DNA from: Rhodothermia bacterium
GTDB lineage: Bacteria; Bacteroidota; Rhodothermia; Balneolales; Balneolaceae
NCBI GenBank assembly: GCA_030427885.1
Contig: JAUICM010000002.1
Span: forward strand, 372,001-436,000
Reading direction: 5' to 3'
Length of the DNA stretch: 64,000 bases
The position numbers were made by a program, and so were the translations under genes. The notes below the pieces were generated by a model. That model did no database searches. It was not told the DNA's origin and saw nothing but the letters and a program-made list of their open reading frames with translations. This document shows positions 1-64,000 of the stretch, in pieces (the stretch's first letter is position 1; every line of letters starts with the position of its first letter).

Positions 1-1392
1 TATCATTCCACAAAGGAAGCCGATCACAGCATCTTTTGATCCTGGGTATTTGAAGAACATTCCAAGCAGAAAGCTTCCCAGTAGTCCACCATAGGTATAT
101 GAGGCAATGCCCAAGCCCAGTTCCACAACTGTTGGCCTTTGTCCCTCCTGCAACTGCAGAACGGCAAACAGGAAGGCTGAGCCTGTCAGTATCACTCCCC
201 ATATCAGGGTAATAATGCGCGAAGCCTTAAGATCCTGTTCAGGAGTATTATTCTTACCGAAGTAGGGTTTATACAGGTCAAAGTTGGTAGCTGATGCCAG
301 AGAGTTCAGAGAAGAACTCAGGCTGCTCATGGCTGCCGCAAATAGAGCCGCGACGATCAGCCCTGAAATGCCACCTGGAAGTTGTTCGACGATAAATTTA
401 GCAAATATTTCATCCGTGGTGGCCAGGCCCAATCCTTCAGCACTCATTCCGTTATAAAAAGCATAGAGCATTAACCCTATGCAGAGAAATAAACCAAATT
501 GAAGAATGACAACCCCTCCACTCCAGATCAGGGCTTTTTGTCCCGACTTCAGATTTCCTGTTGCCAACACCCGTTGTACCAACAACTGATCTGTTCCATG
601 GGACGCCAGAGTGAACACAGCCCCTCCAATCAAGGCAGTGAAGAATGTGTAGGGCTGAGCTATGAATTCTTTGAATGACAAGTCGAATCCCAAACGAAAT
701 ATCTGAAGCTTATGATCCGGGCTTGCAATGGCAAGCACATCTGACCAGCCTCCCGGTATTTTATTCAATAGAATGATCATGGCTAATACTGCCCCTCCCA
801 GATATACTCCCAACTGAACCACATCCATCCAGACCACTGCTTTAATCCCACCAAAAAAAGTATACACCAAAGTAATTCCGGCAATCAAAGCAATGGAGAG
901 CATATATAGCTCCAGGTCGCCCCAACCGGTAAATGCTCCTCCTAAGCGTAGGATGATAGCCAGTGGAATAGCAGTTGCAAACAACCGAACACCATCAGCC
1001 AGCAAACGGGTGATCATGAAGGTAGTACTGGTCACATTTCGCATAACCGGACCAAACCTACGTTCTAAAAACTGATATGCGGTATACATCTCCCCGTCAT
1101 AATATTTAGGCAGGAAGAACAGAGCCACAAACACCCGTCCGATGAAATATCCGATCGTAATTTGAAGAAAAGTCAGGTTTCCACCATAGGCCACGGCAGG
1201 AATACTAATAAAAGTCAGCGTGCTGGTTTCTGTTGCTACAATTGAGAATAGCACAGCCCACCAGGGAATACCATCACCACCAAGAAAATAATCTTTGGTA
1301 GAATTTTGTTTACCTGAGGCTTTTAGTCCAAATACCGCTACTCCAACGAGGTACAGAACAAGAACGATGTAGTCTGTGATTCCAAATTGCAT
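1..1392 (-). CDS. sodium:solute symporter (SSS family), 3' end outside window
   Basis: Reading the minus strand from the ATG at 1392 gives 464 codons with no stop before the window edge. The product is very hydrophobic and starts MQFGITDYIVLVLYLVGVAV, followed by KDYFLGGDGIPWW and ATETSTLTFISIPA, the N-terminal pattern of the solute:sodium symporter family. Later segments include TAYQFLERRFGP, TFFGGIKAVVWMDVVQ and AAMSSLSSSLNSLA, all typical of SSS transporters. It would sit in the inner membrane and use the Na+ gradient for uptake. The substrate cannot be read from the sequence; sialic acid, sugars, proline and pantothenate relatives are all possible. Family certain, substrate unknown. Confidence 0.9.
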   Translation of the reverse strand, partial: MQFGITDYIVLVLYLVGVAVFGLKASGKQNSTKDYFLGGDGIPWWAVLFSIVATETSTLTFISIPAVAYGGNLTFLQITIGYFIGRVFVALFFLPKYYDGEMYTAYQFLERRFGPVMRNVTSTTFMITRLLADGVRLFATAIPLAIILRLGGAFTGWGDLELYMLSIALIAGITLVYTFFGGIKAVVWMDVVQLGVYLGGAVLAMIILLNKIPGGWSDVLAIASPDHKLQIFRLGFDLSFKEFIAQPYTFFTALIGGAVFTLASHGTDQLLVQRVLATGNLKSGQKALIWSGGVVILQFGLFLCIGLMLYAFYNGMSAEGLGLATTDEIFAKFIVEQLPGGISGLIVAALFAAAMSSLSSSLNSLASATNFDLYKPYFGKNNTPEQDLKASRIITLIWGVILTGSAFLFAVLQLQEGQRPTVVELGLGIASYTYGGLLGSFLLGMFFKYPGSKDAVIGFLCGMI

Positions 1393-1440
1393 TCGATGAA
1401 GAAATGACTTTGGGCGATCAATTGAAAGGGTTGAGTGAAA

Positions 1441-1496
1441 GTAGAGAGTTGAGAGTAGAGAGTTGAGAGTAGAGAGTTGAAAGTAGAGAGTTGAGA
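1441..1496. repeat. tandem repeat, four copies of a 14-bp unit
   Basis: Four head-to-tail copies of GTAGAGAGTTGAGA lie at 1441-1454, 1455-1468, 1469-1482 (one change) and 1483-1496. They sit in the 215-bp gap between the symporter and rdgB, and no coding frame uses them. The array looks like replication-slippage DNA. Confidence 0.85.
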
Positions 1497-1566
1497 GTTG
1501 GTAAGAGAAGTTAAGTCATACTGATCCGCCGACTGGCGGAGAAGGATCTGGCCGGTTCAACGATTA

Positions 1567-1592
1567 GGTCCTTCGCTTTCGCTCAGGATGAC
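1567..1592 (-). repeat. dispersed repeat copy 1 (REP-like)
   Basis: The minus strand reads GTCATCCTGAGCGAAAGCGA then AGGACC. A closely related 26-bp stretch (23 of 26 identical) lies at 4208-4233, also between genes. An imperfect inverted repeat, TCCGCC-gact-GGCGGA, lies just to the left near 1525-1540. Confidence 0.6.
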
Positions 1593-1607
1593 TGCCTGGT
1601 TCTACCT

Positions 1608-2189
1608 TCACTTATTCAAAAATTCAATAAACTTCTGAACGGCTCTTCCCCGGTGGCTGATCTCATTCTTGATCTCTGAACTTAACTCTGCGAAGGTTTG
1701 ATCATAGCCTTCAGGCTTAAAAACCGGATCGTAGCCAAAGCCTTTATCGCCTCTTTGTTCGGTGAGGATTTCACCATTACAAACTCCATGAAACAGATTT
1801 TCATCTTCGGAAGTCACCAGCGCAACCACTGTTCTGAACCGGGCACTTCGTTCTTTCTCTCCTTCAAGCTCTGTCAATATCTTCAACACATTATCCTGAT
1901 AAGTTACATTCTCGCCTGCATATCGTGCTGAGTATACTCCCGGAGCACCATCCAAAGCATCCACTTCCAGGCCGGTATCATCCGAGAGTGATGGCAGTCC
2001 GGTAATACTGTGTACATATCTGGCTTTCTTGAGCGCATTACCTTCTAGTGTGGGCTGATCCTCATCCACTTCTTCAAGCTCAGGAAAATCCAGCGTTGAC
2101 AGGATCTCGATCCCCAGCCCTGAAACCAGAGCCTTCATTTCTTCGATCTTATTCTTATTGCGCGTAGCGAGAACCAGTTTATTCATCAT
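1608..2189 (-). CDS. rdgB: RdgB/HAM1-type dITP/XTP pyrophosphatase
   Basis: This 193-residue protein matches the Ham1/RdgB nucleoside-triphosphate pyrophosphatase family, which hydrolyses dITP and XTP to monophosphates and keeps deaminated purines out of DNA. Visible hallmarks are the N-terminal LATRNKNKIEEM, the central LSDDTGLEVDALDGAPGVYS with its metal-binding acidic residues, GYDPVFKPEG and the C-terminal SHRGRA. Length is normal for the family. Its start overlaps the end of the upstream PQ-loop gene by 11 bp, so it is the last gene of a three-gene operon with that transporter and a PfkB kinase. Two Met codons occur in tandem at the start and either could be used. Confidence 0.95.
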   Translation of the reverse strand: MMNKLVLATRNKNKIEEMKALVSGLGIEILSTLDFPELEEVDEDQPTLEGNALKKARYVHSITGLPSLSDDTGLEVDALDGAPGVYSARYAGENVTYQDNVLKILTELEGEKERSARFRTVVALVTSEDENLFHGVCNGEILTEQRGDKGFGYDPVFKPEGYDQTFAELSSEIKNEISHRGRAVQKFIEFLNK

Positions 2190-2442
2190 TCTTTCTTGGA
2201 AATAGTTTATAGAACATGTTCAGACCACTACCAATAGTAAGCATACCATTCAGAGCAATGAAGACAAGGTCGTTTGTAAGTACCGAATAGATAGTAAGCA
2301 GTAAACTGGCTGAAGCATACAAGACAATGAACGCCATATTCATTTCAGTATAACCAGCCTTTATGGTCTGCCATGTTTGTGGAACCCAGGCAACCACCAG
2401 GATCCCAAATCCGATCCAACCTAGTAATTCGATTGAGGTCAT
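2179..2442 (-). CDS. PQ-loop / SemiSWEET-like small membrane transporter
   Basis: The 87-residue protein has three hydrophobic helices and a Pro-Gln pair at residues 21-22 in VAWVPQTWQTIKAG, the signature of the PQ-loop/SemiSWEET family, whose members form dimers that move small sugars or related solutes across the inner membrane. The start codon shares a base with the stop of the upstream kinase and the 3' end overlaps rdgB, which indicates translational coupling. The substrate is unknown; the kinase next door makes a nucleoside or sugar a natural guess, but that is inference. Confidence 0.8.
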   Translation of the reverse strand: MTSIELLGWIGFGILVVAWVPQTWQTIKAGYTEMNMAFIVLYASASLLLTIYSVLTNDLVFIALNGMLTIGSGLNMFYKLFPRKNDE

Positions 2443-3434
2443 TATTGTAAACTATTTAATACGTGTTGAACTTCATGCCATTTCAGGCGCGGTCCATATT
2501 GGGACACCACTTTCGATGAAGCCAGACTCGCCAGCTTTCCACTTCCGGCAAAGCCATGTCCATGTGTGATGCCATATAAAAAAGCCCCGGCAAACATATC
2601 CCCCGCGCCATTGGTATCCACGGCCCGAACCTGATATGGCTCAATATCGATGAAAGTATCTCCGTCATAGATCATAGCGCCATTCTTACCCATAGTGATC
2701 ACAAATCGCTTCGCATCTTTCTTAAGCTCTTCACGGGCAGTTCTGAGATCACTTGCACCGGTATATACCCGGGCTTCCTCTTCATTACAGAACAACAGGT
2801 CTACCGAAGCCCCGATCACATCTCTGAATTCACTTCTGAAAGCTCTGACTATAGACGGATCCGATAAGGTAATGGAAGTCTTGACTCCATTCTCATCTGC
2901 AATCTTCTTGCTCAGCTTCATTGCCTCAAGTGCTGATGGAGAAGCTACCAGATACCCTTCCAGATAAATATATTCTGAATCTTTGATGGCAGACTCATCC
3001 ACTTCCCTCACAGATAAATCGGTGGTGATTCCCAGAAAAGTATTCATCGTACGCTCGGCATCTTCGGTGATCATAACAAGGCACTTACCGGTAATACCAT
3101 CTTCACGTTTCTGTATATCAAGATTTGAAGCTACACCGGAGTCTTTGAGGTCAGCCAGATAGAAATCCCCGAACTCATCGTTTGATACTTTACAGGAGTA
3201 GTAGGTCTTACCCCCAAACTGACTTATAGCGATCATACTGTTTGCGGCTGAACCCCCGGATTTTCTTACCGTATTATTATGATCGATTGCGCCAATCAGG
3301 CGGTTCTGAGTTTCTTCATCAACCAGAGTCATCAGTCCCTTACCGATATTATGTTCTGAAATGAAACTGTCGTTTATTTTAAATTCCAGATCGACAAGTG
3401 CATTTCCGATCCCGTACACATTATATTTTTTCAT
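2442..3434 (-). CDS. PfkB-family kinase, adenosine-kinase-like
   Basis: This 330-residue protein carries both PfkB (ribokinase) family signatures: SGGSAANS at residues 59-66 and DTNGAGDMFAGAF at 273-285, which holds the anion hole and catalytic Asp. The N-terminal YGIGNALVDLE resembles adenosine-kinase-like members found in bacteria with many uncharacterised relatives. It phosphorylates a sugar or nucleoside with ATP; adenosine, guanosine/inosine or a sugar are the main alternatives. It leads a tight operon with a PQ-loop transporter and RdgB. A TAnnTTTG-type promoter element lies 38 nt upstream of the ATG. Confidence 0.88.
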   Translation of the reverse strand: MKKYNVYGIGNALVDLEFKINDSFISEHNIGKGLMTLVDEETQNRLIGAIDHNNTVRKSGGSAANSMIAISQFGGKTYYSCKVSNDEFGDFYLADLKDSGVASNLDIQKREDGITGKCLVMITEDAERTMNTFLGITTDLSVREVDESAIKDSEYIYLEGYLVASPSALEAMKLSKKIADENGVKTSITLSDPSIVRAFRSEFRDVIGASVDLLFCNEEEARVYTGASDLRTAREELKKDAKRFVITMGKNGAMIYDGDTFIDIEPYQVRAVDTNGAGDMFAGAFLYGITHGHGFAGSGKLASLASSKVVSQYGPRLKWHEVQHVLNSLQ

Positions 3435-3471
3435 TAAGGAGTAACCCTGATTGTTTTTATGTTCAACCTTT

Positions 3472-3479
3472 CAAAAGTA
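3472..3479 (-). promoter_or_regulatory. putative Bacteroidota-type -7 promoter element
   Basis: The minus strand reads TACTTTTG, a full match to the TAnnTTTG -7 consensus known from Bacteroidota. It lies 38 nt upstream of the kinase ATG, the same spacing seen for purF and glmS in this window. A T-rich stretch about 20 nt further upstream may be the -33 element. Confidence 0.5.
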
Positions 3480-3564
3480 CGGACATACTCCCTTCTTTAA
3501 AAACCAGAGTGAGTCCGGATCCCGACTCTTTGAGCTGTCCCTAACATCATCTATATTATGAGCC

Positions 3565-4206
3565 ATGAAGGCATTTCAGGCTTTTTTGGAACATCGATTA
3601 CAAAACTCACTTCCCGGTTCGAACGCACAAAATAAAATGCGTCCGCATCCGGCCGAACTATCCAACCCTTCTTTTAAACCTAATCTGCCTGACGAAGATT
3701 CAGGATACCGAAACAGCAGTGTATTAGTTCCTATTCTAAGTTGGAATAACAGGCTTGAAGTGATCCTGACCCTAAGAACTGCTGGTATTAAACATGGAGG
3801 CCAGCTTAGTTTTCCCGGTGGTGGACAAGAAGGTGATGAAACCTATGAGGAAACGGCCCTGAGGGAATCCAGAGAGGAGATTGGTCTCATTGAGGAACAT
3901 GTATCACTGGCTGGACGTCTTTCCCCTTTATATGTAAATCACTCTAATAATCTGGTTACTCCTGTTGTCGGATTCATCTCCAAAAAGCAGGAATTCGTTG
4001 CTAATCCTAATGAGGTGGAGGAGATCATTTTCGTTCCCTTTTCTGAACTGCTGGCTCATGAGAATCAGGTTCGTGAAGAATGGGATCTTAGGGATACTAA
4101 ATATACCGTACCGGTCTGGAAGATCCATGATGTACCACTTTGGGGAGCTACCGCCATGATGATGAGCGAGTTGATAGAATTATACAAGGAGTTTAAATCT
4201 CTTTAA
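3565..4206 (+). CDS. Nudix hydrolase, CoA pyrophosphatase type
   Basis: The 213-residue protein contains an exact Nudix frame except at one position: G86-x5-E92-x7-R100-E101-S-x-E104-E105-x-G107-L108. Directly before it is LTLRTAGIKHGGQLSFPGG (residues 69-87), which matches the extra CoA-pyrophosphatase signature (LLTxR...Hx-GQxxFPGG) of the NudL/Pcd1 group. The predicted reaction is cleavage of CoA or its derivatives to 3',5'-ADP and phosphopantetheine. It is transcribed away from the kinase operon and has no operon partner; the following gene converges on it. Confidence 0.88.
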   Translation: MKAFQAFLEHRLQNSLPGSNAQNKMRPHPAELSNPSFKPNLPDEDSGYRNSSVLVPILSWNNRLEVILTLRTAGIKHGGQLSFPGGGQEGDETYEETALRESREEIGLIEEHVSLAGRLSPLYVNHSNNLVTPVVGFISKKQEFVANPNEVEEIIFVPFSELLAHENQVREEWDLRDTKYTVPVWKIHDVPLWGATAMMMSELIELYKEFKSL

Positions 4207-4207
4207 A

Positions 4208-4233
4208 GTCATCCAGAGCGAAAGCGAAGAACC
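4208..4233 (+). repeat. dispersed repeat copy 2 (REP-like)
   Basis: GTCATCCAGAGCGAAAGCGA followed by AGAACC lies just after the Nudix stop codon. It matches 23 of 26 positions of the reverse complement of 1567-1592. Confidence 0.55.
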
Positions 4234-4275
4234 ATATCGTCGACCTGGTTCCGGATAAATATTCACTCAGAATAA

Positions 4276-5382
4276 CTAGGAGACTGATTCAGCAGCCGTT
4301 TTTCCAAGCTGCATTCCCAGTGCTACTCCCATCCCACTCAAACCGGCAACCACAAGAGTGTTTTTTCCTGCTTTCTCTAACGTGGGAGTTTTAGATTCTG
4401 TAAAGCCCATTATACCGGACCATTCCTGTTCGATCTCCCAGCCCTGAGGAAGCTCCATCACTTCATTACCAAAATTGACCAGATATTCTTTGATGTATGG
4501 GTTGATTCCAAACTGATCGGTTTCTTCTGTTTGCTGATCTACATTTCGCCCTCCTCCTAACAGGATCCGGTCTTCACCGAGATTTCTGAAATACACATAT
4601 CCTTTATTGAAATGAAAAGTCCCTTTCCATTTGATCTCATCCATGGGTTTAGTTACAAAAACAAAGCCCCGGCCCGGCTTAATGACCTTATCCGGTAATA
4701 GTCTTCTGGTAAAGGCATTTGTTGCAATCACCAGTTGATATGCTTTAAGTTGAACATCATTTTCACACTGCAGGGTTGCCTGATCAGGGTCAATAGATAA
4801 AACAGGAGTGTTCCAGCGGAATTCAACGCCGACAGATCTGTTAAGTTCATATAATTTCCCGATCATCTTTCCGGGATGAAGCATTCCTTCTGAAGGAATT
4901 GAAATCGCTGGTTTTCCCTGATAGGAAGCTGCTTTGTAAAAGCTCTCAATTCCTATAAGTTCCTTCATCCAGGCATTGAATTTCCCGATCTGATCTCTGG
5001 CTTTGGTAAACTCAGCTTCCTCTGTAAAAATCTCCCAGCCCCCCGTATGCTCATAATTGATCGCATCGTCACCAAGTGTTCCCCGGAGCAATTGTAATCC
5101 TTGGTATCTGTTTTTGATTCGAGCCCGGAGACGGGATTCTGAATCAATCTCAAGATCGGCTATGTGTTCACCGATTGTACCAATACAGGCAAAACCAGCA
5201 TTTCTGGTGCTTGCCCCGATTGGGAAGAATCCTCTGTCAACAACCAGCACTTTTGCTTTGGGGTTGTTCTTTTTGAAGAAGTAAGCTGTTGATTGTCCGG
5301 TAAGCCCACCTCCGACCACGATTAGATCGTAGGTAATGTCATAGAGTTCCTTTTCCCAGTATGAATATCCGCTTTCTATCAT
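4276..5382 (-). CDS. FAD-dependent oxidoreductase (DAO/glycine oxidase type)
   Basis: This 368-residue protein has an N-terminal Rossmann dinucleotide-binding motif, DLIVVGGGLTGQSTAYFF (GxGxxG at residues 24-29), then VVDRGFFPIGASTRNAGFACIG, the pattern of D-amino-acid-oxidase-family flavoenzymes with SxRNAG. The C-terminus has GIMGFTESKTPTLEK and VAGLSGMGVALGMQLG, the second FAD-contacting segment of this family. It probably oxidises an amine or amino acid, producing an imine and hydrogen peroxide, but the substrate is not clear. It is the last gene of a run with a methyltransferase and a peptidase/amidohydrolase, spaced by 3 bp each, so they are probably cotranscribed. Confidence 0.88.
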   Translation of the reverse strand: MIESGYSYWEKELYDITYDLIVVGGGLTGQSTAYFFKKNNPKAKVLVVDRGFFPIGASTRNAGFACIGTIGEHIADLEIDSESRLRARIKNRYQGLQLLRGTLGDDAINYEHTGGWEIFTEEAEFTKARDQIGKFNAWMKELIGIESFYKAASYQGKPAISIPSEGMLHPGKMIGKLYELNRSVGVEFRWNTPVLSIDPDQATLQCENDVQLKAYQLVIATNAFTRRLLPDKVIKPGRGFVFVTKPMDEIKWKGTFHFNKGYVYFRNLGEDRILLGGGRNVDQQTEETDQFGINPYIKEYLVNFGNEVMELPQGWEIEQEWSGIMGFTESKTPTLEKAGKNTLVVAGLSGMGVALGMQLGKTAAESVS

Positions 5383-5385
5383 TTT

Positions 5386-6123
5386 CTAATTGATCCATGT
5401 TCTAATTGAATCTTCGATCTGATCTTTTCTCCATAGTCCCATTTTCTTAACAGGAAAACCTTCCACCCAATCATCTATATATGTTACCGGAGTACAAAAG
5501 TTAAAAGGAGCCAGTTCCAGATTCAGGAAGCGATGCTCGCCTGTAAGAATATTCTTATTCACTTTACTCCCAGAATATGTTGTTGTAAGCAAATACGGAA
5601 TATCACTTTCCAAAAATGCTCTCATTGCTCTTTTTATATCCTTATTGGAGAAATGGATCAGGCAATCTCTGCAAAACCAAATATCAGCATTCGGCAAGCT
5701 ATCCCGGGTAATATCCAGATGCTGAAAAGTGACCTTCTCACCGGAAAACTCTTTCCTATTTTTTTCTATCATTGGCTCAACAGTATCTCCTCCAATGTAG
5801 CTGATATCTATTTCATCAATAAGGAGCCTGAACCAGTTAAAATCTCCACAGGGAGCATCCAATAAGGTATCAATTTTCAGTTCAGAAATCAGCGATGGAA
5901 GTTGATTACGAATTGGTTCAGTATATGAAACCGTTGAACCTGCACCCGACCTGCTTTCTTCACCTCCACCTGTCCAATTTCCAAGGAAATAGTAGTCCGT
6001 AAAAAGTTGCTCCTTACCTCTGATCAAAGGGTAGTAGATACTGAATTTGACTTTTTTATACAGCTTTAAAATGGAATTTCCACCGGGGAGTTTCTCTAAA
6101 CCATTTTTGAGCTTGTTTAACAT
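5386..6123 (-). CDS. class I SAM-dependent methyltransferase
   Basis: The 245-residue protein has the SAM-binding motif I at residues 87-97 (LLDAPCGDFNW), followed by YIGGDTVEPMI (motif II acidic residue region), FQHLDITRDSLPNADIWFCRDCLIHFS (motif IV area). This is a class I Rossmann methyltransferase. The DAPCGDFNW variant with CRDCLIHF resembles uncharacterised methyltransferases often found near polysaccharide genes, but the acceptor is unknown. The N-terminal 60 residues are basic and lack a signal peptide. It sits 3 bp from each neighbour in a probable three-gene operon. Confidence 0.82.
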   Translation of the reverse strand: MLNKLKNGLEKLPGGNSILKLYKKVKFSIYYPLIRGKEQLFTDYYFLGNWTGGGEESRSGAGSTVSYTEPIRNQLPSLISELKIDTLLDAPCGDFNWFRLLIDEIDISYIGGDTVEPMIEKNRKEFSGEKVTFQHLDITRDSLPNADIWFCRDCLIHFSNKDIKRAMRAFLESDIPYLLTTTYSGSKVNKNILTGEHRFLNLELAPFNFCTPVTYIDDWVEGFPVKKMGLWRKDQIEDSIRTWIN

Positions 6124-6126
6124 TAA

Positions 6127-7314
6127 TCATGCTTTTAGTGCCAGAGATGCCATTAGTGGTGCAGCTGTTTGGAAGAAGCGGTCGTCCACATTGTATCTAG
6201 GATGGTGCCATACATAAGTTGAGTCTGATTCTTCACTCCCGCTTCCAACAAAAAAGAACGCACCCGGAAAATGCTCCTGATAAAATGCGAAGTCCTCACC
6301 CGCCATGATCGGCCGTTCCATCTCAATAGCAGATTCTTCCCCAAATAACGCCTTTACAGCTGATAACACATTTTCAGTCTCATCAGGAGTGTTGATCACT
6401 GCCGGATACCCTTTATTGAAATTGAATGTATATGACCCACCTGCTCCTTCAGCAATGCCCTTCAGTAATGCTTCCAGGCGCTCTGAGATAAGGGTTGCCG
6501 TTTCTTTATTCAGTGTTCTCACAGTTCCCAAAATGTTTACTTTTTCCGGAATTACATTGTGAGCTGTGCCACCTTCAACTTTACCAATTGTTACCACTGC
6601 CGGTTCGGTTGGGTCCACACTTCGACTTACGACAGTTTGAGCCGCTGTTATAAATTGAGCAGCCATCACAATGGGGTCGATTGCTTCATGAGGGCGTGCG
6701 GCATGACCTCCCTTCCCGATGATCTCGGCTTCAAACTCATCCGGACTTCCCATTAATGACCCCGCTTTGGTAGCAATAGTACCCGGTTTATGAGAAGGGG
6801 ATGTATGCAGGCCATAAATGGCATCCACTTTTTTATCCTGTAGATATCCTGTCTCACAAAGCAATCTTCCGCCACCGGGCAACTTTTCCTCGCCTGGCTG
6901 AAATACCAGAAGTACTGTTCCTTCGAGTTCATCTTTCAATTCAGTGAGGATCTTAGCAACGCCTAACAAATTCGACATATGTGCATCATGACCGCAACAA
7001 TGTGCTGCTCCCTGGTTCTGGGAAAAGAATTCTTTCTTGAAATCACCTTCTTCATTCATGGGCAGAGCATCAATATCGGCACGTAATGCGATCACACGAT
7101 CTGACGGTTTACCCCCTTTCAAAACTCCTACACAACCGGTTTCCAATGGACTGTCATACGGAATTCCCAAATCATCCAGTTTTGACTTTATGAACTTTGT
7201 GGTTTCAAATTCTTTGTAGCTTACCTCAGGATGCTGATGCAGATACCTTCGGGTAGCCACCATCTCTTCCTGAAATTGATTAGCGAGGTCTTTAATTTTT
7301 GATAACAATGCCAT
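6127..7314 (-). CDS. M20-family amidohydrolase (N-acyl-amino-acid amidohydrolase)
   Basis: The 395-residue protein has the M20D metallopeptidase layout: LRADIDALPMNE at about residues 77-88, the metal-ligand motif HCCGHDAHM at 105-113, FQPGEEKLPGG with the catalytic Glu pair, the dimerisation domain beginning at AEIIGKGGHAARPH, and a C-terminal metal ligand region MAGEDFAFY. Family members remove acyl groups from amino acids (hippurate, IAA-amino acid, N-acetyl-amino acid hydrolases). No signal peptide is seen, so it is cytoplasmic. It is the first gene of the run continuing through the methyltransferase and the FAD enzyme. The actual substrate cannot be assigned. Confidence 0.92.
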   Translation of the reverse strand: MALLSKIKDLANQFQEEMVATRRYLHQHPEVSYKEFETTKFIKSKLDDLGIPYDSPLETGCVGVLKGGKPSDRVIALRADIDALPMNEEGDFKKEFFSQNQGAAHCCGHDAHMSNLLGVAKILTELKDELEGTVLLVFQPGEEKLPGGGRLLCETGYLQDKKVDAIYGLHTSPSHKPGTIATKAGSLMGSPDEFEAEIIGKGGHAARPHEAIDPIVMAAQFITAAQTVVSRSVDPTEPAVVTIGKVEGGTAHNVIPEKVNILGTVRTLNKETATLISERLEALLKGIAEGAGGSYTFNFNKGYPAVINTPDETENVLSAVKALFGEESAIEMERPIMAGEDFAFYQEHFPGAFFFVGSGSEESDSTYVWHHPRYNVDDRFFQTAAPLMASLALKA

Positions 7315-7438
7315 GTTCTTAAAATTTGAAAACTATATGGCTCAATTATACGGCTTATTCCACTATTGTGTAACTTAGCTTTCGATCAATCGTACGGCAC
7401 GTCGTTGTCGTAAACATCAGAAGTAGTTAGGAAGGATA

Positions 7439-8722
7439 ATGAAGAGAATTTCCTGGGAAATAATATTAGCAGGTCTGTTTTTTGTCGGGGTGGCCATTTA
7501 CCTGATCGGACGTCCATCGGAGTCCGATAATTCTGTTCGTGTTAGCGTAGCTGATGTACCTGCCCCCCCAGAACCTCCAAAACCGGACAAAGTACATGTA
7601 ATAGACCTGAACCGGTTAGAAGCTATTTCCTCTGTAAAAGCGGAGCTGAAAGAACTTGAAGCACTTCAGAATAAAGACAACCTCAAAAATCTTGAGCAGC
7701 TCAAAGAACTTGCCCATCTTATTCCCGCCCAGGCCAGGGATGAATTTCTTACTGAGATCGACAAAGCTCTTCGCGACCTTTCTGATGACGAAATAAGTAT
7801 CAATTTTGATATGAAAGACAATCTGATCGTGGTTAATCGCGACTACAATGTGGAAGAAGGAAAATGGAGTTTAACTTCTCCTGGAGTGTATACATATCAA
7901 TATGTTTTTGATGCATCCAGGCTTGAATCTTCTGCTATTGATCTGCCATATGGTTCTATTATGATCGTTGGAACCAATGAGCCAAACGCCAAATTAACTA
8001 TTCAGGCTTCCGGACAGATCGATTCTGAAAGTGATCTCAATTCACAGCTTTCAACATTTACGGTCGTAAATTCAGAATCAGCTACTTTCAAAGTATCCCC
8101 AAATTCGGACACTCGTTCGCAAAATATTCAACTGCAGGCTACCTTGAATTTACCCGAAAACATGTCTGTAACTGCAACAACTGAATCCGGTCATCTTGAG
8201 ATCACTAATATCTCCGGGGATCAGGTCTATAAAACCGGAGGCGGACATATAAAACTTTCCCGGATCGGTGGTGATGTATCAGCTTACACTTCTGGTGGAA
8301 ATATCAGATTAGATAACAGTAACGGAGACTTCGACCTCAGATCTGACGGAGGACATATTCAGGCCAAAAATTCTACCGCTGATCTTAACCTTATTACTCA
8401 GGGTGGAAATATTGATATATCCGAAATCAAAGGGGAGTTCAGCGCTGTGACCAAATCCGGTGGTAATATTACCGTCAATCAACCAGTGGTGAATAATGAT
8501 ATGGTTATGGAAACTGCAGCCGGATCTATTACCATCAATATACCATCCGCTACTGTAGCCGACGTCAAGCTAAAAGCCAGTGCTTCTGTTGAAGTGATTG
8601 GAATTCCATTTGATGGAACCAAAACATCGAACTGGATGAATGGCTCACTCAATGGCGGTGGCAAGCTTGATATTGTGGCTGTTTCTAAACTTGGAAAAGT
8701 ACTCATTAAGAAAAATGACTGA
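7439..8722 (+). CDS. membrane-anchored DUF4097-like beta-solenoid protein
   Basis: This 427-residue protein begins with a single membrane helix (residues 4-24, ending in LIGRP) followed by a Pro-rich linker and a short charged, helix-prone region (about 58-115). The C-terminal half is a repetitive beta domain with recurring GGGHIKL, SGGNIRL, DGGHIQA, QGGNIDI and SGGNITV turns spaced about 20 residues apart, which is the DUF4097 (toastrack/adhesin-like) pattern. It is probably displayed on the periplasmic side. Function is unknown. It overlaps the next gene, mnmD, by 8 bp, which suggests translational coupling although no functional link is apparent. Confidence 0.7.
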   Translation: MKRISWEIILAGLFFVGVAIYLIGRPSESDNSVRVSVADVPAPPEPPKPDKVHVIDLNRLEAISSVKAELKELEALQNKDNLKNLEQLKELAHLIPAQARDEFLTEIDKALRDLSDDEISINFDMKDNLIVVNRDYNVEEGKWSLTSPGVYTYQYVFDASRLESSAIDLPYGSIMIVGTNEPNAKLTIQASGQIDSESDLNSQLSTFTVVNSESATFKVSPNSDTRSQNIQLQATLNLPENMSVTATTESGHLEITNISGDQVYKTGGGHIKLSRIGGDVSAYTSGGNIRLDNSNGDFDLRSDGGHIQAKNSTADLNLITQGGNIDISEIKGEFSAVTKSGGNITVNQPVVNNDMVMETAAGSITINIPSATVADVKLKASASVEVIGIPFDGTKTSNWMNGSLNGGGKLDIVAVSKLGKVLIKKND

Positions 8723-9491
8723 CCCGGAGCACCATTATTCCAAAGATGGCTCTTCAACTCTCTATTCAAATGATTTTGGACAGTTCTATCACAACCCTAA
8801 CGGGGCTGTTACCGAAAGCAGGCATGTTTTTTTTGATACCCCCGGACTCACTGATTTCCTGAATTCAAAGCATGATCTGCTTTCCGTTTTTGAAGTAGGT
8901 TTTGGCACTGGACTCAATTTTCTACTGCTTTGCGATGAATATCTTCAGCGCGGACTTTCATTCCCACTCCATTTCTATTCTGTTGAGGCGTTTCCGGTTG
9001 AACCTGATACTGCTGCATCATTCAATTACCAGGAGTTTATAGTTCACAAGAATATTCAGGATAAAATTAAGGACGTTTTCAAGACATTAACGTCTGGCTG
9101 GAACACCTTCTGTCTGTTTCGTGATCAGGAGATCTATCTGCACCTCTATATCGGGAAGTTTGAAGAGATAGACTCTGTTGAATATCCTGTCCATTTTATT
9201 TTTCACGACCCTTTTTCACCTGAAGTGAATGAAGAGTTATGGTCGGTTGAAACATTTGCCAAATTACGCAGTTTCTCTCATGATGACTGCCGCCTAGCTA
9301 CTTACTGTGCTGCTTCAAAAGCCAGGGCAGCAATGGCGGATGCAGGGTGGTATCCTGGGAGGGCAAAGGGAGCTTTAGGCAAAAGAGAAATGACCATTGC
9401 CACACTGGACCCTTCCAGTCTTGCACCATTTAAAAGACTGAATGAGAAAAGACTGATCGACCGACTACATTCCGGGGATTTTGATCAATAA
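8715..9491 (+). CDS. mnmD: tRNA 5-methylaminomethyl-2-thiouridine methyltransferase (MnmD)
   Basis: Starting from the ATG at 8715 gives 258 residues beginning MTDPEHHYSKDGSSTLYS. The longer in-frame extension lies inside the preceding gene and is not needed. The protein shows the DUF752/MnmC2 methyltransferase pattern: DGSSTLYS, the SAM site FEVGFGTGLNFLLL, FIFHDPFSPEVNEELWS and the conserved end segment GWYPGRAKGALGKREMTIA. The stand-alone MnmD enzyme methylates nm5s2U to mnm5s2U at the wobble base of certain tRNAs. The oxidase (MnmC1) half is absent, as in many Gram-positives and Bacteroidota. Confidence 0.88.
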   Translation: MTDPEHHYSKDGSSTLYSNDFGQFYHNPNGAVTESRHVFFDTPGLTDFLNSKHDLLSVFEVGFGTGLNFLLLCDEYLQRGLSFPLHFYSVEAFPVEPDTAASFNYQEFIVHKNIQDKIKDVFKTLTSGWNTFCLFRDQEIYLHLYIGKFEEIDSVEYPVHFIFHDPFSPEVNEELWSVETFAKLRSFSHDDCRLATYCAASKARAAMADAGWYPGRAKGALGKREMTIATLDPSSLAPFKRLNEKRLIDRLHSGDFDQ

Positions 9492-9492
9492 A

Positions 9493-9521
9493 AAAGCCGG
9501 TAATGAAACACTACCGGCTTT
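9493..9521. terminator. bidirectional terminator between mnmD and serA
   Basis: Perfect 10-bp arms AAAGCCGGTA (9493-9502) and TACCGGCTTT (9512-9521) enclose a 9-nt loop between two convergent genes, with A/T runs on both sides. Confidence 0.88.
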
Positions 9522-9539
9522 AATTACAATCAGGTCATA

Positions 9540-11129
9540 TCAGCCAAGAGAAATGAATCTCACATTCTGAATACCATCCAGAGCATTGATCTCTGATTCC
9601 TCTTCTTTGCTAAGTTGCTTATCTATAGCCACCGCAGTTATTGCACTGGAACCTTTACCGGAACGCCCCAGACTCAGCGCCGCAATGTTGATATTCATCT
9701 TAGCAAGGGCACCACTTACAGAAGCAAGCATACCCGGCTTATCAACGTTTTGATAAAGAATGATGTCCCCCTCGAGACGTAATTCAATTCCATAATTATC
9801 GATCTCAACAATACGGTAGTCACCTTCTCCAAACACAGTTGCAGAAATACTGGTATACTCGGCTCCTTTTGGTAACCGGATCGTGATCAGGTCGCTGTAG
9901 GTCTTGGTCTTATTCGAAGTAACTTCGCGAATATTGAATCCACGCTCATCAGCATACACGCGGGCATTGATCAGGTTTACGGCTTCGTCGACATATTCCA
10001 GAAGCATCCCTTTAAGAATACCGTCAGTAAGTACATCGGCATATTTTGTAGAATCACCTGCATACTCGAATTCAAAATTGTTGGCATGATCCGGTGACAA
10101 TTGAACGATCATCTGACCCAGCTTTTCTGAAAGCTGCAAATAAGGCTGAACTTCTTTATTTGTAAGCAGGGAAATAGATTTCCCATTCAGGCTGCCTTTG
10201 TAGTTTTTATTCTCAAGAGCATCAGCCATTTGCGCCGCGATCTGCTCAGCTACTTTCTCCTGAGCTTCTTCGGTAGAAGCACCCAGGTGTGGAGTACAAA
10301 TGATATTCGGGTGCTCAAGCACTTTGTATAATTCTTCAGTTGGAGGTTCTGTACTATACACATCCAAAGCAGCTCCGCCAACAATACCATCGTCCAGGAG
10401 TTTTGGCAGATCCCCTTCCTCATAGATACCGCCGCGTGCACAGTTAACAAGCCGGATTCCTTTTTTGAGTTTATCCGCGTTTTTTAAAGACACAAGACCT
10501 TTGGTTTTTTCAGTTAGGGGAGTATGAACCGATAAATAATCTGATGAACCAAGCAATGCATCCAGATCTACCAGTTTTACACCGATCTCGCTTGCATGTT
10601 CTTCGGTTGAGAATGGGTCGTACGCCTGAACTTCCATCCCAAAAGCTTTCATTCTTTTGGCTACTTCCGATCCGATCTTACCAAGACCAACCACACCGAG
10701 AGTTTTTCCGTGTACTTCGGTACCCATATAATTCTTTCGGTCCCAGCCACCGCTTTTAACTTTGGAGACTGCTGCAGGAATATTTCTTGAGAGAGCAATG
10801 ATCATTCCACAGGTATGTTCGGCGGTAGATATCGTATTACCGTCAGGGGTATTCATTACCAATACCCCTTTAGCCGTTGCAGCAGGGATATCAATATTAT
10901 CAACTCCCACGCCTGCACGCCCGACCACTTTCATATTGGTAGCTTTTTCAAGCAATGCACCTGTTACTGTAGTTGCACTGCGAACTACCATACCGTCATA
11001 TTCCCCGATTCGGGACACCAGTTCTTCATCGGTTAGTTTACCGGGCTGATCAGCCTGTATTCCGCGCTGTTTAAATATATCCCCGCATATCGGGTCGACA
11101 CCATCTAAGAGTAAAACTTTAAAAGACAT
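9540..11129 (-). CDS. serA: D-3-phosphoglycerate dehydrogenase
   Basis: This 529-residue protein has the long SerA form. The N-terminal substrate domain is followed by the NAD-binding motif LGVVGLGKIGSEVAKRM, then CARGGIYEEGDL and TPHLGASTEEAQEKVA, which hold the catalytic Arg and His of the D-2-hydroxyacid dehydrogenases. The C-terminus contains an allosteric substrate-binding domain and an ACT domain (LYQNVDKPGMLASVSGAL). It oxidises 3-phosphoglycerate to phosphohydroxypyruvate, the first step of serine synthesis, and the ACT domain suggests serine feedback. It lies 21 bp downstream of engB, so it is probably cotranscribed with purF-engB. Confidence 0.96.
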   Translation of the reverse strand: MSFKVLLLDGVDPICGDIFKQRGIQADQPGKLTDEELVSRIGEYDGMVVRSATTVTGALLEKATNMKVVGRAGVGVDNIDIPAATAKGVLVMNTPDGNTISTAEHTCGMIIALSRNIPAAVSKVKSGGWDRKNYMGTEVHGKTLGVVGLGKIGSEVAKRMKAFGMEVQAYDPFSTEEHASEIGVKLVDLDALLGSSDYLSVHTPLTEKTKGLVSLKNADKLKKGIRLVNCARGGIYEEGDLPKLLDDGIVGGAALDVYSTEPPTEELYKVLEHPNIICTPHLGASTEEAQEKVAEQIAAQMADALENKNYKGSLNGKSISLLTNKEVQPYLQLSEKLGQMIVQLSPDHANNFEFEYAGDSTKYADVLTDGILKGMLLEYVDEAVNLINARVYADERGFNIREVTSNKTKTYSDLITIRLPKGAEYTSISATVFGEGDYRIVEIDNYGIELRLEGDIILYQNVDKPGMLASVSGALAKMNINIAALSLGRSGKGSSAITAVAIDKQLSKEEESEINALDGIQNVRFISLG

Positions 11130-11150
11130 TTGAGTGAGTGATTTTTGTAT

Positions 11151-11741
11151 TTATTCTTCAACAAATTCAGTTATGAGACCTTGCACTGCTTCGATCCCTT
11201 TTTTTGATTCCGATGAGTACGCCAAAACAGGTACTTCGATATTCATTTCGGCCAGAACCTTTTTTACATCCGCTATTGCTTTTGAGACCTTGTTATTCGA
11301 GATCTTATCAGCCTTGGATAGTAGTACACAAAATGGCTTGCCGTTTGAAGCCATCCAGTAAAAAAAATCTTCGTCGAGAGTGGTTGGTTTATGCCGGGCA
11401 TCAACTACATGAATGATAAGGCTGAGTGTTTCCCTGTCATTCAGGTATTCCCGGATATTTCTACCCCAACGTTCTCTTTCTTTCTTTGGAACCTTGGCAT
11501 ATCCATATCCCGGCAGATCTACGAAATAACATTCTTCATTGATGTTATAGTAATTCATCTGCTGAGTCTTACCCGGAACATTCGAAGTCCGGGCAATATT
11601 CTTTCGGTTCAACAAACCATTGATCAACGAGGATTTTCCTACGTTAGATCTTCCTGCAAAACAAACTTCTGGTAGTGATGCAGGAGGACAATCTTCTAAT
11701 CTTGGGGCACTGGTAATAAATTTGGCGGGGCCGTTAAACAT
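11151..11741 (-). CDS. engB: ribosome biogenesis GTPase EngB (YsxC/YihA)
   Basis: The 196-residue protein contains the TRAFAC GTPase motifs in order: G1 GRSNVGKSSLINGLL, G2 region RTSNVPGKTQ, G3 DLPGYGYAKVP, G4 LSKADKIS and the G5 region YSSESKKG. The layout and length are those of EngB, an essential GTPase for 50S subunit assembly. Its ATG overlaps the last base of the purF stop region, so translation is coupled to purF. Confidence 0.96.
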   Translation of the reverse strand: MFNGPAKFITSAPRLEDCPPASLPEVCFAGRSNVGKSSLINGLLNRKNIARTSNVPGKTQQMNYYNINEECYFVDLPGYGYAKVPKKERERWGRNIREYLNDRETLSLIIHVVDARHKPTTLDEDFFYWMASNGKPFCVLLSKADKISNNKVSKAIADVKKVLAEMNIEVPVLAYSSESKKGIEAVQGLITEFVEE

Positions 11742-13246
11742 TAAACCAGTTCGTTTTCTTCTTTCTCCACTCCAAAATTAACAGGTACAGGATATTTTGA
11801 TGTAAAACATGCTGTACAATAATCATGACCGGAAGGATTTGCTTTCTTAACTGCATTCACCAATCCATCCGGTGAAAGATATCTTAAACTATCCACTCCG
11901 ATCTCCTTAGCCATTTTCTCGATATCACGGTCAAAACGGTTAGCCATCAACTCTTCCGGACTAGGAAAATCCATTCCGTAATAACATGGGCTGATAATTG
12001 GTGGTGAGCTCACCAGAAAATGAATCTCTGCCGGGTTACAGGCCCTGATCATATCAACAAGATATCGTGAAGTAGTTCCACGGACAATAGAGTCATCCAC
12101 GATAATAACACTTCTTCCTTCAATCACTCCCCGTACCGGATTAAATTTAGTTCGAACTTTCTGTTCTCTGGACTTCTGTCCAGGTGAGATAAAAGTCCTT
12201 CCCACATAATGGTTACGTATCAGTCCGATATCATATTTACAATCGTGTCCCTGTTTCTGATTCTCACTGGCGTAACCAATCGCAGCAGTATTACTTGAAT
12301 CAGGTACTGAAATGATCACTGGTTTTTTATCACCGCCAAAGTTTTTAACTACTTCATGTACCGGATGTTCTTTAGCAAGCGCCTTACCCAGATTACGTCT
12401 GATCTTATCCACCATCTCTCCAAAGATCATACTATCAGGACGGGAGAAATACACATATTCGAATATACACTGACTGGTACCTGTTCCTTCCCTGGGCTCG
12501 ATCTTGTAGGACTTAGGCTCACCTGCATCTGTAGCTTCCCTGTCAATCACAATAACTTCACCAGGTTCTACATCACGTACATATTCAGCGTCAATGATAT
12601 CAAATGCACAAGTTTCGCTGGCCACACAAAACTTACCATCCACTTTACCAAGTGCCAGTGGCCTGAAACCATTTGGGTCTCGAACTGCAATAAGCTTGTC
12701 ATCGGTTAGAAGAACCAGGCAGTAGGCTCCTTCGATCTGAGACAAAGCATCCATGATCTGATCCATTTGATCTTCATACTCACTTTGAGCGATCAGATGC
12801 AGAATCAACTCAGTATCAGAGGTACTCTGGAATAAGGTTCCTTCCTGACGAAATCTGTTACGGATCTGTTTGGCATTAGACAAATTCCCGTTATGTCCAA
12901 TCGCGATGTTACCAGTTCGGTAATGCACTCTGAATGGCTGAATATTTGCCGGGTTTTTAGAAGAACCAGAGGTAGAATACCGGTTATGACCTATGGCTGA
13001 GCGCCCTTTCAATATCTTCTTGAGGATCTTGGGCTTATCAAACACATTCAGAACAAGTCCAAAATCTTTGTACATAGGCATTACGGGACGCTGTTTCTCT
13101 TCATCGTAATGTGAGGTAACGATCCCGGCCGATTCCTGGCCTCTGTGTTGAAGGGAGTGCAGACCATAATATGCTAACAAGGCTGCTTCGGGGTGGTCAA
13201 AAACACCAAAGATTCCACAATACTCGCGTGGTTTATCGCTCATCAA
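11741..13246 (-). CDS. purF: amidophosphoribosyltransferase
   Basis: The 501-residue protein starts MMSDKPREYCGIFGVF. Cleavage before Cys10 would expose the N-terminal nucleophile of the glutamine amidotransferase domain. Further motifs are GHNRYSTSG and GHNGNLSN in the glutaminase half and the PRPP-binding loop VIIVDDSIVRGTTSRYL in the transferase half. A C-terminal CTAC pair near residue 480 resembles the Fe-S ligands of Bacillus-type PurF. It makes 5-phosphoribosylamine from PRPP and glutamine, the first committed step of purine synthesis. It leads the purF-engB-serA operon and has a TATCTTTG promoter element 35 nt upstream. Confidence 0.96.
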   Translation of the reverse strand: MMSDKPREYCGIFGVFDHPEAALLAYYGLHSLQHRGQESAGIVTSHYDEEKQRPVMPMYKDFGLVLNVFDKPKILKKILKGRSAIGHNRYSTSGSSKNPANIQPFRVHYRTGNIAIGHNGNLSNAKQIRNRFRQEGTLFQSTSDTELILHLIAQSEYEDQMDQIMDALSQIEGAYCLVLLTDDKLIAVRDPNGFRPLALGKVDGKFCVASETCAFDIIDAEYVRDVEPGEVIVIDREATDAGEPKSYKIEPREGTGTSQCIFEYVYFSRPDSMIFGEMVDKIRRNLGKALAKEHPVHEVVKNFGGDKKPVIISVPDSSNTAAIGYASENQKQGHDCKYDIGLIRNHYVGRTFISPGQKSREQKVRTKFNPVRGVIEGRSVIIVDDSIVRGTTSRYLVDMIRACNPAEIHFLVSSPPIISPCYYGMDFPSPEELMANRFDRDIEKMAKEIGVDSLRYLSPDGLVNAVKKANPSGHDYCTACFTSKYPVPVNFGVEKEENELV

Positions 13247-13280
13247 TATGCTCCAAAAGTGAGGTTTTTTAAGAGAGTGA

Positions 13281-13288
13281 CAAAGATA
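13281..13288 (-). promoter_or_regulatory. putative -7 promoter element for purF
   Basis: The minus strand reads TATCTTTG, matching TAnnTTTG, 35 nt upstream of the purF start. The same element and spacing occur before the PfkB kinase and glmS genes. Confidence 0.5.
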
Positions 13289-13327
13289 AGAAATGATTTG
13301 CGTAAGTGGGAATTAGAATAGTGGTAT

Positions 13328-13377
13328 AACGACGAAAGACGAAAGACGACCGCTTTGGTCAGCGGCCGTTCGTCGTT
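13328..13377. repeat. intergenic nested inverted repeat
   Basis: Outer arms AACGACGAA (13328-13336) and TTCGTCGTT (13369-13377) enclose an inner stem CCGCT (13350-13354)/AGCGG (13361-13365). The element lies just after osmC and ahead of purF, so it could act as the osmC terminator, though it has no clear U run. Confidence 0.55.
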
Positions 13378-13386
13378 CATTAATTG

Positions 13387-13812
13387 CTACCTTAGTGTAG
13401 CATCCAGTTCGATATTCGCATTCAACACCCTGGATACCGGGCAGGCTTCTTTAGTTGCTGATGCGATCTTCTGAAACTCAGAATCACTTAAACCTGGTAC
13501 TGTTGCTACTGCAACAAGCTTAATGGTCGAAATAGTTGGCTTTCCGTCCACTGGTTCAAGTGTAATTGTCGCATTTGTTTCAACGCTTTTGGTATCGTGA
13601 CCAGCTTTGGCCAGTTCATTCGATAGTGCCATTGAGAAGCACCCTGCATGTGCAGCTGCTATCAATTCTTCCGGGTTACTTTTTCCTTCTTCCTCGAAAC
13701 GGGAGGCAAATGTAAAGGCTGCATTACTTAAGGCTCCACTTCCGGAGCTCATTGTTCCATTTCCACTTTTCAGGTCACCATTCCACTTGGCGGATGCTTT
13801 TTTATCTGGCAT
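13387..13812 (-). CDS. OsmC-family peroxiredoxin
   Basis: The 141-residue protein has the OsmC/Ohr fold signature: SNPEELIAAAHAGCFSMALS around the first redox Cys (about residue 57) and EACPVSRVLNANIEL with the second Cys near the C-terminus. Two Cys in these positions reduce organic hydroperoxides. N-terminal KASAKWNGDLKSGNGTMSSGSGAL resembles the OsmC branch rather than Ohr. It stands alone between purF and a divergently transcribed barrel gene. Confidence 0.9.
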   Translation of the reverse strand: MPDKKASAKWNGDLKSGNGTMSSGSGALSNAAFTFASRFEEEGKSNPEELIAAAHAGCFSMALSNELAKAGHDTKSVETNATITLEPVDGKPTISTIKLVAVATVPGLSDSEFQKIASATKEACPVSRVLNANIELDATLR

Positions 13813-13952
13813 GATTTTTAATTTTTTTATTGAACGTTACTTTGATAACTGAAGTTAAACATAATGCATTCCATACCGCCTAATCAATGTTAATTTTGAT
13901 AACGGTAATAAGAATATTAATGTCACTGAAGTATTAAGAAATTCAACTCCAT

Positions 13953-14426
13953 ATGAAAAAGCTTAGCCTTATTATAATTATTGTTATTTGCAATGTATTC
14001 CCTATATCAGCAATGGCTCAAATCGGAGGCCTGCATTTGGGAATACTAGCTCCAAGCAGTGAAATGAGTGATACTTACGCTGCCGGGTTGAGCTTCTCCG
14101 GTGATGTCGAGATTCCATTAACAAATTTATTATCCATTACTGTTGAAACAGCTGTCAGGAGCTGGTCATATCAGGATGAGGTTGGTGCGGATGAAGGTGA
14201 CCAGGCAGATACCTATTCTGTAGGAGGCGGAGCAAAATTCTTTTTCCTCAGACCAGTATATGCTGGTGTTGATGCAATGTATATGTTTGGTGATTTCAAC
14301 AAGTTTACGATCAAGCCAAATGTCGGACTTCGTTTTGGGAAGTTGAATATTGAAGCAGTTGCCAGCCTTTCGGAACCCGTTACTTTTATAGGGCTTGAAG
14401 TTGGATATTTCTTTCTGAAACAATAA
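13953..14426 (+). CDS. small outer-membrane beta-barrel-like protein, function unknown
   Basis: The 157-residue protein has a clear signal peptide (positively charged start, hydrophobic residues 4-18, cleavage likely after AMA). The rest alternates hydrophobic and polar residues with a C-terminal aromatic strand (EVGYFFLKQ), which fits a small 8-strand barrel. No family could be named. It lies one base before the next gene, another envelope protein, so the two are probably cotranscribed. Confidence 0.65.
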   Translation: MKKLSLIIIIVICNVFPISAMAQIGGLHLGILAPSSEMSDTYAAGLSFSGDVEIPLTNLLSITVETAVRSWSYQDEVGADEGDQADTYSVGGGAKFFFLRPVYAGVDAMYMFGDFNKFTIKPNVGLRFGKLNIEAVASLSEPVTFIGLEVGYFFLKQ

Positions 14427-14427
14427 A

Positions 14428-15462
14428 ATGCAGCTCATGGCATCACTTTTAAGCCTGCCTGCACTCTTAATATTATTATTGAGCTTTGATCTATTTGCAC
14501 AGGATACGGATCCGGTTTCAACTACTTCTGCAAATGAAATATATGTTCAAGACCTTTCTGAGTACATCAATCTCAAAACCAATATCAATGACAATATAGA
14601 ACGATTCACTGTTACAGCGCCGGGTACAAAATATGATCTTCGCCCCAATACAAAACTGAATAACAGTTATACCTTCAGTTATAAATTCATCACTTTCTCA
14701 TTTACCTATAATCCTAAGTTTATTAACCGAAATGTAGACAATGATGAAAAAGGAGAAACCAGGATCAAAAAATATTCAACCAATCTTGCTCTTGGAACAT
14801 ACATCAATCAATATCTTTCTTTTCAGAAAGTAACCGGGTATTATCTGAATAACACCGATGACTTCAACCCTGTCTGGGAGCCTGGTGACCCATATGTACA
14901 GTTCCCAAATCTCAATTATCTATCCTGGCATGGTATAACCAGTTATAAAACTAACCCGAACTTTTCCATATTCGCTTTAACAGCTGCCAATCAACGGCAG
15001 GTTAAAAGTGCAGGAAGTTTTTTGTACAGCTTCTCTTACCGTTTTTATAAAGTTGATGACCGCACAATACTGAATGGAACAAAAAGGGGGCAAAAGAGCC
15101 ATAATCTGGAACTGATCTTATCCCCGGGCTATGCTTACACTTTTGTTTTGAATAAGAACTTTTATTTATCAGGAGGAGCATCTCCAGGTATAGGATTGGT
15201 TCATACTGATCTTACCACTCGTTTCCCTTCCGGGGATGTCAAAACCAAAGACAATTCAATTATTTATATAGTTGAAGCCTACTCTGCTTTGGGCTATGAT
15301 AACGGGAGATTTTTTGCCGGAGCCCAGATACTTGGTTCTTGGTCCCGCAGAAGTCAGGCTGAAGGAACCTCAACCATATTTGATGATCGGCTTACCTATG
15401 AAGTTTTCATCGGGTATCGTTTCAATGCACCTACTGCTCTGAAAAACCTGTTTTCTTTCTAA
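14428..15462 (+). CDS. DUF4421-like outer-membrane protein
   Basis: This 344-residue protein has a signal peptide (hydrophobic residues 3-22, cleavage after LFA) and then YVQDLSEYINLKTNINDNIE with KYDLRPNTKLNNSYTFSYKF, a pattern I associate with the Bacteroidota DUF4421 family of barrel proteins. The C-terminus ends in short amphipathic strands with terminal aromatic residues (FIGYRF, NLFSF), as expected for outer-membrane insertion. Function is unknown. It follows the preceding small barrel gene with a 1-bp gap. Confidence 0.65.
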   Translation: MQLMASLLSLPALLILLLSFDLFAQDTDPVSTTSANEIYVQDLSEYINLKTNINDNIERFTVTAPGTKYDLRPNTKLNNSYTFSYKFITFSFTYNPKFINRNVDNDEKGETRIKKYSTNLALGTYINQYLSFQKVTGYYLNNTDDFNPVWEPGDPYVQFPNLNYLSWHGITSYKTNPNFSIFALTAANQRQVKSAGSFLYSFSYRFYKVDDRTILNGTKRGQKSHNLELILSPGYAYTFVLNKNFYLSGGASPGIGLVHTDLTTRFPSGDVKTKDNSIIYIVEAYSALGYDNGRFFAGAQILGSWSRRSQAEGTSTIFDDRLTYEVFIGYRFNAPTALKNLFSF

Positions 15463-15466
15463 AGAA

Positions 15467-18028
15467 TTAGTCGACGGTAAGAATCGTTTTCAATCTCAGA
15501 TCTTTTGAAGATGCGCCGATATAAATTTGAAATTCTCCCGGCTCAACCACTCTTTCAAGGTCTCGGTTGATAAGGCTCAATTCTTCGGGACCAAGTGTGA
15601 ACGCGACTTCTTTCACCTCCCCGGATTCCAGGAATACGCGGTCAAAGCCCTTCAACTCAATCACCGGACGAACCACGCTCGCTAATGGATCATGAATATA
15701 TAATTGAACCACTTCATGTCCGGCCCGTTCTCCTGTGTTCTTTAGTTTAAAATGAACACCCACTTGTTCATCAATACCAATCTTTTTCTTACTCAACTTA
15801 ATATCAGAATATTCAAAAGTGGTATAACTCTGTCCAAACCCAAATGGAAACAATGGCTTTCCCGTCAGATCATAATAATCGTTACCCCGGCCGGTAGGTT
15901 TGTGATTGTACACCAATGGAAGCTGTCCTTCAAAAATGGGAAAGGTAACCGGGAGTCTACCCGAAGGGTTCACTGCTCCGGAAACTATTTCGGCCAGCGC
16001 ATTTCCTCCCTGTTCACCCGGATACCAGGCCATGATCACTCCATCCACTTTATCCAGCCAGGGCATGCTAACTGCACTTCCCCCGATGATAACTACCACC
16101 ACAGGGGTACCGGTTTCAGCAACAGCTTCTATCAGCTCTTCCTGCCGTCCGGGGAGTCCGAGAAAGGCACGATCTCTGAACTCACCTTCTTCGATTCCTG
16201 CAACAATTATTGCCAGTTCACTTTTTGCAGCAAGTTCTTTGGCATCCCTGATTTTCTCTTCCTCTTTATTTTCAATTCCTGCATCCCAAACCAATTTCAG
16301 TTGTGCATCTCCGGTGGTTTCATAAAACTCCACTTTGAGAGAATGAGAGGTGTTTGGTTCCAGGTCAACTTCTGTAGTAAGGGTTCGGTTTGACCGTTTC
16401 ATCCAGTTATCGATCAGCAATTCTCCATCCAGATAGATTTTCCATCCATCACTTCCTTCCATACCAAGTTTGGTAACTAGTTCATCTCCGATAGTCAATT
16501 CACCTTCCCATCTGATCGAATACCAGTCTGTTCCGGTTGAGGGGTCAGGGGCATTAAAAGTCCAGCTTTTGTTGATATTCGTTTCATTCCCGGAAGAAAC
16601 TGGCTTTCCCTTCAACTCAATATTATCGAACATCGAAACTGATAACTGAAGGTTTTCCGCTGGTACTACTTTATAGTCTTCGATAAGTCGTCCAGGTCCT
16701 GGTGCATACTTTACTTTATCACCATATAAAGATCTCATACCCTCAAGTATAGAAACCGGGTTCACACCTGTACCGCTGTAACCACCAAAACGTGCTTCTA
16801 CAGCATCCGTACCTATCACCGCGATCGAATTGACCTCTGGGCTCAGTGGAAGTACTCCCGATTCATTTTTAAGCAAGACCATAGAAGCCGCTGCCGATTC
16901 CCTTGCCAACTGAATATGATCAGGATGACCGTTCCAATATTCTGCACTATCCGGATCCACCATATAGTCCTCAAATAGTCCAAGTTCTTTTTTTGCCGTT
17001 AGTATCCTGGAAACAGCTTCATTGATGACTTCATTTGAAGTCAATCCTCCTGTCACCGACTTCTCAAAAAGTTCATGCTGTGGCCACGATGTCTGGAAAA
17101 TCACATCCAATCCGGCTTCAAATGCAGTGGCAGCTGAAGTATAATATTCGGGTTCCGTTCCATGTAAGTCTCTTGCTCCCCCTGTTGCCCCTGCATCAGA
17201 GATCACAAAACCATTGAATCCCCATTCCCCTTTTAATAGATCACGGAGTAAATATTCATTCTGTGTCGCCGGAACGCCATCGACGGAGTTGTAGCTTGTC
17301 ATCACAGACCGGGCACCGGCTTTAAATGCAGCTTCAAATGGTGGAAAGTGGTATTCCATTAATGTCCTTTTGTCCAGTGTTGCCGGCCAGCTATCCCTGC
17401 CTCCATCACTTACATTAGCCACAAAATGCTTTGGTGTTGTTACTACTCCATTACTCTCAAATGCAGTCACAAAAGCCTCTGCCATTTTTGAGGTCAGATA
17501 TGGATCTTCTCCATAAGTTTCCTCTGTTCTTCCCCATCGCACATCGCTGGTAATATTAATAACGGGTGAAAGAACCTGACGAATACCTCTGCTTCTGGTT
17601 TCCCTTGCTACTGCTTTTGATACTTTCCCCATCAGTTCTGTATCCCAGGTTGCTGCCAGGGCAATCGCCTGAGGATACACCGTAGCTCCAGGTCGCTTCA
17701 GACCATGAAGGGCCTCTTCAAAAGGAATGATCGGAATACCTGACTTACTTTCTTCCACAAAATATTGCTGGGCTGCATTGATCTGTTTTGCATCCCACTT
17801 TGCTGTAGATGTGGTTGGAAGCTGTAGACCAAAGATTCCCTGCCTGTAATCATATAATTCTGATTCATAGGGTGAGCCAGGAATCATGTACATTTGCCAG
17901 AATTTCTCTTCAGGACTCATTTTGAGGATGAGTTCATCAGTCTCCTGAGCGAAAACCGAACATGGAAAGAGAATAAACAAGAAAAGCAGAAAATAACTCA
18001 GGATCGTATCTGTTCTGTGTAATTCCAA
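15467..18028 (-). CDS. glycoside hydrolase family 3 with inserted PA14-like domain
   Basis: The 853-residue secreted protein has a signal peptide ending at FAQ (about residue 28), a GH3 N-terminal TIM-barrel domain with RWGRTEETYGEDPYLTSKMA and TPKHFVANVS, the nucleophile region GFVISDAGATGG, a GH3 C-terminal domain (AGIEEGEFRDRAFLGLPGRQ, YPGEQGGNALAEI) and a C-terminal fibronectin-III-like domain. Between the two halves of the C-terminal domain lies a PA14-like insert (WEGELTIGDELVTKLGMEG, YLDGELLIDNW). The usual SDW is SDA here. It probably acts as a periplasmic beta-glucosidase or related exo-glycosidase; the specific sugar is open. Confidence 0.92.
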   Translation of the reverse strand: MELHRTDTILSYFLLFLFILFPCSVFAQETDELILKMSPEEKFWQMYMIPGSPYESELYDYRQGIFGLQLPTTSTAKWDAKQINAAQQYFVEESKSGIPIIPFEEALHGLKRPGATVYPQAIALAATWDTELMGKVSKAVARETRSRGIRQVLSPVINITSDVRWGRTEETYGEDPYLTSKMAEAFVTAFESNGVVTTPKHFVANVSDGGRDSWPATLDKRTLMEYHFPPFEAAFKAGARSVMTSYNSVDGVPATQNEYLLRDLLKGEWGFNGFVISDAGATGGARDLHGTEPEYYTSAATAFEAGLDVIFQTSWPQHELFEKSVTGGLTSNEVINEAVSRILTAKKELGLFEDYMVDPDSAEYWNGHPDHIQLARESAAASMVLLKNESGVLPLSPEVNSIAVIGTDAVEARFGGYSGTGVNPVSILEGMRSLYGDKVKYAPGPGRLIEDYKVVPAENLQLSVSMFDNIELKGKPVSSGNETNINKSWTFNAPDPSTGTDWYSIRWEGELTIGDELVTKLGMEGSDGWKIYLDGELLIDNWMKRSNRTLTTEVDLEPNTSHSLKVEFYETTGDAQLKLVWDAGIENKEEEKIRDAKELAAKSELAIIVAGIEEGEFRDRAFLGLPGRQEELIEAVAETGTPVVVVIIGGSAVSMPWLDKVDGVIMAWYPGEQGGNALAEIVSGAVNPSGRLPVTFPIFEGQLPLVYNHKPTGRGNDYYDLTGKPLFPFGFGQSYTTFEYSDIKLSKKKIGIDEQVGVHFKLKNTGERAGHEVVQLYIHDPLASVVRPVIELKGFDRVFLESGEVKEVAFTLGPEELSLINRDLERVVEPGEFQIYIGASSKDLRLKTILTVD

Positions 18029-18119
18029 ATCCAGTCTCCTTTTTTTATAGAGTATTATTTCTTTATTCTGATTAAAACGATGTCAAACTAAAACTATTTA
18101 GTCAAACAAAACTGAAAAT

Positions 18120-18320
18120 ATGGCTGCTGTTAAATTTGTGAATGCGATGAACCATGAAACCATCCTGAACCTGGATGGAGTAACGGCTATTGAAAAACCA
18201 TCCGGGCAGAAAACACTTTTGGTTACGGTGGGAAAAGACCATTTCCATATCACTCTGAGAACGGAAGAAGACCGCGAAAAACTATTTGTGCGTATCAGCA
18301 GGGCATTCGGGCTAGAATGA
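18120..18320 (+). CDS. small hypothetical protein
   Basis: The 66-residue frame has a plausible ATG and ends exactly where the convergent hydrolase-like gene ends. It has no signal peptide or membrane segment and no motif I recognise. Charged and hydrophobic residues alternate as in a small beta-rich fold. The reading frame is free of rare features and similar in composition to its neighbours, which supports it as real. Confidence 0.5.
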   Translation: MAAVKFVNAMNHETILNLDGVTAIEKPSGQKTLLVTVGKDHFHITLRTEEDREKLFVRISRAFGLE

Positions 18321-19001
18321 TCAGAAAATGGAGAGATGGCTGTTCAGATCCTCGAAACATTCTTTTGCATGAGTAAAAGGATAAGCGTGCCCGACTATCT
18401 CGAATCGTTTGTAGTAGTGTACCTTTCCAAAAATCTTTTTCATCTGTTGCAGTTGGGAAAAATTAGATATCTCATCATATTCAGTTTCAAATAAGAGAAC
18501 CTTGGCCTTGGGTTTAATTGGTACATTCTTCACCAGGTTTTGGTGATAGGCGTCGAGATCATTCGATAGCAGTTCTTTATCCCGGATCTCAAAATCATCG
18601 ATATTTACTAACTTATCGTCTGCTTTATACATAGCATCCCAAAATAATTCCAATGTATAATAGGCCCTGTTTTTGATCTCGGCCTGCAGGCTGGTAACCA
18701 CACTCTCCACTTTCCGGCCGCCTTTCATGATATCCTTCAGGTTGTTAAAGGTGGAGAACATAACTATCACATGCGCATTCTTCCAATTGTTCTGCGAAAC
18801 AAGATGTATTCCAAAGCCCTGCACAAAAAGTACTCTAACAGCTTCCAGACCAGTAAAAGAAGGATTCACAGGTTCACTAAAATATCCCCGGTCATACTTT
18901 TTAAAAGTGACATGATCGTCAAATAACTCATCCCATGAATCCCAGAAATGGGCATTCATCCCCCAGCCGTGATATGCAATAATTTCTACTTTCCTTTTCA
19001 T
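18321..19001 (-). CDS. alpha/beta-hydrolase-like protein with degenerate nucleophile site (BioG-like)
   Basis: The 226-residue protein begins KVEIIAYHGWGMNAHFWDSW, the oxyanion-loop pattern of BioH/BioG-type alpha/beta hydrolases. A candidate catalytic acid is in LLFETEYDEISN and a candidate His in VGHAYPFTHAKE near the C-terminus. At the nucleophile elbow, where GxSxG is expected, it reads FVQGFGIH, so the Ser is replaced by Gly62. BioG/BioH cleave pimeloyl-ACP methyl ester in biotin synthesis, but without the Ser this copy is unlikely to be an ordinary esterase. No biotin genes are nearby. Confidence 0.6.
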   Translation of the reverse strand: MKRKVEIIAYHGWGMNAHFWDSWDELFDDHVTFKKYDRGYFSEPVNPSFTGLEAVRVLFVQGFGIHLVSQNNWKNAHVIVMFSTFNNLKDIMKGGRKVESVVTSLQAEIKNRAYYTLELFWDAMYKADDKLVNIDDFEIRDKELLSNDLDAYHQNLVKNVPIKPKAKVLLFETEYDEISNFSQLQQMKKIFGKVHYYKRFEIVGHAYPFTHAKECFEDLNSHLSIF

Positions 19002-19066
19002 TGATTTTGATTTTAATCCGATTGAATTAACTTTCCAAACGAAATTATTAATTAAAAGTATGTTAT

Positions 19067-19507
19067 ATGGGGCAAAAGGAAATATTTATGGTTTTACTGG
19101 TATTAATTATTGTAGTACTAAGTATAGTCATCGCCATGTTAGTATTAAAAACTGAGAACGTCGTACTCTCTGAAAATGAGCTGGAAGAAGTGATGCTTGA
19201 AGCGGGGGTTAATTTCCGTGCATGGTATTCAAAACCAACTGGACTTGGAGGAGGAGGAAAAGACTGGAGTAAAGCTGATTTTGGTCAAGTTCCTTGTACG
19301 CTTGGTTCGTCGGTTTCTACAAATGCCAACGCAGGCTGCATGACTGAAGACCGCAGATTAATGATGATGCTTGCTAAGGATACCGATCATATTCGAATTC
19401 ATGGCTTAGCCCATATTGGTGGATCAGATGCTGCTCATATTTATTCCAGAACTTTAAGGGTCTATCCCGATAGTGTAGCATGGGAAGACGAATGGAAACA
19501 TTATTGA
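19067..19507 (+). CDS. pilin-like N-anchored membrane protein (paralogue 1)
   Basis: This 146-residue protein starts MGQKEIFMVLLVLIIVVLS, one hydrophobic helix directly after a two-residue leader, and then a globular domain. It is a paralogue of 41693..42139: both share the MGQ-x-x-IFM start, TENV, DWSK/NWSK-x-x-F, two Cys and an AHI-x-G-x-D-x-x-H-x-Y-x-R-x-L-x-VY-x-DS core. The N-terminal helix resembles a type IV pilin N-domain with Gly2 at the cleavage position, but no Glu at +5. Its role is unknown; a pilin-like or inner-membrane-anchored periplasmic protein is likely. Confidence 0.7.
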   Translation: MGQKEIFMVLLVLIIVVLSIVIAMLVLKTENVVLSENELEEVMLEAGVNFRAWYSKPTGLGGGGKDWSKADFGQVPCTLGSSVSTNANAGCMTEDRRLMMMLAKDTDHIRIHGLAHIGGSDAAHIYSRTLRVYPDSVAWEDEWKHY

Positions 19508-19551
19508 TCTTAGCTTACTTGAGGGTTTCAAAAATTGAAAGCCTATTTATT

Positions 19552-21636
19552 TTATGATAATGGAAAGTCAATACAGAACTTTGTTCCCTGTCCCTCTTTA
19601 CTTTCCACCCTGATCTCCCCACCGAGCTTATTCACAAACTCCTTCACGATACTCAAGCCAAAACCGGTTCCTTTTTCTCCCTGTGTTCCTGTTTGTGAAA
19701 AGGAGATACTGGTGTTTGAGAATACCTTGTCCTGAACCTCTTTCGACATCCCTACTCCGCTGTCGATCACGCAGATCTCGATTCCCTTTTCACTGATTTT
19801 ACTGGTAAAGCGTACCGTATCCCCACGCTCTGTGAATTTTATTGCATTCGACAACAGATTTCTGAATATGAGTGTAAGGGCGTTTGGATCCGATTCCAAA
19901 GTACAGTCTTTGCTGATCTCGTTTGCAACCGAAATCCCTTTCTTTAATGCCCGGTCTACCTGTTTGGCAATAACTTTATCCACTAATTCATTTATATTGA
20001 CACTTTCACTGATCAAAGTGATCCCCGACATTTGATCCTTAGCCCATTCAAACAAGTCTTCCATCACTTCAATGTTTCGTTGAAGCGAATTTTCCAGGTC
20101 ATTTGAAAACTGTGTAATCTCTGCTTCGTTAAGTTCACCCTCCTTTACCAGATACAACATGCCCTTAAGGCTACTCAGGGGTGCTCTCAGATCATGTGCT
20201 ATGATCGCAAAGAGTTTATTCATTTCGCCATTCAGCTTCTCCAGTTCAGACCGCTGAACTTTGAGCTGGTCGTTGGCTTCTGTCATGGCACGGTTCGATT
20301 TCCTCGCATTCCAAAGGATCACTAAAATCAGAATAATGATGAAAACGGCAGCAATGATCAGGACTAACTGGAACTGCAATTTTGTTTCCTGTTGTGCCTG
20401 TTTTTCCTGAAGGAGAGTATTGATCTCTGTTTGTCGCCTCAGTTCAAGTTCATTCTTAAGTTCTGTGAATTCCTTCTCCATTTCCAGATCATTCATGCTG
20501 TCGGAGAGCGCCGTGTACCTTTCATAATAGTTCAATGCAGTTCCATACAGTTCAAGCTGCTTGCTTATCCTGTATAAGCTCTCCAGGGATTCAATTTGAA
20601 ACTGACTTACACCAGAACCATCTGCGATCTCTGAAGCCTCATTGTACCATTTCAACGCGGTAGTAAAGTTGTTCTGCTTCTCTGCCACATTCCCCAGTCC
20701 GATGGTGTTATAATAGATGCCCTGAGGTATAGATAATTGTCTGCAATATCCCAGAGACTCCTCAAAATAAGATTTAGCTTTTGAAGGCTCATCCATCTTC
20801 AGGTAAGTATTCCCAATGTTATACAGGATCAGAAAAGGCGGGGTGTTCGGGCGCACTTCCTTTGATAACTCAAGCGCATCATTATATAAAGAGAGCGCTT
20901 CTTTCATTTGTCCGAGATTACTCTTTACATTCGCCAGGTTTGTGGTAGCTCTCAGGATATCGACTCTGAGATTCTGCTTTTCTGCAAGATCAAGTGATCT
21001 GTTCAGGTAAAACCCTGCCTGCTCAAATTCCCCGAATTCATTCAGAGCATTCCCCAGGCTGTTCAGAGCCACCACCAGGATAGAGGTATCGCGGTAAGCT
21101 TCCGACCATTCCACTGATGCCATGAACCGTTCTAGTGTCTCGGTTTTCATTCCCAGATTCTGGTAGGCACCTGCCATGTTCTGATTTATAGCAATGATCA
21201 TTCTCTTGTCGTTCAGAGTATCAACTTTTGAAAGGGCCAGTTTATAGGTATCGATCGCTTTCTCATTCTCATTTCTATAGCGATAAACCGTACTAAGCAG
21301 ATTTAAATAATGAACCTGAAATTCACTTTCCGGATAATTATTTAGGGCCGATTCGAGTACCACCTGAGCTGAGTCGTACTGATTAGTAGTCAGGTAATAA
21401 TCACCCAGCCGAAGCTGCGACCGCTCGATTCCCTTTTGAAATCCCAGTTTTTCAGACCAGTAACCAGCCTGATCAATCTTTTTCCTGGCAGAGGACATCT
21501 CTCCCTGATTGATCTCTACATTAGCCTCATCCAGCCATTGTTTGATAGCGGTTGTGTCAACATTCTGCTCTTGAGCAAATGCTGAACTACCCAGAAATAA
21601 AGTAACAAGAAGTGTTAGCCCCGCCTGAAATTTCAT
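19552..21636 (-). CDS. TPR-containing sensor histidine kinase
   Basis: The 694-residue protein has a signal peptide (residues 1-21), a periplasmic region of tetratricopeptide repeats (about 30-385), a coiled segment, one membrane helix (423-443) and a cytoplasmic HisKA/HATPase_c kinase. The H-box IIAHDLRAPLSSLKG puts the phospho-acceptor at His481; the ATP lid shows DSGVGMSKEVQ and GTGFGLSIVKEFVNKLGG. This TPR-kinase layout is common in Bacteroidota. No response regulator lies next to it, so it is an orphan here; the Hpt protein at 58616 is a possible but distant partner. Confidence 0.92.
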   Translation of the reverse strand: MKFQAGLTLLVTLFLGSSAFAQEQNVDTTAIKQWLDEANVEINQGEMSSARKKIDQAGYWSEKLGFQKGIERSQLRLGDYYLTTNQYDSAQVVLESALNNYPESEFQVHYLNLLSTVYRYRNENEKAIDTYKLALSKVDTLNDKRMIIAINQNMAGAYQNLGMKTETLERFMASVEWSEAYRDTSILVVALNSLGNALNEFGEFEQAGFYLNRSLDLAEKQNLRVDILRATTNLANVKSNLGQMKEALSLYNDALELSKEVRPNTPPFLILYNIGNTYLKMDEPSKAKSYFEESLGYCRQLSIPQGIYYNTIGLGNVAEKQNNFTTALKWYNEASEIADGSGVSQFQIESLESLYRISKQLELYGTALNYYERYTALSDSMNDLEMEKEFTELKNELELRRQTEINTLLQEKQAQQETKLQFQLVLIIAAVFIIILILVILWNARKSNRAMTEANDQLKVQRSELEKLNGEMNKLFAIIAHDLRAPLSSLKGMLYLVKEGELNEAEITQFSNDLENSLQRNIEVMEDLFEWAKDQMSGITLISESVNINELVDKVIAKQVDRALKKGISVANEISKDCTLESDPNALTLIFRNLLSNAIKFTERGDTVRFTSKISEKGIEICVIDSGVGMSKEVQDKVFSNTSISFSQTGTQGEKGTGFGLSIVKEFVNKLGGEIRVESKEGQGTKFCIDFPLS

Positions 21637-21734
21637 TGAAAATATATTGCTGAAAACCTAAGAGTGGGGATTATACAAAAATTGACCGACTTAACGCTAT
21701 TGGATGAATTTTTTAAGAAAATTCTAAAACAAAA

Positions 21735-21764
21735 AAAGGCAACCAAGTAAACTTGATTGCCTTT
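21735..21764 (-). terminator. tRNA-Gly-type downstream hairpin, copy A
   Basis: An imperfect hairpin with outer arms AAAGGCAA/TTGCCTTT and an inner AAGT/ACTT match. It follows the tRNA remnant at 21774-21816 on the minus strand and is nearly identical to the hairpins at 22091-22120 and 22449-22478, the last of which follows the intact tRNA-Gly. Confidence 0.7.
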
Positions 21765-21773
21765 GTCCTTTCA

Positions 21774-21816
21774 GAGCGAGAAACGAGACTTCCCGAATTC
21801 TCGGGACGACCCCAGC
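21774..21816 (-). pseudogene. tRNA-Gly 3'-half remnant A with palindromic T-arm replacement
   Basis: Compared with tRNA-Gly at 22488-22560, plus-strand positions 21774-21790 match the tRNA 3' end and 21807-21816 match the variable/T-arm side. The 8-nt T-loop region between them is replaced by the 16-nt inverted repeat TCCCGAATTCTCGGGA (21791-21806). The match ends 1 bp before the GIY-YIG stop codon. Confidence 0.8.
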
Positions 21817-21817
21817 T

Positions 21818-22078
21818 TTATAATTCGTTTTCTTCAGAATCTATACATCTTTCAAGGAAATCCCTGCTTTTTTGCTTTTTGATAAACCGTTCTCTTCTTA
21901 ACCCCTCGGTTTTGGTTTCATAAGTTTTGAGATATCTCAATTCCCATGGAGCTCCGGATCTTGTTGATCGTGTCCAGCCTTCGTTATGCCTTTGCAAACG
22001 TACTTCCACCCCGACACCAGTTGACCCGATGTAATAGCGATCATTTATCCGACTATATAAAATATATACCTGATACAT
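21818..22078 (-). CDS. GIY-YIG nuclease-like protein (copy 1)
   Basis: With the start at the ATG 22078 the product is 86 residues, MYQVYILYSRINDRYYIGST, a typical single-domain GIY-YIG (UriC/YhbQ-like, UPF0213 relatives) protein. It has the VYIL-x10-YYIGST core, LQRHNEG with the catalytic-region Arg/His, and a C-terminal Glu-x4-KKQKSR motif. The longer reading upstream translates the hairpin and tRNA remnant and is unlikely. It is 65 percent or so similar to copy 2 and is flanked on both sides by pieces of tRNA-Gly DNA. The family often has DNA-cutting activity, but a role for this stand-alone group is not established. Confidence 0.85.
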   Translation of the reverse strand: MYQVYILYSRINDRYYIGSTGVGVEVRLQRHNEGWTRSTRSGAPWELRYLKTYETKTEGLRRERFIKKQKSRDFLERCIDSEENEL

Positions 22079-22090
22079 ATCCCTAAATAA

Positions 22091-22120
22091 AAAAGGCAAC
22101 CAAGTAAACTTGATTGCCTT
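22091..22120 (-). terminator. tRNA-Gly-type downstream hairpin, copy B
   Basis: Hairpin AAGGCAA (22093-22099)/TTGCCTT (22114-22120) with the inner AAGT/ACTT pairing. It sits between tRNA remnant B and the start of GIY-YIG copy 1, 12 nt upstream of that ATG. Confidence 0.7.
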
Positions 22121-22129
22121 AATCCTTAT

Positions 22130-22172
22130 GAGCGAGAAACGAGACTTCCCGAATTCTCGGGACGACCCCAAC
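22130..22172 (-). pseudogene. tRNA-Gly 3'-half remnant B with palindromic T-arm replacement
   Basis: It has the same organisation as remnant A: GAGCGAGAAACGAGACT (22130-22146) matches the tRNA 3' end, the T-loop section is replaced by TCCCGAATTCTCGGGA (22147-22162), and CGACCCCAAC (22163-22172) matches the tRNA again. It abuts the stop codon of GIY-YIG copy 2. Confidence 0.8.
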
Positions 22173-22174
22173 TT

Positions 22175-22435
22175 TTATAGTTCATTCTCTTCAGAAACTA
22201 CTAGCCTTTCAATAAATACTCTACTTTTCTGCTTCTTAATATGTTTCTCCCATTTTAAGGCTTCGGATTTAGAGTCAAATGATCTAATATATTTCAACGA
22301 CCACGGAATACCCGGTTTCGTTGATCTGGTCCACCCTTCATTATGTCTTTGCAAACGTAAAACCGCTCCTACTCCTGTTGAACCGATGTAGTAGCTGTCT
22401 TTTCTTTTACTGTATAAAATGTATACCTGATGCAT
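22175..22435 (-). CDS. GIY-YIG nuclease-like protein (copy 2)
   Basis: With the start at 22435 it encodes 86 residues beginning MHQVYILYSKRKDSYYIGST, a single-domain GIY-YIG protein close to copy 1. Both end SEENEL and both are followed at once by a tRNA-Gly 3' remnant and hairpin. It lies directly downstream of the intact tRNA-Gly and its hairpin, 14 nt from that hairpin, with no separate promoter visible. Expression by read-through from tRNA-Gly is likely. The two genes look like the outcome of a tandem duplication of about 357 bp. Confidence 0.85.
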   Translation of the reverse strand: MHQVYILYSKRKDSYYIGSTGVGAVLRLQRHNEGWTRSTKPGIPWSLKYIRSFDSKSEALKWEKHIKKQKSRVFIERLVVSEENEL

Positions 22436-22448
22436 ATCATTAAATAAC

Positions 22449-22478
22449 AAAGGCAACCAAGTAAACTTGATTGCCTTT
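22449..22478 (-). terminator. hairpin downstream of tRNA-Gly, copy C
   Basis: AAAGGCAA (22449-22456) pairs with TTGCCTTT (22471-22478) and an inner AAGT/ACTT stem. It lies 9 nt after the tRNA 3' end on the minus strand and before GIY-YIG copy 2. The U run is weak, so read-through is plausible. Confidence 0.65.
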
Positions 22479-22483
22479 GTCCT

Positions 22484-22560
22484 TAAGAGCGAGAAACGAG
22501 ACTCGAACTCGCGACCCCAACCTTGGCAAGGTTGTGCTCTACCAACTGAGCTATTCTCGC
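22484..22560. repeat. island flank: 77-bp direct repeat, left copy (att site containing tRNA-Gly)
   Basis: The 77 bp TAAGAGCG... to ...TATTCTCGC are identical to 41397-41473 in the same orientation and contain the whole tRNA-Gly gene. Sequence identity ends sharply on both sides. This is the expected trace of site-specific integration, with the crossover inside the repeat. Confidence 0.85.
22488..22560 (-). tRNA. tRNA-Gly (anticodon GCC), left copy
   Basis: The minus strand folds into a complete cloverleaf of 73 nt: acceptor GCGAGAA/TTCTCGC, D arm GCTC/GAGC, anticodon arm CAACC-TTGCCAA-GGTTG with anticodon GCC, and T arm GCGAG-TTCGAGT-CTCGT; the discriminator base is U. CCA is not encoded. 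It is identical to the copy at 41401-41473. Its 5' flank belongs to the island, so its expression depends on an island promoter, while its 3' flank is the chromosomal GIY-YIG array. Confidence 0.95.
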
Positions 22561-22588
22561 GGGCGCGATTTTAGCAGGTTATTGAGAC

Positions 22589-22608
22589 TTCTCAGTATAA
22601 TCTCAGTA
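22589..22608 (+). repeat. probable integrase arm-site repeat, left end
   Basis: The 20 bp TTCTCAGTATAATCTCAGTA occur here, 29 bp inside the left att repeat, and again at 41300-41319 near the right end in the same orientation. Each contains two TCTCAGTA units 11 bp apart, the usual look of arm-type binding sites of tyrosine integrases. Confidence 0.65.
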
Positions 22609-22636
22609 ATCACGTCATAATCTAAGGTAATTAGAT

Positions 22637-23773
22637 ATGGCAAGCCTCATAAAATCCGGTAATAAATTCTACATCCAATTTTACAACAAAACCAAGCAAC
22701 CAAAACAGAAGCAGATCCCTACAGGTTGCACTTCCAAAACAGCGGCTCGAAAAGTATTACACAGAGTTGAAGCAGAATATGTAACTGGTGAATTCGATCC
22801 TTGGAAGAAAGTGGTGCAATCAGAACCTTTGTACAACCTGCTTTCCGAAATAATTGAACTCTATATTGAAGAGAAATCGTATACAAGTTGGAGTAAAACC
22901 ACTATCCACAGCAATGGTAAACTATTTAAGAAGATCTCTAGAATCATCGGTCACTATCAACTTAGCGAACTTACAATTGAACCATTCAACGAGTTCATCA
23001 ATGCTGATAAGAAAGCACATGCAACCCGAGTAGGTTATAAAGCAAAGCTATCCGGCTTTTTAAACTGGGCTATCTCGAACGGATATTTTCAAATTGACAC
23101 GCCTATCGTTCTGAAGATTAACTCCACATCTTCAACTCAAGAGAACAACATCAATTATTTCACCAAGGATGATATTGAAACTTTCACTACTTATATCAGT
23201 GGCGTAGTGACTAAAGACTTAGAAACTGGAAACCAAACAAACCGATTCAATGCTATGTGGCTGGTCGATTTTATCCATTGGCAACGCTTATCAGGAATGA
23301 GGCTTTCAGAAACCTTGAATCTCAGAGCTGGCGATATAAATACTCAGACCTGGGAAATAACCATTGGGAATGATCACTTCGTCACTAAAAGTAAGAAGAA
23401 GCAGATATTGCCTATTGAAAGTGTAGATCCACTGAAAGAGATAGCCAGGAAGAAACTCGCCGAATGCTCTTCTGACCATGACCGACTATTTGGTCATTCT
23501 TGCAGGAGACATACAAACCGGCTTTTCAATAAGTACTTGAAGAAAGCCTTACCAAAGAAAACCTACCTGAACATTCACAGCCTCAGGCATACCTGTTGTA
23601 TTGAACTCCTCAGGGCAGGGGTACCGATCTACACTGTCCAACGCTGGCTACGCCATGCAGATGTTAAGACCACTCAGCGCTATGCAGACTTGCTGAATAT
23701 GGATATTAGCGAGGAAGTTGGGAAAGTATTTAATCAGCAGAATATTCAGAAACGCCTTCTAAGTAGGTATTAA
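22637..23773 (+). CDS. int: tyrosine recombinase / phage-type integrase
   Basis: The 378-residue protein has an N-terminal arm-binding-like segment (residues 1-55), a SAM-like core-binding domain (about 65-155) and a catalytic domain with Arg222 in LSGMRLSETLNLR, Lys/His box, HSLRH (His314, Arg317), His340 in WLRHADVKTTQRY and the nucleophile Tyr349. It is complete. It begins 76 bp from the tRNA-Gly copy, the standard position for an integrase that recombines into that tRNA. It would carry out integration and, with a directionality factor not recognised here, excision of the 22561-41396 island. Confidence 0.96.
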   Translation: MASLIKSGNKFYIQFYNKTKQPKQKQIPTGCTSKTAARKVLHRVEAEYVTGEFDPWKKVVQSEPLYNLLSEIIELYIEEKSYTSWSKTTIHSNGKLFKKISRIIGHYQLSELTIEPFNEFINADKKAHATRVGYKAKLSGFLNWAISNGYFQIDTPIVLKINSTSSTQENNINYFTKDDIETFTTYISGVVTKDLETGNQTNRFNAMWLVDFIHWQRLSGMRLSETLNLRAGDINTQTWEITIGNDHFVTKSKKKQILPIESVDPLKEIARKKLAECSSDHDRLFGHSCRRHTNRLFNKYLKKALPKKTYLNIHSLRHTCCIELLRAGVPIYTVQRWLRHADVKTTQRYADLLNMDISEEVGKVFNQQNIQKRLLSRY

Positions 23774-24365
23774 TTGTCTTATTCTTAATACGATCAGTTA
23801 ATTTTAGACTTCCTTTAGTAGTCCTATCTGTCCAATAATGACCTTGAAGTTCATTTGCAGGATCACCATTAATGTTCAGTATGAAAGAACCGTAATGAAT
23901 TTCACTCCGAACACCTTGTAAATTTATATCTGGCTCATTCCTATATACTACGGCGAGCTTATAAAGACCATCATCTTCTCTTTCAATAGTATGTGTGATT
24001 GATTTGGATCGGGATTCCTTCGTGAACATTCGAAAGCTCAAAAATGTGAGTGTTTGCCGAATTACTACATACCCAATGATTGGATCAATCTGTTTTCCTG
24101 TATTTGGATCAACCCAACTACTTTGTAATTCCATTTTCCATGTGCCTCTAAGGTCCGGTCTCTTTACATACCAATTCTTGAATACATTCCAAGACCATGC
24201 ATACTTATTAAAAATAAGTGCAATGCTTGTTATAGCTGAAACGACTATCCCAAATGGCTTAATAAATTCGGAGGAAAGCACCGGGTTCCCTTGAACCCAT
24301 AGAGTAACTAACCAAACGATAATTGTTAGTCCTATGAATGATGAAATATGTAATCTAGTAAGCAT
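23730..24365 (-). CDS. cap15: CBASS membrane effector, Cap15-like
   Basis: Starting at the ATG 24365, which overlaps the CD-NTase stop as TGATG, the product has 211 residues: two membrane helices (about 8-25 and 35-53) and then a soluble beta-rich domain beginning KRPDLRGTWKMELQ. Two helices followed by an 8-strand barrel and a DLRGTW-like entry describe Cap15, the effector that oligomerises on binding a cyclic oligonucleotide and disrupts the inner membrane to abort phage infection. The partner CD-NTase is directly upstream. The 3' end overlaps the end of the integrase gene by 44 bp on the opposite strand. The assignment rests on layout and context, not on a database match. Confidence 0.75.
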   Translation of the reverse strand: MLTRLHISSFIGLTIIVWLVTLWVQGNPVLSSEFIKPFGIVVSAITSIALIFNKYAWSWNVFKNWYVKRPDLRGTWKMELQSSWVDPNTGKQIDPIIGYVVIRQTLTFLSFRMFTKESRSKSITHTIEREDDGLYKLAVVYRNEPDINLQGVRSEIHYGSFILNINGDPANELQGHYWTDRTTKGSLKLTDRIKNKTINTYLEGVSEYSAD

Positions 24366-25270
24366 CAGTCGAACCCCACATAATCCCAAGCATCACTAAT
24401 AAATTGATGTGCACTTTCCCTTGTCCATGGCTGAGAAGAACGGAAAAGATATTTAAGTTCACTGACTTCACCCCATTCACTGCATTTAGAATCATTAATA
24501 GTATTATTGAACAAATATACCAGAGCTCTCCTTACATCACTAATATAGCTGAAACCTGTGAATTCACTATTGGGTACATTCCATACAAGACATTCAATTA
24601 AAAAGCTTGGCGCTTTTTTTGCAGATAAAACCCCATTTTCCGCCATCTCATTTGAGAGTGTCTTCAGGATTCGGACTATTTTTTTATAACGCATATTAGT
24701 TTGTCGATTTTTTTCAACACCATTCTGATAATGTTGCTCAGGCCAGTTTCTAATCATAGGAGGTTTATAATTATCTGGAATCATTTCAACGCCTGACAAA
24801 TATTTACTTGTACCTGTGTATCTTCTATGTTCAAAAAAAGCTGCCACATCCGCTTCAACTCGGTATGTATTTTCACTTATATCAAAGGACTTACTTCCTC
24901 TTGATACATTTACCCTTCCGAACTTTGCTACTAATGCCTCTTCTAGTTCGTTTTTGAATATCTTATATGTATATGTCGCTGGCTGATGTCCATGATATTG
25001 CTCCATTAGTGCCTTAACATTTTCATCTGGGTAATCTGGGAAGAATGTATCATAACATAATACACCGATATCGACATCGCTATCCTTGCGTACGTTTACT
25101 CTATTTCGGTATGAACCCTGAGTAAAAACTTTAATATCTCTGCGCTTCAATTTCTCACTTGATCGTATTGCTTCCCTAATAAGTCGCTCTGCATTTTCTG
25201 CTCTCTGCTGTTCGGTTTGACTAGGGCCAGAAGCCCAACCCGAAAAAGAACTCTCCCAATCTCTCGCCAT
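24365..25270 (-). CDS. CBASS cyclic oligonucleotide synthase (CD-NTase)
   Basis: The 301-residue protein (ATG at 25270; an alternative GTG lies 1 codon upstream) contains the nucleotidyltransferase motif GSYRNRVNVRKDSDVDIGV with the metal-binding Asp pair (D66 and D68 in the GTG numbering) and a third Asp in YRVEADVAAFF (about D142). The GS...DxD arrangement and about 300-residue length match the CD-NTase family, which makes cyclic di- or trinucleotides when phage is sensed. The product type is not readable. It overlaps the Cap15-like effector gene downstream and the small SANT-like gene upstream, forming a three-gene operon. Confidence 0.88.
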   Translation of the reverse strand: MARDWESSFSGWASGPSQTEQQRAENAERLIREAIRSSEKLKRRDIKVFTQGSYRNRVNVRKDSDVDIGVLCYDTFFPDYPDENVKALMEQYHGHQPATYTYKIFKNELEEALVAKFGRVNVSRGSKSFDISENTYRVEADVAAFFEHRRYTGTSKYLSGVEMIPDNYKPPMIRNWPEQHYQNGVEKNRQTNMRYKKIVRILKTLSNEMAENGVLSAKKAPSFLIECLVWNVPNSEFTGFSYISDVRRALVYLFNNTINDSKCSEWGEVSELKYLFRSSQPWTRESAHQFISDAWDYVGFD

Positions 25271-25473
25271 CACTTTCTCCTATTATAGGGTGACTGGTTA
25301 GTTGGTTTCAACGAGACATTCAGATCTGAAGCTTTGGATCTTACTGAATTTTCAGTTCTGCCCAACTTGAGCCCAATTACTCTGGTAGGTGTATTTACTT
25401 TAGCAAGCTGTTTTAGCTGTTGCTCGTCATTTTTCGACCATTGCTTACCCGAATTTCGATTGTACTTCGCCAT
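25270..25473 (-). CDS. small SANT/Myb-like HTH protein upstream of CD-NTase
   Basis: The 67-residue basic protein contains WSKNDEQQLKQLAK-x8-VIGLKLGRTENSVRSKA, a short helix-turn-helix resembling a SANT/Myb-type DNA-binding domain. Its stop codon overlaps the CD-NTase start (TGATG), so it is translated with the CBASS genes. It could regulate the operon. Similar small proteins are widespread and not specific to CBASS, so a direct role in defence is not shown. Confidence 0.75.
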   Translation of the reverse strand: MAKYNRNSGKQWSKNDEQQLKQLAKVNTPTRVIGLKLGRTENSVRSKASDLNVSLKPTNQSPYNRRK

Positions 25474-25539
25474 GATATTTGTCCGGTTAGTTAATGTTAG
25501 ACCAATGAAAAGCGAACTCCTTACAAAATAATTTGAAAG

Positions 25540-25550
25540 ACTAGCCCACT
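25540..25550 (+). repeat. 11-bp direct repeat, left of restriction module
   Basis: ACTAGCCCACT occurs here and at 30236-30246 in the same orientation, framing the 25567-30233 segment that carries the hypothetical gene and the type III system. It could be a trace of module exchange, or chance. Confidence 0.35.
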
Positions 25551-25566
25551 AAGCCACTGGAGATTT

Positions 25567-25926
25567 TTAAATCAGCTCATAAAATCTTAATCCATTGTTT
25601 TCTAGTGTCGCATAACCAACTAACTCATCCTCATAGAATACCTCAGCAAATCGGCTTTGATTGTCCTGATTAACCTCAATTTTCTTAGGATTCATTTGGT
25701 GTGTTTCAACAAACCTGTTTATCCAGGTATTGAAATCAGTCTCTAAAGAACCCTTTAGTTTCCTGACTTCTTCGTTGATAGCCTGCTCTACTATTTTTGA
25801 TAGATCTTTCATCGCTTCATAAGTTGTTTTAAATCTGAATTTACCTATAACAATAATCATGCCATCATGCACATATTTCTTATATATACCCAACGGTTTT
25901 GCCAGATATGCAGGCATGGCAGACAT
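25567..25926 (-). CDS. hypothetical protein
   Basis: The 119-residue product starts MSAMPAYLAKPLG and has no signal peptide. It contains an amphipathic helical middle (KDLSKIVEQAINEEVRKLKG) and a beta-rich C-terminal third. I do not recognise a family. It is transcribed divergently from the type III methyltransferase, with an 85-bp gap in between, and lies beyond the CBASS operon on the same strand. A role as an anti-restriction or regulator protein is possible but only because of its position. Confidence 0.5.
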   Translation of the reverse strand: MSAMPAYLAKPLGIYKKYVHDGMIIVIGKFRFKTTYEAMKDLSKIVEQAINEEVRKLKGSLETDFNTWINRFVETHQMNPKKIEVNQDNQSRFAEVFYEDELVGYATLENNGLRFYELI

Positions 25927-26011
25927 TTAAAATCTTAGTGCTTTCTACTGTATCGTCCATTTCCTATAATCAGCTGTTATTCTGACAGATAAATACTAAC
26001 AGACGAGCTGA

Positions 26012-27601
26012 ATGCCCACACTACATTGGATTGGTAAAGAAAAAGTCATTAATCACCACCGGGATGTACCTTATAGAGTGCTGGAACATCAATATGGATT
26101 TGATGCTGAGAGCGGAGAAGTAAAAGTACCAACCAATAGTGGAAATAAAATTATTCACGGAGACAATCTTGAGGCGCTGAAAAGTCTGCTTCCTGAATAT
26201 GAAGGAAAGATAAAATGCATTTACATCGATCCCCCTTACAACACAGGGAATGAAGGCTGGGTGTACAATGACAATGTGAACCATCCAAAAATTAAAAAGT
26301 GGCTGGGTGAAGTTGTAGGGAAAGAAGGAGATGATTTAAGCCGCCATGATAAGTGGCTGTGTATGATGTATCCTCGTCTAAAATTGCTTTCCAAATTTTT
26401 AAGGAGTGATGGATCAATTTGGATATCAATTGATGATTCGGAATTACATTCAATGAGAATGATTCTTGATGAGGTTTTTGGGAGAAGAAATTTTATTGCA
26501 TGCAATGTTTGGCAGAAAAGGTATTCTAGGGAAAATAGAGAAGCTATTGGCGATTCCCATGAGTACATACTTGTTTACTCAAAGAGTCCTGAAACTTTCA
26601 AAGAAACTCGAAATAAATTGCCATTGGGAGACAAACAAAAGAAAATTTATAAAAACCCAGACAATGACCCTCGTGGAGATTGGCAGTCTGTTTCATTAAC
26701 TGCCCAAGGATTTAGACCAAATCAGATGTATGAGATTATAGCCCCTTCAGGTATTAAGCACTTACCACCTGAGGGACGCTGCTGGGGCATGATCGAAAGT
26801 GAATTTCAAAAGTTAGTAGAAGACGATAGAATTTATTTTGGTGCAAATGGAAAAGGTGTTCCAAGGGTTAAAAAATATTTGTCTGAAGCGGAAGGTCTTG
26901 TACCATGGACATGGTGGCCACATGAAGAAGTTGGCCATACAGATGAGTCGAGAAAACAGATCCAACATATATTTGGTTCCCAAACGATCTTTGACACCCC
27001 AAAACCCACAAGATTACTCGAAAGAATATTTCACATTGCTGGGGATAAAGATGCAATATTTCTTGACTCATTTGCTGGTTCAGGAACTACTGCACACTCA
27101 GTATTAAATTTAAACTCGGTCGATCATGGAAATAGAAAATTCATTTTAGTTGAAATGGAAGACTATGCTAATGCTGTTACAGCAGAAAGAATTAAGCGAG
27201 TGATCAAAGGTTATGGAAAAAGTAAAAACAAAATTAATGGAATAGCTGGATCATTCGATTTCTATGAATTGGGGCAACCATTATTTAAAGAGAATGACTT
27301 ACTAAATGAGGAAGTAAGTGAGCGTAAAATAAGAGAGTATATTTGGTATAGCGAAACCAAAACTGCGTATTCTAGCTCGGCTGAGCATCCTCATTTGCTG
27401 GATTCTAAAGATGGTACCAGCTATTACTTTTATTATGAGAGGGATTCTTTAACTACACTTGATCATGAGTTCCTTGAAACTATAGAAGATAAGGCAGATC
27501 AATATGTGATCTATGCGGATAACTGTCTGCTCTCAAAGAAATTTATGCAGGAGCATAACATTGTGTTCAAGAAGATCCCACGAGACATATCGAGGTTTTG
27601 A
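26012..27601 (+). CDS. mod: type III restriction-modification DNA methyltransferase (Mod)
   Basis: The 529-residue protein is an amino-DNA methyltransferase of the beta class: the catalytic DPPYNTGN motif (residues 73-80) precedes the SAM-binding LDSFAGSGTT (351-360). The variable middle (about 160-300), including SVSLTAQGFRPNQ, would hold the target-recognition domain. The stop is one base from the res start. Together they make a type III R-M system in which Mod gives specificity and methylates N6-adenine. The specific recognition site cannot be deduced. Confidence 0.95.
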   Translation: MPTLHWIGKEKVINHHRDVPYRVLEHQYGFDAESGEVKVPTNSGNKIIHGDNLEALKSLLPEYEGKIKCIYIDPPYNTGNEGWVYNDNVNHPKIKKWLGEVVGKEGDDLSRHDKWLCMMYPRLKLLSKFLRSDGSIWISIDDSELHSMRMILDEVFGRRNFIACNVWQKRYSRENREAIGDSHEYILVYSKSPETFKETRNKLPLGDKQKKIYKNPDNDPRGDWQSVSLTAQGFRPNQMYEIIAPSGIKHLPPEGRCWGMIESEFQKLVEDDRIYFGANGKGVPRVKKYLSEAEGLVPWTWWPHEEVGHTDESRKQIQHIFGSQTIFDTPKPTRLLERIFHIAGDKDAIFLDSFAGSGTTAHSVLNLNSVDHGNRKFILVEMEDYANAVTAERIKRVIKGYGKSKNKINGIAGSFDFYELGQPLFKENDLLNEEVSERKIREYIWYSETKTAYSSSAEHPHLLDSKDGTSYYFYYERDSLTTLDHEFLETIEDKADQYVIYADNCLLSKKFMQEHNIVFKKIPRDISRF

Positions 27602-27602
27602 C

Positions 27603-30233
27603 ATGGAGCTAAAACCATATCAACAAAATGTATTGGATGATCTTGAGCTCTATCTGGAGTATGTGAATAAGGATCGGGATTATGCCAAAGCTTTCAACCG
27701 TTTTTGGGAAGATAAGATTGGCAAGTACAATCCTATTACCGGTGATGGGATGCGCCCTTACAAAGATAATGTTCCGGGAGCTGTTCATACCTGCATTAAA
27801 GTTCCCACTGCCGGAGGGAAAACCTTCATTGCGGTAAATGCGCTAAGTACGATATTTGACGCTTTTGATACGAATCATGCTAAAGCAGTTGTATGGCTTG
27901 TACCCTGGCGAAATTTATTGGATCAGGCATATAATGCTCTTTCAGATCCTGAGCACCCGTACCGGCAACGACTTAACAGCTTATTCAATCACAGAGTTGA
28001 GGTGTATAAGAAAGAAGATTTATTGCTAGGCTCTAACTTCAACCCAACTGTTGTTCAGGAACAGATCAGTATTTTTGTAATGAGCTTTGCCAGCTTAAAA
28101 GCTAGTAGAAAAGCAGATCGTAAAGTGTTCGATGAAAATGAAAACTTAGCAAGTTTTATTGATAGCTATGAGAGTTTGAGTCATGTTTTACCAGATTCAG
28201 ATGAAACTTCTGCCATTAATGTAATTCGAAGTCTCAACCCGGTAGTGGTGTTAGATGAAAGCCATAATGCCGAGACGGACTTAAGTGTCGAGATGCTTCA
28301 AAACCTGAATCCTAGTTTTATTCTGGATCTCACTGCTACACCAAAGGATAATAGTAACATTATAAGTACCGCTTCTGCTCTGGCATTAAAAAGAGAGCAC
28401 ATGGTGAAGCTGCCTGTTATTGTGTATAACCATCATGATAAGAACGAGGTAATTAATAGTGCGTTACACCTCCAAAATAAACTTGAACAATTAGCTATTG
28501 AAGAACATAAAGAGGGTGGAAAATACATTCGACCCATTGTGCTGTTTCAGGCCCAGGCCGATAGAGATGACGACTCTACCACGTTTACGAAAATCAAAGA
28601 AAAGCTCTTAGAACTACAAATCCCGGAAGAGCAGATTGCTATAAAAACAGCCAACATCAATGAGCTTGATGGAGTAGATTTGATGGCTAAAGACTGCCCG
28701 GTACGCTATATCATTACAATCAATGCGCTTAAAGAAGGTTGGGATTGTCCATTTGCTTATATATTAGCTTCCCTTGCTAATCGATCCTCAGCTGTGGATG
28801 TAGAACAGATACTTGGCCGGGTATTAAGACAGCCCCATGTACAACGTCATAAAACCCCACTACTTAATTTATCTTACGTACTAACTGCATCTACTCAATT
28901 CGCCGAAACGCTGGAGAATATTGTTGAAGCGCTTCAAAATTCGGGGTTTAGTAAGAGAGATTACCGTAAGAAAAGTATTACTGACACAGTTGATAAAGTT
29001 ACACAAGACCCATTAGAACAATTGGTCTTGACCCCGCCTGAAGAAAAAAAGAAAAATGATGTAGCTGAAGATATAGATACAACAAAGGTTCGGTTTCGAC
29101 CAAGCAATATCGAAGATGAGAATACAGACCCAATTGTTACCGATATTGAAGAAACAGCACTCAAAGAAAGCGAAGAATTTGATCAACAGATCCGAAATAC
29201 AGAAGACACAATAGCCGAATCATTATCTGATATCCCAAATGCAAAGGTGAATATGTATCGAATGAATGATCACTTCAAGGAACAAGCATTACAACTTGAA
29301 CTGCCTCAGTTTTTTATTGAGGTACCAGGTAATTCGTTGTTTGGTACTGAATCCAACAAGGCGCTCTTAACTCAAGAATCCTTACTTAAGGGATTTAAGC
29401 TTGGAGCACAAAACATAGAAATTGATTTTAAACAGTTGCAATCTGAGTTGTATCAGGTTGATGTAAACGCTAGTGAAACAACTCCTTCATTCCAAAGAAT
29501 TGAAGGTGATCAGGTTCGTGAATCACTGATAAAATATATTGTTTCAAAGCCCAGAGAAAGCCAGATACGGGACATTTCATTTCAGCTCATCCAACTTATC
29601 GGGAATATGTATCCGATAGCAGACCAGGAGATCAAAACCTATGTTGATAGGATTCTGAATGAGTTGAATAGTGAAGAGCTAATCCATTGTCTGCAACACA
29701 GATATACCTATAAGGATTTAATCAAGAAGAAAATACGGACATTAGCAGATGAGTATGCAGAGTCAGAATTCAAGAAGAAGATTGATACTCGAAAGATTAC
29801 AGCTGAACCTAATTTCAAATTAAACGAAAGTATTACTCCCGGCAACCTTGCACCTTCTATTTCATTTTCATTGTATGAACGAGAGGCATCGATAAACCGT
29901 TTTGAACAAAAAATTCTGGAAAGTATTCATGCTCTTGATAATGTAGTGTTCTGGCACAGAAACCTGGAAAGAGGACATGGTTTTGCAATCAACGGCTTTA
30001 AGAATAACCATTATCCAGATTTCCTTATCCTGACTAATAAAGGGAATGTCATACTAATCGAAACAAAGGGTGATGACCGCGATAATTCAGATAGTATCGC
30101 TAAGAACAAGTTGGGCAAGAAATGGGCCGAATTAGCTGGACCTGATTATCACTATTTCATGGTTTTCGATAATAACGCAATCGAAGATGCCCTGAATGCT
30201 AACCAAATTAGAGAGATAGTTGAGGCGCTTTAA
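27603..30233 (+). CDS. res: type III restriction enzyme Res subunit
   Basis: From the ATG at 27603 the protein has 876 residues. It contains an SF2 helicase core with Walker A PTAGGKT (68-74), DESH (218-221) as motif II, LKEGWDCPFAYILASL and QILGRVLRQP in domain 2, and a C-terminal PD-(D/E)xK nuclease with D806 in HYPDFLI and E820-x-K822 in IETKGDDR. It forms a complex with Mod and cuts after two convergent sites are bound. An in-frame longer start inside mod is possible but would add residues out of the conserved alignment. All expected domains are present and apparently intact. Confidence 0.95.
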   Translation: MELKPYQQNVLDDLELYLEYVNKDRDYAKAFNRFWEDKIGKYNPITGDGMRPYKDNVPGAVHTCIKVPTAGGKTFIAVNALSTIFDAFDTNHAKAVVWLVPWRNLLDQAYNALSDPEHPYRQRLNSLFNHRVEVYKKEDLLLGSNFNPTVVQEQISIFVMSFASLKASRKADRKVFDENENLASFIDSYESLSHVLPDSDETSAINVIRSLNPVVVLDESHNAETDLSVEMLQNLNPSFILDLTATPKDNSNIISTASALALKREHMVKLPVIVYNHHDKNEVINSALHLQNKLEQLAIEEHKEGGKYIRPIVLFQAQADRDDDSTTFTKIKEKLLELQIPEEQIAIKTANINELDGVDLMAKDCPVRYIITINALKEGWDCPFAYILASLANRSSAVDVEQILGRVLRQPHVQRHKTPLLNLSYVLTASTQFAETLENIVEALQNSGFSKRDYRKKSITDTVDKVTQDPLEQLVLTPPEEKKKNDVAEDIDTTKVRFRPSNIEDENTDPIVTDIEETALKESEEFDQQIRNTEDTIAESLSDIPNAKVNMYRMNDHFKEQALQLELPQFFIEVPGNSLFGTESNKALLTQESLLKGFKLGAQNIEIDFKQLQSELYQVDVNASETTPSFQRIEGDQVRESLIKYIVSKPRESQIRDISFQLIQLIGNMYPIADQEIKTYVDRILNELNSEELIHCLQHRYTYKDLIKKKIRTLADEYAESEFKKKIDTRKITAEPNFKLNESITPGNLAPSISFSLYEREASINRFEQKILESIHALDNVVFWHRNLERGHGFAINGFKNNHYPDFLILTNKGNVILIETKGDDRDNSDSIAKNKLGKKWAELAGPDYHYFMVFDNNAIEDALNANQIREIVEAL

Positions 30234-30235
30234 CC

Positions 30236-30246
30236 ACTAGCCCACT
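30236..30246 (+). repeat. 11-bp direct repeat, right of restriction module
   Basis: Second copy of ACTAGCCCACT (see 25540-25550), starting 3 bp after the res stop. Confidence 0.35.
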
Positions 30247-30281
30247 TAAATAATGTTATATACCTATCTGTACTTAAGCTA

Positions 30282-30305
30282 AAAGAGAAGCTCTCACCTC
30301 TCTTT
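30282..30305. terminator. terminator between res and the convergent lipoprotein gene
   Basis: AAAGAGA (30282-30288) and TCTCTTT (30299-30305) form a stem with a 10-nt loop between two convergent genes. Confidence 0.6.
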
Positions 30306-30311
30306 GTTCAA

Positions 30312-31331
30312 TTAATCCTCATTTGTAGAATACTTAATATCTCTTTCTATCATGTAGGAAGGTTTCTCATCAGTGAAAAGAAGTAATTGGGTCCAGTTCC
30401 CATATTCGTCGAACTTATATTCATAGGTTCCGGTAGCGATAAGATTTTGAGCTTCCTCATTGAACTTGTACTCCCCATTTTCCCAATACCTATGATAGCT
30501 AACCAAGTCTTGTTGAATCACTAGTCCTGTTGTATCATAATCATAAATCACGAAGCCTTTGGTATTCATGTCCGGGAGATAAAAAATGTCGCTGTAAACA
30601 GTACCGGTTTTATTGTAATTGAACTCGTGACTGGAATCTAATGCACCAGTTGGATTATAGATCTCTCTTTTCACCAACTTATTTTGGTCATCATATGAGG
30701 AACTTATTTTTATTCGTGTCCCCAAATCAGGGAAATAAGTATTCTCTTCAATAAGATTTCCTTTTTCATCAAAGTCATATGTCATTTTAATTGTTACTAC
30801 GCTGTCGGCATTAACTTCTCGAATCTCAGTAGCATTGAGATCCTTATCGTAACTATAAAGTATCTGCGCAATTTGTGCCCCCTCTTGGTCGGTCTTAATC
30901 GCCTCCCTGATAGTTCCATTATCACGGTACTTAGAAACTGTTTTAATTCTGGAGCCATCCTTCTTATACATAAACAGAGTTTGTTCAACCTTTTTCGTTT
31001 CCGAAGCATAGGTAATAACTCTGCTTTCGATTCTATTTCCTTCAGCATCATAAGACCAAAGTACAGTAGTACATCCACTCTCATTGAAAGCACTATAGAA
31101 TTTTTCATATTTATGGAAAGCTATAAATGTTGCCACACCTAATTCATTTCCTTTATTCGGCTCTCCAAACTGCTCATTTAGTGTGAATAAGCTTTGTTGA
31201 ATCGAGCTTACAGGCCCACTTAGATGTATTTCTTCTAAATCTGAGCACCTGCTGGGTTCTTGAATATTATTTGGAGCGCAAGACAAACTGAGTAGCATCA
31301 GAATGCCTAGTAAACTGGTAAATTTGTTCAT
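30312..31331 (-). CDS. lipoprotein with RHS/wall-associated-like YD repeats
   Basis: Starting at the ATG 31331 (339 residues) gives a lipoprotein signal with LLSLSC at about residue 17; the longer frame translates a palindromic operator and is unlikely. The rest consists of repeated strands with Tyr-Asp/Asn and Lys-x-Glu-x motifs (YDAEGNRIESR, YDDQNKLVKREIYNPTG, YKFDEYGNWTQL), the pattern of RHS-like or wall-associated repeats. It is likely anchored at the periplasmic or outer-membrane face. It is divergent from the XRE regulator gene and shares its operator region. Function is unknown. Confidence 0.7.
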   Translation of the reverse strand: MNKFTSLLGILMLLSLSCAPNNIQEPSRCSDLEEIHLSGPVSSIQQSLFTLNEQFGEPNKGNELGVATFIAFHKYEKFYSAFNESGCTTVLWSYDAEGNRIESRVITYASETKKVEQTLFMYKKDGSRIKTVSKYRDNGTIREAIKTDQEGAQIAQILYSYDKDLNATEIREVNADSVVTIKMTYDFDEKGNLIEENTYFPDLGTRIKISSSYDDQNKLVKREIYNPTGALDSSHEFNYNKTGTVYSDIFYLPDMNTKGFVIYDYDTTGLVIQQDLVSYHRYWENGEYKFNEEAQNLIATGTYEYKFDEYGNWTQLLLFTDEKPSYMIERDIKYSTNED

Positions 31332-31359
31332 AGTATTTGGTTTTAAAGGGTTAAAAGAT

Positions 31360-31377
31360 TGCACAATATATTGTGCA
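31360..31377. promoter_or_regulatory. palindromic operator between the lipoprotein and XRE genes
   Basis: TGCACAATATATTGTGCA is a perfect 18-bp palindrome located 29 bp upstream of the lipoprotein start and 34 bp upstream of the XRE regulator start. Small XRE proteins typically bind such dyads and repress their own and the divergent promoter. Confidence 0.6.
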
Positions 31378-31410
31378 TAGTCAAGCTTAGAATTACCTGA
31401 TACTTGGGGC

Positions 31411-31635
31411 ATGAAAACCAAGGATGAAATTCAGGCTGTTATTGGATTGAATGTGAGAAAAGCGAGAGAGGCTATGGGTATCTCACAATTCGATCTAGCT
31501 CTTGAAAGCGAACTTCATCGAAACATGATTGATCTAATCGAGAGAGGTCAAACTATGCCTACAGTTTATACCCTATTGAAAGTTGCAAAAGCTCTTAACA
31601 CTTCAATCGAAGCTTTAGTAAAAGGAGTAGACTAA
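31411..31635 (+). CDS. XRE-family transcriptional regulator
   Basis: The 74-residue protein is a single helix-turn-helix domain of the Cro/C1 (HTH_3) type: GLNVRKAREAMGISQFDLA, then ESELHRNMIDLIERGQTMPTV and LLKVAKALNTSIEAL. The length matches controller (C) proteins of R-M systems and small phage repressors. Just upstream is the palindrome at 31360-31377, a probable binding site. It lies within the island between the R-M operon and the replication genes, so it may time the expression of either. Confidence 0.88.
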   Translation: MKTKDEIQAVIGLNVRKAREAMGISQFDLALESELHRNMIDLIERGQTMPTVYTLLKVAKALNTSIEALVKGVD

Positions 31636-31638
31636 AAA

Positions 31639-31656
31639 GGAGGCCCGAAGGCCTCC
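31639..31656. terminator. terminator after XRE regulator / convergent gene
   Basis: GGAGGCC (31639-31645), CGAA loop, GGCCTCC (31650-31656): perfect 7-bp stem with an A run on the left. It separates the convergent XRE and DUF669-like genes. Confidence 0.8.
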
Positions 31657-31657
31657 C

Positions 31658-32170
31658 TCAACTAGTCACGCCATTAGCTGAAAACTCTTCAGGAGTCTGA
31701 TAGTTTACTCTTTCTATTACCCTTGTATAGGTTCCAGAAGAAGTTAGCTCTTTATAAGCCACTAGCCCCCTGGAATTCTTGTACGGCAAAACAGACTCTA
31801 TATTGCTGTACACTTTTCCTTCATCCACCTCATTATGCACGACCAGAATGTTACAGCTCATGCCAATGTATTCTTCCAGATCCACACCTTCGCTTAGTTC
31901 AGCAAGTGTGAATTTCCGATTTCTGAATCGTTCGAGATCTTTTCGAAGATTGCTCTTCTCGTGCAAGCTCCACGTATAGCGCTTCACCAGTATGAACGGT
32001 TTACCTTCCTCGTCCATCAGTTGGGTTTCAAAGCACAATGACAGCTTGTGTTTGGTGCCAAATTTCGACTCCTGCTCACCAAGATCCACAGCGTCCACTA
32101 GTATGGCTGCATGGAGTCCTTCTGGACAAAGTGGGAATTCTTGTGGTTCATCTTTTACAATTAGTGGCAT
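31658..32170 (-). CDS. DUF669-like / phage SSB-associated protein
   Basis: The 170-residue protein starts MPLIVKDEPQEFPLCPEGLH and has the pattern of phage proteins of the DUF669/single-stranded-DNA-binding group (AILVDAVDLGEQESKFGTKH, LSLCFETQ, RNRKFTLAELS). It ends the operon that begins with the DUF932-like gene and overlaps the end of the YqaJ exonuclease gene by 10 bp, a typical partner set for phage recombination. The exact function is not certain; an annealing or ssDNA-binding role is the most likely. Confidence 0.55.
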   Translation of the reverse strand: MPLIVKDEPQEFPLCPEGLHAAILVDAVDLGEQESKFGTKHKLSLCFETQLMDEEGKPFILVKRYTWSLHEKSNLRKDLERFRNRKFTLAELSEGVDLEEYIGMSCNILVVHNEVDEGKVYSNIESVLPYKNSRGLVAYKELTSSGTYTRVIERVNYQTPEEFSANGVTS

Positions 32171-33096
32171 AAAAACCTCCTTGTTTTAGTTTTTGTTAAG
32201 TATTTCTTGTATAGCTCAGGGTGAGCCTTACGAAACTCGCCGGTATTAAGCCTGCTCATCACACTAGACTTCCAGCTAACCAGAGTCTTGCCGGCAAGTA
32301 CAATGCGTTCCGCGCTTCCAAGCTTGTCCTGAAGTTTGGTTTTCAGATGTTCTTCCATTCGGATTAGATCATCTTTTCGGTCTCGAACCTGTTTAAGCTC
32401 GCCGTATAGTTCCATGACCAGAGGAGTAGCCTCCAGAACTATACCATCCTGTGAATTAGGGAACAGAATAAGCGTATCCTCACCGTTAATAGGTTCAGGC
32501 TGTTTGCCCTCGATCATATGGATTTGCCACCAGCTGATGAGCTTGCTCATATTCTCGGCGATCAAATCATCATCACGCTGTATAAGTACTGGGTCATGGA
32601 AGATGCAGGTGTCTCTTTCATAGCATTGAATCCAAGCCTGGGAAAAGCCGGTTATTCCAAGATAATGTTGAACCTGTAAAATCCATTCTCTAGGGTATTC
32701 ACCATCTAGAGCTTTAAGTCTGTGACTGGTGGTAGTTTTCAGCTCTAATACAGCTGTGGATTCCAAACCCTTCTCAGAATCGGCGAGTACCATTCTATCA
32801 ATGTTAGCCCTCAAAAATGAGTGCTCTTTTGATTCGTAGGTCTTATTTACTTGCCGGGTTTTTAGCCCGGTAGTTTCTTCAAAATGAATGGCCAGAATCT
32901 GTTCGAAGAAATGACCGAATCTTAGGATTGGTGTTTCTTCAATAGGTGGAAGTACTCCTCTTTTTCGGAGCCATAGTTGAAGTGGAGTTGAGTAGGGATT
33001 CTCGCCGAGAATCGTAGCTACGTCACTTCCTCCGATGTAGTTTGCTCGCTCCTCAACCCATTGGGGGGAAGGAAGCTGTGACTGCAAAGTTTTCAT
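32161..33096 (-). CDS. YqaJ-family phage recombinase exonuclease
   Basis: The 311-residue protein opens with WVEERANYIGGSDVATILGENPYSTPLQLWLRKRG, the YqaJ viral recombinase signature, followed by the conserved nuclease residues in FGHFFEQILAIHFEE, RANIDRM and VLELKTTTSHRL. YqaJ proteins are lambda-exonuclease-like 5'-3' exonucleases that create single-strand tails for annealing. It is followed by a DUF669-like protein and preceded by two very small frames and a DUF932-like gene in the same direction, which together look like a phage-derived recombination module. Confidence 0.88.
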   Translation of the reverse strand: MKTLQSQLPSPQWVEERANYIGGSDVATILGENPYSTPLQLWLRKRGVLPPIEETPILRFGHFFEQILAIHFEETTGLKTRQVNKTYESKEHSFLRANIDRMVLADSEKGLESTAVLELKTTTSHRLKALDGEYPREWILQVQHYLGITGFSQAWIQCYERDTCIFHDPVLIQRDDDLIAENMSKLISWWQIHMIEGKQPEPINGEDTLILFPNSQDGIVLEATPLVMELYGELKQVRDRKDDLIRMEEHLKTKLQDKLGSAERIVLAGKTLVSWKSSVMSRLNTGEFRKAHPELYKKYLTKTKTRRFLCH

Positions 33097-33128
33097 AGTG
33101 GGTTAGTGAGATAAATTATTAGAAATAA

Positions 33129-33156
33129 AAAAGCCCTCAGGAATCTGAAGGCTTTT
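33129..33156 (-). terminator. hairpin between the 38-residue ORF and the YqaJ gene
   Basis: AAAAGCC (33129-33135) pairs with GGCTTTT (33150-33156), with an inner CAG/CTG. It overlaps the end of the small frame at 33137-33253 and may attenuate transcription into the YqaJ gene. Confidence 0.5.
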
Positions 33157-33253
33157 CGGGTTGGTTTTGTTTGGGTGGGTCTGGAAAAAAGAATTTGAGT
33201 ATCTCTTTCACTAGTTCCGCACTGGCTTCTATGAGCCTTGTTGGATCGTTCAT
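33137..33253 (-). CDS. short peptide, 38 residues, function unknown
   Basis: This frame has a very strong ribosome-binding site, AGGAGG 8-9 nt before the ATG at 33253, and encodes 38 residues starting MNDPTRLIEASAELVKEIL with a Pro/Gln-rich tail. It lies in the operon between the 21-residue frame and the YqaJ gene. The ATG overlaps the upstream stop as ATGA. A strong RBS and overlap suggest it is translated. The peptide has an amphipathic helix and no recognised family. Confidence 0.5.
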   Translation of the reverse strand: MNDPTRLIEASAELVKEILKFFFPDPPKQNQPEKPSDS

Positions 33254-33315
33254 GATTTCTTACCTCCTGTTACGATGATGATGATCACCTTGATAATTAG
33301 CTTTGGTAGATTCAT
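33250..33315 (-). CDS. short hydrophobic peptide, 21 residues
   Basis: ATG at 33315 opens a 21-residue frame, MNLPKLIIKVIIIIVTGGKKS, one base after the stop of the DUF932-like gene. Its stop overlaps the following start as ATGA. It resembles a small membrane peptide with a short Ile/Val-rich segment. The frame also carries the AGGAGG site for the next gene in its last codons, so it may serve as a coupling leader instead of a functional peptide. Confidence 0.35.
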   Translation of the reverse strand: MNLPKLIIKVIIIIVTGGKKS

Positions 33316-33316
33316 G

Positions 33317-34060
33317 CTAGTTCAGATACAGTCCTTTGGTAAGGGTATGAAGCTGACTATGGCGCTGGATAATTTTATCAACCGGCGAGCTTTTTAAGGC
33401 TTCCGTTGCACAGTTGTACCCTGCCCAAAGCGTATCCACTTCAAATTCAGGATGTGATGGCTTCCAAAGCTCTTTGAAGGCAGCTGTGGATTGCGTAGGA
33501 GAAAGAATACCCTCACCGGTGAGTAGCCCGATAAACTCGTACTTCTCTTGCTGGTTCATGGCACGTTCTTTCATGGCCTGCACATCCTGGCTGATTTGAT
33601 GGAAGTTATGCTGGCTTCTGTATATGGCCGTTACTATCTGATCATGCAGATCCTCATGCATGTCTTCGCCCTGATGCTTTCTCATTACTTTGATGTCTCC
33701 AGAAAAGACAAGATTATCGCAAACAAGAACGGTACTCCCTACAACCAGCCCAGCAGCCATCGATTTGTTGTATGAATTCCGCAATCCTATGGCGACTTTG
33801 AGTTCTTCGTTTGGTCCAGGATTAATCTTCCGGTAAGTAATTACTCCGAACATTTTTTGGCCATCTGATGATAGAGCATAGCTGTCTCCATCAAAGCGAT
33901 AGCCCTTGAGTAAGTCAGAGGCAATGGTCAGAATGTTTACTGCAAAATCATAGTGATTAAGCGGAGTATAAGATTTCGTTTTCTTGGGTTCTGGAATAGT
34001 TAAAAGCTGCTCAAGCGAAACTCGAGATGAACCACAGTGGGTTAAGAGTTGATTTGTCAT
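33317..34060 (-). CDS. DUF932-like phage/plasmid protein
   Basis: The 247-residue protein starts MTNQLLTHCGSSRVSLEQLL and has the beta-rich core FGVITYRKINPGPNEELKVAIGLRNSYNKS with AGLVVGSTVLVCDNLVFSGDI, typical of the DUF932 family found in phages and plasmids. Its function in those elements is unknown. It is the first gene of an operon with two micro-ORFs, a YqaJ exonuclease and a DUF669-like protein, and is divergent from the RadC-like gene. The 131-bp gap holds two inverted repeats. Confidence 0.65.
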   Translation of the reverse strand: MTNQLLTHCGSSRVSLEQLLTIPEPKKTKSYTPLNHYDFAVNILTIASDLLKGYRFDGDSYALSSDGQKMFGVITYRKINPGPNEELKVAIGLRNSYNKSMAAGLVVGSTVLVCDNLVFSGDIKVMRKHQGEDMHEDLHDQIVTAIYRSQHNFHQISQDVQAMKERAMNQQEKYEFIGLLTGEGILSPTQSTAAFKELWKPSHPEFEVDTLWAGYNCATEALKSSPVDKIIQRHSQLHTLTKGLYLN

Positions 34061-34079
34061 TTGATTTGGAATAAGAGTT

Positions 34080-34099
34080 CAATGGCATTATTACCATTG
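34080..34099. promoter_or_regulatory. inverted repeat in divergent promoter region
   Basis: CAATGG (34080-34085) and CCATTG (34094-34099) are 6-bp arms around an 8-nt spacer near the start of the DUF932-like gene. Confidence 0.35.
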
Positions 34100-34149
34100 T
34101 TCTTATACCAAATAACGGTTCAAGTTGAGTAAAAATAGGGTATAAGAAG

Positions 34150-34170
34150 TATGAAGGGAAACCCTTCATA
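34150..34170. promoter_or_regulatory. 9-bp-arm inverted repeat in the radC/DUF932 divergent region
   Basis: TATGAAGGG (34150-34158), AAA spacer, CCCTTCATA (34162-34170): a perfect inverted repeat centred 32 bp upstream of the RadC-like ATG. It may be an operator or a small hairpin in the 5' leader. Confidence 0.45.
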
Positions 34171-34191
34171 ACCCTAACCAACCCTACCATC

Positions 34192-34644
34192 ATGCCAACC
34201 ATAGCAGAGGTATCTCTCAAGTATCAGTCCCAGAGTACTTTTGATGAGAAGCCTACCATTACCAGCCCGGAACAAGCTGAGTCCTTTCTTCGATCTATCT
34301 GGGATACTGACACTATTGAACTCAGGGAGGAGTTCATAGTTGTACTATTAAGCAATGCCAAGAAAGCTCTTGGCTGGAGTAAGATTTCGACAGGAGGCCC
34401 TAATGCAACTATCGTTCATCCCGCCACTGTGTTTCAGCTGGTTCTTCTTGGGAACGCTCATAGCATCCTGATTTGTCATAACCACCCATCCGGAAGACTA
34501 GAAGCCAGTACCGCTGATATCCATCTTACCCAGCGCCTAATTAAAGCCGGAAAATTGTTCTCTATTGAGGTAGATGATCATATTCTTCTTACTCGGGATA
34601 GCTACCTGTCCTTCAGAAAAGAAGGGCTAATGAAAGAGAGATAA
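34192..34644 (+). CDS. RadC-like JAB-domain protein
   Basis: The 150-residue protein consists of a JAB/MPN-like RadC domain: REEFIVVLLSNAKKALG with the conserved Glu, HPATVFQLVLLGNA, and the metal-binding signature ICHNHPSGRLEASTADI (His96, His98, Asp109). The N-terminal UPF0758 helix-hairpin-helix segment of full RadC is missing, as in the short forms carried by phages and integrative elements. It is close to a DUF932-like gene, an arrangement often seen on mobile elements; a role in anti-defence or DNA processing is inferred, not shown. Confidence 0.88.
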   Translation: MPTIAEVSLKYQSQSTFDEKPTITSPEQAESFLRSIWDTDTIELREEFIVVLLSNAKKALGWSKISTGGPNATIVHPATVFQLVLLGNAHSILICHNHPSGRLEASTADIHLTQRLIKAGKLFSIEVDDHILLTRDSYLSFRKEGLMKER

Positions 34645-34660
34645 CCCCTCATTTAACTTG

Positions 34661-35623
34661 CTATTTATTATTAAGTTTGAATACGTGAATACCTGATTCA
34701 GGAAAAGCACCAGATACATAGACAGTTGAATCAACCACTACAGAGTGATAATGAATGAATTCTTTTTTTCCAATATTAGCCTCATACCTTTTTATAGGAT
34801 TCATATTCAAATCATAGAAGTCAAAAACTGGATTTTGATCATAAATTCCTAAAAAAATCCCTCCATCAGAAACAGACATTGATTTAAATATAAATTGATG
34901 AGAGGTGATGTTTGGTGTTTTATTAGTTACCTCACTCTGATTAACCCTCTTTAAATAATCAAAATCATTTAATAGATTGTAACTATTTATTAAATCACCA
35001 TTTAAGTTAAATATCTTTAAAACAGGATAGTATAGAAATAAGACATATACCTTGTCTTTAAAGACAGTTATTTTTATTAAATTATTTACATTTTTCTCTG
35101 CATCAAGAGCAAGTGGACTACCAAAACTTTTAATAAAATCTCCATTTAAATTATATATTTTTATGAGTTTATCATCCTCTTTTCTAAAAGAGAATGAATA
35201 TATTTTTCCTTCGTATATGTCAAACTCATATAAAGAATCTTTTAAAAGAAATTCGTCAATAAATTTACCGTTTAGGTTAAAAACCAAGATTTTGGACAAG
35301 TTACCATCATATACGTATACCTTTTCTCCTTCAAGTACTGAGATATAAGGAGACACATATTCACCAGGCCCTCTACCAGACCCTCCAAATTTTGAAAGTA
35401 AATCCCCAGATTTACTTATTGCATTAACTTGTTCCCCAAGTATGTCATTCACTAAAATTATACTATCCTGCATATCTATATAGTTGTTATACTTAAAGAA
35501 AATAGTGTCTTGTACATCTACAATACTCCTTTCAAAATCTAGATTTGATGGCTTTGTTTCGTTTGTATTACAAAATATTAGTAATAAGAGAAGTAGAATT
35601 AATGGTAAAGTTTTTTTGTACAT
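34661..35623 (-). CDS. 6-bladed beta-propeller lipoprotein (copy 1)
   Basis: Starting at ATG 35623 gives 320 residues with a lipoprotein-type signal, a Leu-rich stretch ending in LLIFC. The rest has the repeating strand pattern of the Bacteroidota 6-bladed beta-propeller family: SGRGPGEYVSP, LVFNLNGKFIDEF, KIYNLNGDFIKSFG, KIFNLNGDLINSY. It is paralogous to the broken gene at 36025-37088, sharing the GRGPG turn. Likely an outer-membrane or periplasmic lipoprotein. The region is markedly more AT-rich than the chromosomal arms, which supports foreign origin. It is divergent from the Cys-rich peptide gene. Confidence 0.75.
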   Translation of the reverse strand: MYKKTLPLILLLLLLIFCNTNETKPSNLDFERSIVDVQDTIFFKYNNYIDMQDSIILVNDILGEQVNAISKSGDLLSKFGGSGRGPGEYVSPYISVLEGEKVYVYDGNLSKILVFNLNGKFIDEFLLKDSLYEFDIYEGKIYSFSFRKEDDKLIKIYNLNGDFIKSFGSPLALDAEKNVNNLIKITVFKDKVYVLFLYYPVLKIFNLNGDLINSYNLLNDFDYLKRVNQSEVTNKTPNITSHQFIFKSMSVSDGGIFLGIYDQNPVFDFYDLNMNPIKRYEANIGKKEFIHYHSVVVDSTVYVSGAFPESGIHVFKLNNK

Positions 35624-35680
35624 ATTAAATAATTGTTTACAATATCTTTCCACATTATCCTTAACTAATTATAAATAATT

Positions 35681-35980
35681 ATGAAAAATTTCAAGAAACA
35701 TATTTTCATATTCTTAGGTATTTTCGTATTGATAGCATTAGACCTTCGGGTAACAGATGTGATACCTGGTGAAATATCATTTTCGGTTACTCAATCTGCA
35801 GAAGCAAAAATGTTTCGTGACCCACCAGTTGATGACTATGGTTGTTCTGATTTAAATGAAAATTGTAATAACCCACATGGAAGTTGCGGAGGTGCAGGTG
35901 GACCAGGTGCTTCTACTACTTGTGATATATGGTGCAATGGTGGACAATGGTTGTATTGTGATGGTTGGACTGGTGATTAA
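35681..35980 (+). CDS. small exported Cys-rich peptide
   Basis: The 99-residue product has an N-terminal membrane/signal segment (residues 7-22), a likely cleavage at SAEA|K (about residue 42) and a mature part with six Cys (55, 62, 69, 81, 85, 93) in a Gly-rich tail. Short exported peptides next to beta-propeller lipoproteins and thioredoxin-like proteins recall the NVEALA peptides of Bacteroides, but the sequence is not the same. It lies between two propeller genes and a CxxC protein, so three disulfides made by the neighbour are plausible. No function known. Confidence 0.6.
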   Translation: MKNFKKHIFIFLGIFVLIALDLRVTDVIPGEISFSVTQSAEAKMFRDPPVDDYGCSDLNENCNNPHGSCGGAGGPGASTTCDIWCNGGQWLYCDGWTGD

Positions 35981-36024
35981 AATATTTTTTAATGGAAATA
36001 TTTAACAATCAATTCAATTTTAGT

Positions 36025-37088
36025 ATGAACTGCTCCAAATTTTATTCCTGGAGCAGTTCAATTTTTATTACCCTCATAATTCTTTTCACAATTTTAACTT
36101 CGTGTTCTCAAAAAAATACAGAAGTAAATACTACAATTGAACAACTTGTTTTAAGTGCGAACTCTTTGAGACAAGACGGGGCTGATCTTTTTATAAATTA
36201 TCCAATAGATGTAGAACTAAAATCTGATAGTCTACTATATATTTCTGATCAACTTCAATCAACAATATTCATATTAAATTCTAATAGTATGAAATTAGAA
36301 AATGAAGTGAAAAGTTCAGGAAGAGGTCCGGGAAATTTCTATAATCAATACAGATTAAAATTTTTTGGGGATACAACATATTTGGTTGATCAAGGAAATG
36401 CCCGGCTTAAATTATTTGATAAAAAATGGAATGAGTTTGCTTCTTACATTCTGGAAGATTCAATGTTGGATTTCGATGTTTCTAATGGATATATATATAT
36501 TCTTGTGGGCCTGATTTTTTATTCTCTCCTATTTCACTTGAAGATGATAATTCCTTGATAAAAGTTAGAGACAAACATGGAAAACTTATTAACAGTTTTG
36601 GTAAATATTTAAATACCCCATCAAACATTCCTAAAGGCGCGAGTTGGTGCTCAATCCAAATCTATGATAATAAACTCTATGTTCTTTTCCGTTATTTCCC
36701 TGAGTTGAGGGTATATAATTTAGATGGGAAACTAATCTCTAGTAATAGCTTAGATAAGAATTATAATAAATATGTTACTCGTCATTATCTTGAGGAAACT
36801 TATTCAAATCCTTATAAACCGAGTATCTATTTTTTATTCAGAGGTTTGGAAATCGTTGATGATCGAATTTTTATTGGGCTTTCCGAAGTTTACTTGTCCC
36901 AGAAAAAATTAATCATTGATGAATATGATTTATCAATGAACAAAGTAAAATCGTATAGATACGATGGTTTCTCTCAACACTTCACTTGGTACGATTTTGC
37001 AGTTGACGTATCAAGAAATAAATTATCTTTTTTTGTTTCATACACGGATAATGAATCTAATATTGGAGAATTTAATGTCAAAGAATAG
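36025..37088 (+). pseudogene. 6-bladed beta-propeller lipoprotein (copy 2), frameshifted at an (AT)6 repeat
   Basis: The reading starts with a lipoprotein signal ending in ILTSC (ATG at 36025; 35992 is an alternative) and is homologous to the neighbour at 34661-35623, with SGRGPGNFYNQY and LKLFDKKWNEF. At 36489-36500 it contains ATATATATATAT. If one AT unit is removed, the frame continues as GYIYSCGPDFLFSPISLEDD into the second half (36510-37088), which again aligns to copy 1 (LINSFG, YVLFRYFP, LRVYNLDGKLISS). As read here the product stops at 36556. It is either a pseudogene, a phase-variable gene or an assembly error; the rest is intact. Confidence 0.7.
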
Positions 37089-37629
37089 TTTTTGGGCAAT
37101 TATAATAGTTCTAGTTTTCAGTAATATATATTTGCTTATACATGTAGAACAAGGTGATAATGTAAATGCCTCGGCTGAGTCGATCATAAAAACATCATTT
37201 GAACCCAATCTAATAGAAAAAGTATTTGAATTAGAGAATAAAATAGAGCTTGAGACAAATACTAATTTCCAACTCAAAGATTCTCCAATCAAGCTGGTTT
37301 ATTTTGTTCCATCTAAAAGTTGTGGAACATGTGTTAGATATATAAATAATATTTTAAATAAGAATCCAAATACATTATTGGATAAAATCTCAGTTATTTC
37401 AATATCGGACTCTACTGACTCTGCATTCGAAGCTTATCCTATAAATAAAGACTATACGCATCTTTCAAATATTGATAGACTTTTTACTGATTCTGATATT
37501 GATTTAAGTAACCCTGCATTCTTTTGGGTTTATAATAACAAAATAATAATAGGGGCACATATTACAACGATTGCACAACTACACAGGACAAAAAGCTTCT
37601 TGCAAAAGTTAAGTACCGTCGATTTTTAG
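37075..37629 (+). CDS. membrane-anchored thioredoxin-like protein
   Basis: From the ATG at 37075 the protein has 184 residues, a single N-terminal membrane helix (about 6-22), and a periplasmic thioredoxin-fold domain with the redox site VPSKSCGTCVRYI (Cys83, Cys86). It overlaps the end of the propeller gene by 14 bp, which suggests translational coupling with it. The CGTC pair would oxidise, reduce or isomerise disulfides; the neighbouring six-Cys peptide is a natural partner. The longer frame upstream lies within the propeller gene and is not used. Confidence 0.7.
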   Translation: MSKNSFWAIIIVLVFSNIYLLIHVEQGDNVNASAESIIKTSFEPNLIEKVFELENKIELETNTNFQLKDSPIKLVYFVPSKSCGTCVRYINNILNKNPNTLLDKISVISISDSTDSAFEAYPINKDYTHLSNIDRLFTDSDIDLSNPAFFWVYNNKIIIGAHITTIAQLHRTKSFLQKLSTVDF

Positions 37630-37962
37630 TTTCACTTTGTTACTAAGTTATATCCTTTAATTGGTAAATGGAGTAATTTAATCACAAAGCAAATATCGAA
37701 TGATTTAAAAACCATGGCTAAGATTACTAATGCTTCGGTGCTTTTCTTTACCAAAAAAATTTCAGAATCCGATACCGGGGGGTAGGTTTTAAAGAGAGGG
37801 TACCCGGTTTTAATAAGGCGGGGGTAGCCTAAATGGGACCCATTGGGAAGATTCTAATTAATTATGCTCATAGTATAATTCCCTTTTTTTGTATTGAGTT
37901 ATGAGGTTTTGGTAGGGTAGACCACTACCCCACTCAGTGGGATAGTGGCTTTATTATGCGAT
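37630..37962. other. non-coding stretch with palindromes at the end of the island cargo
   Basis: No credible gene is visible in these 333 bp. The left part is AT-rich. Around 37784-37830 there are G-runs and a GGGTACCC palindrome. At 37922-37948 there is a hairpin, CCACTA-c-CCCAC-TCA-GTGGG-a-TAGTGG, just after the stop of the primase gene on the minus strand. It may be a terminator without a U run or part of a replication origin. Confidence 0.5.
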
Positions 37963-40900
37963 TTACTTCCTGAACGTAATTACGTTGTAACCATTAGTCA
38001 CCCGAGTTGTAATTTTCCAATTCCGGTATGAGGCATAGGATTTTAGCCATGAATTAAACGTTTTGATTTGATTCTCAGCCAACTCACCATCACTAAAGTC
38101 ATGGAAGTCTGGAAAAACTGTACCAAGACTATTTTCTGGCTTAGCTATTACTTGACCACTTATTTTGTCTCTACCATTGAAGAGTAAGTTCACACTGTAT
38201 TCAAAATCCACTTCCAGAAACTTATCTGCCCACTCAATGAACAATGAATTGGTGTTACTAATCACCCTTCTTTTTGCATACGAAAGGGAGGTCTGACCTA
38301 CTAAGCCTTTCTTTAAGTAAAGCTGGAGGCATTCAATCATATATTGATCAAACCGTCTCCATTCTTCTGAATCCCAATCGTGGTATAGCCGGTGATTAAA
38401 CTCCTTTTCAGGTTTAACATTTTTGAAGTAGCTTGAGAACTCGATAATATGTTGCCTTCTCTCAAAACTATTACCTTGGCCATATAGAACACCATTTGTC
38501 GCGATTAAGATCTTTGGAGACTCTTCAAAGGGTATAGTGATTCTATTTTTGTACTTCTCTTCGATCTGCATATCATTAGTTATGACGTTGAAAAGCCCCT
38601 CGAAGTCAAAGTTTTCACGAGCATCATCGAAGAAAATGTGCTGGTCTCCTCTTCTAACACCCATAAAAGCAAACTTATCTTCAATCCGTGCGTTTTTTGC
38701 TGCTATGTAGCATTGCTTTCTAATATACTTCAGACTTTCAGCAAAAAGACTTTTACCTGTCCCACCCTGAGCCTTTCCAACCTCAGTTTCTTTATCGGTT
38801 AGAATTATCGCCTTAGTTATGGTCTTATCCTTAAAGGTATGCAGTAGATATCCAATAGAGGTTTTAAATGAATCAATAACGTTCTTATCTCCGCCGGTTA
38901 CTTTCTCAACAAACTGCTCAAAAACCGAAATCCTTCGTTCCTCGTCGTTCAAATCAAAGTCTCTTTCTAGTATTTGATCTCGCCAAACACACCCAGGAAT
39001 CTTTGAGTAAGGGATTTGACTTATTGAACTATGGGTTACCATAGTAACACCATTATTGTAAGTGATGTATGAACGGTCTCTGTCATCTCCTAAAAAACGG
39101 ACATATCCCTTTCTTAGAATGGCTAACGAGTTTTTTGATAACACTTTTTCCCTGTACCTAAGAAATAGCCTCACCAGTGTTTGTCTAGTTTCAAAACCTG
39201 ATCCGTTCACAATTACATTTTTGGATAACTTTTCCAGAATCTCATCGCGAATGAAATCTAAAAGTTGATGCTCTGTTACCAGATCGACGATATTCTTTTC
39301 AACCCGAATTAAGGATGGCTCCCCTCCGTGGTCTAGGTAAACTTTTTTGAATCCAGCATTACCTAGAACTCTCGACAGCATAAGCTCATCAATTTCTAGT
39401 TTTGGCTTTTTCGCATCTGTCAGATACCAAAACCGATTCCTTTCAGTATTTGTATTCCAAACATACATTGACCGATCAACCAATTCATTGATTTCGGATG
39501 CTTTGCTCTTATAGTTGATCTCATCACTATCGAGATCTTTCACTTCAGCTGGATTTACCCAATAAACCTCACAGTTAGAGGGGAGTATATCAGCATATCT
39601 CCTCACGTAATGAAGAGCATCTTTGTTTTGATCCTCCCCAAATGCAGATTTGAAAACGTATACTTTTTTCCAGGTACTGGCTTTAGCTTCCAAGAAGGAT
39701 CTTTGAAACCTATCGATAATTGGATTCCCATTATCAACAAGAGAAATCACATCTCTGCTTGTCTCAGAGGAGTATTGTAGAGCTGATAACGGAGATTCAA
39801 GAATACAAACCTCACTCAATCCAGATAAGTTTTCAGTCCCAAAATATGAGTCGAAGTACGCTGCTCCCTCTACAGGGATAAGAATATACCTTCCATTCTG
39901 TTCCACCAATTGATGGCATCCATTCAGGTGTGGCAAATGAATACATTGTACTTCATTACCATCAAGTTCAACATGTCCTAACCCGGCATTGAATCTTTGA
40001 AGAGTTTCATAATCTACAGACAGGTTTCGTTTCAGAGATTGCACGGTATCTGATACTGGGTTCTCTTTCAACTTTTGAACCCTACATTTATGGTCCTCTA
40101 ACCTCTCCGGATTCCAGTAGTCTTCAACACTACTCGTTATGGAGAAGGATGGATTGAAACTTGAAAGAATCTCACCACAAGGAACTTTATATCGATCAAG
40201 CAAGTGATAGAAAGTACCTATTGATATATCTCCATTTAAAGAATTTAGGCAAGTATCAAACTGCTTATTACACCTTTCCTCCTCATATTTATTGGATTGC
40301 TTACTTACTTTATGGTAGAGTACTCTTCCTGACTCACCTAAGTTGGCTAATGCAAATCCAACTTTGACCCAGTCATGATACATATCAGCCAAATTTATTC
40401 TATGCTCTTCAACATATTCTACAAGAGATGACATCTTTCTGATCAGTTCATCATTCTTAGTCTTATGGGGGTACGCTTTTTCAATGCTTGGATCTTGCTT
40501 CCATTTTACTGGAAGAATAACTGGATTCGCCTCAAGATTTAGATAAGCATCTTCATCCCAACAAAGAAAACACGCTGAAGCTACAGATTTAGGGGCTGGA
40601 TCTCCTTCCAATCCAATCATCTGTTCTACTTCAGAAGTAATGTAATTGTAGGCCTGAGATATTTCGTTCAATGTAATTTCTACCTTGTAGACTGACTTGA
40701 CCCCGTTACCACTTGGAGAAATAAAAAGCAGTACCGGTTGAAGATGTTCAAGCGTCCTTAACTTCGCTTTCGCTTCTTTAGGATTTGCTATGTTATCAAA
40801 GTCAATACAAACGAGGTTACTGAATTTTGTCAGTCCACTTGTCTTTCGTTCACGGAACTCGCCGGAAAATGTGACGAAATCAAAGTTTTTTGCTTTGAAC

Positions 40901-41052
40901 GACTTTGCTAAATCAGCATTAGTTATCTTTCTTAGCTCTTCTACAACATCTTTGTAAGAATCGCTTTTTATCTGATTATAAGTCTCTTCAATAGATATGC
41001 TAGAATGAGGACGAGTGTTATTTATTGGCTTGGTGTAATATGAGTATTTCAT
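37963..41052 (-). CDS. BT4734-like primase with SF3-type helicase domain (replication protein)
   Basis: The 1029-residue protein combines an N-terminal BT4734/VirE-N-like primase module (TFSGEFRERKTSGLTKFSNLVCIDFDNI, LLFISPSGNGVKSVYKV), a PriCT-like region (EHRINLADMYHDWVKVGFALA), a Toprim-like segment (LSEVCILESPLSALQYSSE) and a C-terminal helicase-like region with Walker A TGKS in QGGTGKSLFAESL, an acidic Walker B in QHIFFDDAREN and KILIATNG. This set is found in mobile elements of Bacteroidota. It would start and drive island replication. It is the right-most gene of the island and is preceded by three inverted repeats. Confidence 0.82.
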   Translation of the reverse strand: MKYSYYTKPINNTRPHSSISIEETYNQIKSDSYKDVVEELRKITNADLAKSFKAKNFDFVTFSGEFRERKTSGLTKFSNLVCIDFDNIANPKEAKAKLRTLEHLQPVLLFISPSGNGVKSVYKVEITLNEISQAYNYITSEVEQMIGLEGDPAPKSVASACFLCWDEDAYLNLEANPVILPVKWKQDPSIEKAYPHKTKNDELIRKMSSLVEYVEEHRINLADMYHDWVKVGFALANLGESGRVLYHKVSKQSNKYEEERCNKQFDTCLNSLNGDISIGTFYHLLDRYKVPCGEILSSFNPSFSITSSVEDYWNPERLEDHKCRVQKLKENPVSDTVQSLKRNLSVDYETLQRFNAGLGHVELDGNEVQCIHLPHLNGCHQLVEQNGRYILIPVEGAAYFDSYFGTENLSGLSEVCILESPLSALQYSSETSRDVISLVDNGNPIIDRFQRSFLEAKASTWKKVYVFKSAFGEDQNKDALHYVRRYADILPSNCEVYWVNPAEVKDLDSDEINYKSKASEINELVDRSMYVWNTNTERNRFWYLTDAKKPKLEIDELMLSRVLGNAGFKKVYLDHGGEPSLIRVEKNIVDLVTEHQLLDFIRDEILEKLSKNVIVNGSGFETRQTLVRLFLRYREKVLSKNSLAILRKGYVRFLGDDRDRSYITYNNGVTMVTHSSISQIPYSKIPGCVWRDQILERDFDLNDEERRISVFEQFVEKVTGGDKNVIDSFKTSIGYLLHTFKDKTITKAIILTDKETEVGKAQGGTGKSLFAESLKYIRKQCYIAAKNARIEDKFAFMGVRRGDQHIFFDDARENFDFEGLFNVITNDMQIEEKYKNRITIPFEESPKILIATNGVLYGQGNSFERRQHIIEFSSYFKNVKPEKEFNHRLYHDWDSEEWRRFDQYMIECLQLYLKKGLVGQTSLSYAKRRVISNTNSLFIEWADKFLEVDFEYSVNLLFNGRDKISGQVIAKPENSLGTVFPDFHDFSDGELAENQIKTFNSWLKSYASYRNWKITTRVTNGYNVITFRK

Positions 41053-41299
41053 TACTGTATTTGTTGTTCTGTGTCAGAAGACACAGAAATTTCCGTTTCA
41101 CTCACATTTAGTGAGCGGAAGGGACATACAGCATTATTCTTTCAATGTGATTTAAGCCAGCATATTCTCCTATCCCCATAGGGAGGTGGAAGCAGCGGAA
41201 AAAGAAGTTAAATTAATATCACCTTTTAGCTTCAGTATCAGAAATAGATTCTAACTATCTATTTAATAGTAATTGATTAACAATTTTGAATTAGTCCAT

Positions 41300-41319
41300 T
41301 TCTCAGTATAATCTCAGTA
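41300..41319 (+). repeat. probable integrase arm-site repeat, right end
   Basis: Identical 20-bp copy of 22589-22608 in the same orientation, 77 bp inside the right att repeat. A third related unit, AATCAGTAATC, follows at about 41323. Confidence 0.65.
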
Positions 41320-41363
41320 GTAAATCAGTAATCGGCGTGGTTACTGGGAGAGCTGAAAAAGAA

Positions 41364-41395
41364 AAAGCCTCTCAGAACTTAATCTAAGAGGCTTT
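41364..41395. terminator. terminator at the right island end
   Basis: AAAGCCTCT (41364-41372) and AGAGGCTTT (41387-41395) form a perfect 9-bp stem with a 14-nt loop, 5 bp from the tRNA 3' end on the minus strand. It probably ends the right tRNA-Gly transcript, in place of the native hairpin now on the left side. Confidence 0.8.
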
Positions 41396-41396
41396 C

Positions 41397-41473
41397 TAAG
41401 AGCGAGAAACGAGACTCGAACTCGCGACCCCAACCTTGGCAAGGTTGTGCTCTACCAACTGAGCTATTCTCGC
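41397..41473. repeat. island flank: 77-bp direct repeat, right copy
   Basis: Identical to 22484-22560, same orientation, containing the full tRNA-Gly gene. It marks the right boundary of the island. Confidence 0.85.
41401..41473 (-). tRNA. tRNA-Gly (anticodon GCC), right copy
   Basis: Identical in all 73 nt to the left copy, with a complete cloverleaf and GCC anticodon. Its 5' flank is chromosomal, so it keeps the original promoter and is probably the functional gene; its 3' flank is island DNA with a new terminator. Confidence 0.95.
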
Positions 41474-41692
41474 ATTCAGTAAATTCTTCCGTTTTGGAAG
41501 GGCAACAAATATACAATTGAATACTATTACATATCAACCCCATTTTTAAGAAAATTCAGGAAAATGTTCCCGCAGTTTTGGAAATAAATATTTTATTCCT
41601 ATTGGGAATTGATTTAATAAATTTTTTGTATTTCCATGGAAGTTCAATTTATTCGGATGTTTCAAATTATATACTAATAACTGACTAAAGCT

Positions 41693-42139
41693 ATGGGACA
41701 ACAACAAATATTTATGATCATTCTGGTACTCATCATTGTTGTACTTGGGGTATTGCTTGGAATGCAGCTCATCAAAACTGAAAACGTGGCATTTATGGAA
41801 GATGAATACAACCAGATCATGCTGGAAACTGCAGAACTTTTTCAGGCTACCTATGAAAAACCTGAATTATTCGGTGGAGCTGCCCATAATTGGAGTAAAG
41901 TAAATTTCAATCATGTTGCATGTTCATTTGGAACCGTTGCATCCGGCGACCCCAGAATGTGTAATTCTGAGGATGGGACCTTATCTATACTTGCAAATGG
42001 TAATGGTCGGGATAATACCCATTTAGTGATGAGCGCTGTTGCACACATTAGCGGGCAGGATAATCATCACTTGTATACCAGACAGTTGAATGTGTATGCT
42101 GATAGTATCATTTTTGTGACTGAGTGGATCAAACGTTGA
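41693..42139 (+). CDS. pilin-like N-anchored membrane protein (paralogue 2)
   Basis: The 148-residue protein starts MGQQQIFMIILVLIIVVLG, a single hydrophobic helix following a two-residue leader, then a globular domain with NWSKVNF, two Cys (in HVACSFG and RMCNSE) and AHISGQDNHHLYTRQLNVY. It is a paralogue of 19067..19507; the two flank the tRNA-Gly locus at similar distances outside the island. The N-helix resembles type IV pilins, but the leader is minimal and position +5 is not Glu. Role unknown. Confidence 0.7.
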   Translation: MGQQQIFMIILVLIIVVLGVLLGMQLIKTENVAFMEDEYNQIMLETAELFQATYEKPELFGGAAHNWSKVNFNHVACSFGTVASGDPRMCNSEDGTLSILANGNGRDNTHLVMSAVAHISGQDNHHLYTRQLNVYADSIIFVTEWIKR

Positions 42140-42143
42140 TTTG

Positions 42144-44087
42144 TTAAAGAGAGATTTCTTTTACTTCATTCAGAAGTTTTCCAAGAAATTTCACACCGTA
42201 TACTCTGTCGATATGATTCATATCTGCAATTACCACTAATAGTTCCTTGCTTCGGGAGAAAGCCACATTCAATAACCGGGGCACACTCAACCCGTTTTTG
42301 GTTTCGTCAAAGGGCCTGACCGAATAATGCCGGAGCTGACCGTACTGGAGTTCTCCACTCATAACCGTATCAAAGATGATCACTGATTTCTCTCTTCCCT
42401 GAAAGGTATGAATGGTGCCTACTTCAATATTTTTGAATCCTTTCTCCCGGAGATGATTCCGTACCTGATACACACTGCTTCTGAATGGCACGATCACCCC
42501 GATGTCGTCGGAAGGATATTTGAGCACCAGCTTTTTGATGCTTTCCTCAATAAGTTTCTGATGAACACTGTTCAGTGGTTTAAATCCCCGTTCTGAAGAT
42601 TCCTGTTCAATGCTGGGTCCGTATTTGGAAGAATCTACCAATGCCAACGAACTGCTTCCTTTCCTGGTCTTTTTTTTGATTTCACCAGTCTGAAGCCTGC
42701 CGTCATAGAAAACCGAAGAGATCACCGAAGCCAGGTCTGACTGAAGACGATACTGGGTGTCAAAGAAGCAGGTGAATTCCGGGTGCGCATCATGCCATTG
42801 GAATAATGCCTCCGTGGTCTCAGCACCAGATACATAGGTGAAGATATCCTGCTCGAGAAAATTTCTGGCCTCAGCATCATTTGTGATCGAGATGGGAGGA
42901 AGCTGCATTGGATCGCCGGCAACCACCAAATGTTGTTTACTTTTAGCGGCCATCAGAAGCAGATAAGGAAGTCCTGCCATGGAAGCTTCATCCACAACCA
43001 CTGCATCATAACTCAAATTATAGAACAACTCTGAGGTACACACTTTAGCCATGGTTGTGGCTACAAGTTTTTTCTTCTTCAATTCATATCGCTCATTCAC
43101 TGATAACAAACGTTCGATCTTATCTTCTACTTCATCACGACCTCCCATCCGGTCGATCTTATCCCCGATCAGCTGACATTGCATGTCCAAAGCCTGTGGA
43201 ACCTCTTCGTCACTTATCATCAGTTCATCCACCTGATCCTGCAGAGCTATATATTGATCCATCATGGTCTGTAGCTCGATAGCCTCTTCCTTTTTGCTAT
43301 CCAGCTTTATCTTCACCTGATTTTCGAAGAGTACATCTTCCAGCCGTTCGTCGTCCAGGGCTGCTTCCCCGAAACGGGTGGTATTCTGAAGATCAAAGCC
43401 CGGCTCAATTTCGTACAGTGCATCCATCACACTAAGCAAACCAACATCCACGGCCCTGTTGGTATTTGATACAAACAATACCCGTTTACCTCTCGAGAGC
43501 AAATTACCGATCACAAATCCCAGTGTCGCGGTTTTACCCGTACCCGGAGGTCCCCATACATAAGTGATATTATTCTTCAGTGACTTTTCAATGGCATCTG
43601 TTTGTGACTCATTTCTGATCTCATCCAGTTTTGGACTGAAATATTCCTTCTCTTCTTTGAATGCTTCTGATGGATTCAACAGGGCATTCAGCTGACTTAC
43701 CTGTGGCCACTTTTCCTCGAGGGTGTGAAGATGGTCCTCTATCCTTCGCAGTACAAAATCATTCTCCCATTCCAGGTAGATCTCATCGATCTTTTTGCCT
43801 TCATCCTGCTGGAATTCTATCCAGACCTTCCCATCTCCAAAATCAACCGCTTCCACTTTTTGCTCTTTATCCAGACCGATCCGCGCTTTTATTTCTTCTG
43901 CAAAACGTAGCCCCTGATTATTGGTCTCAAATACATAAATATGATGGCCTTTCTTTTTAAGCTTCTCTCCATTGTGCAGCACATCATTCGAGGGTGTTTC
44001 CCTCACTGCTTCGATCTCTTTTTCGATCGCTGAAATAGCCTTCTGAATAGTCTCTTCGATTTTCAATGATTCAATTCTCACGTTCAA
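42144..44087 (-). CDS. SF1 DNA/RNA helicase (DNA2/NAM7/Upf1-like)
   Basis: The 647-residue protein has the SF1 motifs in order: Walker A YVWGPPGTGKTATLGFV (motif I), VVVDEASMAG (motif II), AGDPMQLPPISI (motif III), FFDTQYRLQSDL (motif IV), VGTIHTFQGREKSVIIFD (motif V) and LLNVAFSRSKELLVVI (motif VI). This is the Upf1/DNA2-like SF1B group. The N-terminal 150 residues are helix-rich and would form the accessory domain. It may unwind DNA or RNA in repair or RNA handling; the exact role is not assigned. It converges with the pilin-like gene, 4 bp apart. Confidence 0.9.
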   Translation of the reverse strand: MNVRIESLKIEETIQKAISAIEKEIEAVRETPSNDVLHNGEKLKKKGHHIYVFETNNQGLRFAEEIKARIGLDKEQKVEAVDFGDGKVWIEFQQDEGKKIDEIYLEWENDFVLRRIEDHLHTLEEKWPQVSQLNALLNPSEAFKEEKEYFSPKLDEIRNESQTDAIEKSLKNNITYVWGPPGTGKTATLGFVIGNLLSRGKRVLFVSNTNRAVDVGLLSVMDALYEIEPGFDLQNTTRFGEAALDDERLEDVLFENQVKIKLDSKKEEAIELQTMMDQYIALQDQVDELMISDEEVPQALDMQCQLIGDKIDRMGGRDEVEDKIERLLSVNERYELKKKKLVATTMAKVCTSELFYNLSYDAVVVDEASMAGLPYLLLMAAKSKQHLVVAGDPMQLPPISITNDAEARNFLEQDIFTYVSGAETTEALFQWHDAHPEFTCFFDTQYRLQSDLASVISSVFYDGRLQTGEIKKKTRKGSSSLALVDSSKYGPSIEQESSERGFKPLNSVHQKLIEESIKKLVLKYPSDDIGVIVPFRSSVYQVRNHLREKGFKNIEVGTIHTFQGREKSVIIFDTVMSGELQYGQLRHYSVRPFDETKNGLSVPRLLNVAFSRSKELLVVIADMNHIDRVYGVKFLGKLLNEVKEISL

Positions 44088-44100
44088 TTAAAAATACCTT

Positions 44101-44215
44101 TTTCTTATCATCTCGAACGGACCTGATAAATCCACACAACTCCTTTGAAGCAATTTTTAGATTTCTCGTTTCACTCGAAATGACAAAAGGGATAATTTTT
44201 AATTGAACCATTCTT
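44101..44215. repeat. intergenic stretch with a dispersed-repeat-like hairpin unit
   Basis: The 140-bp gap before the helicase gene contains TTTCTCGTTTCACTCGAAA, an inverted repeat (TTTC...GAAA) with the look of the short interspersed elements common in Bacteroidota intergenic DNA, and a second CTCGAACGGA unit. No second full copy was found in the window, so the repeat status is tentative. Confidence 0.35.
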
Positions 44216-44227
44216 AATTATCAATTT

Positions 44228-45121
44228 CTACTGATCCCAGAGCTCTGAACGGATCATTTCTGCGCTTCGATCTGAGAGTTTATACTCCAGTTTGATCCGG
44301 TTTTTTGCAGGTACTTTCTGTTCTACAAGTCTGGCTGAGTCGGGCGTGTACAGGATAAGGTCTGTTTCCCGAACAAATAAAGGAAGTGATTTTCCGTAGA
44401 TACTTCCCGCCACAAAAGAGCCTTCAAAGGGAATGATCGGCTTCAATTCAGATATGATCTTAGGTATCGTTTCTTCCACACCGGTCACTAAACCTATGGT
44501 CTGAATTCCAAAACGATCCACGATTGAAAGCAGCACATCGGTGTCGTAGGTGTACACGATCGGGATGATCATAAGCGATTCATTCAAAGTACGATACTTA
44601 TGCATGAACCTGACCGGTACAAACAAGGCATCATACTGAGCCGCACTTTCATACATATCAATATCAATGACTTTGCTTTTTACCCCTACCTGCTTTTGAA
44701 TTGAGCTGGATAACATTCCTCCCAGCTCCATGTTTTCGCCTACACTTGCACAGGTCTGGATGCGATCGGGCCATTCCATGAAATCTAATTGCTCCTGAAA
44801 CAGCAGCTCTATCTCTGAGTCATCCAGTCCATACCCTACCAGCTCCTCTATTAGTGCCTGAACTTTATTTCCACCTACTTCCAGACGCTTTTCCTTATCC
44901 ATGAGCGAAGTCTGGCGATTGACTACAAAACCTCTGCCCTGTTCTCCGGTGATCAAACCTTCGTCTGCTAAAATGTGATAGGCTTTGCGAACCGTATGAA
45001 AACTGGCCTCCAGCTGCTGACCCAACTCCCTCGTTGAGGGCAATACCTCCCCAACCTGAAATTGTTTGGTAGAAATCATGAGCCTGATCCGGTCAGCGAT
45101 ATGTTTGGCAGAAGTTTTCAA
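44228..45121 (-). CDS. GntR-family transcriptional regulator
   Basis: The 297-residue protein has an N-terminal winged HTH of the GntR family (about 3-70): IADRIRLMISTKQFQVGEVLPSTRELGQQLEASFHTVRKAY and the wing EGLITGEQGRGFVV. The C-terminal 200 residues are neither UTRA nor aminotransferase by eye; they show alternating strands and helices with LFVPVRFMHKYR and IPIVYTYDTDVLLSIV, more like a periplasmic-binding-type or novel sensor domain. An imperfect inverted repeat lies at 45128-45189 upstream, a likely autoregulatory operator. The ligand is unknown. Confidence 0.85.
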   Translation of the reverse strand: MKTSAKHIADRIRLMISTKQFQVGEVLPSTRELGQQLEASFHTVRKAYHILADEGLITGEQGRGFVVNRQTSLMDKEKRLEVGGNKVQALIEELVGYGLDDSEIELLFQEQLDFMEWPDRIQTCASVGENMELGGMLSSSIQKQVGVKSKVIDIDMYESAAQYDALFVPVRFMHKYRTLNESLMIIPIVYTYDTDVLLSIVDRFGIQTIGLVTGVEETIPKIISELKPIIPFEGSFVAGSIYGKSLPLFVRETDLILYTPDSARLVEQKVPAKNRIKLEYKLSDRSAEMIRSELWDQ

Positions 45122-45127
45122 TTTTTC

Positions 45128-45189
45128 AAAGTACGGTTATACAAAGTCAATGTCATTGTGATCAGTAGTATAACATTCGACCGTACTTT
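45128..45189. promoter_or_regulatory. long inverted repeat upstream of the GntR gene
   Basis: AAAGTACGGT (45128-45137) and ACCGTACTTT (45180-45189) are perfect complements, and GTTATAC (45136-45142) pairs with GTATAAC (45168-45174). The arms begin 7 bp upstream of the regulator ATG. This fits operator half-sites for the GntR protein. Confidence 0.6.
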
Positions 45190-45273
45190 CAAATATGAAC
45201 TTTTGAAAAAATTTCCGAATTTCATTAACGAAATCAGTCTATAATTCATTTAACTCTTATTAAAAGCTGTATT

Positions 45274-45957
45274 ATGAAAAAAATATTATTACTACTATTT
45301 GCTATTAGCATTCCGATTCAAGCATTTGCACAAATGAGTGAAGATTTCACTTCAGACATAAATATTTTTGCAGGACTACCACAAAATGATTTTAAAGATA
45401 ACCTTGACAGGACTGCTGTAGGGATTGACCTTTCTATTGCAGTAAAAATACCTTCAAGTCCCATTCAACTTGGCGCTGAAGCAGGTATCATGACGTATGG
45501 AATGGATAGTAGAAAGGAATCTTTTAATCCAAATATTCCAGAGGTTAAAGTAACTGTTAATACGAGCTATGATATTCTGAATGGACACCTTTTTCTACGT
45601 TTCGAACCTGAAACAGGACGAATAAAACCATACCTAGACGCTCTCTTTGGATTTAAGTATTTATTTACTGAAACTGAAATTGAAAACCACGGCAACTTTG
45701 ATTCGATTGCTTCAGACACCAATTTTGACGACACAGCCCTTAGCTACGGAATTGGAGCAGGTTTAAAGATTTTTTTGACAGAAGTTTCAGGTAACAATCT
45801 CTACTTAAATCTTAAATCACGTTATTTACTTGGTAATGAGGCTGATTACCTACAGCCAGGTTCTATTACAATAAATAATGGACAACTTAATTTCGACAAG
45901 AATACTTCAGGAACTGATCTTCTACAAATAGAATTAGGGTTGTCATTTGGTTTCTAA
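45274..45957 (+). CDS. outer-membrane beta-barrel-like protein, function unknown
   Basis: The 227-residue protein has a signal peptide (hydrophobic residues 4-15, cleavage after AFA at about residue 19) and amphipathic strands with a C-terminal LQIELGLSFGF ending in Phe, as in barrels assembled by BAM. It resembles small outer-membrane beta-barrel proteins but I cannot name a family. Its transcription diverges from the GntR regulator, with the inverted repeat in between, so it may be a regulated target. Confidence 0.6.
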   Translation: MKKILLLLFAISIPIQAFAQMSEDFTSDINIFAGLPQNDFKDNLDRTAVGIDLSIAVKIPSSPIQLGAEAGIMTYGMDSRKESFNPNIPEVKVTVNTSYDILNGHLFLRFEPETGRIKPYLDALFGFKYLFTETEIENHGNFDSIASDTNFDDTALSYGIGAGLKIFLTEVSGNNLYLNLKSRYLLGNEADYLQPGSITINNGQLNFDKNTSGTDLLQIELGLSFGF

Positions 45958-45965
45958 AAGAAATC

Positions 45966-48638
45966 TCACTCTCCCATCACTTTCTTCAACTCCGTAACCA
46001 GCATTAACGCTTCGATGGGAGTCATACGATTGGGATCGGTCGCTTCAAGTTTGTTCATCAGTGTTTCCAGGCGTGGATCGATGTGGGTACTGAACATACT
46101 CAGCTGCTCTATCTCCTGCTGTTTCTCTACTTTCTGAGACAGATTCTTCGCAGCTTCTTTTCCCTTGGATGCTTTCCCTTCAATGCTTCCATTTTTATTG
46201 GTGATATCCAGGCTGTGACTTTCAAGGTTAGTAAGAATCTCTTTTGCCCTGTTGATTACCACTTCCGGTAGTCCGGCCATATTCGCCACCTGAATTCCGT
46301 AACTGTGGTCCGCTCCCCCACGGATTAACTTTCTCAGGAATATCACTTTTCCGTCATGCTCTTTTACCTGAACGTTAAAATTCCGGATCCGATCATACAT
46401 CTGCTCCAACTCATTCAGTTCATGATAGTGAGTAGCGAATAAGGTCTTGGCTGCAACAGGAGCGTGATTATGCAAATATTCCGCCAGCGACCAGGCAATA
46501 CTCAGCCCATCAAAAGTGCTGGTTCCCCGGCCTACTTCATCCAGCAGGATCAGCGACCTTTGAGTGGCATTATTCAAAATATTGGCAGCTTCATTCATCT
46601 CCACCAGAAATGTACTTTCGCCCGCAGCGAGGTTATCTGACGCTCCCACGCGGGTAAATATCTTATCGACCATTCCAATCGTGGCGGATTCGGCAGGCAC
46701 AAAACTACCAACCTGAGCAAGTAACACAATTAATCCTGTCTGTCTAAGAATGATACTCTTCCCTGCCATGTTAGGCCCGGTAATGATCAGGATCTGCTGT
46801 TCTGAATTATCGAGCAGAATATCGTTCGGGATAAAAGGCTCACCAAGAGGTAGTGATTTTTCAACCACCGGATGTCTTCCCTTTTTGATATCCAGCACAT
46901 CGGTATCACGAACTTCCGGTTTGGCATAATTATTCCGGAAAGCCACTTCAGCAAAACTCTGAATGCAATCCAATTCTGCCATTGCATGTGCGATCTGCTG
47001 GATGTCATCCGCGAACTCAGCCACATATAACCGAACCTCCTCAAACAATTCAAATTCGAGTGTCTTGCTACGTTCTTCCGCCGAAAGTACTTTCTCTTCA
47101 ACTTCCTTAAGCTCGGGAGTGATATAGCGCTCAGCATTTACCAATGTCTGCTTCCTTATAAAATGCTCAGGCACTTTATCTTTATGGGCATTGGTCACTT
47201 CAATATAGTATCCGAATACTTTGTTGTACCCTATCTTTAGAGAAGGTATTCCTGACTCTGCGGATAGTTTATCCTTGATCTTCGCAATGTAGTTCTTCCC
47301 GTTCTTGGCTATATCACGAAGTTCATCCAACTCCTCATTGAACCCATCCCTGATCATATTTCCATCCCGAACACTTGCCGGGGGTTCATCAGAGAGAGCC
47401 TGAGATATGCGTTCCTGAACCTCGATCATCAACTTCAATCTGCCGGATATATCCTGTAGCAGAAGGTTTTCTAGGCTGGAAAACTGGCTTTTGAGTCTTG
47501 GTATCTGTGCCAGTGAAAGTTTGATCTGAACGATATCTCTCGCATTGGTTCTACCAACACAAATTCTTGAAATAAGGCGCTCCAAATCTCCAACCTGGTC
47601 CAGTTCTTCTCTTATCGTATTTCTTATATCATGGTTCTCATACAGTTGCTGAACTGCATCCAGCCGTTGTTGTATTGGTGTGAGTTTCTTGAGCGGGCGC
47701 ATGATCCATCGACGAAGTAGCCTTCCACCCATTGCAGTACTGGTCTTATCCATGATGGATATCAATGTCCCGTCGGTACCCCCTTCCTGAATACTTGCGG
47801 TAAGCTCCAGGTTTCGTTTAGTAGCAGGATCGAGTGACATGAACTCAGTGCTCTCATACGCATACAATCTTCTTAAATGCCTCAAATATGCTTTTTGAGT
47901 CTCCTGCATATAATGCAATAAAGAACCAGCAGCAATATGGGCAGTCTTGAGCTCTTCAACCCCAAAACCCTTAAGGGAATGTGTTTTAAAATGTTCCGTC
48001 AGCAGCTTATATCCATAGTCGCCCTCATACACCCAATCATCGATATAGCTGATATTATAATGATGAAAGTCATCATTCAGCTTGCTCTTCAGCTTCGACT
48101 GTATGAGTACTTCAGAGGGCTGAATGGCGGCCATCAGGCTGTCTAATTGTGATTCGTTAACCTGACTCAACCCGAATTCACCTGTAGAGATATCAGAAAA
48201 AGCCACACCGATCACAGAACCGCCCCAGTACAACGAAACGATATAATTATTACGCTTGTGCTCCAGCAGTTTGTCCGACATTGTCACGCCCGGGGTAGTG
48301 ATCTCTGTCACCTCTCTTTCCACGATCTTCCGCCCGGCCTTTTTAGCCTGCTCTGGATCTTCGGTCTGCTCACAAACCGCTACTTTATATCCTTTTTTTA
48401 CCAGTTTAGGGAGATAGGAATCGAGGGCGTGAAACGGGAATCCGGCAAGAGGCGTTTGATCCCCTCCATTATTTCGCTTAGTTAAAGTGATCCCAAGTTC
48501 CTTGCTCACCAGGACAGCATCGTCGGAAAAGGTCTCATAAAAATCACCCACCCTGAACAGTAATATCGTACCTGGGTGCTGCTCTTTGATCTCATTGTAC
48601 TGCCTCATCAAGGGCGTTTGCTTGCGGGCGCTCATCAA
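45966..48638 (-). CDS. mutS: DNA mismatch repair protein MutS
   Basis: The 890-residue protein has the mismatch-recognition motif GDFYETF near residue 34 (Phe-x-Glu), connector, lever and clamp domains, and a C-terminal ABC-type ATPase with ITGPNMAGKSIILRQTG (Walker A), STFLVEMNEAANIL, LDEVGRGTSTFDGLSIAW (Walker B and signature) and ATHYHELNELE. Length and order match MutS1. It starts DNA mismatch repair by binding mispairs and recruiting MutL. It is transcribed alone. Confidence 0.97.
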   Translation of the reverse strand: MMSARKQTPLMRQYNEIKEQHPGTILLFRVGDFYETFSDDAVLVSKELGITLTKRNNGGDQTPLAGFPFHALDSYLPKLVKKGYKVAVCEQTEDPEQAKKAGRKIVEREVTEITTPGVTMSDKLLEHKRNNYIVSLYWGGSVIGVAFSDISTGEFGLSQVNESQLDSLMAAIQPSEVLIQSKLKSKLNDDFHHYNISYIDDWVYEGDYGYKLLTEHFKTHSLKGFGVEELKTAHIAAGSLLHYMQETQKAYLRHLRRLYAYESTEFMSLDPATKRNLELTASIQEGGTDGTLISIMDKTSTAMGGRLLRRWIMRPLKKLTPIQQRLDAVQQLYENHDIRNTIREELDQVGDLERLISRICVGRTNARDIVQIKLSLAQIPRLKSQFSSLENLLLQDISGRLKLMIEVQERISQALSDEPPASVRDGNMIRDGFNEELDELRDIAKNGKNYIAKIKDKLSAESGIPSLKIGYNKVFGYYIEVTNAHKDKVPEHFIRKQTLVNAERYITPELKEVEEKVLSAEERSKTLEFELFEEVRLYVAEFADDIQQIAHAMAELDCIQSFAEVAFRNNYAKPEVRDTDVLDIKKGRHPVVEKSLPLGEPFIPNDILLDNSEQQILIITGPNMAGKSIILRQTGLIVLLAQVGSFVPAESATIGMVDKIFTRVGASDNLAAGESTFLVEMNEAANILNNATQRSLILLDEVGRGTSTFDGLSIAWSLAEYLHNHAPVAAKTLFATHYHELNELEQMYDRIRNFNVQVKEHDGKVIFLRKLIRGGADHSYGIQVANMAGLPEVVINRAKEILTNLESHSLDITNKNGSIEGKASKGKEAAKNLSQKVEKQQEIEQLSMFSTHIDPRLETLMNKLEATDPNRMTPIEALMLVTELKKVMGE

Positions 48639-48781
48639 TTAAAACGTTTGCTAACTTTCTTTTGTTCTGCTGTTTAGTAAGGTTGGAACATACCAATGAA
48701 TTGAGTTAAAAACTAAGCTTCATCATCTTTTGATTAATTAACGAACGCTAGTATTTTAAACGGAATCAACGGAACAACTCT

Positions 48782-49690
48782 GTGCAAAAAATTCGGGATT
48801 ACTGGAAAAAGATCTTATCGCTGGCCGGAGAAAAAGATATCTTCTTTAATGCCTCAGCTATTACGTTTAATCTGTTTATCTGTGCTATCCCTTTTACCCT
48901 TATTCTGATCTCCATCATCGGGTATATACTTTCTTATGATAAAGCCTTTGACGAGATCGTAAGATATGGTACTGAGCTGATTCCTGTGTTTACCTTTGAA
49001 GCTACTGAAACTGATGTCATTCAAGGCTCACAAACTCTCGAAAGTATCTTAACACCTCTCGTTGGAGCGAGAACTGTATTTGGTGTTACCGGTCTGATCA
49101 TACTGATGTTCTTCACTCAGGGACTGCTGCACAGCTTCAAGCACGTTATCTTCGATGTTTTTGATATTCAGGAACGGAAACACCCCGTAATGGATATGAT
49201 CTATAATTTCCTGGGATTTGGAGTTATCGGATCTGTTTTCCTTTTCTTTAGTCTGGTGATCTCACTGGTATCACTTTTCAATCTCAGTGTCATCAAGATC
49301 CCATACACGGATATACAAATTCAGTTGCCCTGGATCTATGACCTGCTCAATTTTATTCTTCCAATCATATTTACCTTCTTTCTTATCTATGTGATCTTCC
49401 GTTTCCTGAGTGAACGCCGGATTTCGAGCCAGGTATCACTTACAGGAGCATTGATCTATACCATCCTCTTTGAGCTAGCTAAATTCATTGTAAGTACCTA
49501 TCTCGGGTACGCCTTCAATACCTATCGTTATTTCTATCAGGGTTATGCTATTTTTGTGATCATCGGTATCTGGGCTTTCTATACATCGCTTCTCTTTGTG
49601 GTGTCTGTGATCATGACCCGTGCTTTCAAGGAAGTGTACTTCACGGATAAATCAGCCGTTGATGAAAACCCATACGCCTCTCTCGATTGA
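48782..49690 (+). CDS. YihY/BrkB-family inner membrane protein
   Basis: The start codon is a GTG at 48782. The 302-residue product has six hydrophobic helices and the motif FFNASAITFNLFICAIPFTLIL with YRYFYQGYAIFVIIGIWAFYTS, typical of the YihY/BrkB (formerly RNase BN) family of inner membrane proteins. Function remains uncertain in the family. Its TGA overlaps the ATG of the following glycosylase gene (TGATG). Confidence 0.88.
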   Translation: MQKIRDYWKKILSLAGEKDIFFNASAITFNLFICAIPFTLILISIIGYILSYDKAFDEIVRYGTELIPVFTFEATETDVIQGSQTLESILTPLVGARTVFGVTGLIILMFFTQGLLHSFKHVIFDVFDIQERKHPVMDMIYNFLGFGVIGSVFLFFSLVISLVSLFNLSVIKIPYTDIQIQLPWIYDLLNFILPIIFTFFLIYVIFRFLSERRISSQVSLTGALIYTILFELAKFIVSTYLGYAFNTYRYFYQGYAIFVIIGIWAFYTSLLFVVSVIMTRAFKEVYFTDKSAVDENPYASLD

Positions 49691-50298
49691 TGTCTGATAC
49701 GAAATTACCTCGTTCTTTCTACGCCAGAGATGATGTTGCCCGTATCGCCGGTGACCTCCTCGGTAAAGTACTTTGCACTAGATTCGATGGAATTCTCACC
49801 TCCGGGATGATCGTGGAGACTGAAGCCTATAACGGGGATAATGATAAAGCCTGCCACTCTTGCGTTCATGGATTAACAGAGCGGACGAAAGTAATGTTCG
49901 GACCACCCGGTTTCGCATATGTGTACTTGTGCTACGGAATTCATCACCTTTTTAATGTGGTATCCAACATTGAGAATAAAGCAGATGCAATTCTGATCAG
50001 AGCGATTGAACCCGTTGATGGACTTGATATGATCCTTCAACGGCGAAATAAAGGGAAGTTAGATCGATCTGTTGGCGGAGGCCCGGGTATTGCTTCAAAA
50101 GCACTTGGTATAACAACACAACATTACGGAATGGATCTTCTGGGAGATCGAATCTGGATCGAAGATCGTGGTATTAGAATATCAAAGAAACAGATCATTT
50201 CATCGCCAAGAGTAGGAGTTGATTACGCCGGTGAGGATGCAAAGCGCCCCTGGAGATTCCGTATTAAAAACAATTCTTTTACCAGCCCCGCTAAATAG
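49690..50298 (+). CDS. 3-methyladenine DNA glycosylase (AAG/MPG family)
   Basis: Starting from the ATG at 49690, which overlaps the YihY stop, the protein has 202 residues. It matches the AAG family: SFYARDDVARIAGDLLGKVL, MIVETEAYNGDNDKACHS with the catalytic Glu, GLTERTKVMFGPPGFAYVYLCYGIHH, and GGGPGIASKALGI. It removes alkylated purines such as 3-methyladenine and hypoxanthine as the first step of base excision repair. A TTG three bases upstream is another possible start and gives one extra residue. Translational coupling to the membrane gene is likely. Confidence 0.92.
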   Translation: MSDTKLPRSFYARDDVARIAGDLLGKVLCTRFDGILTSGMIVETEAYNGDNDKACHSCVHGLTERTKVMFGPPGFAYVYLCYGIHHLFNVVSNIENKADAILIRAIEPVDGLDMILQRRNKGKLDRSVGGGPGIASKALGITTQHYGMDLLGDRIWIEDRGIRISKKQIISSPRVGVDYAGEDAKRPWRFRIKNNSFTSPAK

Positions 50299-50381
50299 TT
50301 TAACATCGAAGGGATTTTATATTTCCTTTTTTTGAGTTACTATTATCCACTCCATAAACATTTAGATCACAAATACCTGTC

Positions 50382-50987
50382 ATGAACTCTTCAAGAAAAT
50401 TTTTAACCGCTTTTTGTATTCTGGTCCTGTCGGGACTTTCCCTGGCCTTCACTAACATATATTCTACTGAATGGACAGTTGATAAGTCACATAGTGGTGT
50501 TACTTTCGAGATCCGTCACTTTTTCACCAAAGTTCAGGGAAGCTTCGATGAATTTGATGCGACCATTAATTTCGATCCCGATAACCTGGCTGAAAGCAGT
50601 ATTGAGGCTACCATTACTGCAGCAAGTATCAATACCGATCATGAGCGAAGAGATGGCGACCTCCGGGGAGAAAATTTCTTTGAGACCGAAACTTATCCGG
50701 AGATCACCTTTGTAAGCTCGAGTATTGAGAAAACCGGAATGAATGAATTTGTAGCTCACGGAACCTTGACCGTGAAAGGGATCGAGAAAGATTTTGATAT
50801 GCCGTTCACTCTGCTCGGAATTCAGGACCACCCATTTCGTGAAGGACGGCAGATCGCCGGAATCTCATCCGAGTTTACTATTCTGAGAAATGACTTCGGT
50901 ATTGGAAAAGGAAACTGGGTTACCGATGCCATCCTTTCTTATGATGTGGATGTTTCCATCAATCTGGAGCTTCATTCCAGTAAATAA
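50382..50987 (+). CDS. YceI-family periplasmic protein
   Basis: The 201-residue protein has a signal peptide (hydrophobic residues 8-23) and then the YceI lipocalin-like fold: EWTVDKSHSGVTFEIRHFFTKVQGSFDEF, SINTDHERRDGDLRGENFFETETYPEITF and VAHGTLTVKGIEKDFDMPF. YceI members bind polyisoprenoid or similar lipids in the periplasm. It is followed by a strong terminator and probably transcribed alone. Confidence 0.92.
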   Translation: MNSSRKFLTAFCILVLSGLSLAFTNIYSTEWTVDKSHSGVTFEIRHFFTKVQGSFDEFDATINFDPDNLAESSIEATITAASINTDHERRDGDLRGENFFETETYPEITFVSSSIEKTGMNEFVAHGTLTVKGIEKDFDMPFTLLGIQDHPFREGRQIAGISSEFTILRNDFGIGKGNWVTDAILSYDVDVSINLELHSSK

Positions 50988-51009
50988 TTATTTTATTTCT
51001 ATAAAATGT

Positions 51010-51042
51010 AAGCATCGTTTCATTTGGGGCGATGCTTTTTTT
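51010..51042 (+). terminator. rho-independent terminator after yceI
   Basis: AAGCATCG (51010-51017) and CGATGCTT (51030-51037) form a stem with a 12-nt loop and a following T-run to 51042. Confidence 0.88.
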
Positions 51043-51071
51043 ATTTTCCGGCAAACAAATCTACATAAAGC

Positions 51072-51620
51072 ATGAATAAACGATTTATAGTAATTACCGG
51101 ACTTATCCTGGCTGCAGCCATTTCGCGACTTATTCCACATCCATATAATTTTGCTCCTATTGGTGCAATGTCTCTTTTTGGAGCTGCATATTTCTCTGAT
51201 AAGAAGTTCTCGTTTATCATGCCACTTCTGGCCATGTTCATCAGCGACCTGCTGATCAACAACATTTTGTACGCCAGCTATTACAACAGCTTCGTTTTCT
51301 TCACCCCGGGATTTTACTGGGTGTATGGTGCCCTGGCATTGATCGTTGTGGCTGGTATTTTTATACTCAAAAAAGTTTCCGCAACCCGTGTTATAGCAGG
51401 AAGTTTAGCCGCATCTATCCTGTTCTTTCTTGTTACAAATCTTGGAGTCTGGCTCGCAGATCCATTATACCCTCCTACTTTTCAGGGCCTGATGCTTTGC
51501 TATGAAATGGCGATCCCCTTTTTCGATAATACTGTATTAGGTGATATGGTTTATTCCGGGGTTCTTTTCGGGGCATTTGAGTTTGTAAAGACCCAGGTTC
51601 CCGAACTACAAAAAGTTTAA
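51072..51620 (+). CDS. DUF6580-like membrane protein
   Basis: The 182-residue protein has five or six hydrophobic helices and begins ITGLILAAAISRLIPHPYNFAPIGAMSLFGAAYF, matching the family annotated as DUF6580 (ECF-like small membrane proteins). Possible role in vitamin or metal uptake as a substrate-binding component, but this is only inferred from fold resemblance. No ATPase gene is adjacent. A hairpin of about 68 nt follows it and leads to the next gene. Confidence 0.7.
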   Translation: MNKRFIVITGLILAAAISRLIPHPYNFAPIGAMSLFGAAYFSDKKFSFIMPLLAMFISDLLINNILYASYYNSFVFFTPGFYWVYGALALIVVAGIFILKKVSATRVIAGSLAASILFFLVTNLGVWLADPLYPPTFQGLMLCYEMAIPFFDNTVLGDMVYSGVLFGAFEFVKTQVPELQKV

Positions 51621-51645
51621 TGAAAACGCTTTCCTAAGCTCAGAA

Positions 51646-51713
51646 AGAGTATTATAATACAGGCTGTAAAAAATTAAATAGATCAGCAGACTTATTTACA
51701 GCCTTAATACTCT
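51646..51713 (+). promoter_or_regulatory. large leader hairpin just before the DUF4956 gene
   Basis: AGAGTATTA (51646-51654) pairs with TAATACTCT (51705-51713), and AGGCTGTAAA (51661-51670) with TTTACAGCCT (51695-51704). The result is 19 base pairs with a 6-nt bulge and a 24-nt loop. The stem ends 3 nt before the ATG at 51717, so it would hide the translation start. It could also end transcription from the upstream gene, but it has no clean T-run. Confidence 0.65.
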
Positions 51714-51716
51714 ATC

Positions 51717-52394
51717 ATGTTTGAGCTTTTCCCGGATCAGCCGGTTTATGAATACCCAACCTTGCTGAATGTATTCTACTCCCTCATTTGGGCGTTCGTA
51801 CTTTCTTCACTTGTTGCTATCACACATCGGATCACTTACACAGGTCATCAATATCCCAAGAACTTCTTTCAGGCACTGGCATTAGGATCCATTGTTTCGG
51901 CGATGGTCATGATGGCCGTTGGCGACAGCCTGGCCCGAGGACTTGGTGCCTTTGGTGCTTTAGCAATAATCCGTTTCCGAACCAGGATACAGGATGCCAG
52001 AAATATTCTGTTCATATTTGCTTCCCTTAGTGTGGGACTCGCTATTGGGGTGTTTGGCTATACCATTGCGTTTGTAGGGACTATATTATTCTGCCTGATG
52101 GCTATACTCTTACATTTTACTCCATTCAGTACAAAAACCGGTATGCGTGGACGTCTTCAGTTCAGCCTCAAAGATGGTGCAAATCTTACGAAAGCAATTG
52201 AGATTATGAACCGCTTCTGTGTTGAATACACTGATGTTCAGGTTGTTGCCCGTGATTCAGGACGATATGATTATGAATACTTTATAGAGTTCAGGCCTGA
52301 TGCTGACAACACTGATTTTCTTAAAGAAATGCGTGCTATTGAGCAGACACTCCGGGTTCGTGTTACTTACAAGAATATCGTTGAAAACAATTAG
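51717..52394 (+). CDS. DUF4956 membrane protein
   Basis: The 225-residue protein has four membrane helices in the first half (LLNVFYSLIWAFVLSSLVAI, ALALGSIVSAMVMMAVG, FIFASLSVGLAIGVFGY, TIAFVGTILFCLMAILL) and the DUF4956 core ARGLGAFGALAIIRFRTRIQDARNILFIFASL. The C-terminal 80 residues are a cytoplasmic ferredoxin-like fold (TKAIEIMNRF, YEYFIEFRPDADN). DUF4956 proteins often accompany VTC-type enzymes or surface systems; here the following genes are a HlyD adaptor, a TolC-like protein and an SDR. No function is proven. Confidence 0.85.
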   Translation: MFELFPDQPVYEYPTLLNVFYSLIWAFVLSSLVAITHRITYTGHQYPKNFFQALALGSIVSAMVMMAVGDSLARGLGAFGALAIIRFRTRIQDARNILFIFASLSVGLAIGVFGYTIAFVGTILFCLMAILLHFTPFSTKTGMRGRLQFSLKDGANLTKAIEIMNRFCVEYTDVQVVARDSGRYDYEYFIEFRPDADNTDFLKEMRAIEQTLRVRVTYKNIVENN

Positions 52395-52402
52395 GTGAGA
52401 AC

Positions 52403-53395
52403 ATGAAAAAGATAAATTCCTTTTACTTGTTCATTTTGATCCTTTTTGTAGGATTATTGACGATCAATACCCGCTATTTTAAAGGCAGCAATTCCTTCCT
52501 TGGTGTTACTTATTCAAAAGATTATAAGATAAATACAGAGAAGTCAGCCATTATTAAAGCTGTACATATTGTCCCGGGACAGGCAGTTGATCCGGGGGAT
52601 CTTCTTGTAGTGATGGAAAGCCCTGAACTTAAACTCGAGATCTCAAAGTTACAGAAAGAGATCGAACTGATGGAATCAGAGAAACAGGAAAAAAGGAAAC
52701 TCCTGCAATCAGAGCTCGATCTTCTGGCCGCTGAGAAAAGGATTATCAGAAGTGAAATTGATAATGAGGTCAAAATGATAAAAGGTAAAATGGACCTCAA
52801 TAAGTCACTTACCGGAGCTATCCTCCCTGAACAGAAGGAATCATTTTCAAAAGACAGTCTTTCTTCGCTGCAACTTCAGATCAATTCCATCCAACAACGC
52901 GGTGCACTTGAACTTGAATCTGTAGATATAAAGATCCTGGATATTCGGCAGGAATTCGATTTTGATGAATCTCAGCTCGAAGCCCGAATGGAATTAAAGC
53001 AACAAGAACTGGACTGGAAAATTGAAGAGCAAAAAAATCTGAATAAATATGCAACCTTCACCGGTGTAATTGAAAATGTTTATGTAAAAGCTGGCGAACA
53101 GGTAGAGGCCTTTACTGCAGTTGCCTCCATTAATCCAGCACATCCCAGTTCTGCCGTTGGCTATTTGGTTGGTAAAAAAGATCGTGATCACAATCTGGGT
53201 GAAGAAGTAACGGTTCGTTCATTAGAACATCCTGATCTTGAGGCAACTGGCCGTATTATTGGATTTGGCTCTGTAGTGGAACTACCTCAGATACTCCAAA
53301 AATCGACAGCCATTAAAGCCTTTGGACTTGAGGTATTTATTGAGATCCCTGAAAAAAATGCCCTTCCAGTTGGAGAAAAAATCTTCGTGAAATGA
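52403..53395 (+). CDS. HlyD-like periplasmic adaptor protein
   Basis: The 330-residue protein has a membrane anchor (residues 7-22), a lipoyl-like half-motif (AIIKAVHIVPGQAVDPGDLLVVMESPELKLE), a long coiled-coil hairpin (about 70-210, rich in Glu/Lys/Leu), the second lipoyl half (ATFTGVIENVYVKAGEQVEAFTAVASI) and a beta-barrel domain. This is the layout of membrane-fusion proteins that link an inner membrane transporter to a TolC channel. It overlaps the next gene by 4 bp (ATGA) and follows the DUF4956 gene by 8 bp. Confidence 0.85.
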   Translation: MKKINSFYLFILILFVGLLTINTRYFKGSNSFLGVTYSKDYKINTEKSAIIKAVHIVPGQAVDPGDLLVVMESPELKLEISKLQKEIELMESEKQEKRKLLQSELDLLAAEKRIIRSEIDNEVKMIKGKMDLNKSLTGAILPEQKESFSKDSLSSLQLQINSIQQRGALELESVDIKILDIRQEFDFDESQLEARMELKQQELDWKIEEQKNLNKYATFTGVIENVYVKAGEQVEAFTAVASINPAHPSSAVGYLVGKKDRDHNLGEEVTVRSLEHPDLEATGRIIGFGSVVELPQILQKSTAIKAFGLEVFIEIPEKNALPVGEKIFVK

Positions 53396-54630
53396 GACTC
53401 CGGAAATCGATTCTTTGCATGACTCTGTTACTACTTTGGGTTTCTGTAACCCCTCTCAGGGCTCAGCTATCTGTATCCGATTTTCTTCTCACTGCATTTG
53501 AATCTCCGAATTTGAATCAGTATAACCAGCAAATTGATTTCCTGAATGGTCGGCCGTATCGAATACCACCAATAAATGATCTTGAACTAAGATTTGGTAA
53601 CGATGAGCTAACTAATCAAGACCAGCAATATGCACTCAGGTTTCGGCCCTCTAATCCCTGGCTGATACGTAGAAATAACGCTCTTTTCAATGCAACGCGC
53701 GATCAGATCTCAGCACGTCGCGAACTGGAGTTCAAGGAAAACATGGCCGATCGCTATGAAGTAGTGATCCAGTACTTCTACAATACTGACTTATCAGATC
53801 TGATCAACGAACAGCTTCGTCTTGCAGAATCTAAGTCTGTCATCTTCCAGAATAATGTGGAGAGCGATCTGTTTGATGCCAAGGATTATGTAGATGCCAA
53901 ATTAGATCAGGTTGATGTTATTCAGGAACTGGATGAGAACCTGATCGATCTCTCAAAACAGCAACAAGCTATTTCAACTATTCTTGGAACAGATACTTTT
54001 GACTGGTCTGATTTCAAACTGATCACAGTTTCTACCATTGATTCAATTAGCAGCACTATTGCAGCTTCATCTTTTTCTTCTGCCGAACTAAACCTCATTG
54101 CTAAAAAGATAGAGGTGGCCAAACAGGAAACCAGGGTTGAAAAGGCCGACTTCGATATTGGATTCCTTCAGGCTGAATATTTCCCTTTCCGTAATCGTAA
54201 CTCAGATGTGGGGTTCGCCTTTGGAATAAGTATTCCCATATTCCGGGATAACAAACCGCAGATCACTGAGCGTAAACTTGATGAAATTGAATTTCAGAAT
54301 GAATTCCGCGCCCAAAGCTTCCGTGATTCTCTGAACAGGGTCCTTCAGTTTGAGCATCTCAAAAATCTCCTGAATCATCACCAGCTTATTGAAGATAAAA
54401 TAGAAGCCCTTGATATTGAATCACTCCTTAAGAACCTTAGCAGGGCTGAGAATTATGATCCAATCACAACCCTGGAACTTAAAGAAGGACTGGAAAGACT
54501 CAACGAGGTTCGCCTGAAATCGAAACATCGTATTCTGGAACAGTATCTGAACTTCCTCCTGGCTTTTGATGTTATCATTCAGCAACCTTTGAAGAACTAT
54601 CTTTCTGAAAACTTCGAATCAATAGAATGA
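53392..54630 (+). CDS. TolC-like outer-membrane efflux protein
   Basis: The 412-residue protein has a signal peptide (cleavage after LRA, about residue 24), long amphipathic helices with heptad character (ADRYEVVIQYFYNTDLSDLINEQLRLAE, LSRAENYDPITTLELKEGLERLNEVRLK) and short beta strands. This is the TolC pattern with a duplicated half, although the sequence is divergent. It would form the outer-membrane exit channel for the HlyD-like adaptor encoded just upstream. The start overlaps the adaptor stop and its own stop overlaps the SDR start, both as ATGA. Confidence 0.75.
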   Translation: MRLRKSILCMTLLLLWVSVTPLRAQLSVSDFLLTAFESPNLNQYNQQIDFLNGRPYRIPPINDLELRFGNDELTNQDQQYALRFRPSNPWLIRRNNALFNATRDQISARRELEFKENMADRYEVVIQYFYNTDLSDLINEQLRLAESKSVIFQNNVESDLFDAKDYVDAKLDQVDVIQELDENLIDLSKQQQAISTILGTDTFDWSDFKLITVSTIDSISSTIAASSFSSAELNLIAKKIEVAKQETRVEKADFDIGFLQAEYFPFRNRNSDVGFAFGISIPIFRDNKPQITERKLDEIEFQNEFRAQSFRDSLNRVLQFEHLKNLLNHHQLIEDKIEALDIESLLKNLSRAENYDPITTLELKEGLERLNEVRLKSKHRILEQYLNFLLAFDVIIQQPLKNYLSENFESIE

Positions 54631-55346
54631 AAAAAGTGATCATAACCGGTGCCACTTCTGGTATCGGACGTGAATTGGCAGTTCAACTGGCAGATAAAGG
54701 ATATTCCGTTGGATTAACTGGTCGCAGAACGGAGCGTCTTGAAGAGCTTAAGCAAGAAATCGGTGATCTGGCCTTTTTCAGAACTCTGGATGTAACTGAT
54801 CATGAGAGAGCTGAACACGTTTATGATGAGCTCATTAACGAAATGGGCGGCCTTGATATAATGATCCTTAATGCTGGAATTGGAAAAGATAAATTACTAC
54901 CGCACTGGATCTCGGATAAACAAACTATTGAAGTGAATGTGCTCGCATTCGCGCATGGTATGAATTTCGCGTTCCGATACTTTAAGAAGCAAGGACATGG
55001 TCAGATTGTAGGAATGTCATCCATAGCCTCACTCCTTGCCTCAGGCCGGGCTTCAACATATACTGCTTCAAAGCATTTTATTTCTAATTATATGACTGGC
55101 TTTCGGCGAAAGGTTAAACGAATAAAGGCAGACATCACAATTACAGATCTGCGTCCGGGATTCATTAAATCTGAATTGACAGATAATGTTAAAAATATGT
55201 TTTGGGTTGCTCCTACAGACAAAGCAGTTCGTCAGATGGTTAAGGCTATTGAGAGAAAAAAGAGTCATGCATACATAACTAAACGCTGGAGATTGGTAGC
55301 CTGGCTTGCGAAAATCACTCCTCAGTTCGTTTGGGATCGCATTTGA
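54627..55346 (+). CDS. short-chain dehydrogenase/reductase (SDR)
   Basis: The 239-residue protein has the classical SDR Rossmann motif VIITGATSGIGRELAVQL (TGxxxGIG), the NNAG-equivalent MILNAGIGKD and a YTASK catalytic Tyr-Lys pair at about 147-151 preceded by MSSIASL with the catalytic Ser. It reduces or oxidises a hydroxyl or carbonyl with NAD(P)H. The overlap with the TolC-like gene puts it in the DUF4956-HlyD-TolC operon. A link to that system is implied by position only. A C-terminal hydrophobic segment is present. Confidence 0.9.
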   Translation: MKKVIITGATSGIGRELAVQLADKGYSVGLTGRRTERLEELKQEIGDLAFFRTLDVTDHERAEHVYDELINEMGGLDIMILNAGIGKDKLLPHWISDKQTIEVNVLAFAHGMNFAFRYFKKQGHGQIVGMSSIASLLASGRASTYTASKHFISNYMTGFRRKVKRIKADITITDLRPGFIKSELTDNVKNMFWVAPTDKAVRQMVKAIERKKSHAYITKRWRLVAWLAKITPQFVWDRI

Positions 55347-55423
55347 TCACCCTTTCCAAATTTTAACACTTTGTTTTTACAATAAAGTGTATCTACCGCA
55401 AAGCTCTTCATAACTCACATATC

Positions 55424-56590
55424 ATGAAATCTCATTTAGACGTTAAACTTCTTTCTGTTTGCTTACTTGGATTCTTTTTTTCGCTCAATGGATGCACACA
55501 GGAACCTCTCAAACTTGAATTAACATCCACATCCCTGGGATACTTAAAAACTCCTGCTGGTTTTACGGTAGAAGTATTTGCTGATTCCGTTCCCGGTGCA
55601 AGGCAGCTGACCGTTAGCCCGTCCGGTGTTGTATATGCTGGCACCCGGCGAAATGGAGAAAATGGTAAAGTTTATGCCATTGTTGACAACGACAAAAATT
55701 TTAAAGCTGATACAGTTTATACCATCACACAGGGCCACCGAATGCCAAACGGCGTAGCTTTCAAAGATGGGGATCTGTATATGGCTGAAGTAAATAAGAT
55801 CTGGAAATTTGAAGATATTGAGAAAGATCTTGCAAATCCTCCATCACCGATTCTAATACGAGACGATTACCCAACTGAGTCGAGTCATGGCTGGAAATAC
55901 ATCGCTTTTGGTCCGGATGGAAAGCTTTATATCCCTGTAGGTGCTCCCTGCAATATTTGCAACAATGAGGATACAAACCCCATTTTCGCTTCACTGACCA
56001 GAATTAATCCGGATGGTACTGACAGAGAGATCATTGCACATGGAATACGTAATACTGTGGGTTTTACCTGGCATCCCGAAACCGGCAATCTCTGGTTCAA
56101 TGATAATGGAAGAGACTGGCTCGGTGATGATATTCCTCCCGGGGAATTAAACGAAATAACTGAAGAAGGTCAGCATTTCGGGTACCCTTACCTGCATGGT
56201 TCATCAGTTTGGGATCCTGAATTTGGTGAAGCAGGTAGGTCACGGGAAAGTGAATTCAAGAAACCAGTACAGGAACTTGGCCCGCATGTAGCCCCCCTCG
56301 GTTTGATCTTCTACACAGGCGCCATGTTTCCTAAAGAATTTAAAAACCAGGCTCTGATCGCTGAGCACGGCAGCTGGAACAGAACACAAAAGATCGGCTA
56401 CCGGATCATGATGGTAAGCTTTGACGAAGACGGACATCCGGTATCGTACCAGCCGTTCATAGAAGGATGGCTTCAGGGAGAAGAAGACATAAGAGGCCGG
56501 CCTGTTTCCATTGTTCAGCTAAATGACGGTTCTCTTTTGATTTCAGATGATCATGCTGGTAAGATATACAGGGTGAGTTATTCAAAATAA
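55424..56590 (+). CDS. PQQ-dependent sugar dehydrogenase-like (sorbosone dehydrogenase type) lipoprotein
   Basis: The 388-residue protein has a lipoprotein signal (FFSLNGC, Cys at about residue 24) and a beta-propeller of the soluble PQQ glucose/sorbosone dehydrogenase family: TPAGFTVEVFADSVPGARQLTVSPSGVVYAGTR, HRMPNGVAFKDGDLYMAEVNKIW, HGIRNTVGFTWHPETGNLWFNDNGRDWLGDDIPPGELNEI and IAEHGSWNRT. It would oxidise a sugar or aldose outside the cytoplasm. Quinone use cannot be confirmed, since many homologues lack PQQ. Confidence 0.9.
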   Translation: MKSHLDVKLLSVCLLGFFFSLNGCTQEPLKLELTSTSLGYLKTPAGFTVEVFADSVPGARQLTVSPSGVVYAGTRRNGENGKVYAIVDNDKNFKADTVYTITQGHRMPNGVAFKDGDLYMAEVNKIWKFEDIEKDLANPPSPILIRDDYPTESSHGWKYIAFGPDGKLYIPVGAPCNICNNEDTNPIFASLTRINPDGTDREIIAHGIRNTVGFTWHPETGNLWFNDNGRDWLGDDIPPGELNEITEEGQHFGYPYLHGSSVWDPEFGEAGRSRESEFKKPVQELGPHVAPLGLIFYTGAMFPKEFKNQALIAEHGSWNRTQKIGYRIMMVSFDEDGHPVSYQPFIEGWLQGEEDIRGRPVSIVQLNDGSLLISDDHAGKIYRVSYSK

Positions 56591-56676
56591 CAGGCCTGCT
56601 TTATCCAGACATTAGACTTAATCATGGGTTGTTAATTTCTTATATTTCAGTTCCTGATTTAAAGAAATAAGACTCC

Positions 56677-57684
56677 ATGAAAAAAGTTGTATTGATACCC
56701 GGAGACGGTATCGGAAAAGAGATCACTTCATCTGTAACCACAATTCTTGACAAAGCTGATGCCCAGGTCGAATGGGTTGAAAAAAAAGCGGGTTTAGCCG
56801 CATATGAGGAATTTGGCAATCCATTACCTGATGATGTAATAGAAGCTATTGAGAAACATCGTGTTGCTCTGAAAGGACCCCTTACCACTCCTGTTGGAAC
56901 AGGCTTCAGATCTGTGAATGTTGCTTTACGCCAGAAATTTCATCTCTACAGTAATATCCGTCCTGCACGAACTCTACCCAATATTGACAGCCCATTCAGA
57001 AGTGTTGATATGGTAATATTCAGAGAAAATACACAGGGACTTTATATCGGTAAGGAACACTGGGTTGATGAAGCTAAAAAAACCCACGCAGAAAGTATTG
57101 CTGTTGTAACTGAAGAAGCCAGTAAGAAAATTATCACTGCTGCTTTTGAATATGCCCGTGCACATGAAAGAAAAAAAGTTACCCTCGTTCATAAAGCAAA
57201 TATCCTGAAATTTACCACCGGGTTATTTCTGGATGTTGGAAGAGAGATCGCAAAAAACTACCCCGATATCGAGTTTGAAGACCTGATAGTTGATAACATG
57301 GCCATGCAAATGGTTATGCGCCCCAAACGTATTGACGTGGTTGTTACCACTAATTTATTTGGAGATATCCTGTCTGACCTTGCTTCAGGTCTGGTTGGAG
57401 GACTTGGAGTTACAGGTGCAGCTAATATCGGTGATGATGCTGCAATGTTTGAAGCAGTTCATGGATCTGCTCCGGATATTGCCGGTCAGAATAAAGCCAA
57501 CCCTCTTGCACTGCTTTTTTCTGCACTTATGATGCTTGAACACATAGATCAGATGAAGGTCGCTGAAAATATCCGCAAAGCGATCTACAAGACATTGGTA
57601 GAAAGGAAGGTTTATTGTACTCCTGATATTGGCGGGGAAGGCACTACTTCCACCTTCACCCAGGCCGTATGTGATAACATCTGA
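56677..57684 (+). CDS. isocitrate/isopropylmalate dehydrogenase family protein
   Basis: The 335-residue protein has the beta-decarboxylating dehydrogenase layout: LIPGDGIGKEITSSV at the N-terminus, IRPARTLPNIDSPF with the substrate-binding Arg, VIFRENTQGLYIGKEHW, HKANILKFTTGLFLDV (catalytic Lys), DNMAMQMVMRPKRIDVVVTTNLFGDILSDL (metal-binding Asp) and GSAPDIAGQNKANPLA. The length of about 335 and the RENTQGLYIG motif suggest NAD-dependent isocitrate dehydrogenase or a homologous acid dehydrogenase. Other members use 3-isopropylmalate or tartrate. Confidence 0.9.
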   Translation: MKKVVLIPGDGIGKEITSSVTTILDKADAQVEWVEKKAGLAAYEEFGNPLPDDVIEAIEKHRVALKGPLTTPVGTGFRSVNVALRQKFHLYSNIRPARTLPNIDSPFRSVDMVIFRENTQGLYIGKEHWVDEAKKTHAESIAVVTEEASKKIITAAFEYARAHERKKVTLVHKANILKFTTGLFLDVGREIAKNYPDIEFEDLIVDNMAMQMVMRPKRIDVVVTTNLFGDILSDLASGLVGGLGVTGAANIGDDAAMFEAVHGSAPDIAGQNKANPLALLFSALMMLEHIDQMKVAENIRKAIYKTLVERKVYCTPDIGGEGTTSTFTQAVCDNI

Positions 57685-57710
57685 TTCCAAAAAAATACTT
57701 TTCATAAAAA

Positions 57711-57737
57711 AAAGGGTTCTGTAAAAGAACCCTTTTT
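57711..57737. terminator. terminator after the isocitrate-type dehydrogenase gene
   Basis: AAAGGGTTCT (57711-57720), GTAAA loop, AGAACCCTTT (57726-57735), followed by T's. It lies between convergent genes and may serve both. Confidence 0.88.
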
Positions 57738-57767
57738 ATTATACCTTATACCAGTTGATTTAATCTG

Positions 57768-58097
57768 TCAGGTAAATATCTTAAACAATACAGAGCTTAT
57801 AATCGAAAGTATAAAGCTGAAAGCGATCGCCCATCCAAAGCTCTTTATTTTAAATCCATCAACAAATTCATCTACCAGTTTTACCAATAGCGCATTCACT
57901 ACCAAAGCGAATAATCCAAAGGTAATAATGGTGATTGGAAGAGCCAGCAAATGCAAAATTGGCCCAAGTAAAAAATTAGCCAATGAAATACCTGCAGCCA
58001 CCCAAACAGCACTCCAGAAATTTTTTATTTCTACTCCATTTAATACTTTAGAAGTTATATAAACGGATACACTATTGATCATCCAGGCCCAAATCAT
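57768..58097 (-). CDS. phage holin family membrane protein (4 TMS)
   Basis: The 109-residue protein has four hydrophobic helices and the PF04020-like pattern: SVSVYITSKVLNGVEIKNFWSAVWVAAGISLANFLLGPIL then LPITIITFGLFALVVNALLVKLVDEFVDGF. This family is named after Mycobacterium-type phage holins, but in Bacteroidota it is a common chromosomal membrane protein. No lysis gene is close, so a normal cellular role is as likely. Confidence 0.85.
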   Translation of the reverse strand: MIWAWMINSVSVYITSKVLNGVEIKNFWSAVWVAAGISLANFLLGPILHLLALPITIITFGLFALVVNALLVKLVDEFVDGFKIKSFGWAIAFSFILSIISSVLFKIFT

Positions 58098-58173
58098 AAT
58101 CGTGAGATTTTGTTAAAAGTCAGGCTCTGCGTACGGAGCAAATCTCAATTTGTTTACCTTAAATCAAAAAAAG

Positions 58174-58623
58174 ATGGAACTAATACTTAGTGAATTTCAT
58201 CACCTTTCGTTGAAACAACTTCATGATCTGATGCTGCTCCGACAACAGGTCTTTATCATTGAACAAAATTGTTTCTATGAAGATATAGACGGAGCTGACG
58301 AAAAAGCTGAACATTTACTTATTTACGAAGAAAATGAACTTGCAGGATATCTTAGAATTTTTGCACCGGGGATCAAATACCAAGAAGCCTGTATCGGTCG
58401 TATCGTTGTTAAACCAGGTTTCCGGGGCACTAGTATTGGAAAGAATTTGATCGAAAGAGGAATAGAGCATATTAACAATAAATACCCCGGCCAAAATATT
58501 CGTATCGAGGCTCAGTCGGCGCTCGAAAAATATTATGAAGCATACGGCTTTAAATCAGAAGGAGAGATCTATCCCCTGGATGGTATTGACCATATAGAAA
58601 TGGTTCTCAAAACCACTACTTAA
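58174..58623 (+). CDS. ElaA-like GNAT N-acetyltransferase
   Basis: With the start at ATG 58174 (149 residues; 58150 is an in-frame alternative) the product begins MELILSEFHHLSLKQLHDLMLL. It shows RQQVFIIEQNCFYEDIDGADEKAEHLL, the ElaA-type N-terminal motif, then the acetyl-CoA-binding segment GRIVVKPGFRGTSIGKNLIERGIEHI. It transfers acetyl groups to an unknown substrate. The 3' end overlaps the convergent Hpt gene by 8 bp. Confidence 0.85.
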   Translation: MELILSEFHHLSLKQLHDLMLLRQQVFIIEQNCFYEDIDGADEKAEHLLIYEENELAGYLRIFAPGIKYQEACIGRIVVKPGFRGTSIGKNLIERGIEHINNKYPGQNIRIEAQSALEKYYEAYGFKSEGEIYPLDGIDHIEMVLKTTT

Positions 58624-58960
58624 AATCTTCCTTCTTTTCCATCAATAAAGGAACCGCCCTGGAAGCCTCTTCTTTGAGTTCGTTTACCAATGGTATGATC
58701 TTTTCAGAATATGTTTCTGATTTCCCGATCATCTCCAGTTCCTTAACCAGTTCAAACATTCTGGAAAGTCCAACATATTGAGTAGTTGGTTTCAGTTTAT
58801 GAGCTTCGGCACCCAGTTTTGCCATTGATTTGCTATTCGCGAATTCTTCAATGTTCGAAACCTGAACCGGAATATCTTCAATAAAAAGGTTCAGCATTTC
58901 CAGCATCATTTCAGAATCGCCTGTTGTAATATCTTCTAAGTAGGATAAATCTAATTTCAC
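58616..58960 (-). CDS. histidine phosphotransfer (Hpt) protein
   Basis: The 114-residue protein is one Hpt four-helix domain with LNLFIEDIPVQVSNIEEF and the phospho-His site LGAEAHKLKPTTQYVGLSRMFELVKELE. It passes phosphate between a receiver and another Asp in multi-step phosphorelays. No kinase or response regulator flanks it; a TTTGAAA promoter-like element lies just upstream of its ATG. Confidence 0.85.
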   Translation of the reverse strand: MKLDLSYLEDITTGDSEMMLEMLNLFIEDIPVQVSNIEEFANSKSMAKLGAEAHKLKPTTQYVGLSRMFELVKELEMIGKSETYSEKIIPLVNELKEEASRAVPLLMEKKEDFK

Positions 58961-59361
58961 AATTCTTGACTTGATTTTTCAAAGTTGTCAAGTTTCAAAA
59001 ATAAAAGATGTGGAGCAAATATAATGTGAAATTTTTAAAGCGTACTTCCTCTGCTAAAGCATTGCGCTTCATGGAGTGGTTAGGATTTCTTGTAAATGGT
59101 TCTGATCAACCAGTAAAAATGACAATAGTTACTAAAACCAGCACTACTATCTTAAAGATTATTGCCTTCCAGTTTTTCATTAGCTTTTTAACACAGAGAT
59201 GAAACAGATAGACAGCGATGAAAACAAAATTTTTAACCAAAAACAAGTTATCCACAATTTTTCTTTAGAAAAATTATTGAATTCTACCTTATATATTAAT
59301 CTGATCTTATGTTTTTGAAGATACAGGAATCCAAACTGGATAGAATTATCAACAAAAAAGG
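58961..59361. other. AT-rich non-coding stretch with DnaA-box-like sequences
   Basis: No convincing gene is visible in these 401 bp. TTATCCACA, a perfect DnaA-box consensus, lies at 59248-59256, and TTATCAACA (one mismatch) at 59346-59354. The rest is AT-rich. Only two boxes are seen, so an origin is unproven. A 64-codon frame at 59008-59202 has no recognised homologue features. Confidence 0.3.
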
Positions 59362-61197
59362 CTATTCCACTGTAACACTTTTTGCTAGATTTCGTGGCTG
59401 GTCGACATTACACCCTCTATTAACCGCTATATAATATGAAAGTAGCTGTAGAGGAATCACACTTAATAATGGGGTAAGCTCATCTTCTGTTTCAGGAATC
59501 GTGCAATTAAACTCAGCTAATTCTTTCACTTCCTTATTTTCAGGTGATGTAACTGCAATTATCCTTCCTTTTCTTGCCCGTACCTCTTCAATGTTACTCA
59601 CCATTTTATCACTGGTGTGATTTGTGGCCGCAATAACTACCACAGGCATCATATCATCTATCAAGGCGATTGGTCCATGTTTCATTTCTGCAGCCGGGTA
59701 TCCTTCTGCATGAATGTATGATATCTCTTTCAGTTTAAGAGCTCCTTCCAGTGCTACCGGGAAGCTATAAGATCTTCCCAGATACAGAAAGTTGGGTGCA
59801 TAGGTAAAAAGATCAGCTATTCGCTTTACTTCATCACTGTGCTTAAGTGTTTCCGCGATTTTTTCCGGTATCTCAGACAATGCTTTGATAAGTCTTTTTG
59901 ATTTTTCTTCCGTGATCGTATTCCGCAACTGCGCCATCTTCAAAGCAATAAGAATAAGTACTGTAACCTGGCCGGTAAACGCCTTTGTTGAGGCCACACC
60001 GATCTCAGGTCCTGCATGCAGATACACTCCACCGTCAGATTCCCGAGCAATGGTCGAGCCCACCACATTTACGATCCCGAGAGTAGTTGCACCTTTTTCT
60101 TTTGCTTCCCTCATTGCTGCCAGAGTATCTGCTGTCTCACCACTTTGAGATATCACAAAAACAACATCCCCTTCTCCAAGGATAGGATCCTTATATCTGA
60201 ATTCAGAGGCATACTCTACTTCGACTGGTATTTTAGCGAGCCATTCGAATAAATACTCACCCACCAGACCTGAATGCCAACTGGTTCCACAGGCTGCAAT
60301 AATGATTCTTTTTGCATTCTTAAGCTCTTCAGTAACTTTTGAAAGTCCTCCCAGATTTATAGTTCCTTCTTCCACATTCAGCCGGCCCCGCAAGCAATCT
60401 GCTACAGTTTTTGGCTGCTCGAATATTTCTTTAAGCATAAAGAATGGATATCCACCCTTCTCGATCTCTTCAAGACTGACTGCCAGCTCATGCACCTCTT
60501 TGGTGAGTTCAATATCGTGGGAATTGAGTACCTGGTAATCATCTTTTGTGATAACGGCTAATTCTCCATCATCGAGATACACAACTTTGTCGGTATACTC
60601 TGCTACGGCTGATGCATCAGAAGCAACTAACATTTCTCCTTCTCCAACCCCAATCAACAGTGGTGAACCTTTCCGGGCTACTATGATCTTGTCCGGATGG
60701 TCTTCATGAAGTATTGCTAAACCATATGTACCATTTATTTGAACCAGGGATAATCGAACCGCGTCTTCAAGGTCCAATCCGGGATTCTTATCCATCATAT
60801 TCTCGATGAGTTTAGCAACGATCTCTGTATCGGTCTCAGAATAGAATTCATACCCTTCTTTCTGAAGCTTTTGCTTTAGTGCCCCATAATTCTCAATGAT
60901 CCCATTATGAACAACCGCCAGTTTTCCAGTTGTACTGGTATGAGGGTGTGAATTAATATCGTTGGGTTCCCCATGTGTTGCCCAGCGGGTATGACCTATT
61001 CCAATATTTCCATTTTCGCTGGTACCAAGCTTCTTTTCTAATACCGAAACCTTGCCTTTGCACTTCTTTACACTTAAAGCACCATTTATTACCGCAACCC
61101 CAGCTGAATCATAGCCTCTGTACTCAAGCCGCTTCAGGCCTTTGATGACAACGTCTTTTGCCTGTTTATTTCCAATGTAGCCAACTATCCCACACAT
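59362..61197 (-). CDS. glmS: glutamine-fructose-6-phosphate aminotransferase (isomerizing)
   Basis: The 611-residue protein starts MCGIVGYIGNKQAKDVV with Cys2 (after Met removal, the N-terminal nucleophile) and carries the glutaminase motifs GHTRWATHGEPN and HNGIIENY, two SIS domains with CGTSWHSGLVGEYLFE and SQSGETADTLAAMREA, and the C-terminal CNVDQPRNLAKSVTVE typical of GlmS. It makes glucosamine-6-phosphate for peptidoglycan and LPS precursors. It is divergent from the GlmU-like gene. Its promoter is in the 98-bp gap, with TAnnTTTG 36 nt upstream. Confidence 0.97.
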   Translation of the reverse strand: MCGIVGYIGNKQAKDVVIKGLKRLEYRGYDSAGVAVINGALSVKKCKGKVSVLEKKLGTSENGNIGIGHTRWATHGEPNDINSHPHTSTTGKLAVVHNGIIENYGALKQKLQKEGYEFYSETDTEIVAKLIENMMDKNPGLDLEDAVRLSLVQINGTYGLAILHEDHPDKIIVARKGSPLLIGVGEGEMLVASDASAVAEYTDKVVYLDDGELAVITKDDYQVLNSHDIELTKEVHELAVSLEEIEKGGYPFFMLKEIFEQPKTVADCLRGRLNVEEGTINLGGLSKVTEELKNAKRIIIAACGTSWHSGLVGEYLFEWLAKIPVEVEYASEFRYKDPILGEGDVVFVISQSGETADTLAAMREAKEKGATTLGIVNVVGSTIARESDGGVYLHAGPEIGVASTKAFTGQVTVLILIALKMAQLRNTITEEKSKRLIKALSEIPEKIAETLKHSDEVKRIADLFTYAPNFLYLGRSYSFPVALEGALKLKEISYIHAEGYPAAEMKHGPIALIDDMMPVVVIAATNHTSDKMVSNIEEVRARKGRIIAVTSPENKEVKELAEFNCTIPETEDELTPLLSVIPLQLLSYYIAVNRGCNVDQPRNLAKSVTVE

Positions 61198-61232
61198 ATA
61201 TAAAAAGAAATTTGATTAGTGATGTACTCTTT

Positions 61233-61240
61233 CAAAATTA
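61233..61240 (-). promoter_or_regulatory. putative -7 promoter element for glmS
   Basis: TAATTTTG on the minus strand matches TAnnTTTG and lies 36 nt upstream of the glmS ATG. A related TATTTTG, in the opposite direction at 61244-61250, faces the GlmU-like gene. Confidence 0.5.
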
Positions 61241-61295
61241 ATGTATTTTGAAAGCAGAGATTAGAATATATCATTCCTAAGCTCAAACTTATAGT

Positions 61296-62489
61296 ATGCA
61301 GATTTGTTTCTTTACAGACCAGGTTTCCTCTAACCTGCTACCTCTCACTTTAACTCGTCCTGTTGACGACCTGAGGCTTGGAATACTCACTATTCGGGAG
61401 AAATGGGAATATTCTCTTAAGCCTTCAAATACCTGCAGATTAGTACCGGGTTACCTTGGATCAATTTTCCAGAGAGGATCTTTAAATAGTGAATCTACTT
61501 ATTGGATCAATAGCAGATTTCTTCCAAACAAGGAAATGACCACAGAAATTCTGGCCCTTGATATCAATACGTTACTAGTACAGAACAACCAGATAATTGC
61601 CGCTCATTTAGATGAAGATCACTCAGGAAACTGTTTTTTAAAAAATGCATTTTCTGAATCTGATTTTCCGAAAACGAACTATTCAGGAACATCTGTTTCA
61701 ATAGGATACTTATGGGATTTGCTCTCTGAAAACGGAGATCAGATCCAGGCCGATACAGAATTACTCCAGATTGATAGCCTCTCAAATGTCGGGATACCCG
61801 AAGATGTTATTGTTCAAAATCCTGATAATATATTTGCAGCAAAAGACGCCGTCATAGAACCTGGCTGCATTATCCTTGCAAACAAAGGCCCGGTTTATAT
61901 TGGAGCAGGTTCATCTATTGAAGCCGGTTCAATCTTAAAAGGACCTGTTGCCATATGTGATGGTGCTGTAACAAAAATGGCTTCTCGTATATCCGATGGT
62001 ACTACTATTGGGCCTGTCTGTAAAGTTGGTGGCGAGGTGATGAACAGTATCTTCCATTCCTTTTCGAATAAAGCGCACGATGGTTTTGTAGGTAACTCTC
62101 TGATTGGTCAGTGGTGTAATTTCGGTGCAGATAGTAATACTTCCAATCTTAAAAATAATTATAGCTTGGTTCACCCCATCAATTGGTCAACCAAAAAGCC
62201 ACATGAACAAGGTACTCAGTTCTTTGGAACAGTATTATCTGACCACTCCAAAACCTCAATAAACTCTATGTTAAATACCGGAACTATATGTGGTATAAGC
62301 TCCAATATTTTGATTTCTGGTTTTACACCAAAGTTAATTGAGTCCTTTAGCTGGCTTACTGATTTAGGCTCCGAAATCTATGATCTCTCTAAAGCATTAG
62401 AAGCAATGCGTGCTATGATGAAGCGAAGAAATATTGAGATGTCTGGAGAATATGAAGAAATGATCCGGTATCTGTTTGATAACCGCTAA
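61296..62489 (+). CDS. GlmU-like putative sugar nucleotidyltransferase with left-handed beta-helix
   Basis: The 397-residue protein opens QICFFTDQVSSNLLPLTLTRPVDDLRLGILTIREKWEYSL, the N-terminal motif of Bacteroidota GlmU-family proteins (TRP-x-x-x-LR-x-G). The C-terminal half has hexapeptide-like repeats (CIILANKGPVYIGAGSSIEAGSILKGPVAI) forming a left-handed beta-helix, ending with NSMLNTGTICGISSNILISG. It may act as an acyl- or nucleotidyltransferase on sugar phosphates, next to glmS, which makes the precursor. The 3' end overlaps the convergent nlpC gene by 4 bp. Confidence 0.85.
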   Translation: MQICFFTDQVSSNLLPLTLTRPVDDLRLGILTIREKWEYSLKPSNTCRLVPGYLGSIFQRGSLNSESTYWINSRFLPNKEMTTEILALDINTLLVQNNQIIAAHLDEDHSGNCFLKNAFSESDFPKTNYSGTSVSIGYLWDLLSENGDQIQADTELLQIDSLSNVGIPEDVIVQNPDNIFAAKDAVIEPGCIILANKGPVYIGAGSSIEAGSILKGPVAICDGAVTKMASRISDGTTIGPVCKVGGEVMNSIFHSFSNKAHDGFVGNSLIGQWCNFGADSNTSNLKNNYSLVHPINWSTKKPHEQGTQFFGTVLSDHSKTSINSMLNTGTICGISSNILISGFTPKLIESFSWLTDLGSEIYDLSKALEAMRAMMKRRNIEMSGEYEEMIRYLFDNR

Positions 62490-63019
62490 AGAATTCTTCT
62501 GGTTGTCAGATATACATTTTCCCAGTACTGACTTCTCAATGCCGAGATCGTAACTCCTTTACTCGTTGATGCATGCAAAAACTGTTCTTTGTTGATCATC
62601 ACACCAACATGATATGTATCCCTTCCTGTTTTAAAGAATACCATATCTCCGGTTTTGATACGATTCTTTCGAACGGAACTACCCACTTTCATTTGTTCTC
62701 TGGTAGTTCTCGGAAGCTTCAACTCAAAATAATCTTCAAAAACAACCTGCATGAATGCTGAACAATCAATTCCTTTATAGCTTGCCCCACCCAAGATGTA
62801 AGGAACCCCTTTCCAATCCTTATAGGCTATATCTAAAGCACCCTGAATTTTCTTTTCATCTGCTGATAAGTTTGCAGTATTCGGCGACCTGGTAACCGCC
62901 ATAGCAGATTCAGTTTCTTTTTTTGCTCTTATTTCCCATGGTGATGTACCTCGTTTCAACATACCACAAGAGCTGAGCGTCAGACCAGCCAGTATTAATA
63001 TCAGTACCCGATTTAGCAT
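62486..63019 (-). CDS. NlpC/P60-family lipoprotein peptidase
   Basis: The 177-residue protein has a lipobox LTLSSC18 and an NlpC/P60 domain with the catalytic triad: Cys86 in YKGIDCSAFMQVV, His137 in GRDTYHVGVMI and His149 in EQFLHAS. These enzymes cut D-gamma-glutamyl-meso-diaminopimelate or similar peptidoglycan bonds. It is anchored to a membrane facing the periplasm. TACTTTG, one base shorter than the consensus -7 element, lies about 41 nt upstream of the ATG. Confidence 0.92.
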   Translation of the reverse strand: MLNRVLILILAGLTLSSCGMLKRGTSPWEIRAKKETESAMAVTRSPNTANLSADEKKIQGALDIAYKDWKGVPYILGGASYKGIDCSAFMQVVFEDYFELKLPRTTREQMKVGSSVRKNRIKTGDMVFFKTGRDTYHVGVMINKEQFLHASTSKGVTISALRSQYWENVYLTTRRIL

Positions 63020-63109
63020 CTGTCGAATTTATTGGTAATAAATATAACAGCTATTGTTTATTTTCAAAGTACGTGTTTTTCATTAAAAATCGAATCACCT
63101 TACTACATT

Positions 63110-63844
63110 ATGAACCTTCTCGTCAATATTGACCATGTAGCAACCCTTAGAAATGCCCGTGGTGAAGGATATCCTGTCCCTGTTGAAGCAGCCACTGTTT
63201 GTGAAAAAGCAGGTGCAAAAGGAATCGTATTTCACTTACGTGGCGACCGCAGACATATTAAAGACGAAGATGTAAACGGGCTCAAAGAATCCGTGAAAGG
63301 AACACTGGATTTTGAAATGGCAGCCACGGATGAGATGCTCAATATTTTAAAAAAAACAGATCCTGATCTCTGCACCCTAGTACCTGAAGGCAGGGAAGAA
63401 CTCACAACCGAGGGGGGGTTGAATATGAAGGTGGTTTTCTCCGACTTTGAAAAACGAGTATTTCCTTTTATACGCAAAACAGATATTGAGATCAGCCTTT
63501 TTGTAGATCCTAATACTGATGATATCGAACTTGCCCACAAACTAGGCAGTGATGCCATTGAACTCCATACCGGAACTTTTGCAAATGCTGTTTCGAAGGA
63601 AGCCCGGTTTGCTGAGTTAAAAAGATTGCGTGAAGCCGCATTCCTTGCCAATGAACTTGGAATGAAAGTGAATGCCGGGCATGGACTTAATCTCGAAAAC
63701 CTACCTATCCTTCTTGAGGCAGTTCCATATCTGCATGACATAAGTATTGGCCACGCTTTGATCAGTAAAGCCGTATTCTGGGGTTTACCCAAAACTGTAC
63801 AGGCTTATCTGGAGATCATGAGTATTTATGAGGATGTTAAATGA
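63110..63844 (+). CDS. pdxJ: pyridoxine 5'-phosphate synthase
   Basis: Starting at ATG 63110 gives 244 residues, [20 protein letters not shown]; an upstream in-frame Met would extend it by 26 residues with no conserved match. The TIM-barrel family motifs are [64 protein letters not shown] and [14 protein letters not shown]. PdxJ condenses 1-deoxyxylulose-5-phosphate and 3-amino-2-oxopropyl phosphate to pyridoxine phosphate. The stop codon overlaps the ATG of era (ATGA). Confidence 0.96.
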
Positions 63845-64000
63845 GTGAATCTGAATCCATTCCACATCGTTCTGGGTATGTAGCTATTGTTGGTAAACCT
63901 AATGCAGGTAAGTCAACCCTGATGAATAAGATCCTTGGCGCTAAATTATCTATCACTACGCATAAAGCTCAAACCACTCGTCACCAAATAGTTGGTATTC
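63841..64000 (+). CDS. era: GTPase Era, 3' end outside window
   Basis: The frame starts at ATG 63841 and is open to the window edge. The 53 codons read [40 protein letters not shown], then [13 protein letters not shown]. The G1 motif GKPNAGKS and the switch-[11 protein letters not shown] are the Era signatures. Era binds 16S rRNA during 30S maturation. Coupled to pdxJ by the ATGA overlap. Confidence 0.95.

Follow-up and report, generated by a model that had tools for sequence, protein, structure and literature searches.

A tandem pair of GIY-YIG nuclease genes beside a tRNA-Gly gene as one case of a widespread, apparently undescribed family of units at tRNA genes in Bacteroidota

Introduction

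The homing endonucleases known so far occur mainly in introns, inteins and phages. Among the tRNA-linked enzymes of the GIY-YIG class, SegB of the T-even phages makes its cuts within tRNA genes and gives rise to amplified tRNA-segB units, and the joint is formed by microhomology where the 5' end of the tRNA resembles the 3' end of segB (PMC13096335). The units described here are similar to this system in the GIY-YIG gene beside tRNA genes, the tandem tRNA-nuclease repeats and the kind of joint. However, SegB is phage-borne and its amplified copies keep a full tRNA, whereas the present units are chromosomal, encode a single-domain protein of about 86 aa, belong to clades specific to tRNA type, and contain spare tRNA copies which are truncated and disrupted by a hairpin.

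Several other systems share single features with these units. The best sequence and fold matches of the protein are UPF0213/YhbQ and SLX1 (1zg2, 4xlg and 6seh), which to our knowledge have not been described in tRNA-linked units; SLX1 has further domains and a partner, SLX4. Integrative elements targeting tRNA genes also rebuild the complete tRNA and leave part of a tRNA displaced, but the present units of 320-400 bp have no integrase, and internal tRNA arms are replaced by hairpins in them. The rtT repeats of the E. coli tyrT locus are tandem repeats downstream of a tRNA gene and carry tRNA 3' ends, although we know of no GIY-YIG gene and no hairpin replacement in these repeats. REP palindromes and RAYT combine small hairpins with a single-gene nuclease-type enzyme (a tyrosine HUH enzyme), and their hairpins are found genome-wide and not in tRNA copies. 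The HUH criterion is not met here, since the protein is of the GIY-YIG type. No description of the present organisation was found in the literature searched, which was limited to open-licence PMC articles, so a description elsewhere is not excluded.

Results

Organisation of the array

The window, that is, the whole 64,000-nt stretch of Balneolaceae DNA analysed, carries on its minus strand, in this order, a tRNA-Gly(GCC), a terminator, a GIY-YIG gene, a tRNA 3' remnant, and then a second such set. The intact tRNA-Gly(GCC) at 22487-22560 is the upstream, functional-type copy of the array and now also bounds an integrated element of 18.8 kb at one end. It is followed by a terminator-like hairpin with a T-run (AAGGCAATCAAGTTTACTTGGTTGCCTT, 22446-22484), gene A (22175-22435), remnant 1 (22130-22175), a second terminator-like hairpin (22089-22127), gene B (21818-22078), remnant 2 (21774-21819) and a third terminator-like hairpin (21732-21770). 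The three terminator hairpins are near-identical and folded much better than shuffled sequences, with z scores of -7.4, -5.3 and -5.3, respectively. Direct repeats with a spacing of 357 bp were 72% identical over 300 nt, while the two remnants, 46 nt each, were 98% identical at a spacing of 356 bp. These distances confirmed the two tandem units of about 357 bp, each made of a hairpin, a GIY-YIG gene and a tRNA 3' remnant, which had been proposed in a first-pass annotation.

Comparison of the repeats with the tRNA showed that each remnant consists of tRNA nt 37-49, a palindrome and nt 58-74. In both of them exactly 8 nt of the T-arm (CGAGTTCG) are replaced by the 16-nt palindrome, between GGTCG and AGTCTCG. 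The palindrome of remnant 1 (TCCCGAGAATTCGGGA, 22147-22162, minus strand) has the same sequence as that of remnant 2 (21791-21806, minus strand), just as the annotation had stated. Only 0.01 occurrences of this palindrome, TCCCGAATTCTCGGGA, would be expected by chance in the window. The 17-mer GAGCGAGAAACGAGACT was found at 4 sites in the 4.15-Mb genome, all of them in the array or in the second tRNA-Gly copy described below, and the reversed-pattern control gave none. The window remnants folded no better than shuffles (z about -1).

The nuclease

Both window ORFs matched PF01541 (GIY-YIG), with E values of 6.7e-14 and 4.4e-14. The two proteins, each of 86 aa from the ATG (MHQVYILYS...SEENEL for gene A and MYQVYILYS...SEENEL for gene B), are 65% identical to each other and have SEENEL at the C-terminal end, consistent with the paralogues proposed earlier. 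The residues invariant across 14 diverse copies include Y16, G18, R27, H31 and E63. The AF2 model of the gene A product was confident (pLDDT 90.6), and its closest folds were UPF0213 BH0048 (1zg2) and SLX1 (4xlg and 6seh), with a weaker match to the catalytic domain of I-TevI; the profile search agreed, with UPF0213 and SLX1 as the best matches. One criterion for free-standing GIY-YIG homing endonucleases, a GIY-YIG catalytic domain with a conserved active site, is met by the window nuclease. Another of these criteria, a separate C-terminal DNA-binding domain, is not fulfilled: none was found in the 86-aa protein by profile, model or fold comparison, and the chain comprises one GIY-YIG domain with C-terminal helices.

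Two possible origins were rejected. An intron-borne nuclease was set aside because the gene sits between tRNA copies and no Rfam intron family was matched in the window locus and 8 further loci, where the tRNA alone reached the gathering score; the criterion of a position outside introns and inteins is thus fulfilled as well. A phage or plasmid origin was set aside because the window protein had no match in IMG/VR (peptide-pattern scan), phage records or plasmid records. One weak phage match (E = 4e-4) was obtained with a protein of the tRNA-Ala type.

Distribution across Bacteroidota

A scan with a single protein gave four named loci. A profile built from eight Gly-linked proteins and searched against 394 Bacteroidota genomes detected relatives in 172 of them (E <= 1e-8). 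The regions around the best matches were taken for the locus survey, which means that selection was made by nuclease score and not by tRNA. A tRNA gene or tRNA remnant was present at 140 of the 149 distinct copies: 117 had an intact co-oriented tRNA within 450 nt, 23 had remnants only, and 9 had neither. The annotation would have been refuted by such genes lying in unrelated contexts without a tRNA, and these 9 copies fall far short of that. The linked tRNAs represent 11 amino-acid types (Gly, Asp, Ser, Pro, Ala, Val, Met, Asn, Leu, Arg and one Cys call), and the linked nuclease lineage spans twenty host families. Units of about 320-400 bp adjoin tRNA genes of many types, and many copies are decayed, with stops or as fragments. 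The window pair therefore appears to be one case of a widespread and apparently undescribed family of units inserting at tRNA genes across Bacteroidota.

The genome of the window contains 16 GIY-YIG regions, four of which are linked to tRNAs (two to tRNA-Gly, one to tRNA-Met and one, decayed, to tRNA-Pro); the other 12 genes have no tRNA within 1.5 kb. The tRNA-Met locus has the same layout as the window array and is composed of the tRNA, a terminator, a GIY gene, a remnant, a terminator and the start of another GIY gene, and the anticodon part of its remnant is replaced by TCCGCCGGCTGGCGGA. At the tRNA-Pro(ggg) locus (L025, C5:203176-203352), the adjoining GIY-YIG gene has an internal stop and is followed by a tRNA-Pro remnant with a TCCCTA..TAGGGA hairpin. 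Relatives with 54-60% identity were also seen in two metagenome bins, one labelled Ignavibacteria with a tRNA-Asp upstream (L175), and one labelled Woesearchaeota in which no tRNA was found (L174); the archaeal label may result from faulty binning.

Occupied and empty sites

Occupied and empty sites were compared between species within genera, with flank identities of 68-95%, and not between strains. The inserted DNA at tRNA-Gly was about 0.5-0.9 kb long. The GIY gene was its only evident gene, and no integrase was seen in the inserted units of these pairs or of the tRNA-Ala series described below. The closest pair, in which the flanks are 94-95% identical, consists of G107 (occupied) and G198 (empty) of one genus. 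The native tRNA-Gly of G107 ends at nt 26 and is followed by a hairpin. Next come a second copy of that stretch, some of it masked in the sequence data, and a complete tRNA-Gly with 91% identity; the GIY gene lies beyond a terminator, and after it a remnant with a hairpin runs into the native terminator. The native copy is broken here, and the diverged complete tRNA-Gly came in with the unit. In the pairs G033/G023, G293/G222 and G021/G222, the insertion lies directly after the tRNA and its native terminator, and G025 has only a lone remnant from which the gene is gone.

A tRNA-Ala series in another family gave 0, 1 or 2 GIY copies at one syntenic site within one genus, and the host terminator seen at the empty site was displaced at the occupied one to a position beyond the last remnant. 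Presence and absence at the same site in related genomes, a further criterion for free-standing homing endonucleases, is thus met. For both Gly and Ala, the intact tRNA did not differ in sequence between occupied and empty genomes; the tRNA belonging to the G107 unit differs. A recoded, cut-resistant intact tRNA was therefore not supported as the rule for either tRNA, and the immunity of the occupied allele that homing usually involves is left unexplained.

Together, the tRNA association, the presence/absence pattern and the tandem arrays supported the proposal that a small unit targets tRNAs and duplicates in tandem, whereas the word homing remains an inference without cleavage or transfer data. 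We interpret the unit as a minimal selfish homing-type element living in tRNA genes, with a probability of roughly 60%; its cleavage and transfer are inferred.

Junctions and tRNA-type specificity

The distance from the nuclease stop codon to the next tRNA-like sequence had a median of 2 nt (quartiles -11.5 and 22) in the 121 of 162 copies where such a sequence was found, compared with 12 of 212 control stretches, and it was 30 nt or less in 100 of the 121. In the tRNA-Ala case, the stop codon TAG of the nuclease belongs to the tRNA sequence GGCTAGAGCG. The coding end for SEENEL/ENEL in the Gly case seems to resemble the tRNA 5' end GAGAATAGCTCAG, an inference from the letters of the two ends. 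Junctions of this kind between nuclease and tRNA are also seen where the tRNA-segB unit has been amplified in phage T6 (PMC13096335). The spare tRNA copy is truncated, with a hairpin in its anticodon, T or D arm. The earlier suggestion that the tRNA 3' end is the target had to be widened: the anticodon, T or D arm may also be the site of insertion and disruption, and the 5' half is duplicated in Ser and Arg loci.

On the nuclease tree, the tRNA type changed 24 times, as against at least 84 in shuffles, while the host family changed 46 times for the same rows, as against at least 72 in shuffles. The Pro-linked clade alone spans nine host families. One nuclease lineage thus keeps to one tRNA type across host families, with the reservation that the tree was built from 81 columns, has limited support and leaves many forks open.

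Hairpins in the remnants

After exclusion of the tRNA's own arms, 81 hairpins flanked on either side by tRNA sequence were listed from the remnants. They stand in place of, or within, the anticodon, T or D arm, most often in the form TCCCGA-N-TCGGGA; the Pro-clade units mostly have TGGCGC-N-GCGCCA. The annotation is refined here too: instead of a single palindrome sequence there is a class of hairpins, and their type follows the nuclease clade.

These hairpins could themselves direct the element. The nuclease would then recognise the palindrome, by sequence and structure, and not the tRNA; hairpin and nuclease would be paired like REP and RAYT, and a cut of the donor at the hairpin would free tRNA-homologous ends that invade tRNA genes. 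We regard this as unlikely, although the following observations agree with it. The TCCCG type was found in 58 of 71 hairpins of the non-Pro clades and in 1 of 10 of the Pro clade (Fisher p = 1.6e-5; the rows are not phylogenetically independent). At L108, where a Pro tRNA is combined with a nuclease from a non-Pro clade, the hairpin is of the TCCCG type. The stems stay paired by co-variation despite their varying bases (64 distinct), and over the 371 kb that these loci comprise, 123 of 135 such hairpins are in contact with tRNA sequence. The fold is closest to UPF0213 and SLX1, and SLX1-like enzymes cut branched or hairpin DNA. A hairpin-directed nuclease would also explain why the intact tRNA needs no immunity. 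On the other hand, some remnants have no clear hairpin, and TCCCGA-N-TCGGGA occurs 3-61 times per genome in 20 Bacteroidota genomes (0-2 times for the reversed pattern), including genomes without Gly units, so that it may be a general repeat of the phylum.

Within the single genome G226 (loci L087 and L111), TCCCGCC was found at Asp and TGGCGC at Pro. Many of the genome-wide TCCCGA-N-TCGGGA hairpins are TCCCGATAGCTATCGGGA, and these hairpins are possibly a palindromic repeat family of their own. In the genome of the window, 9 of the 11 TCCCGA hairpins lie in unrelated contexts, so the palindrome as such is not peculiar to tRNAs; a simple genome-wide repeat was nonetheless rejected as the explanation, given the 123 of 135 hairpins in these loci that adjoin or overlap tRNA sequence.

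Tandem arrays and copy number

Two or more copies were present in 29 of 118 loci, with a range of one to seven copies per locus, and the tandem copies were identical or nearly so. The arrays include five units of 315 bp at a tRNA-Asp (L092), four of 322 bp at a tRNA-Pro (L149) and three of 323 bp before a tRNA-Ser (L152). Ser and Arg loci are mirrored, with 5' halves repeated upstream and the intact tRNA last. A copy number that never varies would have spoken against the annotation; instead, as well as this range across loci, the syntenic tRNA-Ala site varied from none to two within a genus.

Three unusual arrangements were also observed. Seven GIY-YIG copies with a spacing of 381 bp and the palindrome TCCGAAGCTTCGGA are found in L151 (oriented 1182-3674), where no tRNA is recognisable and the origin of the flanks is unexplained. 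At a tRNA-Asn (L038, oriented 200-1500), tandem units of about 130 bp contain a tRNA remnant and a terminator, with the GIY gene cut down to its first bases; they resemble non-autonomous deletion derivatives, and the series ends in one full unit. Arrays of 80-101-bp pseudo-tRNAs with a hairpin for the anticodon arm lie upstream of the intact tRNA in L153 (oriented 913-1430), L215 and L217, and the GIY gene is absent from the last two.

Arrays alone could arise if a GIY-YIG gene came to lie beside a tRNA by chance and was duplicated by ordinary unequal recombination, with no role of the nuclease in movement. It is generally known that tRNA-proximal regions are recombination hot spots, and the many decayed copies as well as the upstream pseudo-tRNA arrays, two of them without a nuclease gene, are in line with such passive duplication. 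We nevertheless consider it improbable, because it does not account for one nuclease lineage at about eleven tRNA types in twenty families, with a fixed junction, syntenic presence/absence and invariant catalytic residues.

The integrated element beside the array

A second tRNA-Gly(GCC), absent from the first-pass annotation, was found at 41400-41473 on the minus strand. It is identical to the copy at 22487-22560, and upstream of it is a promoter-like sequence common to other Balneolaceae tRNA-Gly genes. An integrase gene is located at 22637-23773. From this anatomy we infer that the 18.8 kb between the two tRNA-Gly copies is a separate integrated element using the same tRNA, which stands between the array and the host promoter side; the second tRNA-Gly, beside the host promoter region, is its other end and not part of the unit. 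Besides its tyrosine integrase, the element (22561-41399) contains genes for a CBASS-type cyclase (24365-25273) and an accompanying 2TM effector (23730-24389) and, at 26012-30233, a type III pair of methyltransferase and restriction genes.

This neighbour, inserted at the same tRNA-Gly, raises the question of whether the units are cargo or scars of integrase-driven elements, which do restore tRNA 3' ends. We think this very unlikely, since the inserted DNA is short with the GIY gene as its only evident gene, the anticodon and D arms are also disrupted, and 5' halves are duplicated in the Ser and Arg loci. Nor is there much to recommend a device serving the host, in which tRNA-like decoy RNAs or control of tRNA dosage would involve a nuclease acting on RNA: the remnants do lie within tRNA transcription units and the exchange of an arm for a hairpin keeps some tRNA-like outline, but the patchiness among congeneric species, the decayed copies and the isotype-specific clades look selfish, and the window remnants lack any folding advantage over shuffles.

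Discussion

For the homing-type element, the following mechanism is proposed. The unit is a free-standing GIY-YIG gene for a single domain of about 86 aa, placed between two copies or part-copies of the resident tRNA. The nuclease would break a tRNA gene without the unit, and repair against the donor copy, guided by homology in the tRNA 5' part, the tRNA 3' part and the terminator, would copy the unit in, much as SegB does in the T-even phages. The tandem arrays would then result from breaks, or from partial tRNA copies that recombine unequally. In the sequences a complete tRNA is kept, sometimes one supplied by the unit. The hairpin probably acts on the spare tRNA copy in one of three ways, by hindering its folding, by sparing it a second cut or by blocking the recombination that would remove the unit, and which of these applies is undetermined.

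Several observations weigh against homing. The intact tRNA is the same in occupied and empty genomes, so a site wholly inside the tRNA would be unprotected; there is no DNA-binding domain beyond the catalytic domain; and in the G033 and G222 pairs the unit is located after the native terminator and not inside the tRNA.

A more specific proposal, which we put forward only tentatively, is that these are phylum-wide chromosomal parasites of tRNA genes acting as a natural 'cleave and rescue' system. The 86-aa nuclease, together with its cognate hairpin, would break one specific tRNA gene, for which the element would bring a substitute, either half a tRNA or a whole one. If this were true, the element would be hard for the host to lose.

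The homing-type element is known in kind, as a free-standing homing endonuclease with SegB as its nearest relative in organisation, and the hairpin and replacement-tRNA features are new. A chromosomal, tRNA-specific family built from a single very small gene and parts of the host tRNA would rank with the smallest autonomous mobile elements, and it would account for many of the genes annotated as 'GIY-YIG nuclease family protein', and the partial tRNAs, that adjoin tRNA genes. The natural pairs of occupied and empty sites offer a direct test bed for homing, tandem amplification and tRNA replacement, and the correspondence of nuclease clades with tRNA and hairpin types provides a specificity code that is ready for use.

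Follow-up and report, generated by a model that had tools for sequence, protein, structure and literature searches.

Introduction

Tripartite exporters join a periplasmic adaptor to an energised inner-membrane partner; EmrA works with an MFS pump and MacA with an ABC pump. MgtC, a further point of reference for the locus described here, itself has an ACT-like domain.

In yeast VTC, synthesis is coupled to translocation, and the channel used has a lining of basic residues (PMC9911596). In Gram-positive bacteria, genes for VTC, DUF4956 and CotH adjoin the Pel operon (PMC7112168), and Streptococcus intermedius strains deleted for SIR_1592 or SIR_1594 showed less aggregation and altered Pel amounts, with no effect reported upon deletion of the polymerase gene SIR_1593 (PMC12345266). 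A description of a system that combines DUF4956 with an adaptor was not found in the open-licence literature. Such a combination is encoded in the window, a stretch of 64,000 nucleotides from a Rhodothermia bacterium (contig JAUICM010000002.1, positions 372,001 to 436,000).

Results

Four genes on the plus strand, at 51717 to 55346 of the window, encode a DUF4956 protein (225 aa, 51717..52394; PF16316, 2.6e-13), an HlyD/EmrA-type periplasmic adaptor (330 aa, 52403..53395; HlyD_3, 7.8e-7), a divergent TolC-fold outer-membrane channel protein (412 aa, 53392..54630; assigned by AlphaFold and Foldseek) and an SDR oxidoreductase (239 aa, 54627..55346; adh_short, 3.4e-40, 138 bits in the Pfam search). 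The spacing is +8, -4 and -4 bp, both overlaps being ATGA, and the open reading frames are exactly those that an earlier note on this DNA had delineated. Order and tight spacing are kept in 21/21 loci, that of the window and 20 fetched from the 23 further genomes of the family that have a close relative; the arrangement is not due to chance. The neighbourhood check that the earlier note had proposed thus finds DUF4956 linked to the adaptor in 20/20 close relatives.

On the left, the plus-strand gene of a DUF6580 membrane protein (51072..51620; PF20221, 3e-59) lies upstream of the cluster in all 20 fetched relatives and is also present at the empty sites. In 9/9 loci lacking the cassette the SDR gene directly follows DUF6580, and the unit therefore consists of three genes, DUF4956, adaptor and channel, which according to the empty-site comparison were jointly gained or lost between DUF6580 and SDR. 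The cassette is DUF4956, adaptor and TolC-like channel; DUF6580 and SDR are outside. The SDR, which had been counted as part of the assembly, is by the same empty sites ruled out as a component and is a resident, translationally coupled neighbour. It provides an example of a tightly coupled bystander, and by analogy DUF4956 might be tied to adaptor and channel by co-transcription only. Such neutral adjacency is very improbable, as the three genes come and go together and the linkage recurs from phylum to phylum and survives rearrangement (VTC-DUF4956-HlyD, HlyD-VTC-DUF4956 and DUF4956-HlyD-channel). Protein distances in 26 loci are correlated between the three components (r 0.86-0.91), which shared descent alone could produce.

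The adaptor exceeds the HlyD_3 cut-off (30.2 versus 22.2 bits), has an N-terminal hydrophobic anchor as read from the sequence, and shows the split lipoyl/barrel-sandwich motifs and the similarity to solved adaptors that define HlyD-type membrane fusion proteins; a profile built from 30 relatives has solved EmrA (1.3e-18) and MacA (3e-18) among its matches. The channel protein of the window has no Pfam match, OEP included, and only a weak match to NodT (0.0037), and its profile retrieves no solved relative by sequence at E<=0.1. Its AlphaFold model (pLDDT 87.5) matches TolC, OprM, MtrE and CusC (best Foldseek E 1.6e-11) and predicts the paired long helices and two pairs of strands of the TolC fold. 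Five of 20 channel relatives match OEP at E<=0.01, and the homologues in loci L145 and L143 pass the Pfam OEP cut-off.

What is missing is the pump. The cognate ABC, RND or MFS gene that accompanies the adaptor of a tripartite pump is not seen within 6 kb of the cassette, where a crude motif and hydrophobicity test flagged neither an ABC signature with Walker A nor a polytopic pump-like gene, in agreement with the absence of such a partner from the earlier note's reading. Likewise, a crude motif test flagged no ABC gene or signature near 44 loci with adaptor plus channel. The earlier note had named two findings as adverse to its proposal, DUF4956 genes never linked to the adaptor in relatives and an ABC pump invariably elsewhere in the operon; neither appeared.

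The DUF4956 protein, which occupies the place of the pump, passes the PF16316 cut-off (50.5 versus 30.6 bits) and consists of five membrane helices (residues 16-40, 50-68, 72-88, 94-111 and 115-134) followed by a C-terminal ACT/ferredoxin-like domain (144-218). The AlphaFold model has a pLDDT of 88.8, and among the Foldseek/VIA matches listed, which cover the C-terminal domain, residues 139-225 match ACT and ferredoxin-like domains. R86-F87-R88, I84, F101, G107 and G111 are invariant in 71/71 relatives. In view of the basic lining of the yeast VTC channel (PMC9911596), R86 and R88 count in favour of the explanation preferred below.

A remote, weak resemblance of the membrane core to MgtC may be read from profile matches: 53/71 relatives match MgtC at E<=0.1 (best 8.3e-6), with the window protein itself below the Pfam cut-off (15.9 versus 31.4 bits) and the kinship not significant by direct profile comparison (1.4% probability, from a poor alignment of nine sequences). 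Together with the ACT-like domain, which might bind a small ligand, this resemblance is what one would expect if DUF4956 were an MgtC-like regulator or sensor and the adaptor-channel pair drew its energy from an ABC or MFS transporter whose gene lies elsewhere; the nearest solved relatives of the adaptor serve MFS (EmrA) or ABC (MacA) pumps, and PMC12345266 describes Salmonella MgtC as acting on ATP synthase and on PhoR. This regulatory role is nevertheless unlikely, as a pump never replaces DUF4956 at these loci, DUF4956 stays with the adaptor despite reordering and is gained and lost with adaptor and channel, and tracking of the second membrane would be unexpected of a regulator.

That tracking is seen in a six-frame count, which registers only same-strand matches within 4.5 kb, so that the channel pieces in L163 and the VTC gene in L147 fall outside it. 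An adaptor lies near DUF4956 in 51/62 loci from double-membrane bacteria of many phyla, and in 0/16 single-membrane or archaeal loci is there an adaptor or channel near it. A distant DUF4956 type of the same family is adaptor-linked in 18/19 labelled loci. The loci with a channel form one clade (34 rows, support 100/97), within which the window belongs to a VTC-less sub-clade (26 rows, support 98/92). In Poribacteria, the two loci L195 and L196 contain DUF4956 but none of the partners, which counts against the explanation preferred below.

The wiring at the level of gene linkage is well supported. Because the adaptor linkage is broad and the 44 loci showed no flagged ABC gene nearby, the hypothesis that DUF4956 handles the substrate at the inner membrane is well supported. 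The earlier note had suggested DUF4956 as an "energy-coupled or substrate-handling" unit; the second half of that wording stands, while the first finds no support, as neither an ATPase nor a known ion-coupling motif was seen.

The earlier note had also passed over the key context, a VTC polymerase-like protein as partner of DUF4956. Among 394 genomes of the phylum, 63/64 VTC matches are no further than 3 kb from DUF4956. Operons that unite DUF4956, adaptor, channel and VTC are found in L118, L143, L148, L150 and L155 (Fibrobacter), and in L147 with a phosphate transporter in addition; CotH and VTC are also found with adaptor-linked DUF4956. DUF4956 is nearly always a partner of VTC and often of CotH, and the VTC partner is absent from the locus of the window's lineage. 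The VTC domain PF09359 has no match in the window's genome and is found in 0/17 genomes with the close type. For a VTC protein of L143, no solved relative was retrieved by sequence at E<=1.

Two further candidate partners were rejected. The closest CotH of the window's genome is 47-49% identical to the CotHs in L118, L142 (Algoriphagus mannitolivorans) and L154; it occurs in 3/92 family genomes, all with the cassette, and the cassette occurs in 24, which rules out CotH in trans as an obligate partner. PPK1 is present in 21/21 genomes tested, with and without the cassette, and is therefore no specific partner.

The company of VTC and CotH permits another reading, in which the apparatus mainly serves an exopolysaccharide or other surface polymer, with DUF4956 and CotH tuning export or anchoring and VTC supplying a phosphate decoration or a primer and not the bulk of the polymer. 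The Gram-positive Pel neighbourhood (PMC7112168) and the aggregation and Pel phenotypes of the SIR_1592 and SIR_1594 deletions (PMC12345266) agree with it. We consider it quite unlikely, since at most loci examined, with neighbours partly annotated, a polysaccharide synthase was not seen, and the SIR_1593 polymerase deletion had no reported effect.

Discussion

On balance we lean, with slightly better than even confidence, towards a trans-envelope exporter in which DUF4956 serves for docking and translocation at the inner membrane. This exporter would have its origin in a synthesis-coupled phosphate-polymer system, here without the polymerase. The cassette would build a path across both membranes, in which DUF4956, with an MgtC-like bundle and a cytoplasmic ACT-like domain, would take the place of the classical pump and dock the adaptor, which in turn would dock the channel. 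The three proteins may accordingly form a physical complex, through which DUF4956 would translocate an anionic or phosphorylated cargo.

The relatives in many bacterial groups suggest descent from a machinery that made and exported a phosphate-rich polymer. The ancestor would be the VTC-DUF4956(-CotH) system, which is widespread. Its product is probably a phosphate-rich anionic polymer made by a VTC-type enzyme in the cytoplasm, and DUF4956 is the probable guide or conduit of this polymer across the inner membrane, with the pushing force coming from synthesis. Loci of double-membrane bacteria usually have the adaptor in addition, those of one clade a channel as well, and in the window's sub-clade there is no polymerase gene in the operon. 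In the VTC-bearing form the energy would most simply come from polymer synthesis. As the window's genome is without VTC, it cannot use this drive in the ancestral manner; energy may be derived from synthesis of the cargo or from a partner encoded elsewhere. Several findings speak against the preferred explanation, this absence of VTC among them: a presumed relative whose deletion in a streptococcus raised Pel polysaccharide and did not abolish it (PMC12345266), the MgtC kinship that fails to reach significance in direct profile comparison, the presence of PPK1 irrespective of the cassette, and the rarity of the CotH most similar to cassette-linked ones (3/92 family genomes, the cassette being in 24).

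More tentatively, and with rather less than even confidence, the locus may represent an undescribed class of exporter, in which MgtC-like DUF4956 translocates, ancestrally fed by VTC so that synthesis drives extrusion, HlyD-type adaptor and TolC-type channel complete the path in double-membrane bacteria, and the duct has been retained in the window's clade with a change of cargo. If true, a large domain family of unknown function would gain a function, a pump-free type would be added to the adaptor-channel exporters, and the question of how bacterial VTC-type polymerases might export their product would have an answer that can be tested. Fixed gene clusters, some of them in culturable relatives, encode the polymerase together with docking unit, adaptor and channel, so that the matter is accessible to direct tests.

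Comparison with known systems

With tripartite exporters (EmrAB-TolC, MacAB-TolC and type I secretion) the locus shares an EmrA/MacA-like adaptor encoded together with a TolC-fold channel, but it is without an ABC, RND or MFS gene and has a five-helix, putatively MgtC-like protein in the inner-membrane slot. The MgtC/SapB membrane proteins resemble DUF4956 in a weak profile similarity of the membrane core and in the C-terminal ACT-like domain, whereas the window protein remains under the MgtC cut-off and is linked to adaptor and channel. From yeast VTC (PMC9911596) the window differs in that its genome lacks the VTC domain, while relatives of the cassette similarly pair a VTC-domain protein with a small membrane protein having invariant arginines. 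The CotH, polyphosphate polymerase and DUF4956 genes of Gram-positive Pel loci (PMC7112168, PMC12345266) come without adaptor or channel (0/16 single-membrane or archaeal loci), and the window locus in turn is without VTC and CotH; yet the DUF4956 family is the same, and CotH and VTC accompany adaptor-linked DUF4956 as well.

Gene content and borders of the cassette

The four plus-strand genes were recovered by an ORF check at the coordinates and spacing described in the earlier note. Gene 1 (51717-52394) lies above the cut-off of the Pfam DUF4956 model and gene 2 (52403-53395) above that of HlyD_3, gene 4 (54627-55346) is an ordinary SDR and gene 3 (53392-54630) matched no Pfam family. The AlphaFold model of gene 3 (pLDDT 87.5) has a TolC fold (Foldseek, E 1.6e-11), and its homologues in two relatives' loci, L143 and L145, clear Pfam's outer-membrane efflux model, while a profile of 30 adaptors matched EmrA and MacA among solved structures at ~1e-18. 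Elsewhere in the window, two minus-strand tRNA-Gly(gcc) genes flank a lower-GC stretch (22487-41473, minimum 0.31) that encodes a DNA methylase alongside a type III restriction-like helicase, as well as YqaJ recombinase, DUF932 and primase-like proteins; the stretch looks like an integrated mobile element.

When 92 genomes from the window's family were searched with its DUF4956, 46 gave one match each, 24 of a close type (51-100% identity, counting that of the window itself) and 22 of a distant type (24-30%), without overlap between the types (naive p 4e-4, confounded by kinship). All 20 close loci fetched (of 23 others) keep the order DUF4956-adaptor-channel-SDR, which bears out the linkage that the earlier note had proposed to check, at the same chromosomal site and behind the same genes. 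The distant loci (20 of 22 fetched) are arranged as VTC-DUF4956-adaptor, VTC being a polyphosphate-polymerase-like protein, with the frequent neighbour CotH in some; where ORF labels caught the DUF4956 (n = 19), 18 have the adaptor and 17 VTC.

The cassette is bordered on the left by a DUF6580 gene (51072-51620, plus strand). Among 18 genomes searched of the 68 in the family without the close type, 17 possess the SDR and nine a strong DUF6580 match (>=51% identity), and in 9/9 of these cassette-less loci the SDR directly follows DUF6580 after 6-62 bp with nothing between. This adjacency rules out the SDR, grouped with the other three genes in the earlier note, as a component of the assembly; it is a bystander, and the trio DUF4956-adaptor-channel, no more and no less, is what is gained or lost. 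Some genera include both carriers and non-carriers of the cassette, a pattern that suggests repeated loss.

Search for a pump

Genes within 6 kb of 44 adaptor-plus-channel loci were screened for an ABC signature with Walker A or for at least eight hydrophobic stretches. No gene within that distance showed the former. DUF4956 genes unlinked to the adaptor in relatives, or a constant ABC partner in the operon, would have spoken against the pump-less arrangement with DUF4956 as possible inner-membrane unit envisaged in the earlier note; neither pattern was observed at these loci. The latter flagged 12 genes, of which seven fit a resident BrkB-type gene in length and place, one is the phosphate transporter of the gammaproteobacterial locus L147, two (L142, L154) are on the opposite strand and the last two (L159, L163) have no assignment. 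Long adaptors occur at L147:1237-3237 (667 aa) and L150:1479-3734 (752 aa), in which the ~300-400 aa beyond the HlyD domains match no Pfam family.

Distribution and history

Named genomes were scanned with a 19-sequence profile and the best 80 of 570 relatives taken, a sample leaning to window-like proteins; neighbours were counted by six-frame search on the same strand within 4.5 kb of DUF4956, using profiles made here from seeds (several confirmed with Pfam), and envelope type was assigned by general knowledge from record titles. Among these best 80, the 62 double-membrane loci hold the adaptor in 51, the channel in 20, VTC in 41 and CotH in 20, whereas the 16 single-membrane bacterial or archaeal loci hold them in 0, 0, 15 and 13, respectively; two loci are unassigned. 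The adaptor thus accompanies DUF4956 where a second membrane must be crossed (Fisher's test 8e-10, kinship uncorrected). The rule is not a strict one: in 11 of these double-membrane loci no adaptor is seen, one of which, L144, is explained by a cut at a contig end.

VTC is the usual partner in the phylum: in 394 genomes, DUF4956 gave 95 matches in 87 genomes and VTC 64 in 56, and DUF4956 is present in all 56. VTC lies <1 kb from DUF4956 on the same strand in 60 of its 64 matches and within 3 kb in a further three; the remaining match is a 54-residue piece on a different contig. No VTC lies within 5 kb of 32 DUF4956 matches, three of them under the cut-off. A domain search did not find VTC in the window's genome, and it is absent from all 17 close-type genomes of the set.

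VTC-less DUF4956 genes also occur in other surroundings. Six loci of genus g60 (L104, L107, L109, L110, L111, L112) encode a short form (~185 aa) with conserved but unlabelled genes around it, possibly a different use of the domain. The second DUF4956 of genome G255 (L115:7116-11298) has a myo-inositol-1-phosphate synthase gene on one side and, on the other, genes for CotH and a phosphate-selective-porin-like protein. In L105:8763-11871 and L108, DUF4956 is followed by an unknown protein of 341 aa and a metallophosphatase resembling purple acid phosphatase. Of six CotH genes in the window's genome, one (L236:7145-8506) encodes a protein sharing 47-49% identity with CotHs that neighbour DUF4956 cassettes in other families, but it is found in 3/92 family genomes.

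In a careful tree of 55 rows picked from 123, every channel-bearing locus falls into a single clade (34 rows, support 100/97), the cut locus L144 being its sole channel-less row. Nested within is a VTC-less sub-clade of 26 rows (98/92) comprising Saprospiraceae, Cyclobacteriaceae, the window's family and L102, which like L161 is a long branch of unsure exact placement. Channel-bearing loci outside the sub-clade keep VTC (L118, L143, L147, L148, L150, L155) or have it elsewhere in the genome (L163). Beyond the window's family, five of 14 sub-clade genomes have VTC away from the cassette, which makes a trans-acting polymerase possible in those five; none was found in the other nine assemblies as they stand. 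The operon of L147, DUF4956-adaptor-channel-phosphate transporter-VTC, points to phosphate. The four-gene picture of the earlier note thus becomes one of three genes for an assembly that would span the envelope without a pump and that stems from a VTC-linked system. Its architecture and history are well supported; the physical complex, its cargo and its energy source are putative.

The DUF4956 protein and known systems

The AlphaFold model of DUF4956 (pLDDT 88.8) has helices at 16-40, 50-68, 72-88, 94-111 and 115-134, followed by a beta-alpha-beta-beta-alpha-beta domain that by structure comparison resembles ACT and other ferredoxin-like domains. I84, R86, F87, R88, F101, G107 and G111 are invariant in 71/71 aligned relatives, 53 of which match Pfam MgtC at E<=0.1 (best 8.3e-6); direct profile comparison of DUF4956 with MgtC was not significant. 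Should the ACT-like domain face the cytoplasm, the location predicted in PMC12345266 for a streptococcal relative, the R-F-R motif would sit at the cytoplasmic mouth of the helix bundle, suited to binding an anionic chain. For yeast VTC, a channel lined by basic residues and translocation coupled to synthesis are reported (PMC9911596).

The accessible portions of the literature naming DUF4956 describe no export role. Gram-positive Pel loci are there reported to carry DUF4956 beside CotH and a polyphosphate polymerase (PMC7112168). SIR_1592 of Streptococcus intermedius, taken here as DUF4956 from gene order rather than sequence, consists according to PMC12345266 of an MgtC-type membrane domain plus ACT, and its deletion is reported there to lower aggregation and raise Pel. 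The authors of that paper state that they did not find the VTC/DUF4956/CotH trio outside the Pel locus; in contrast, among the best 80 of 570 relatives the three stand together in many loci not chosen for Pel, although pel genes may lie nearby.
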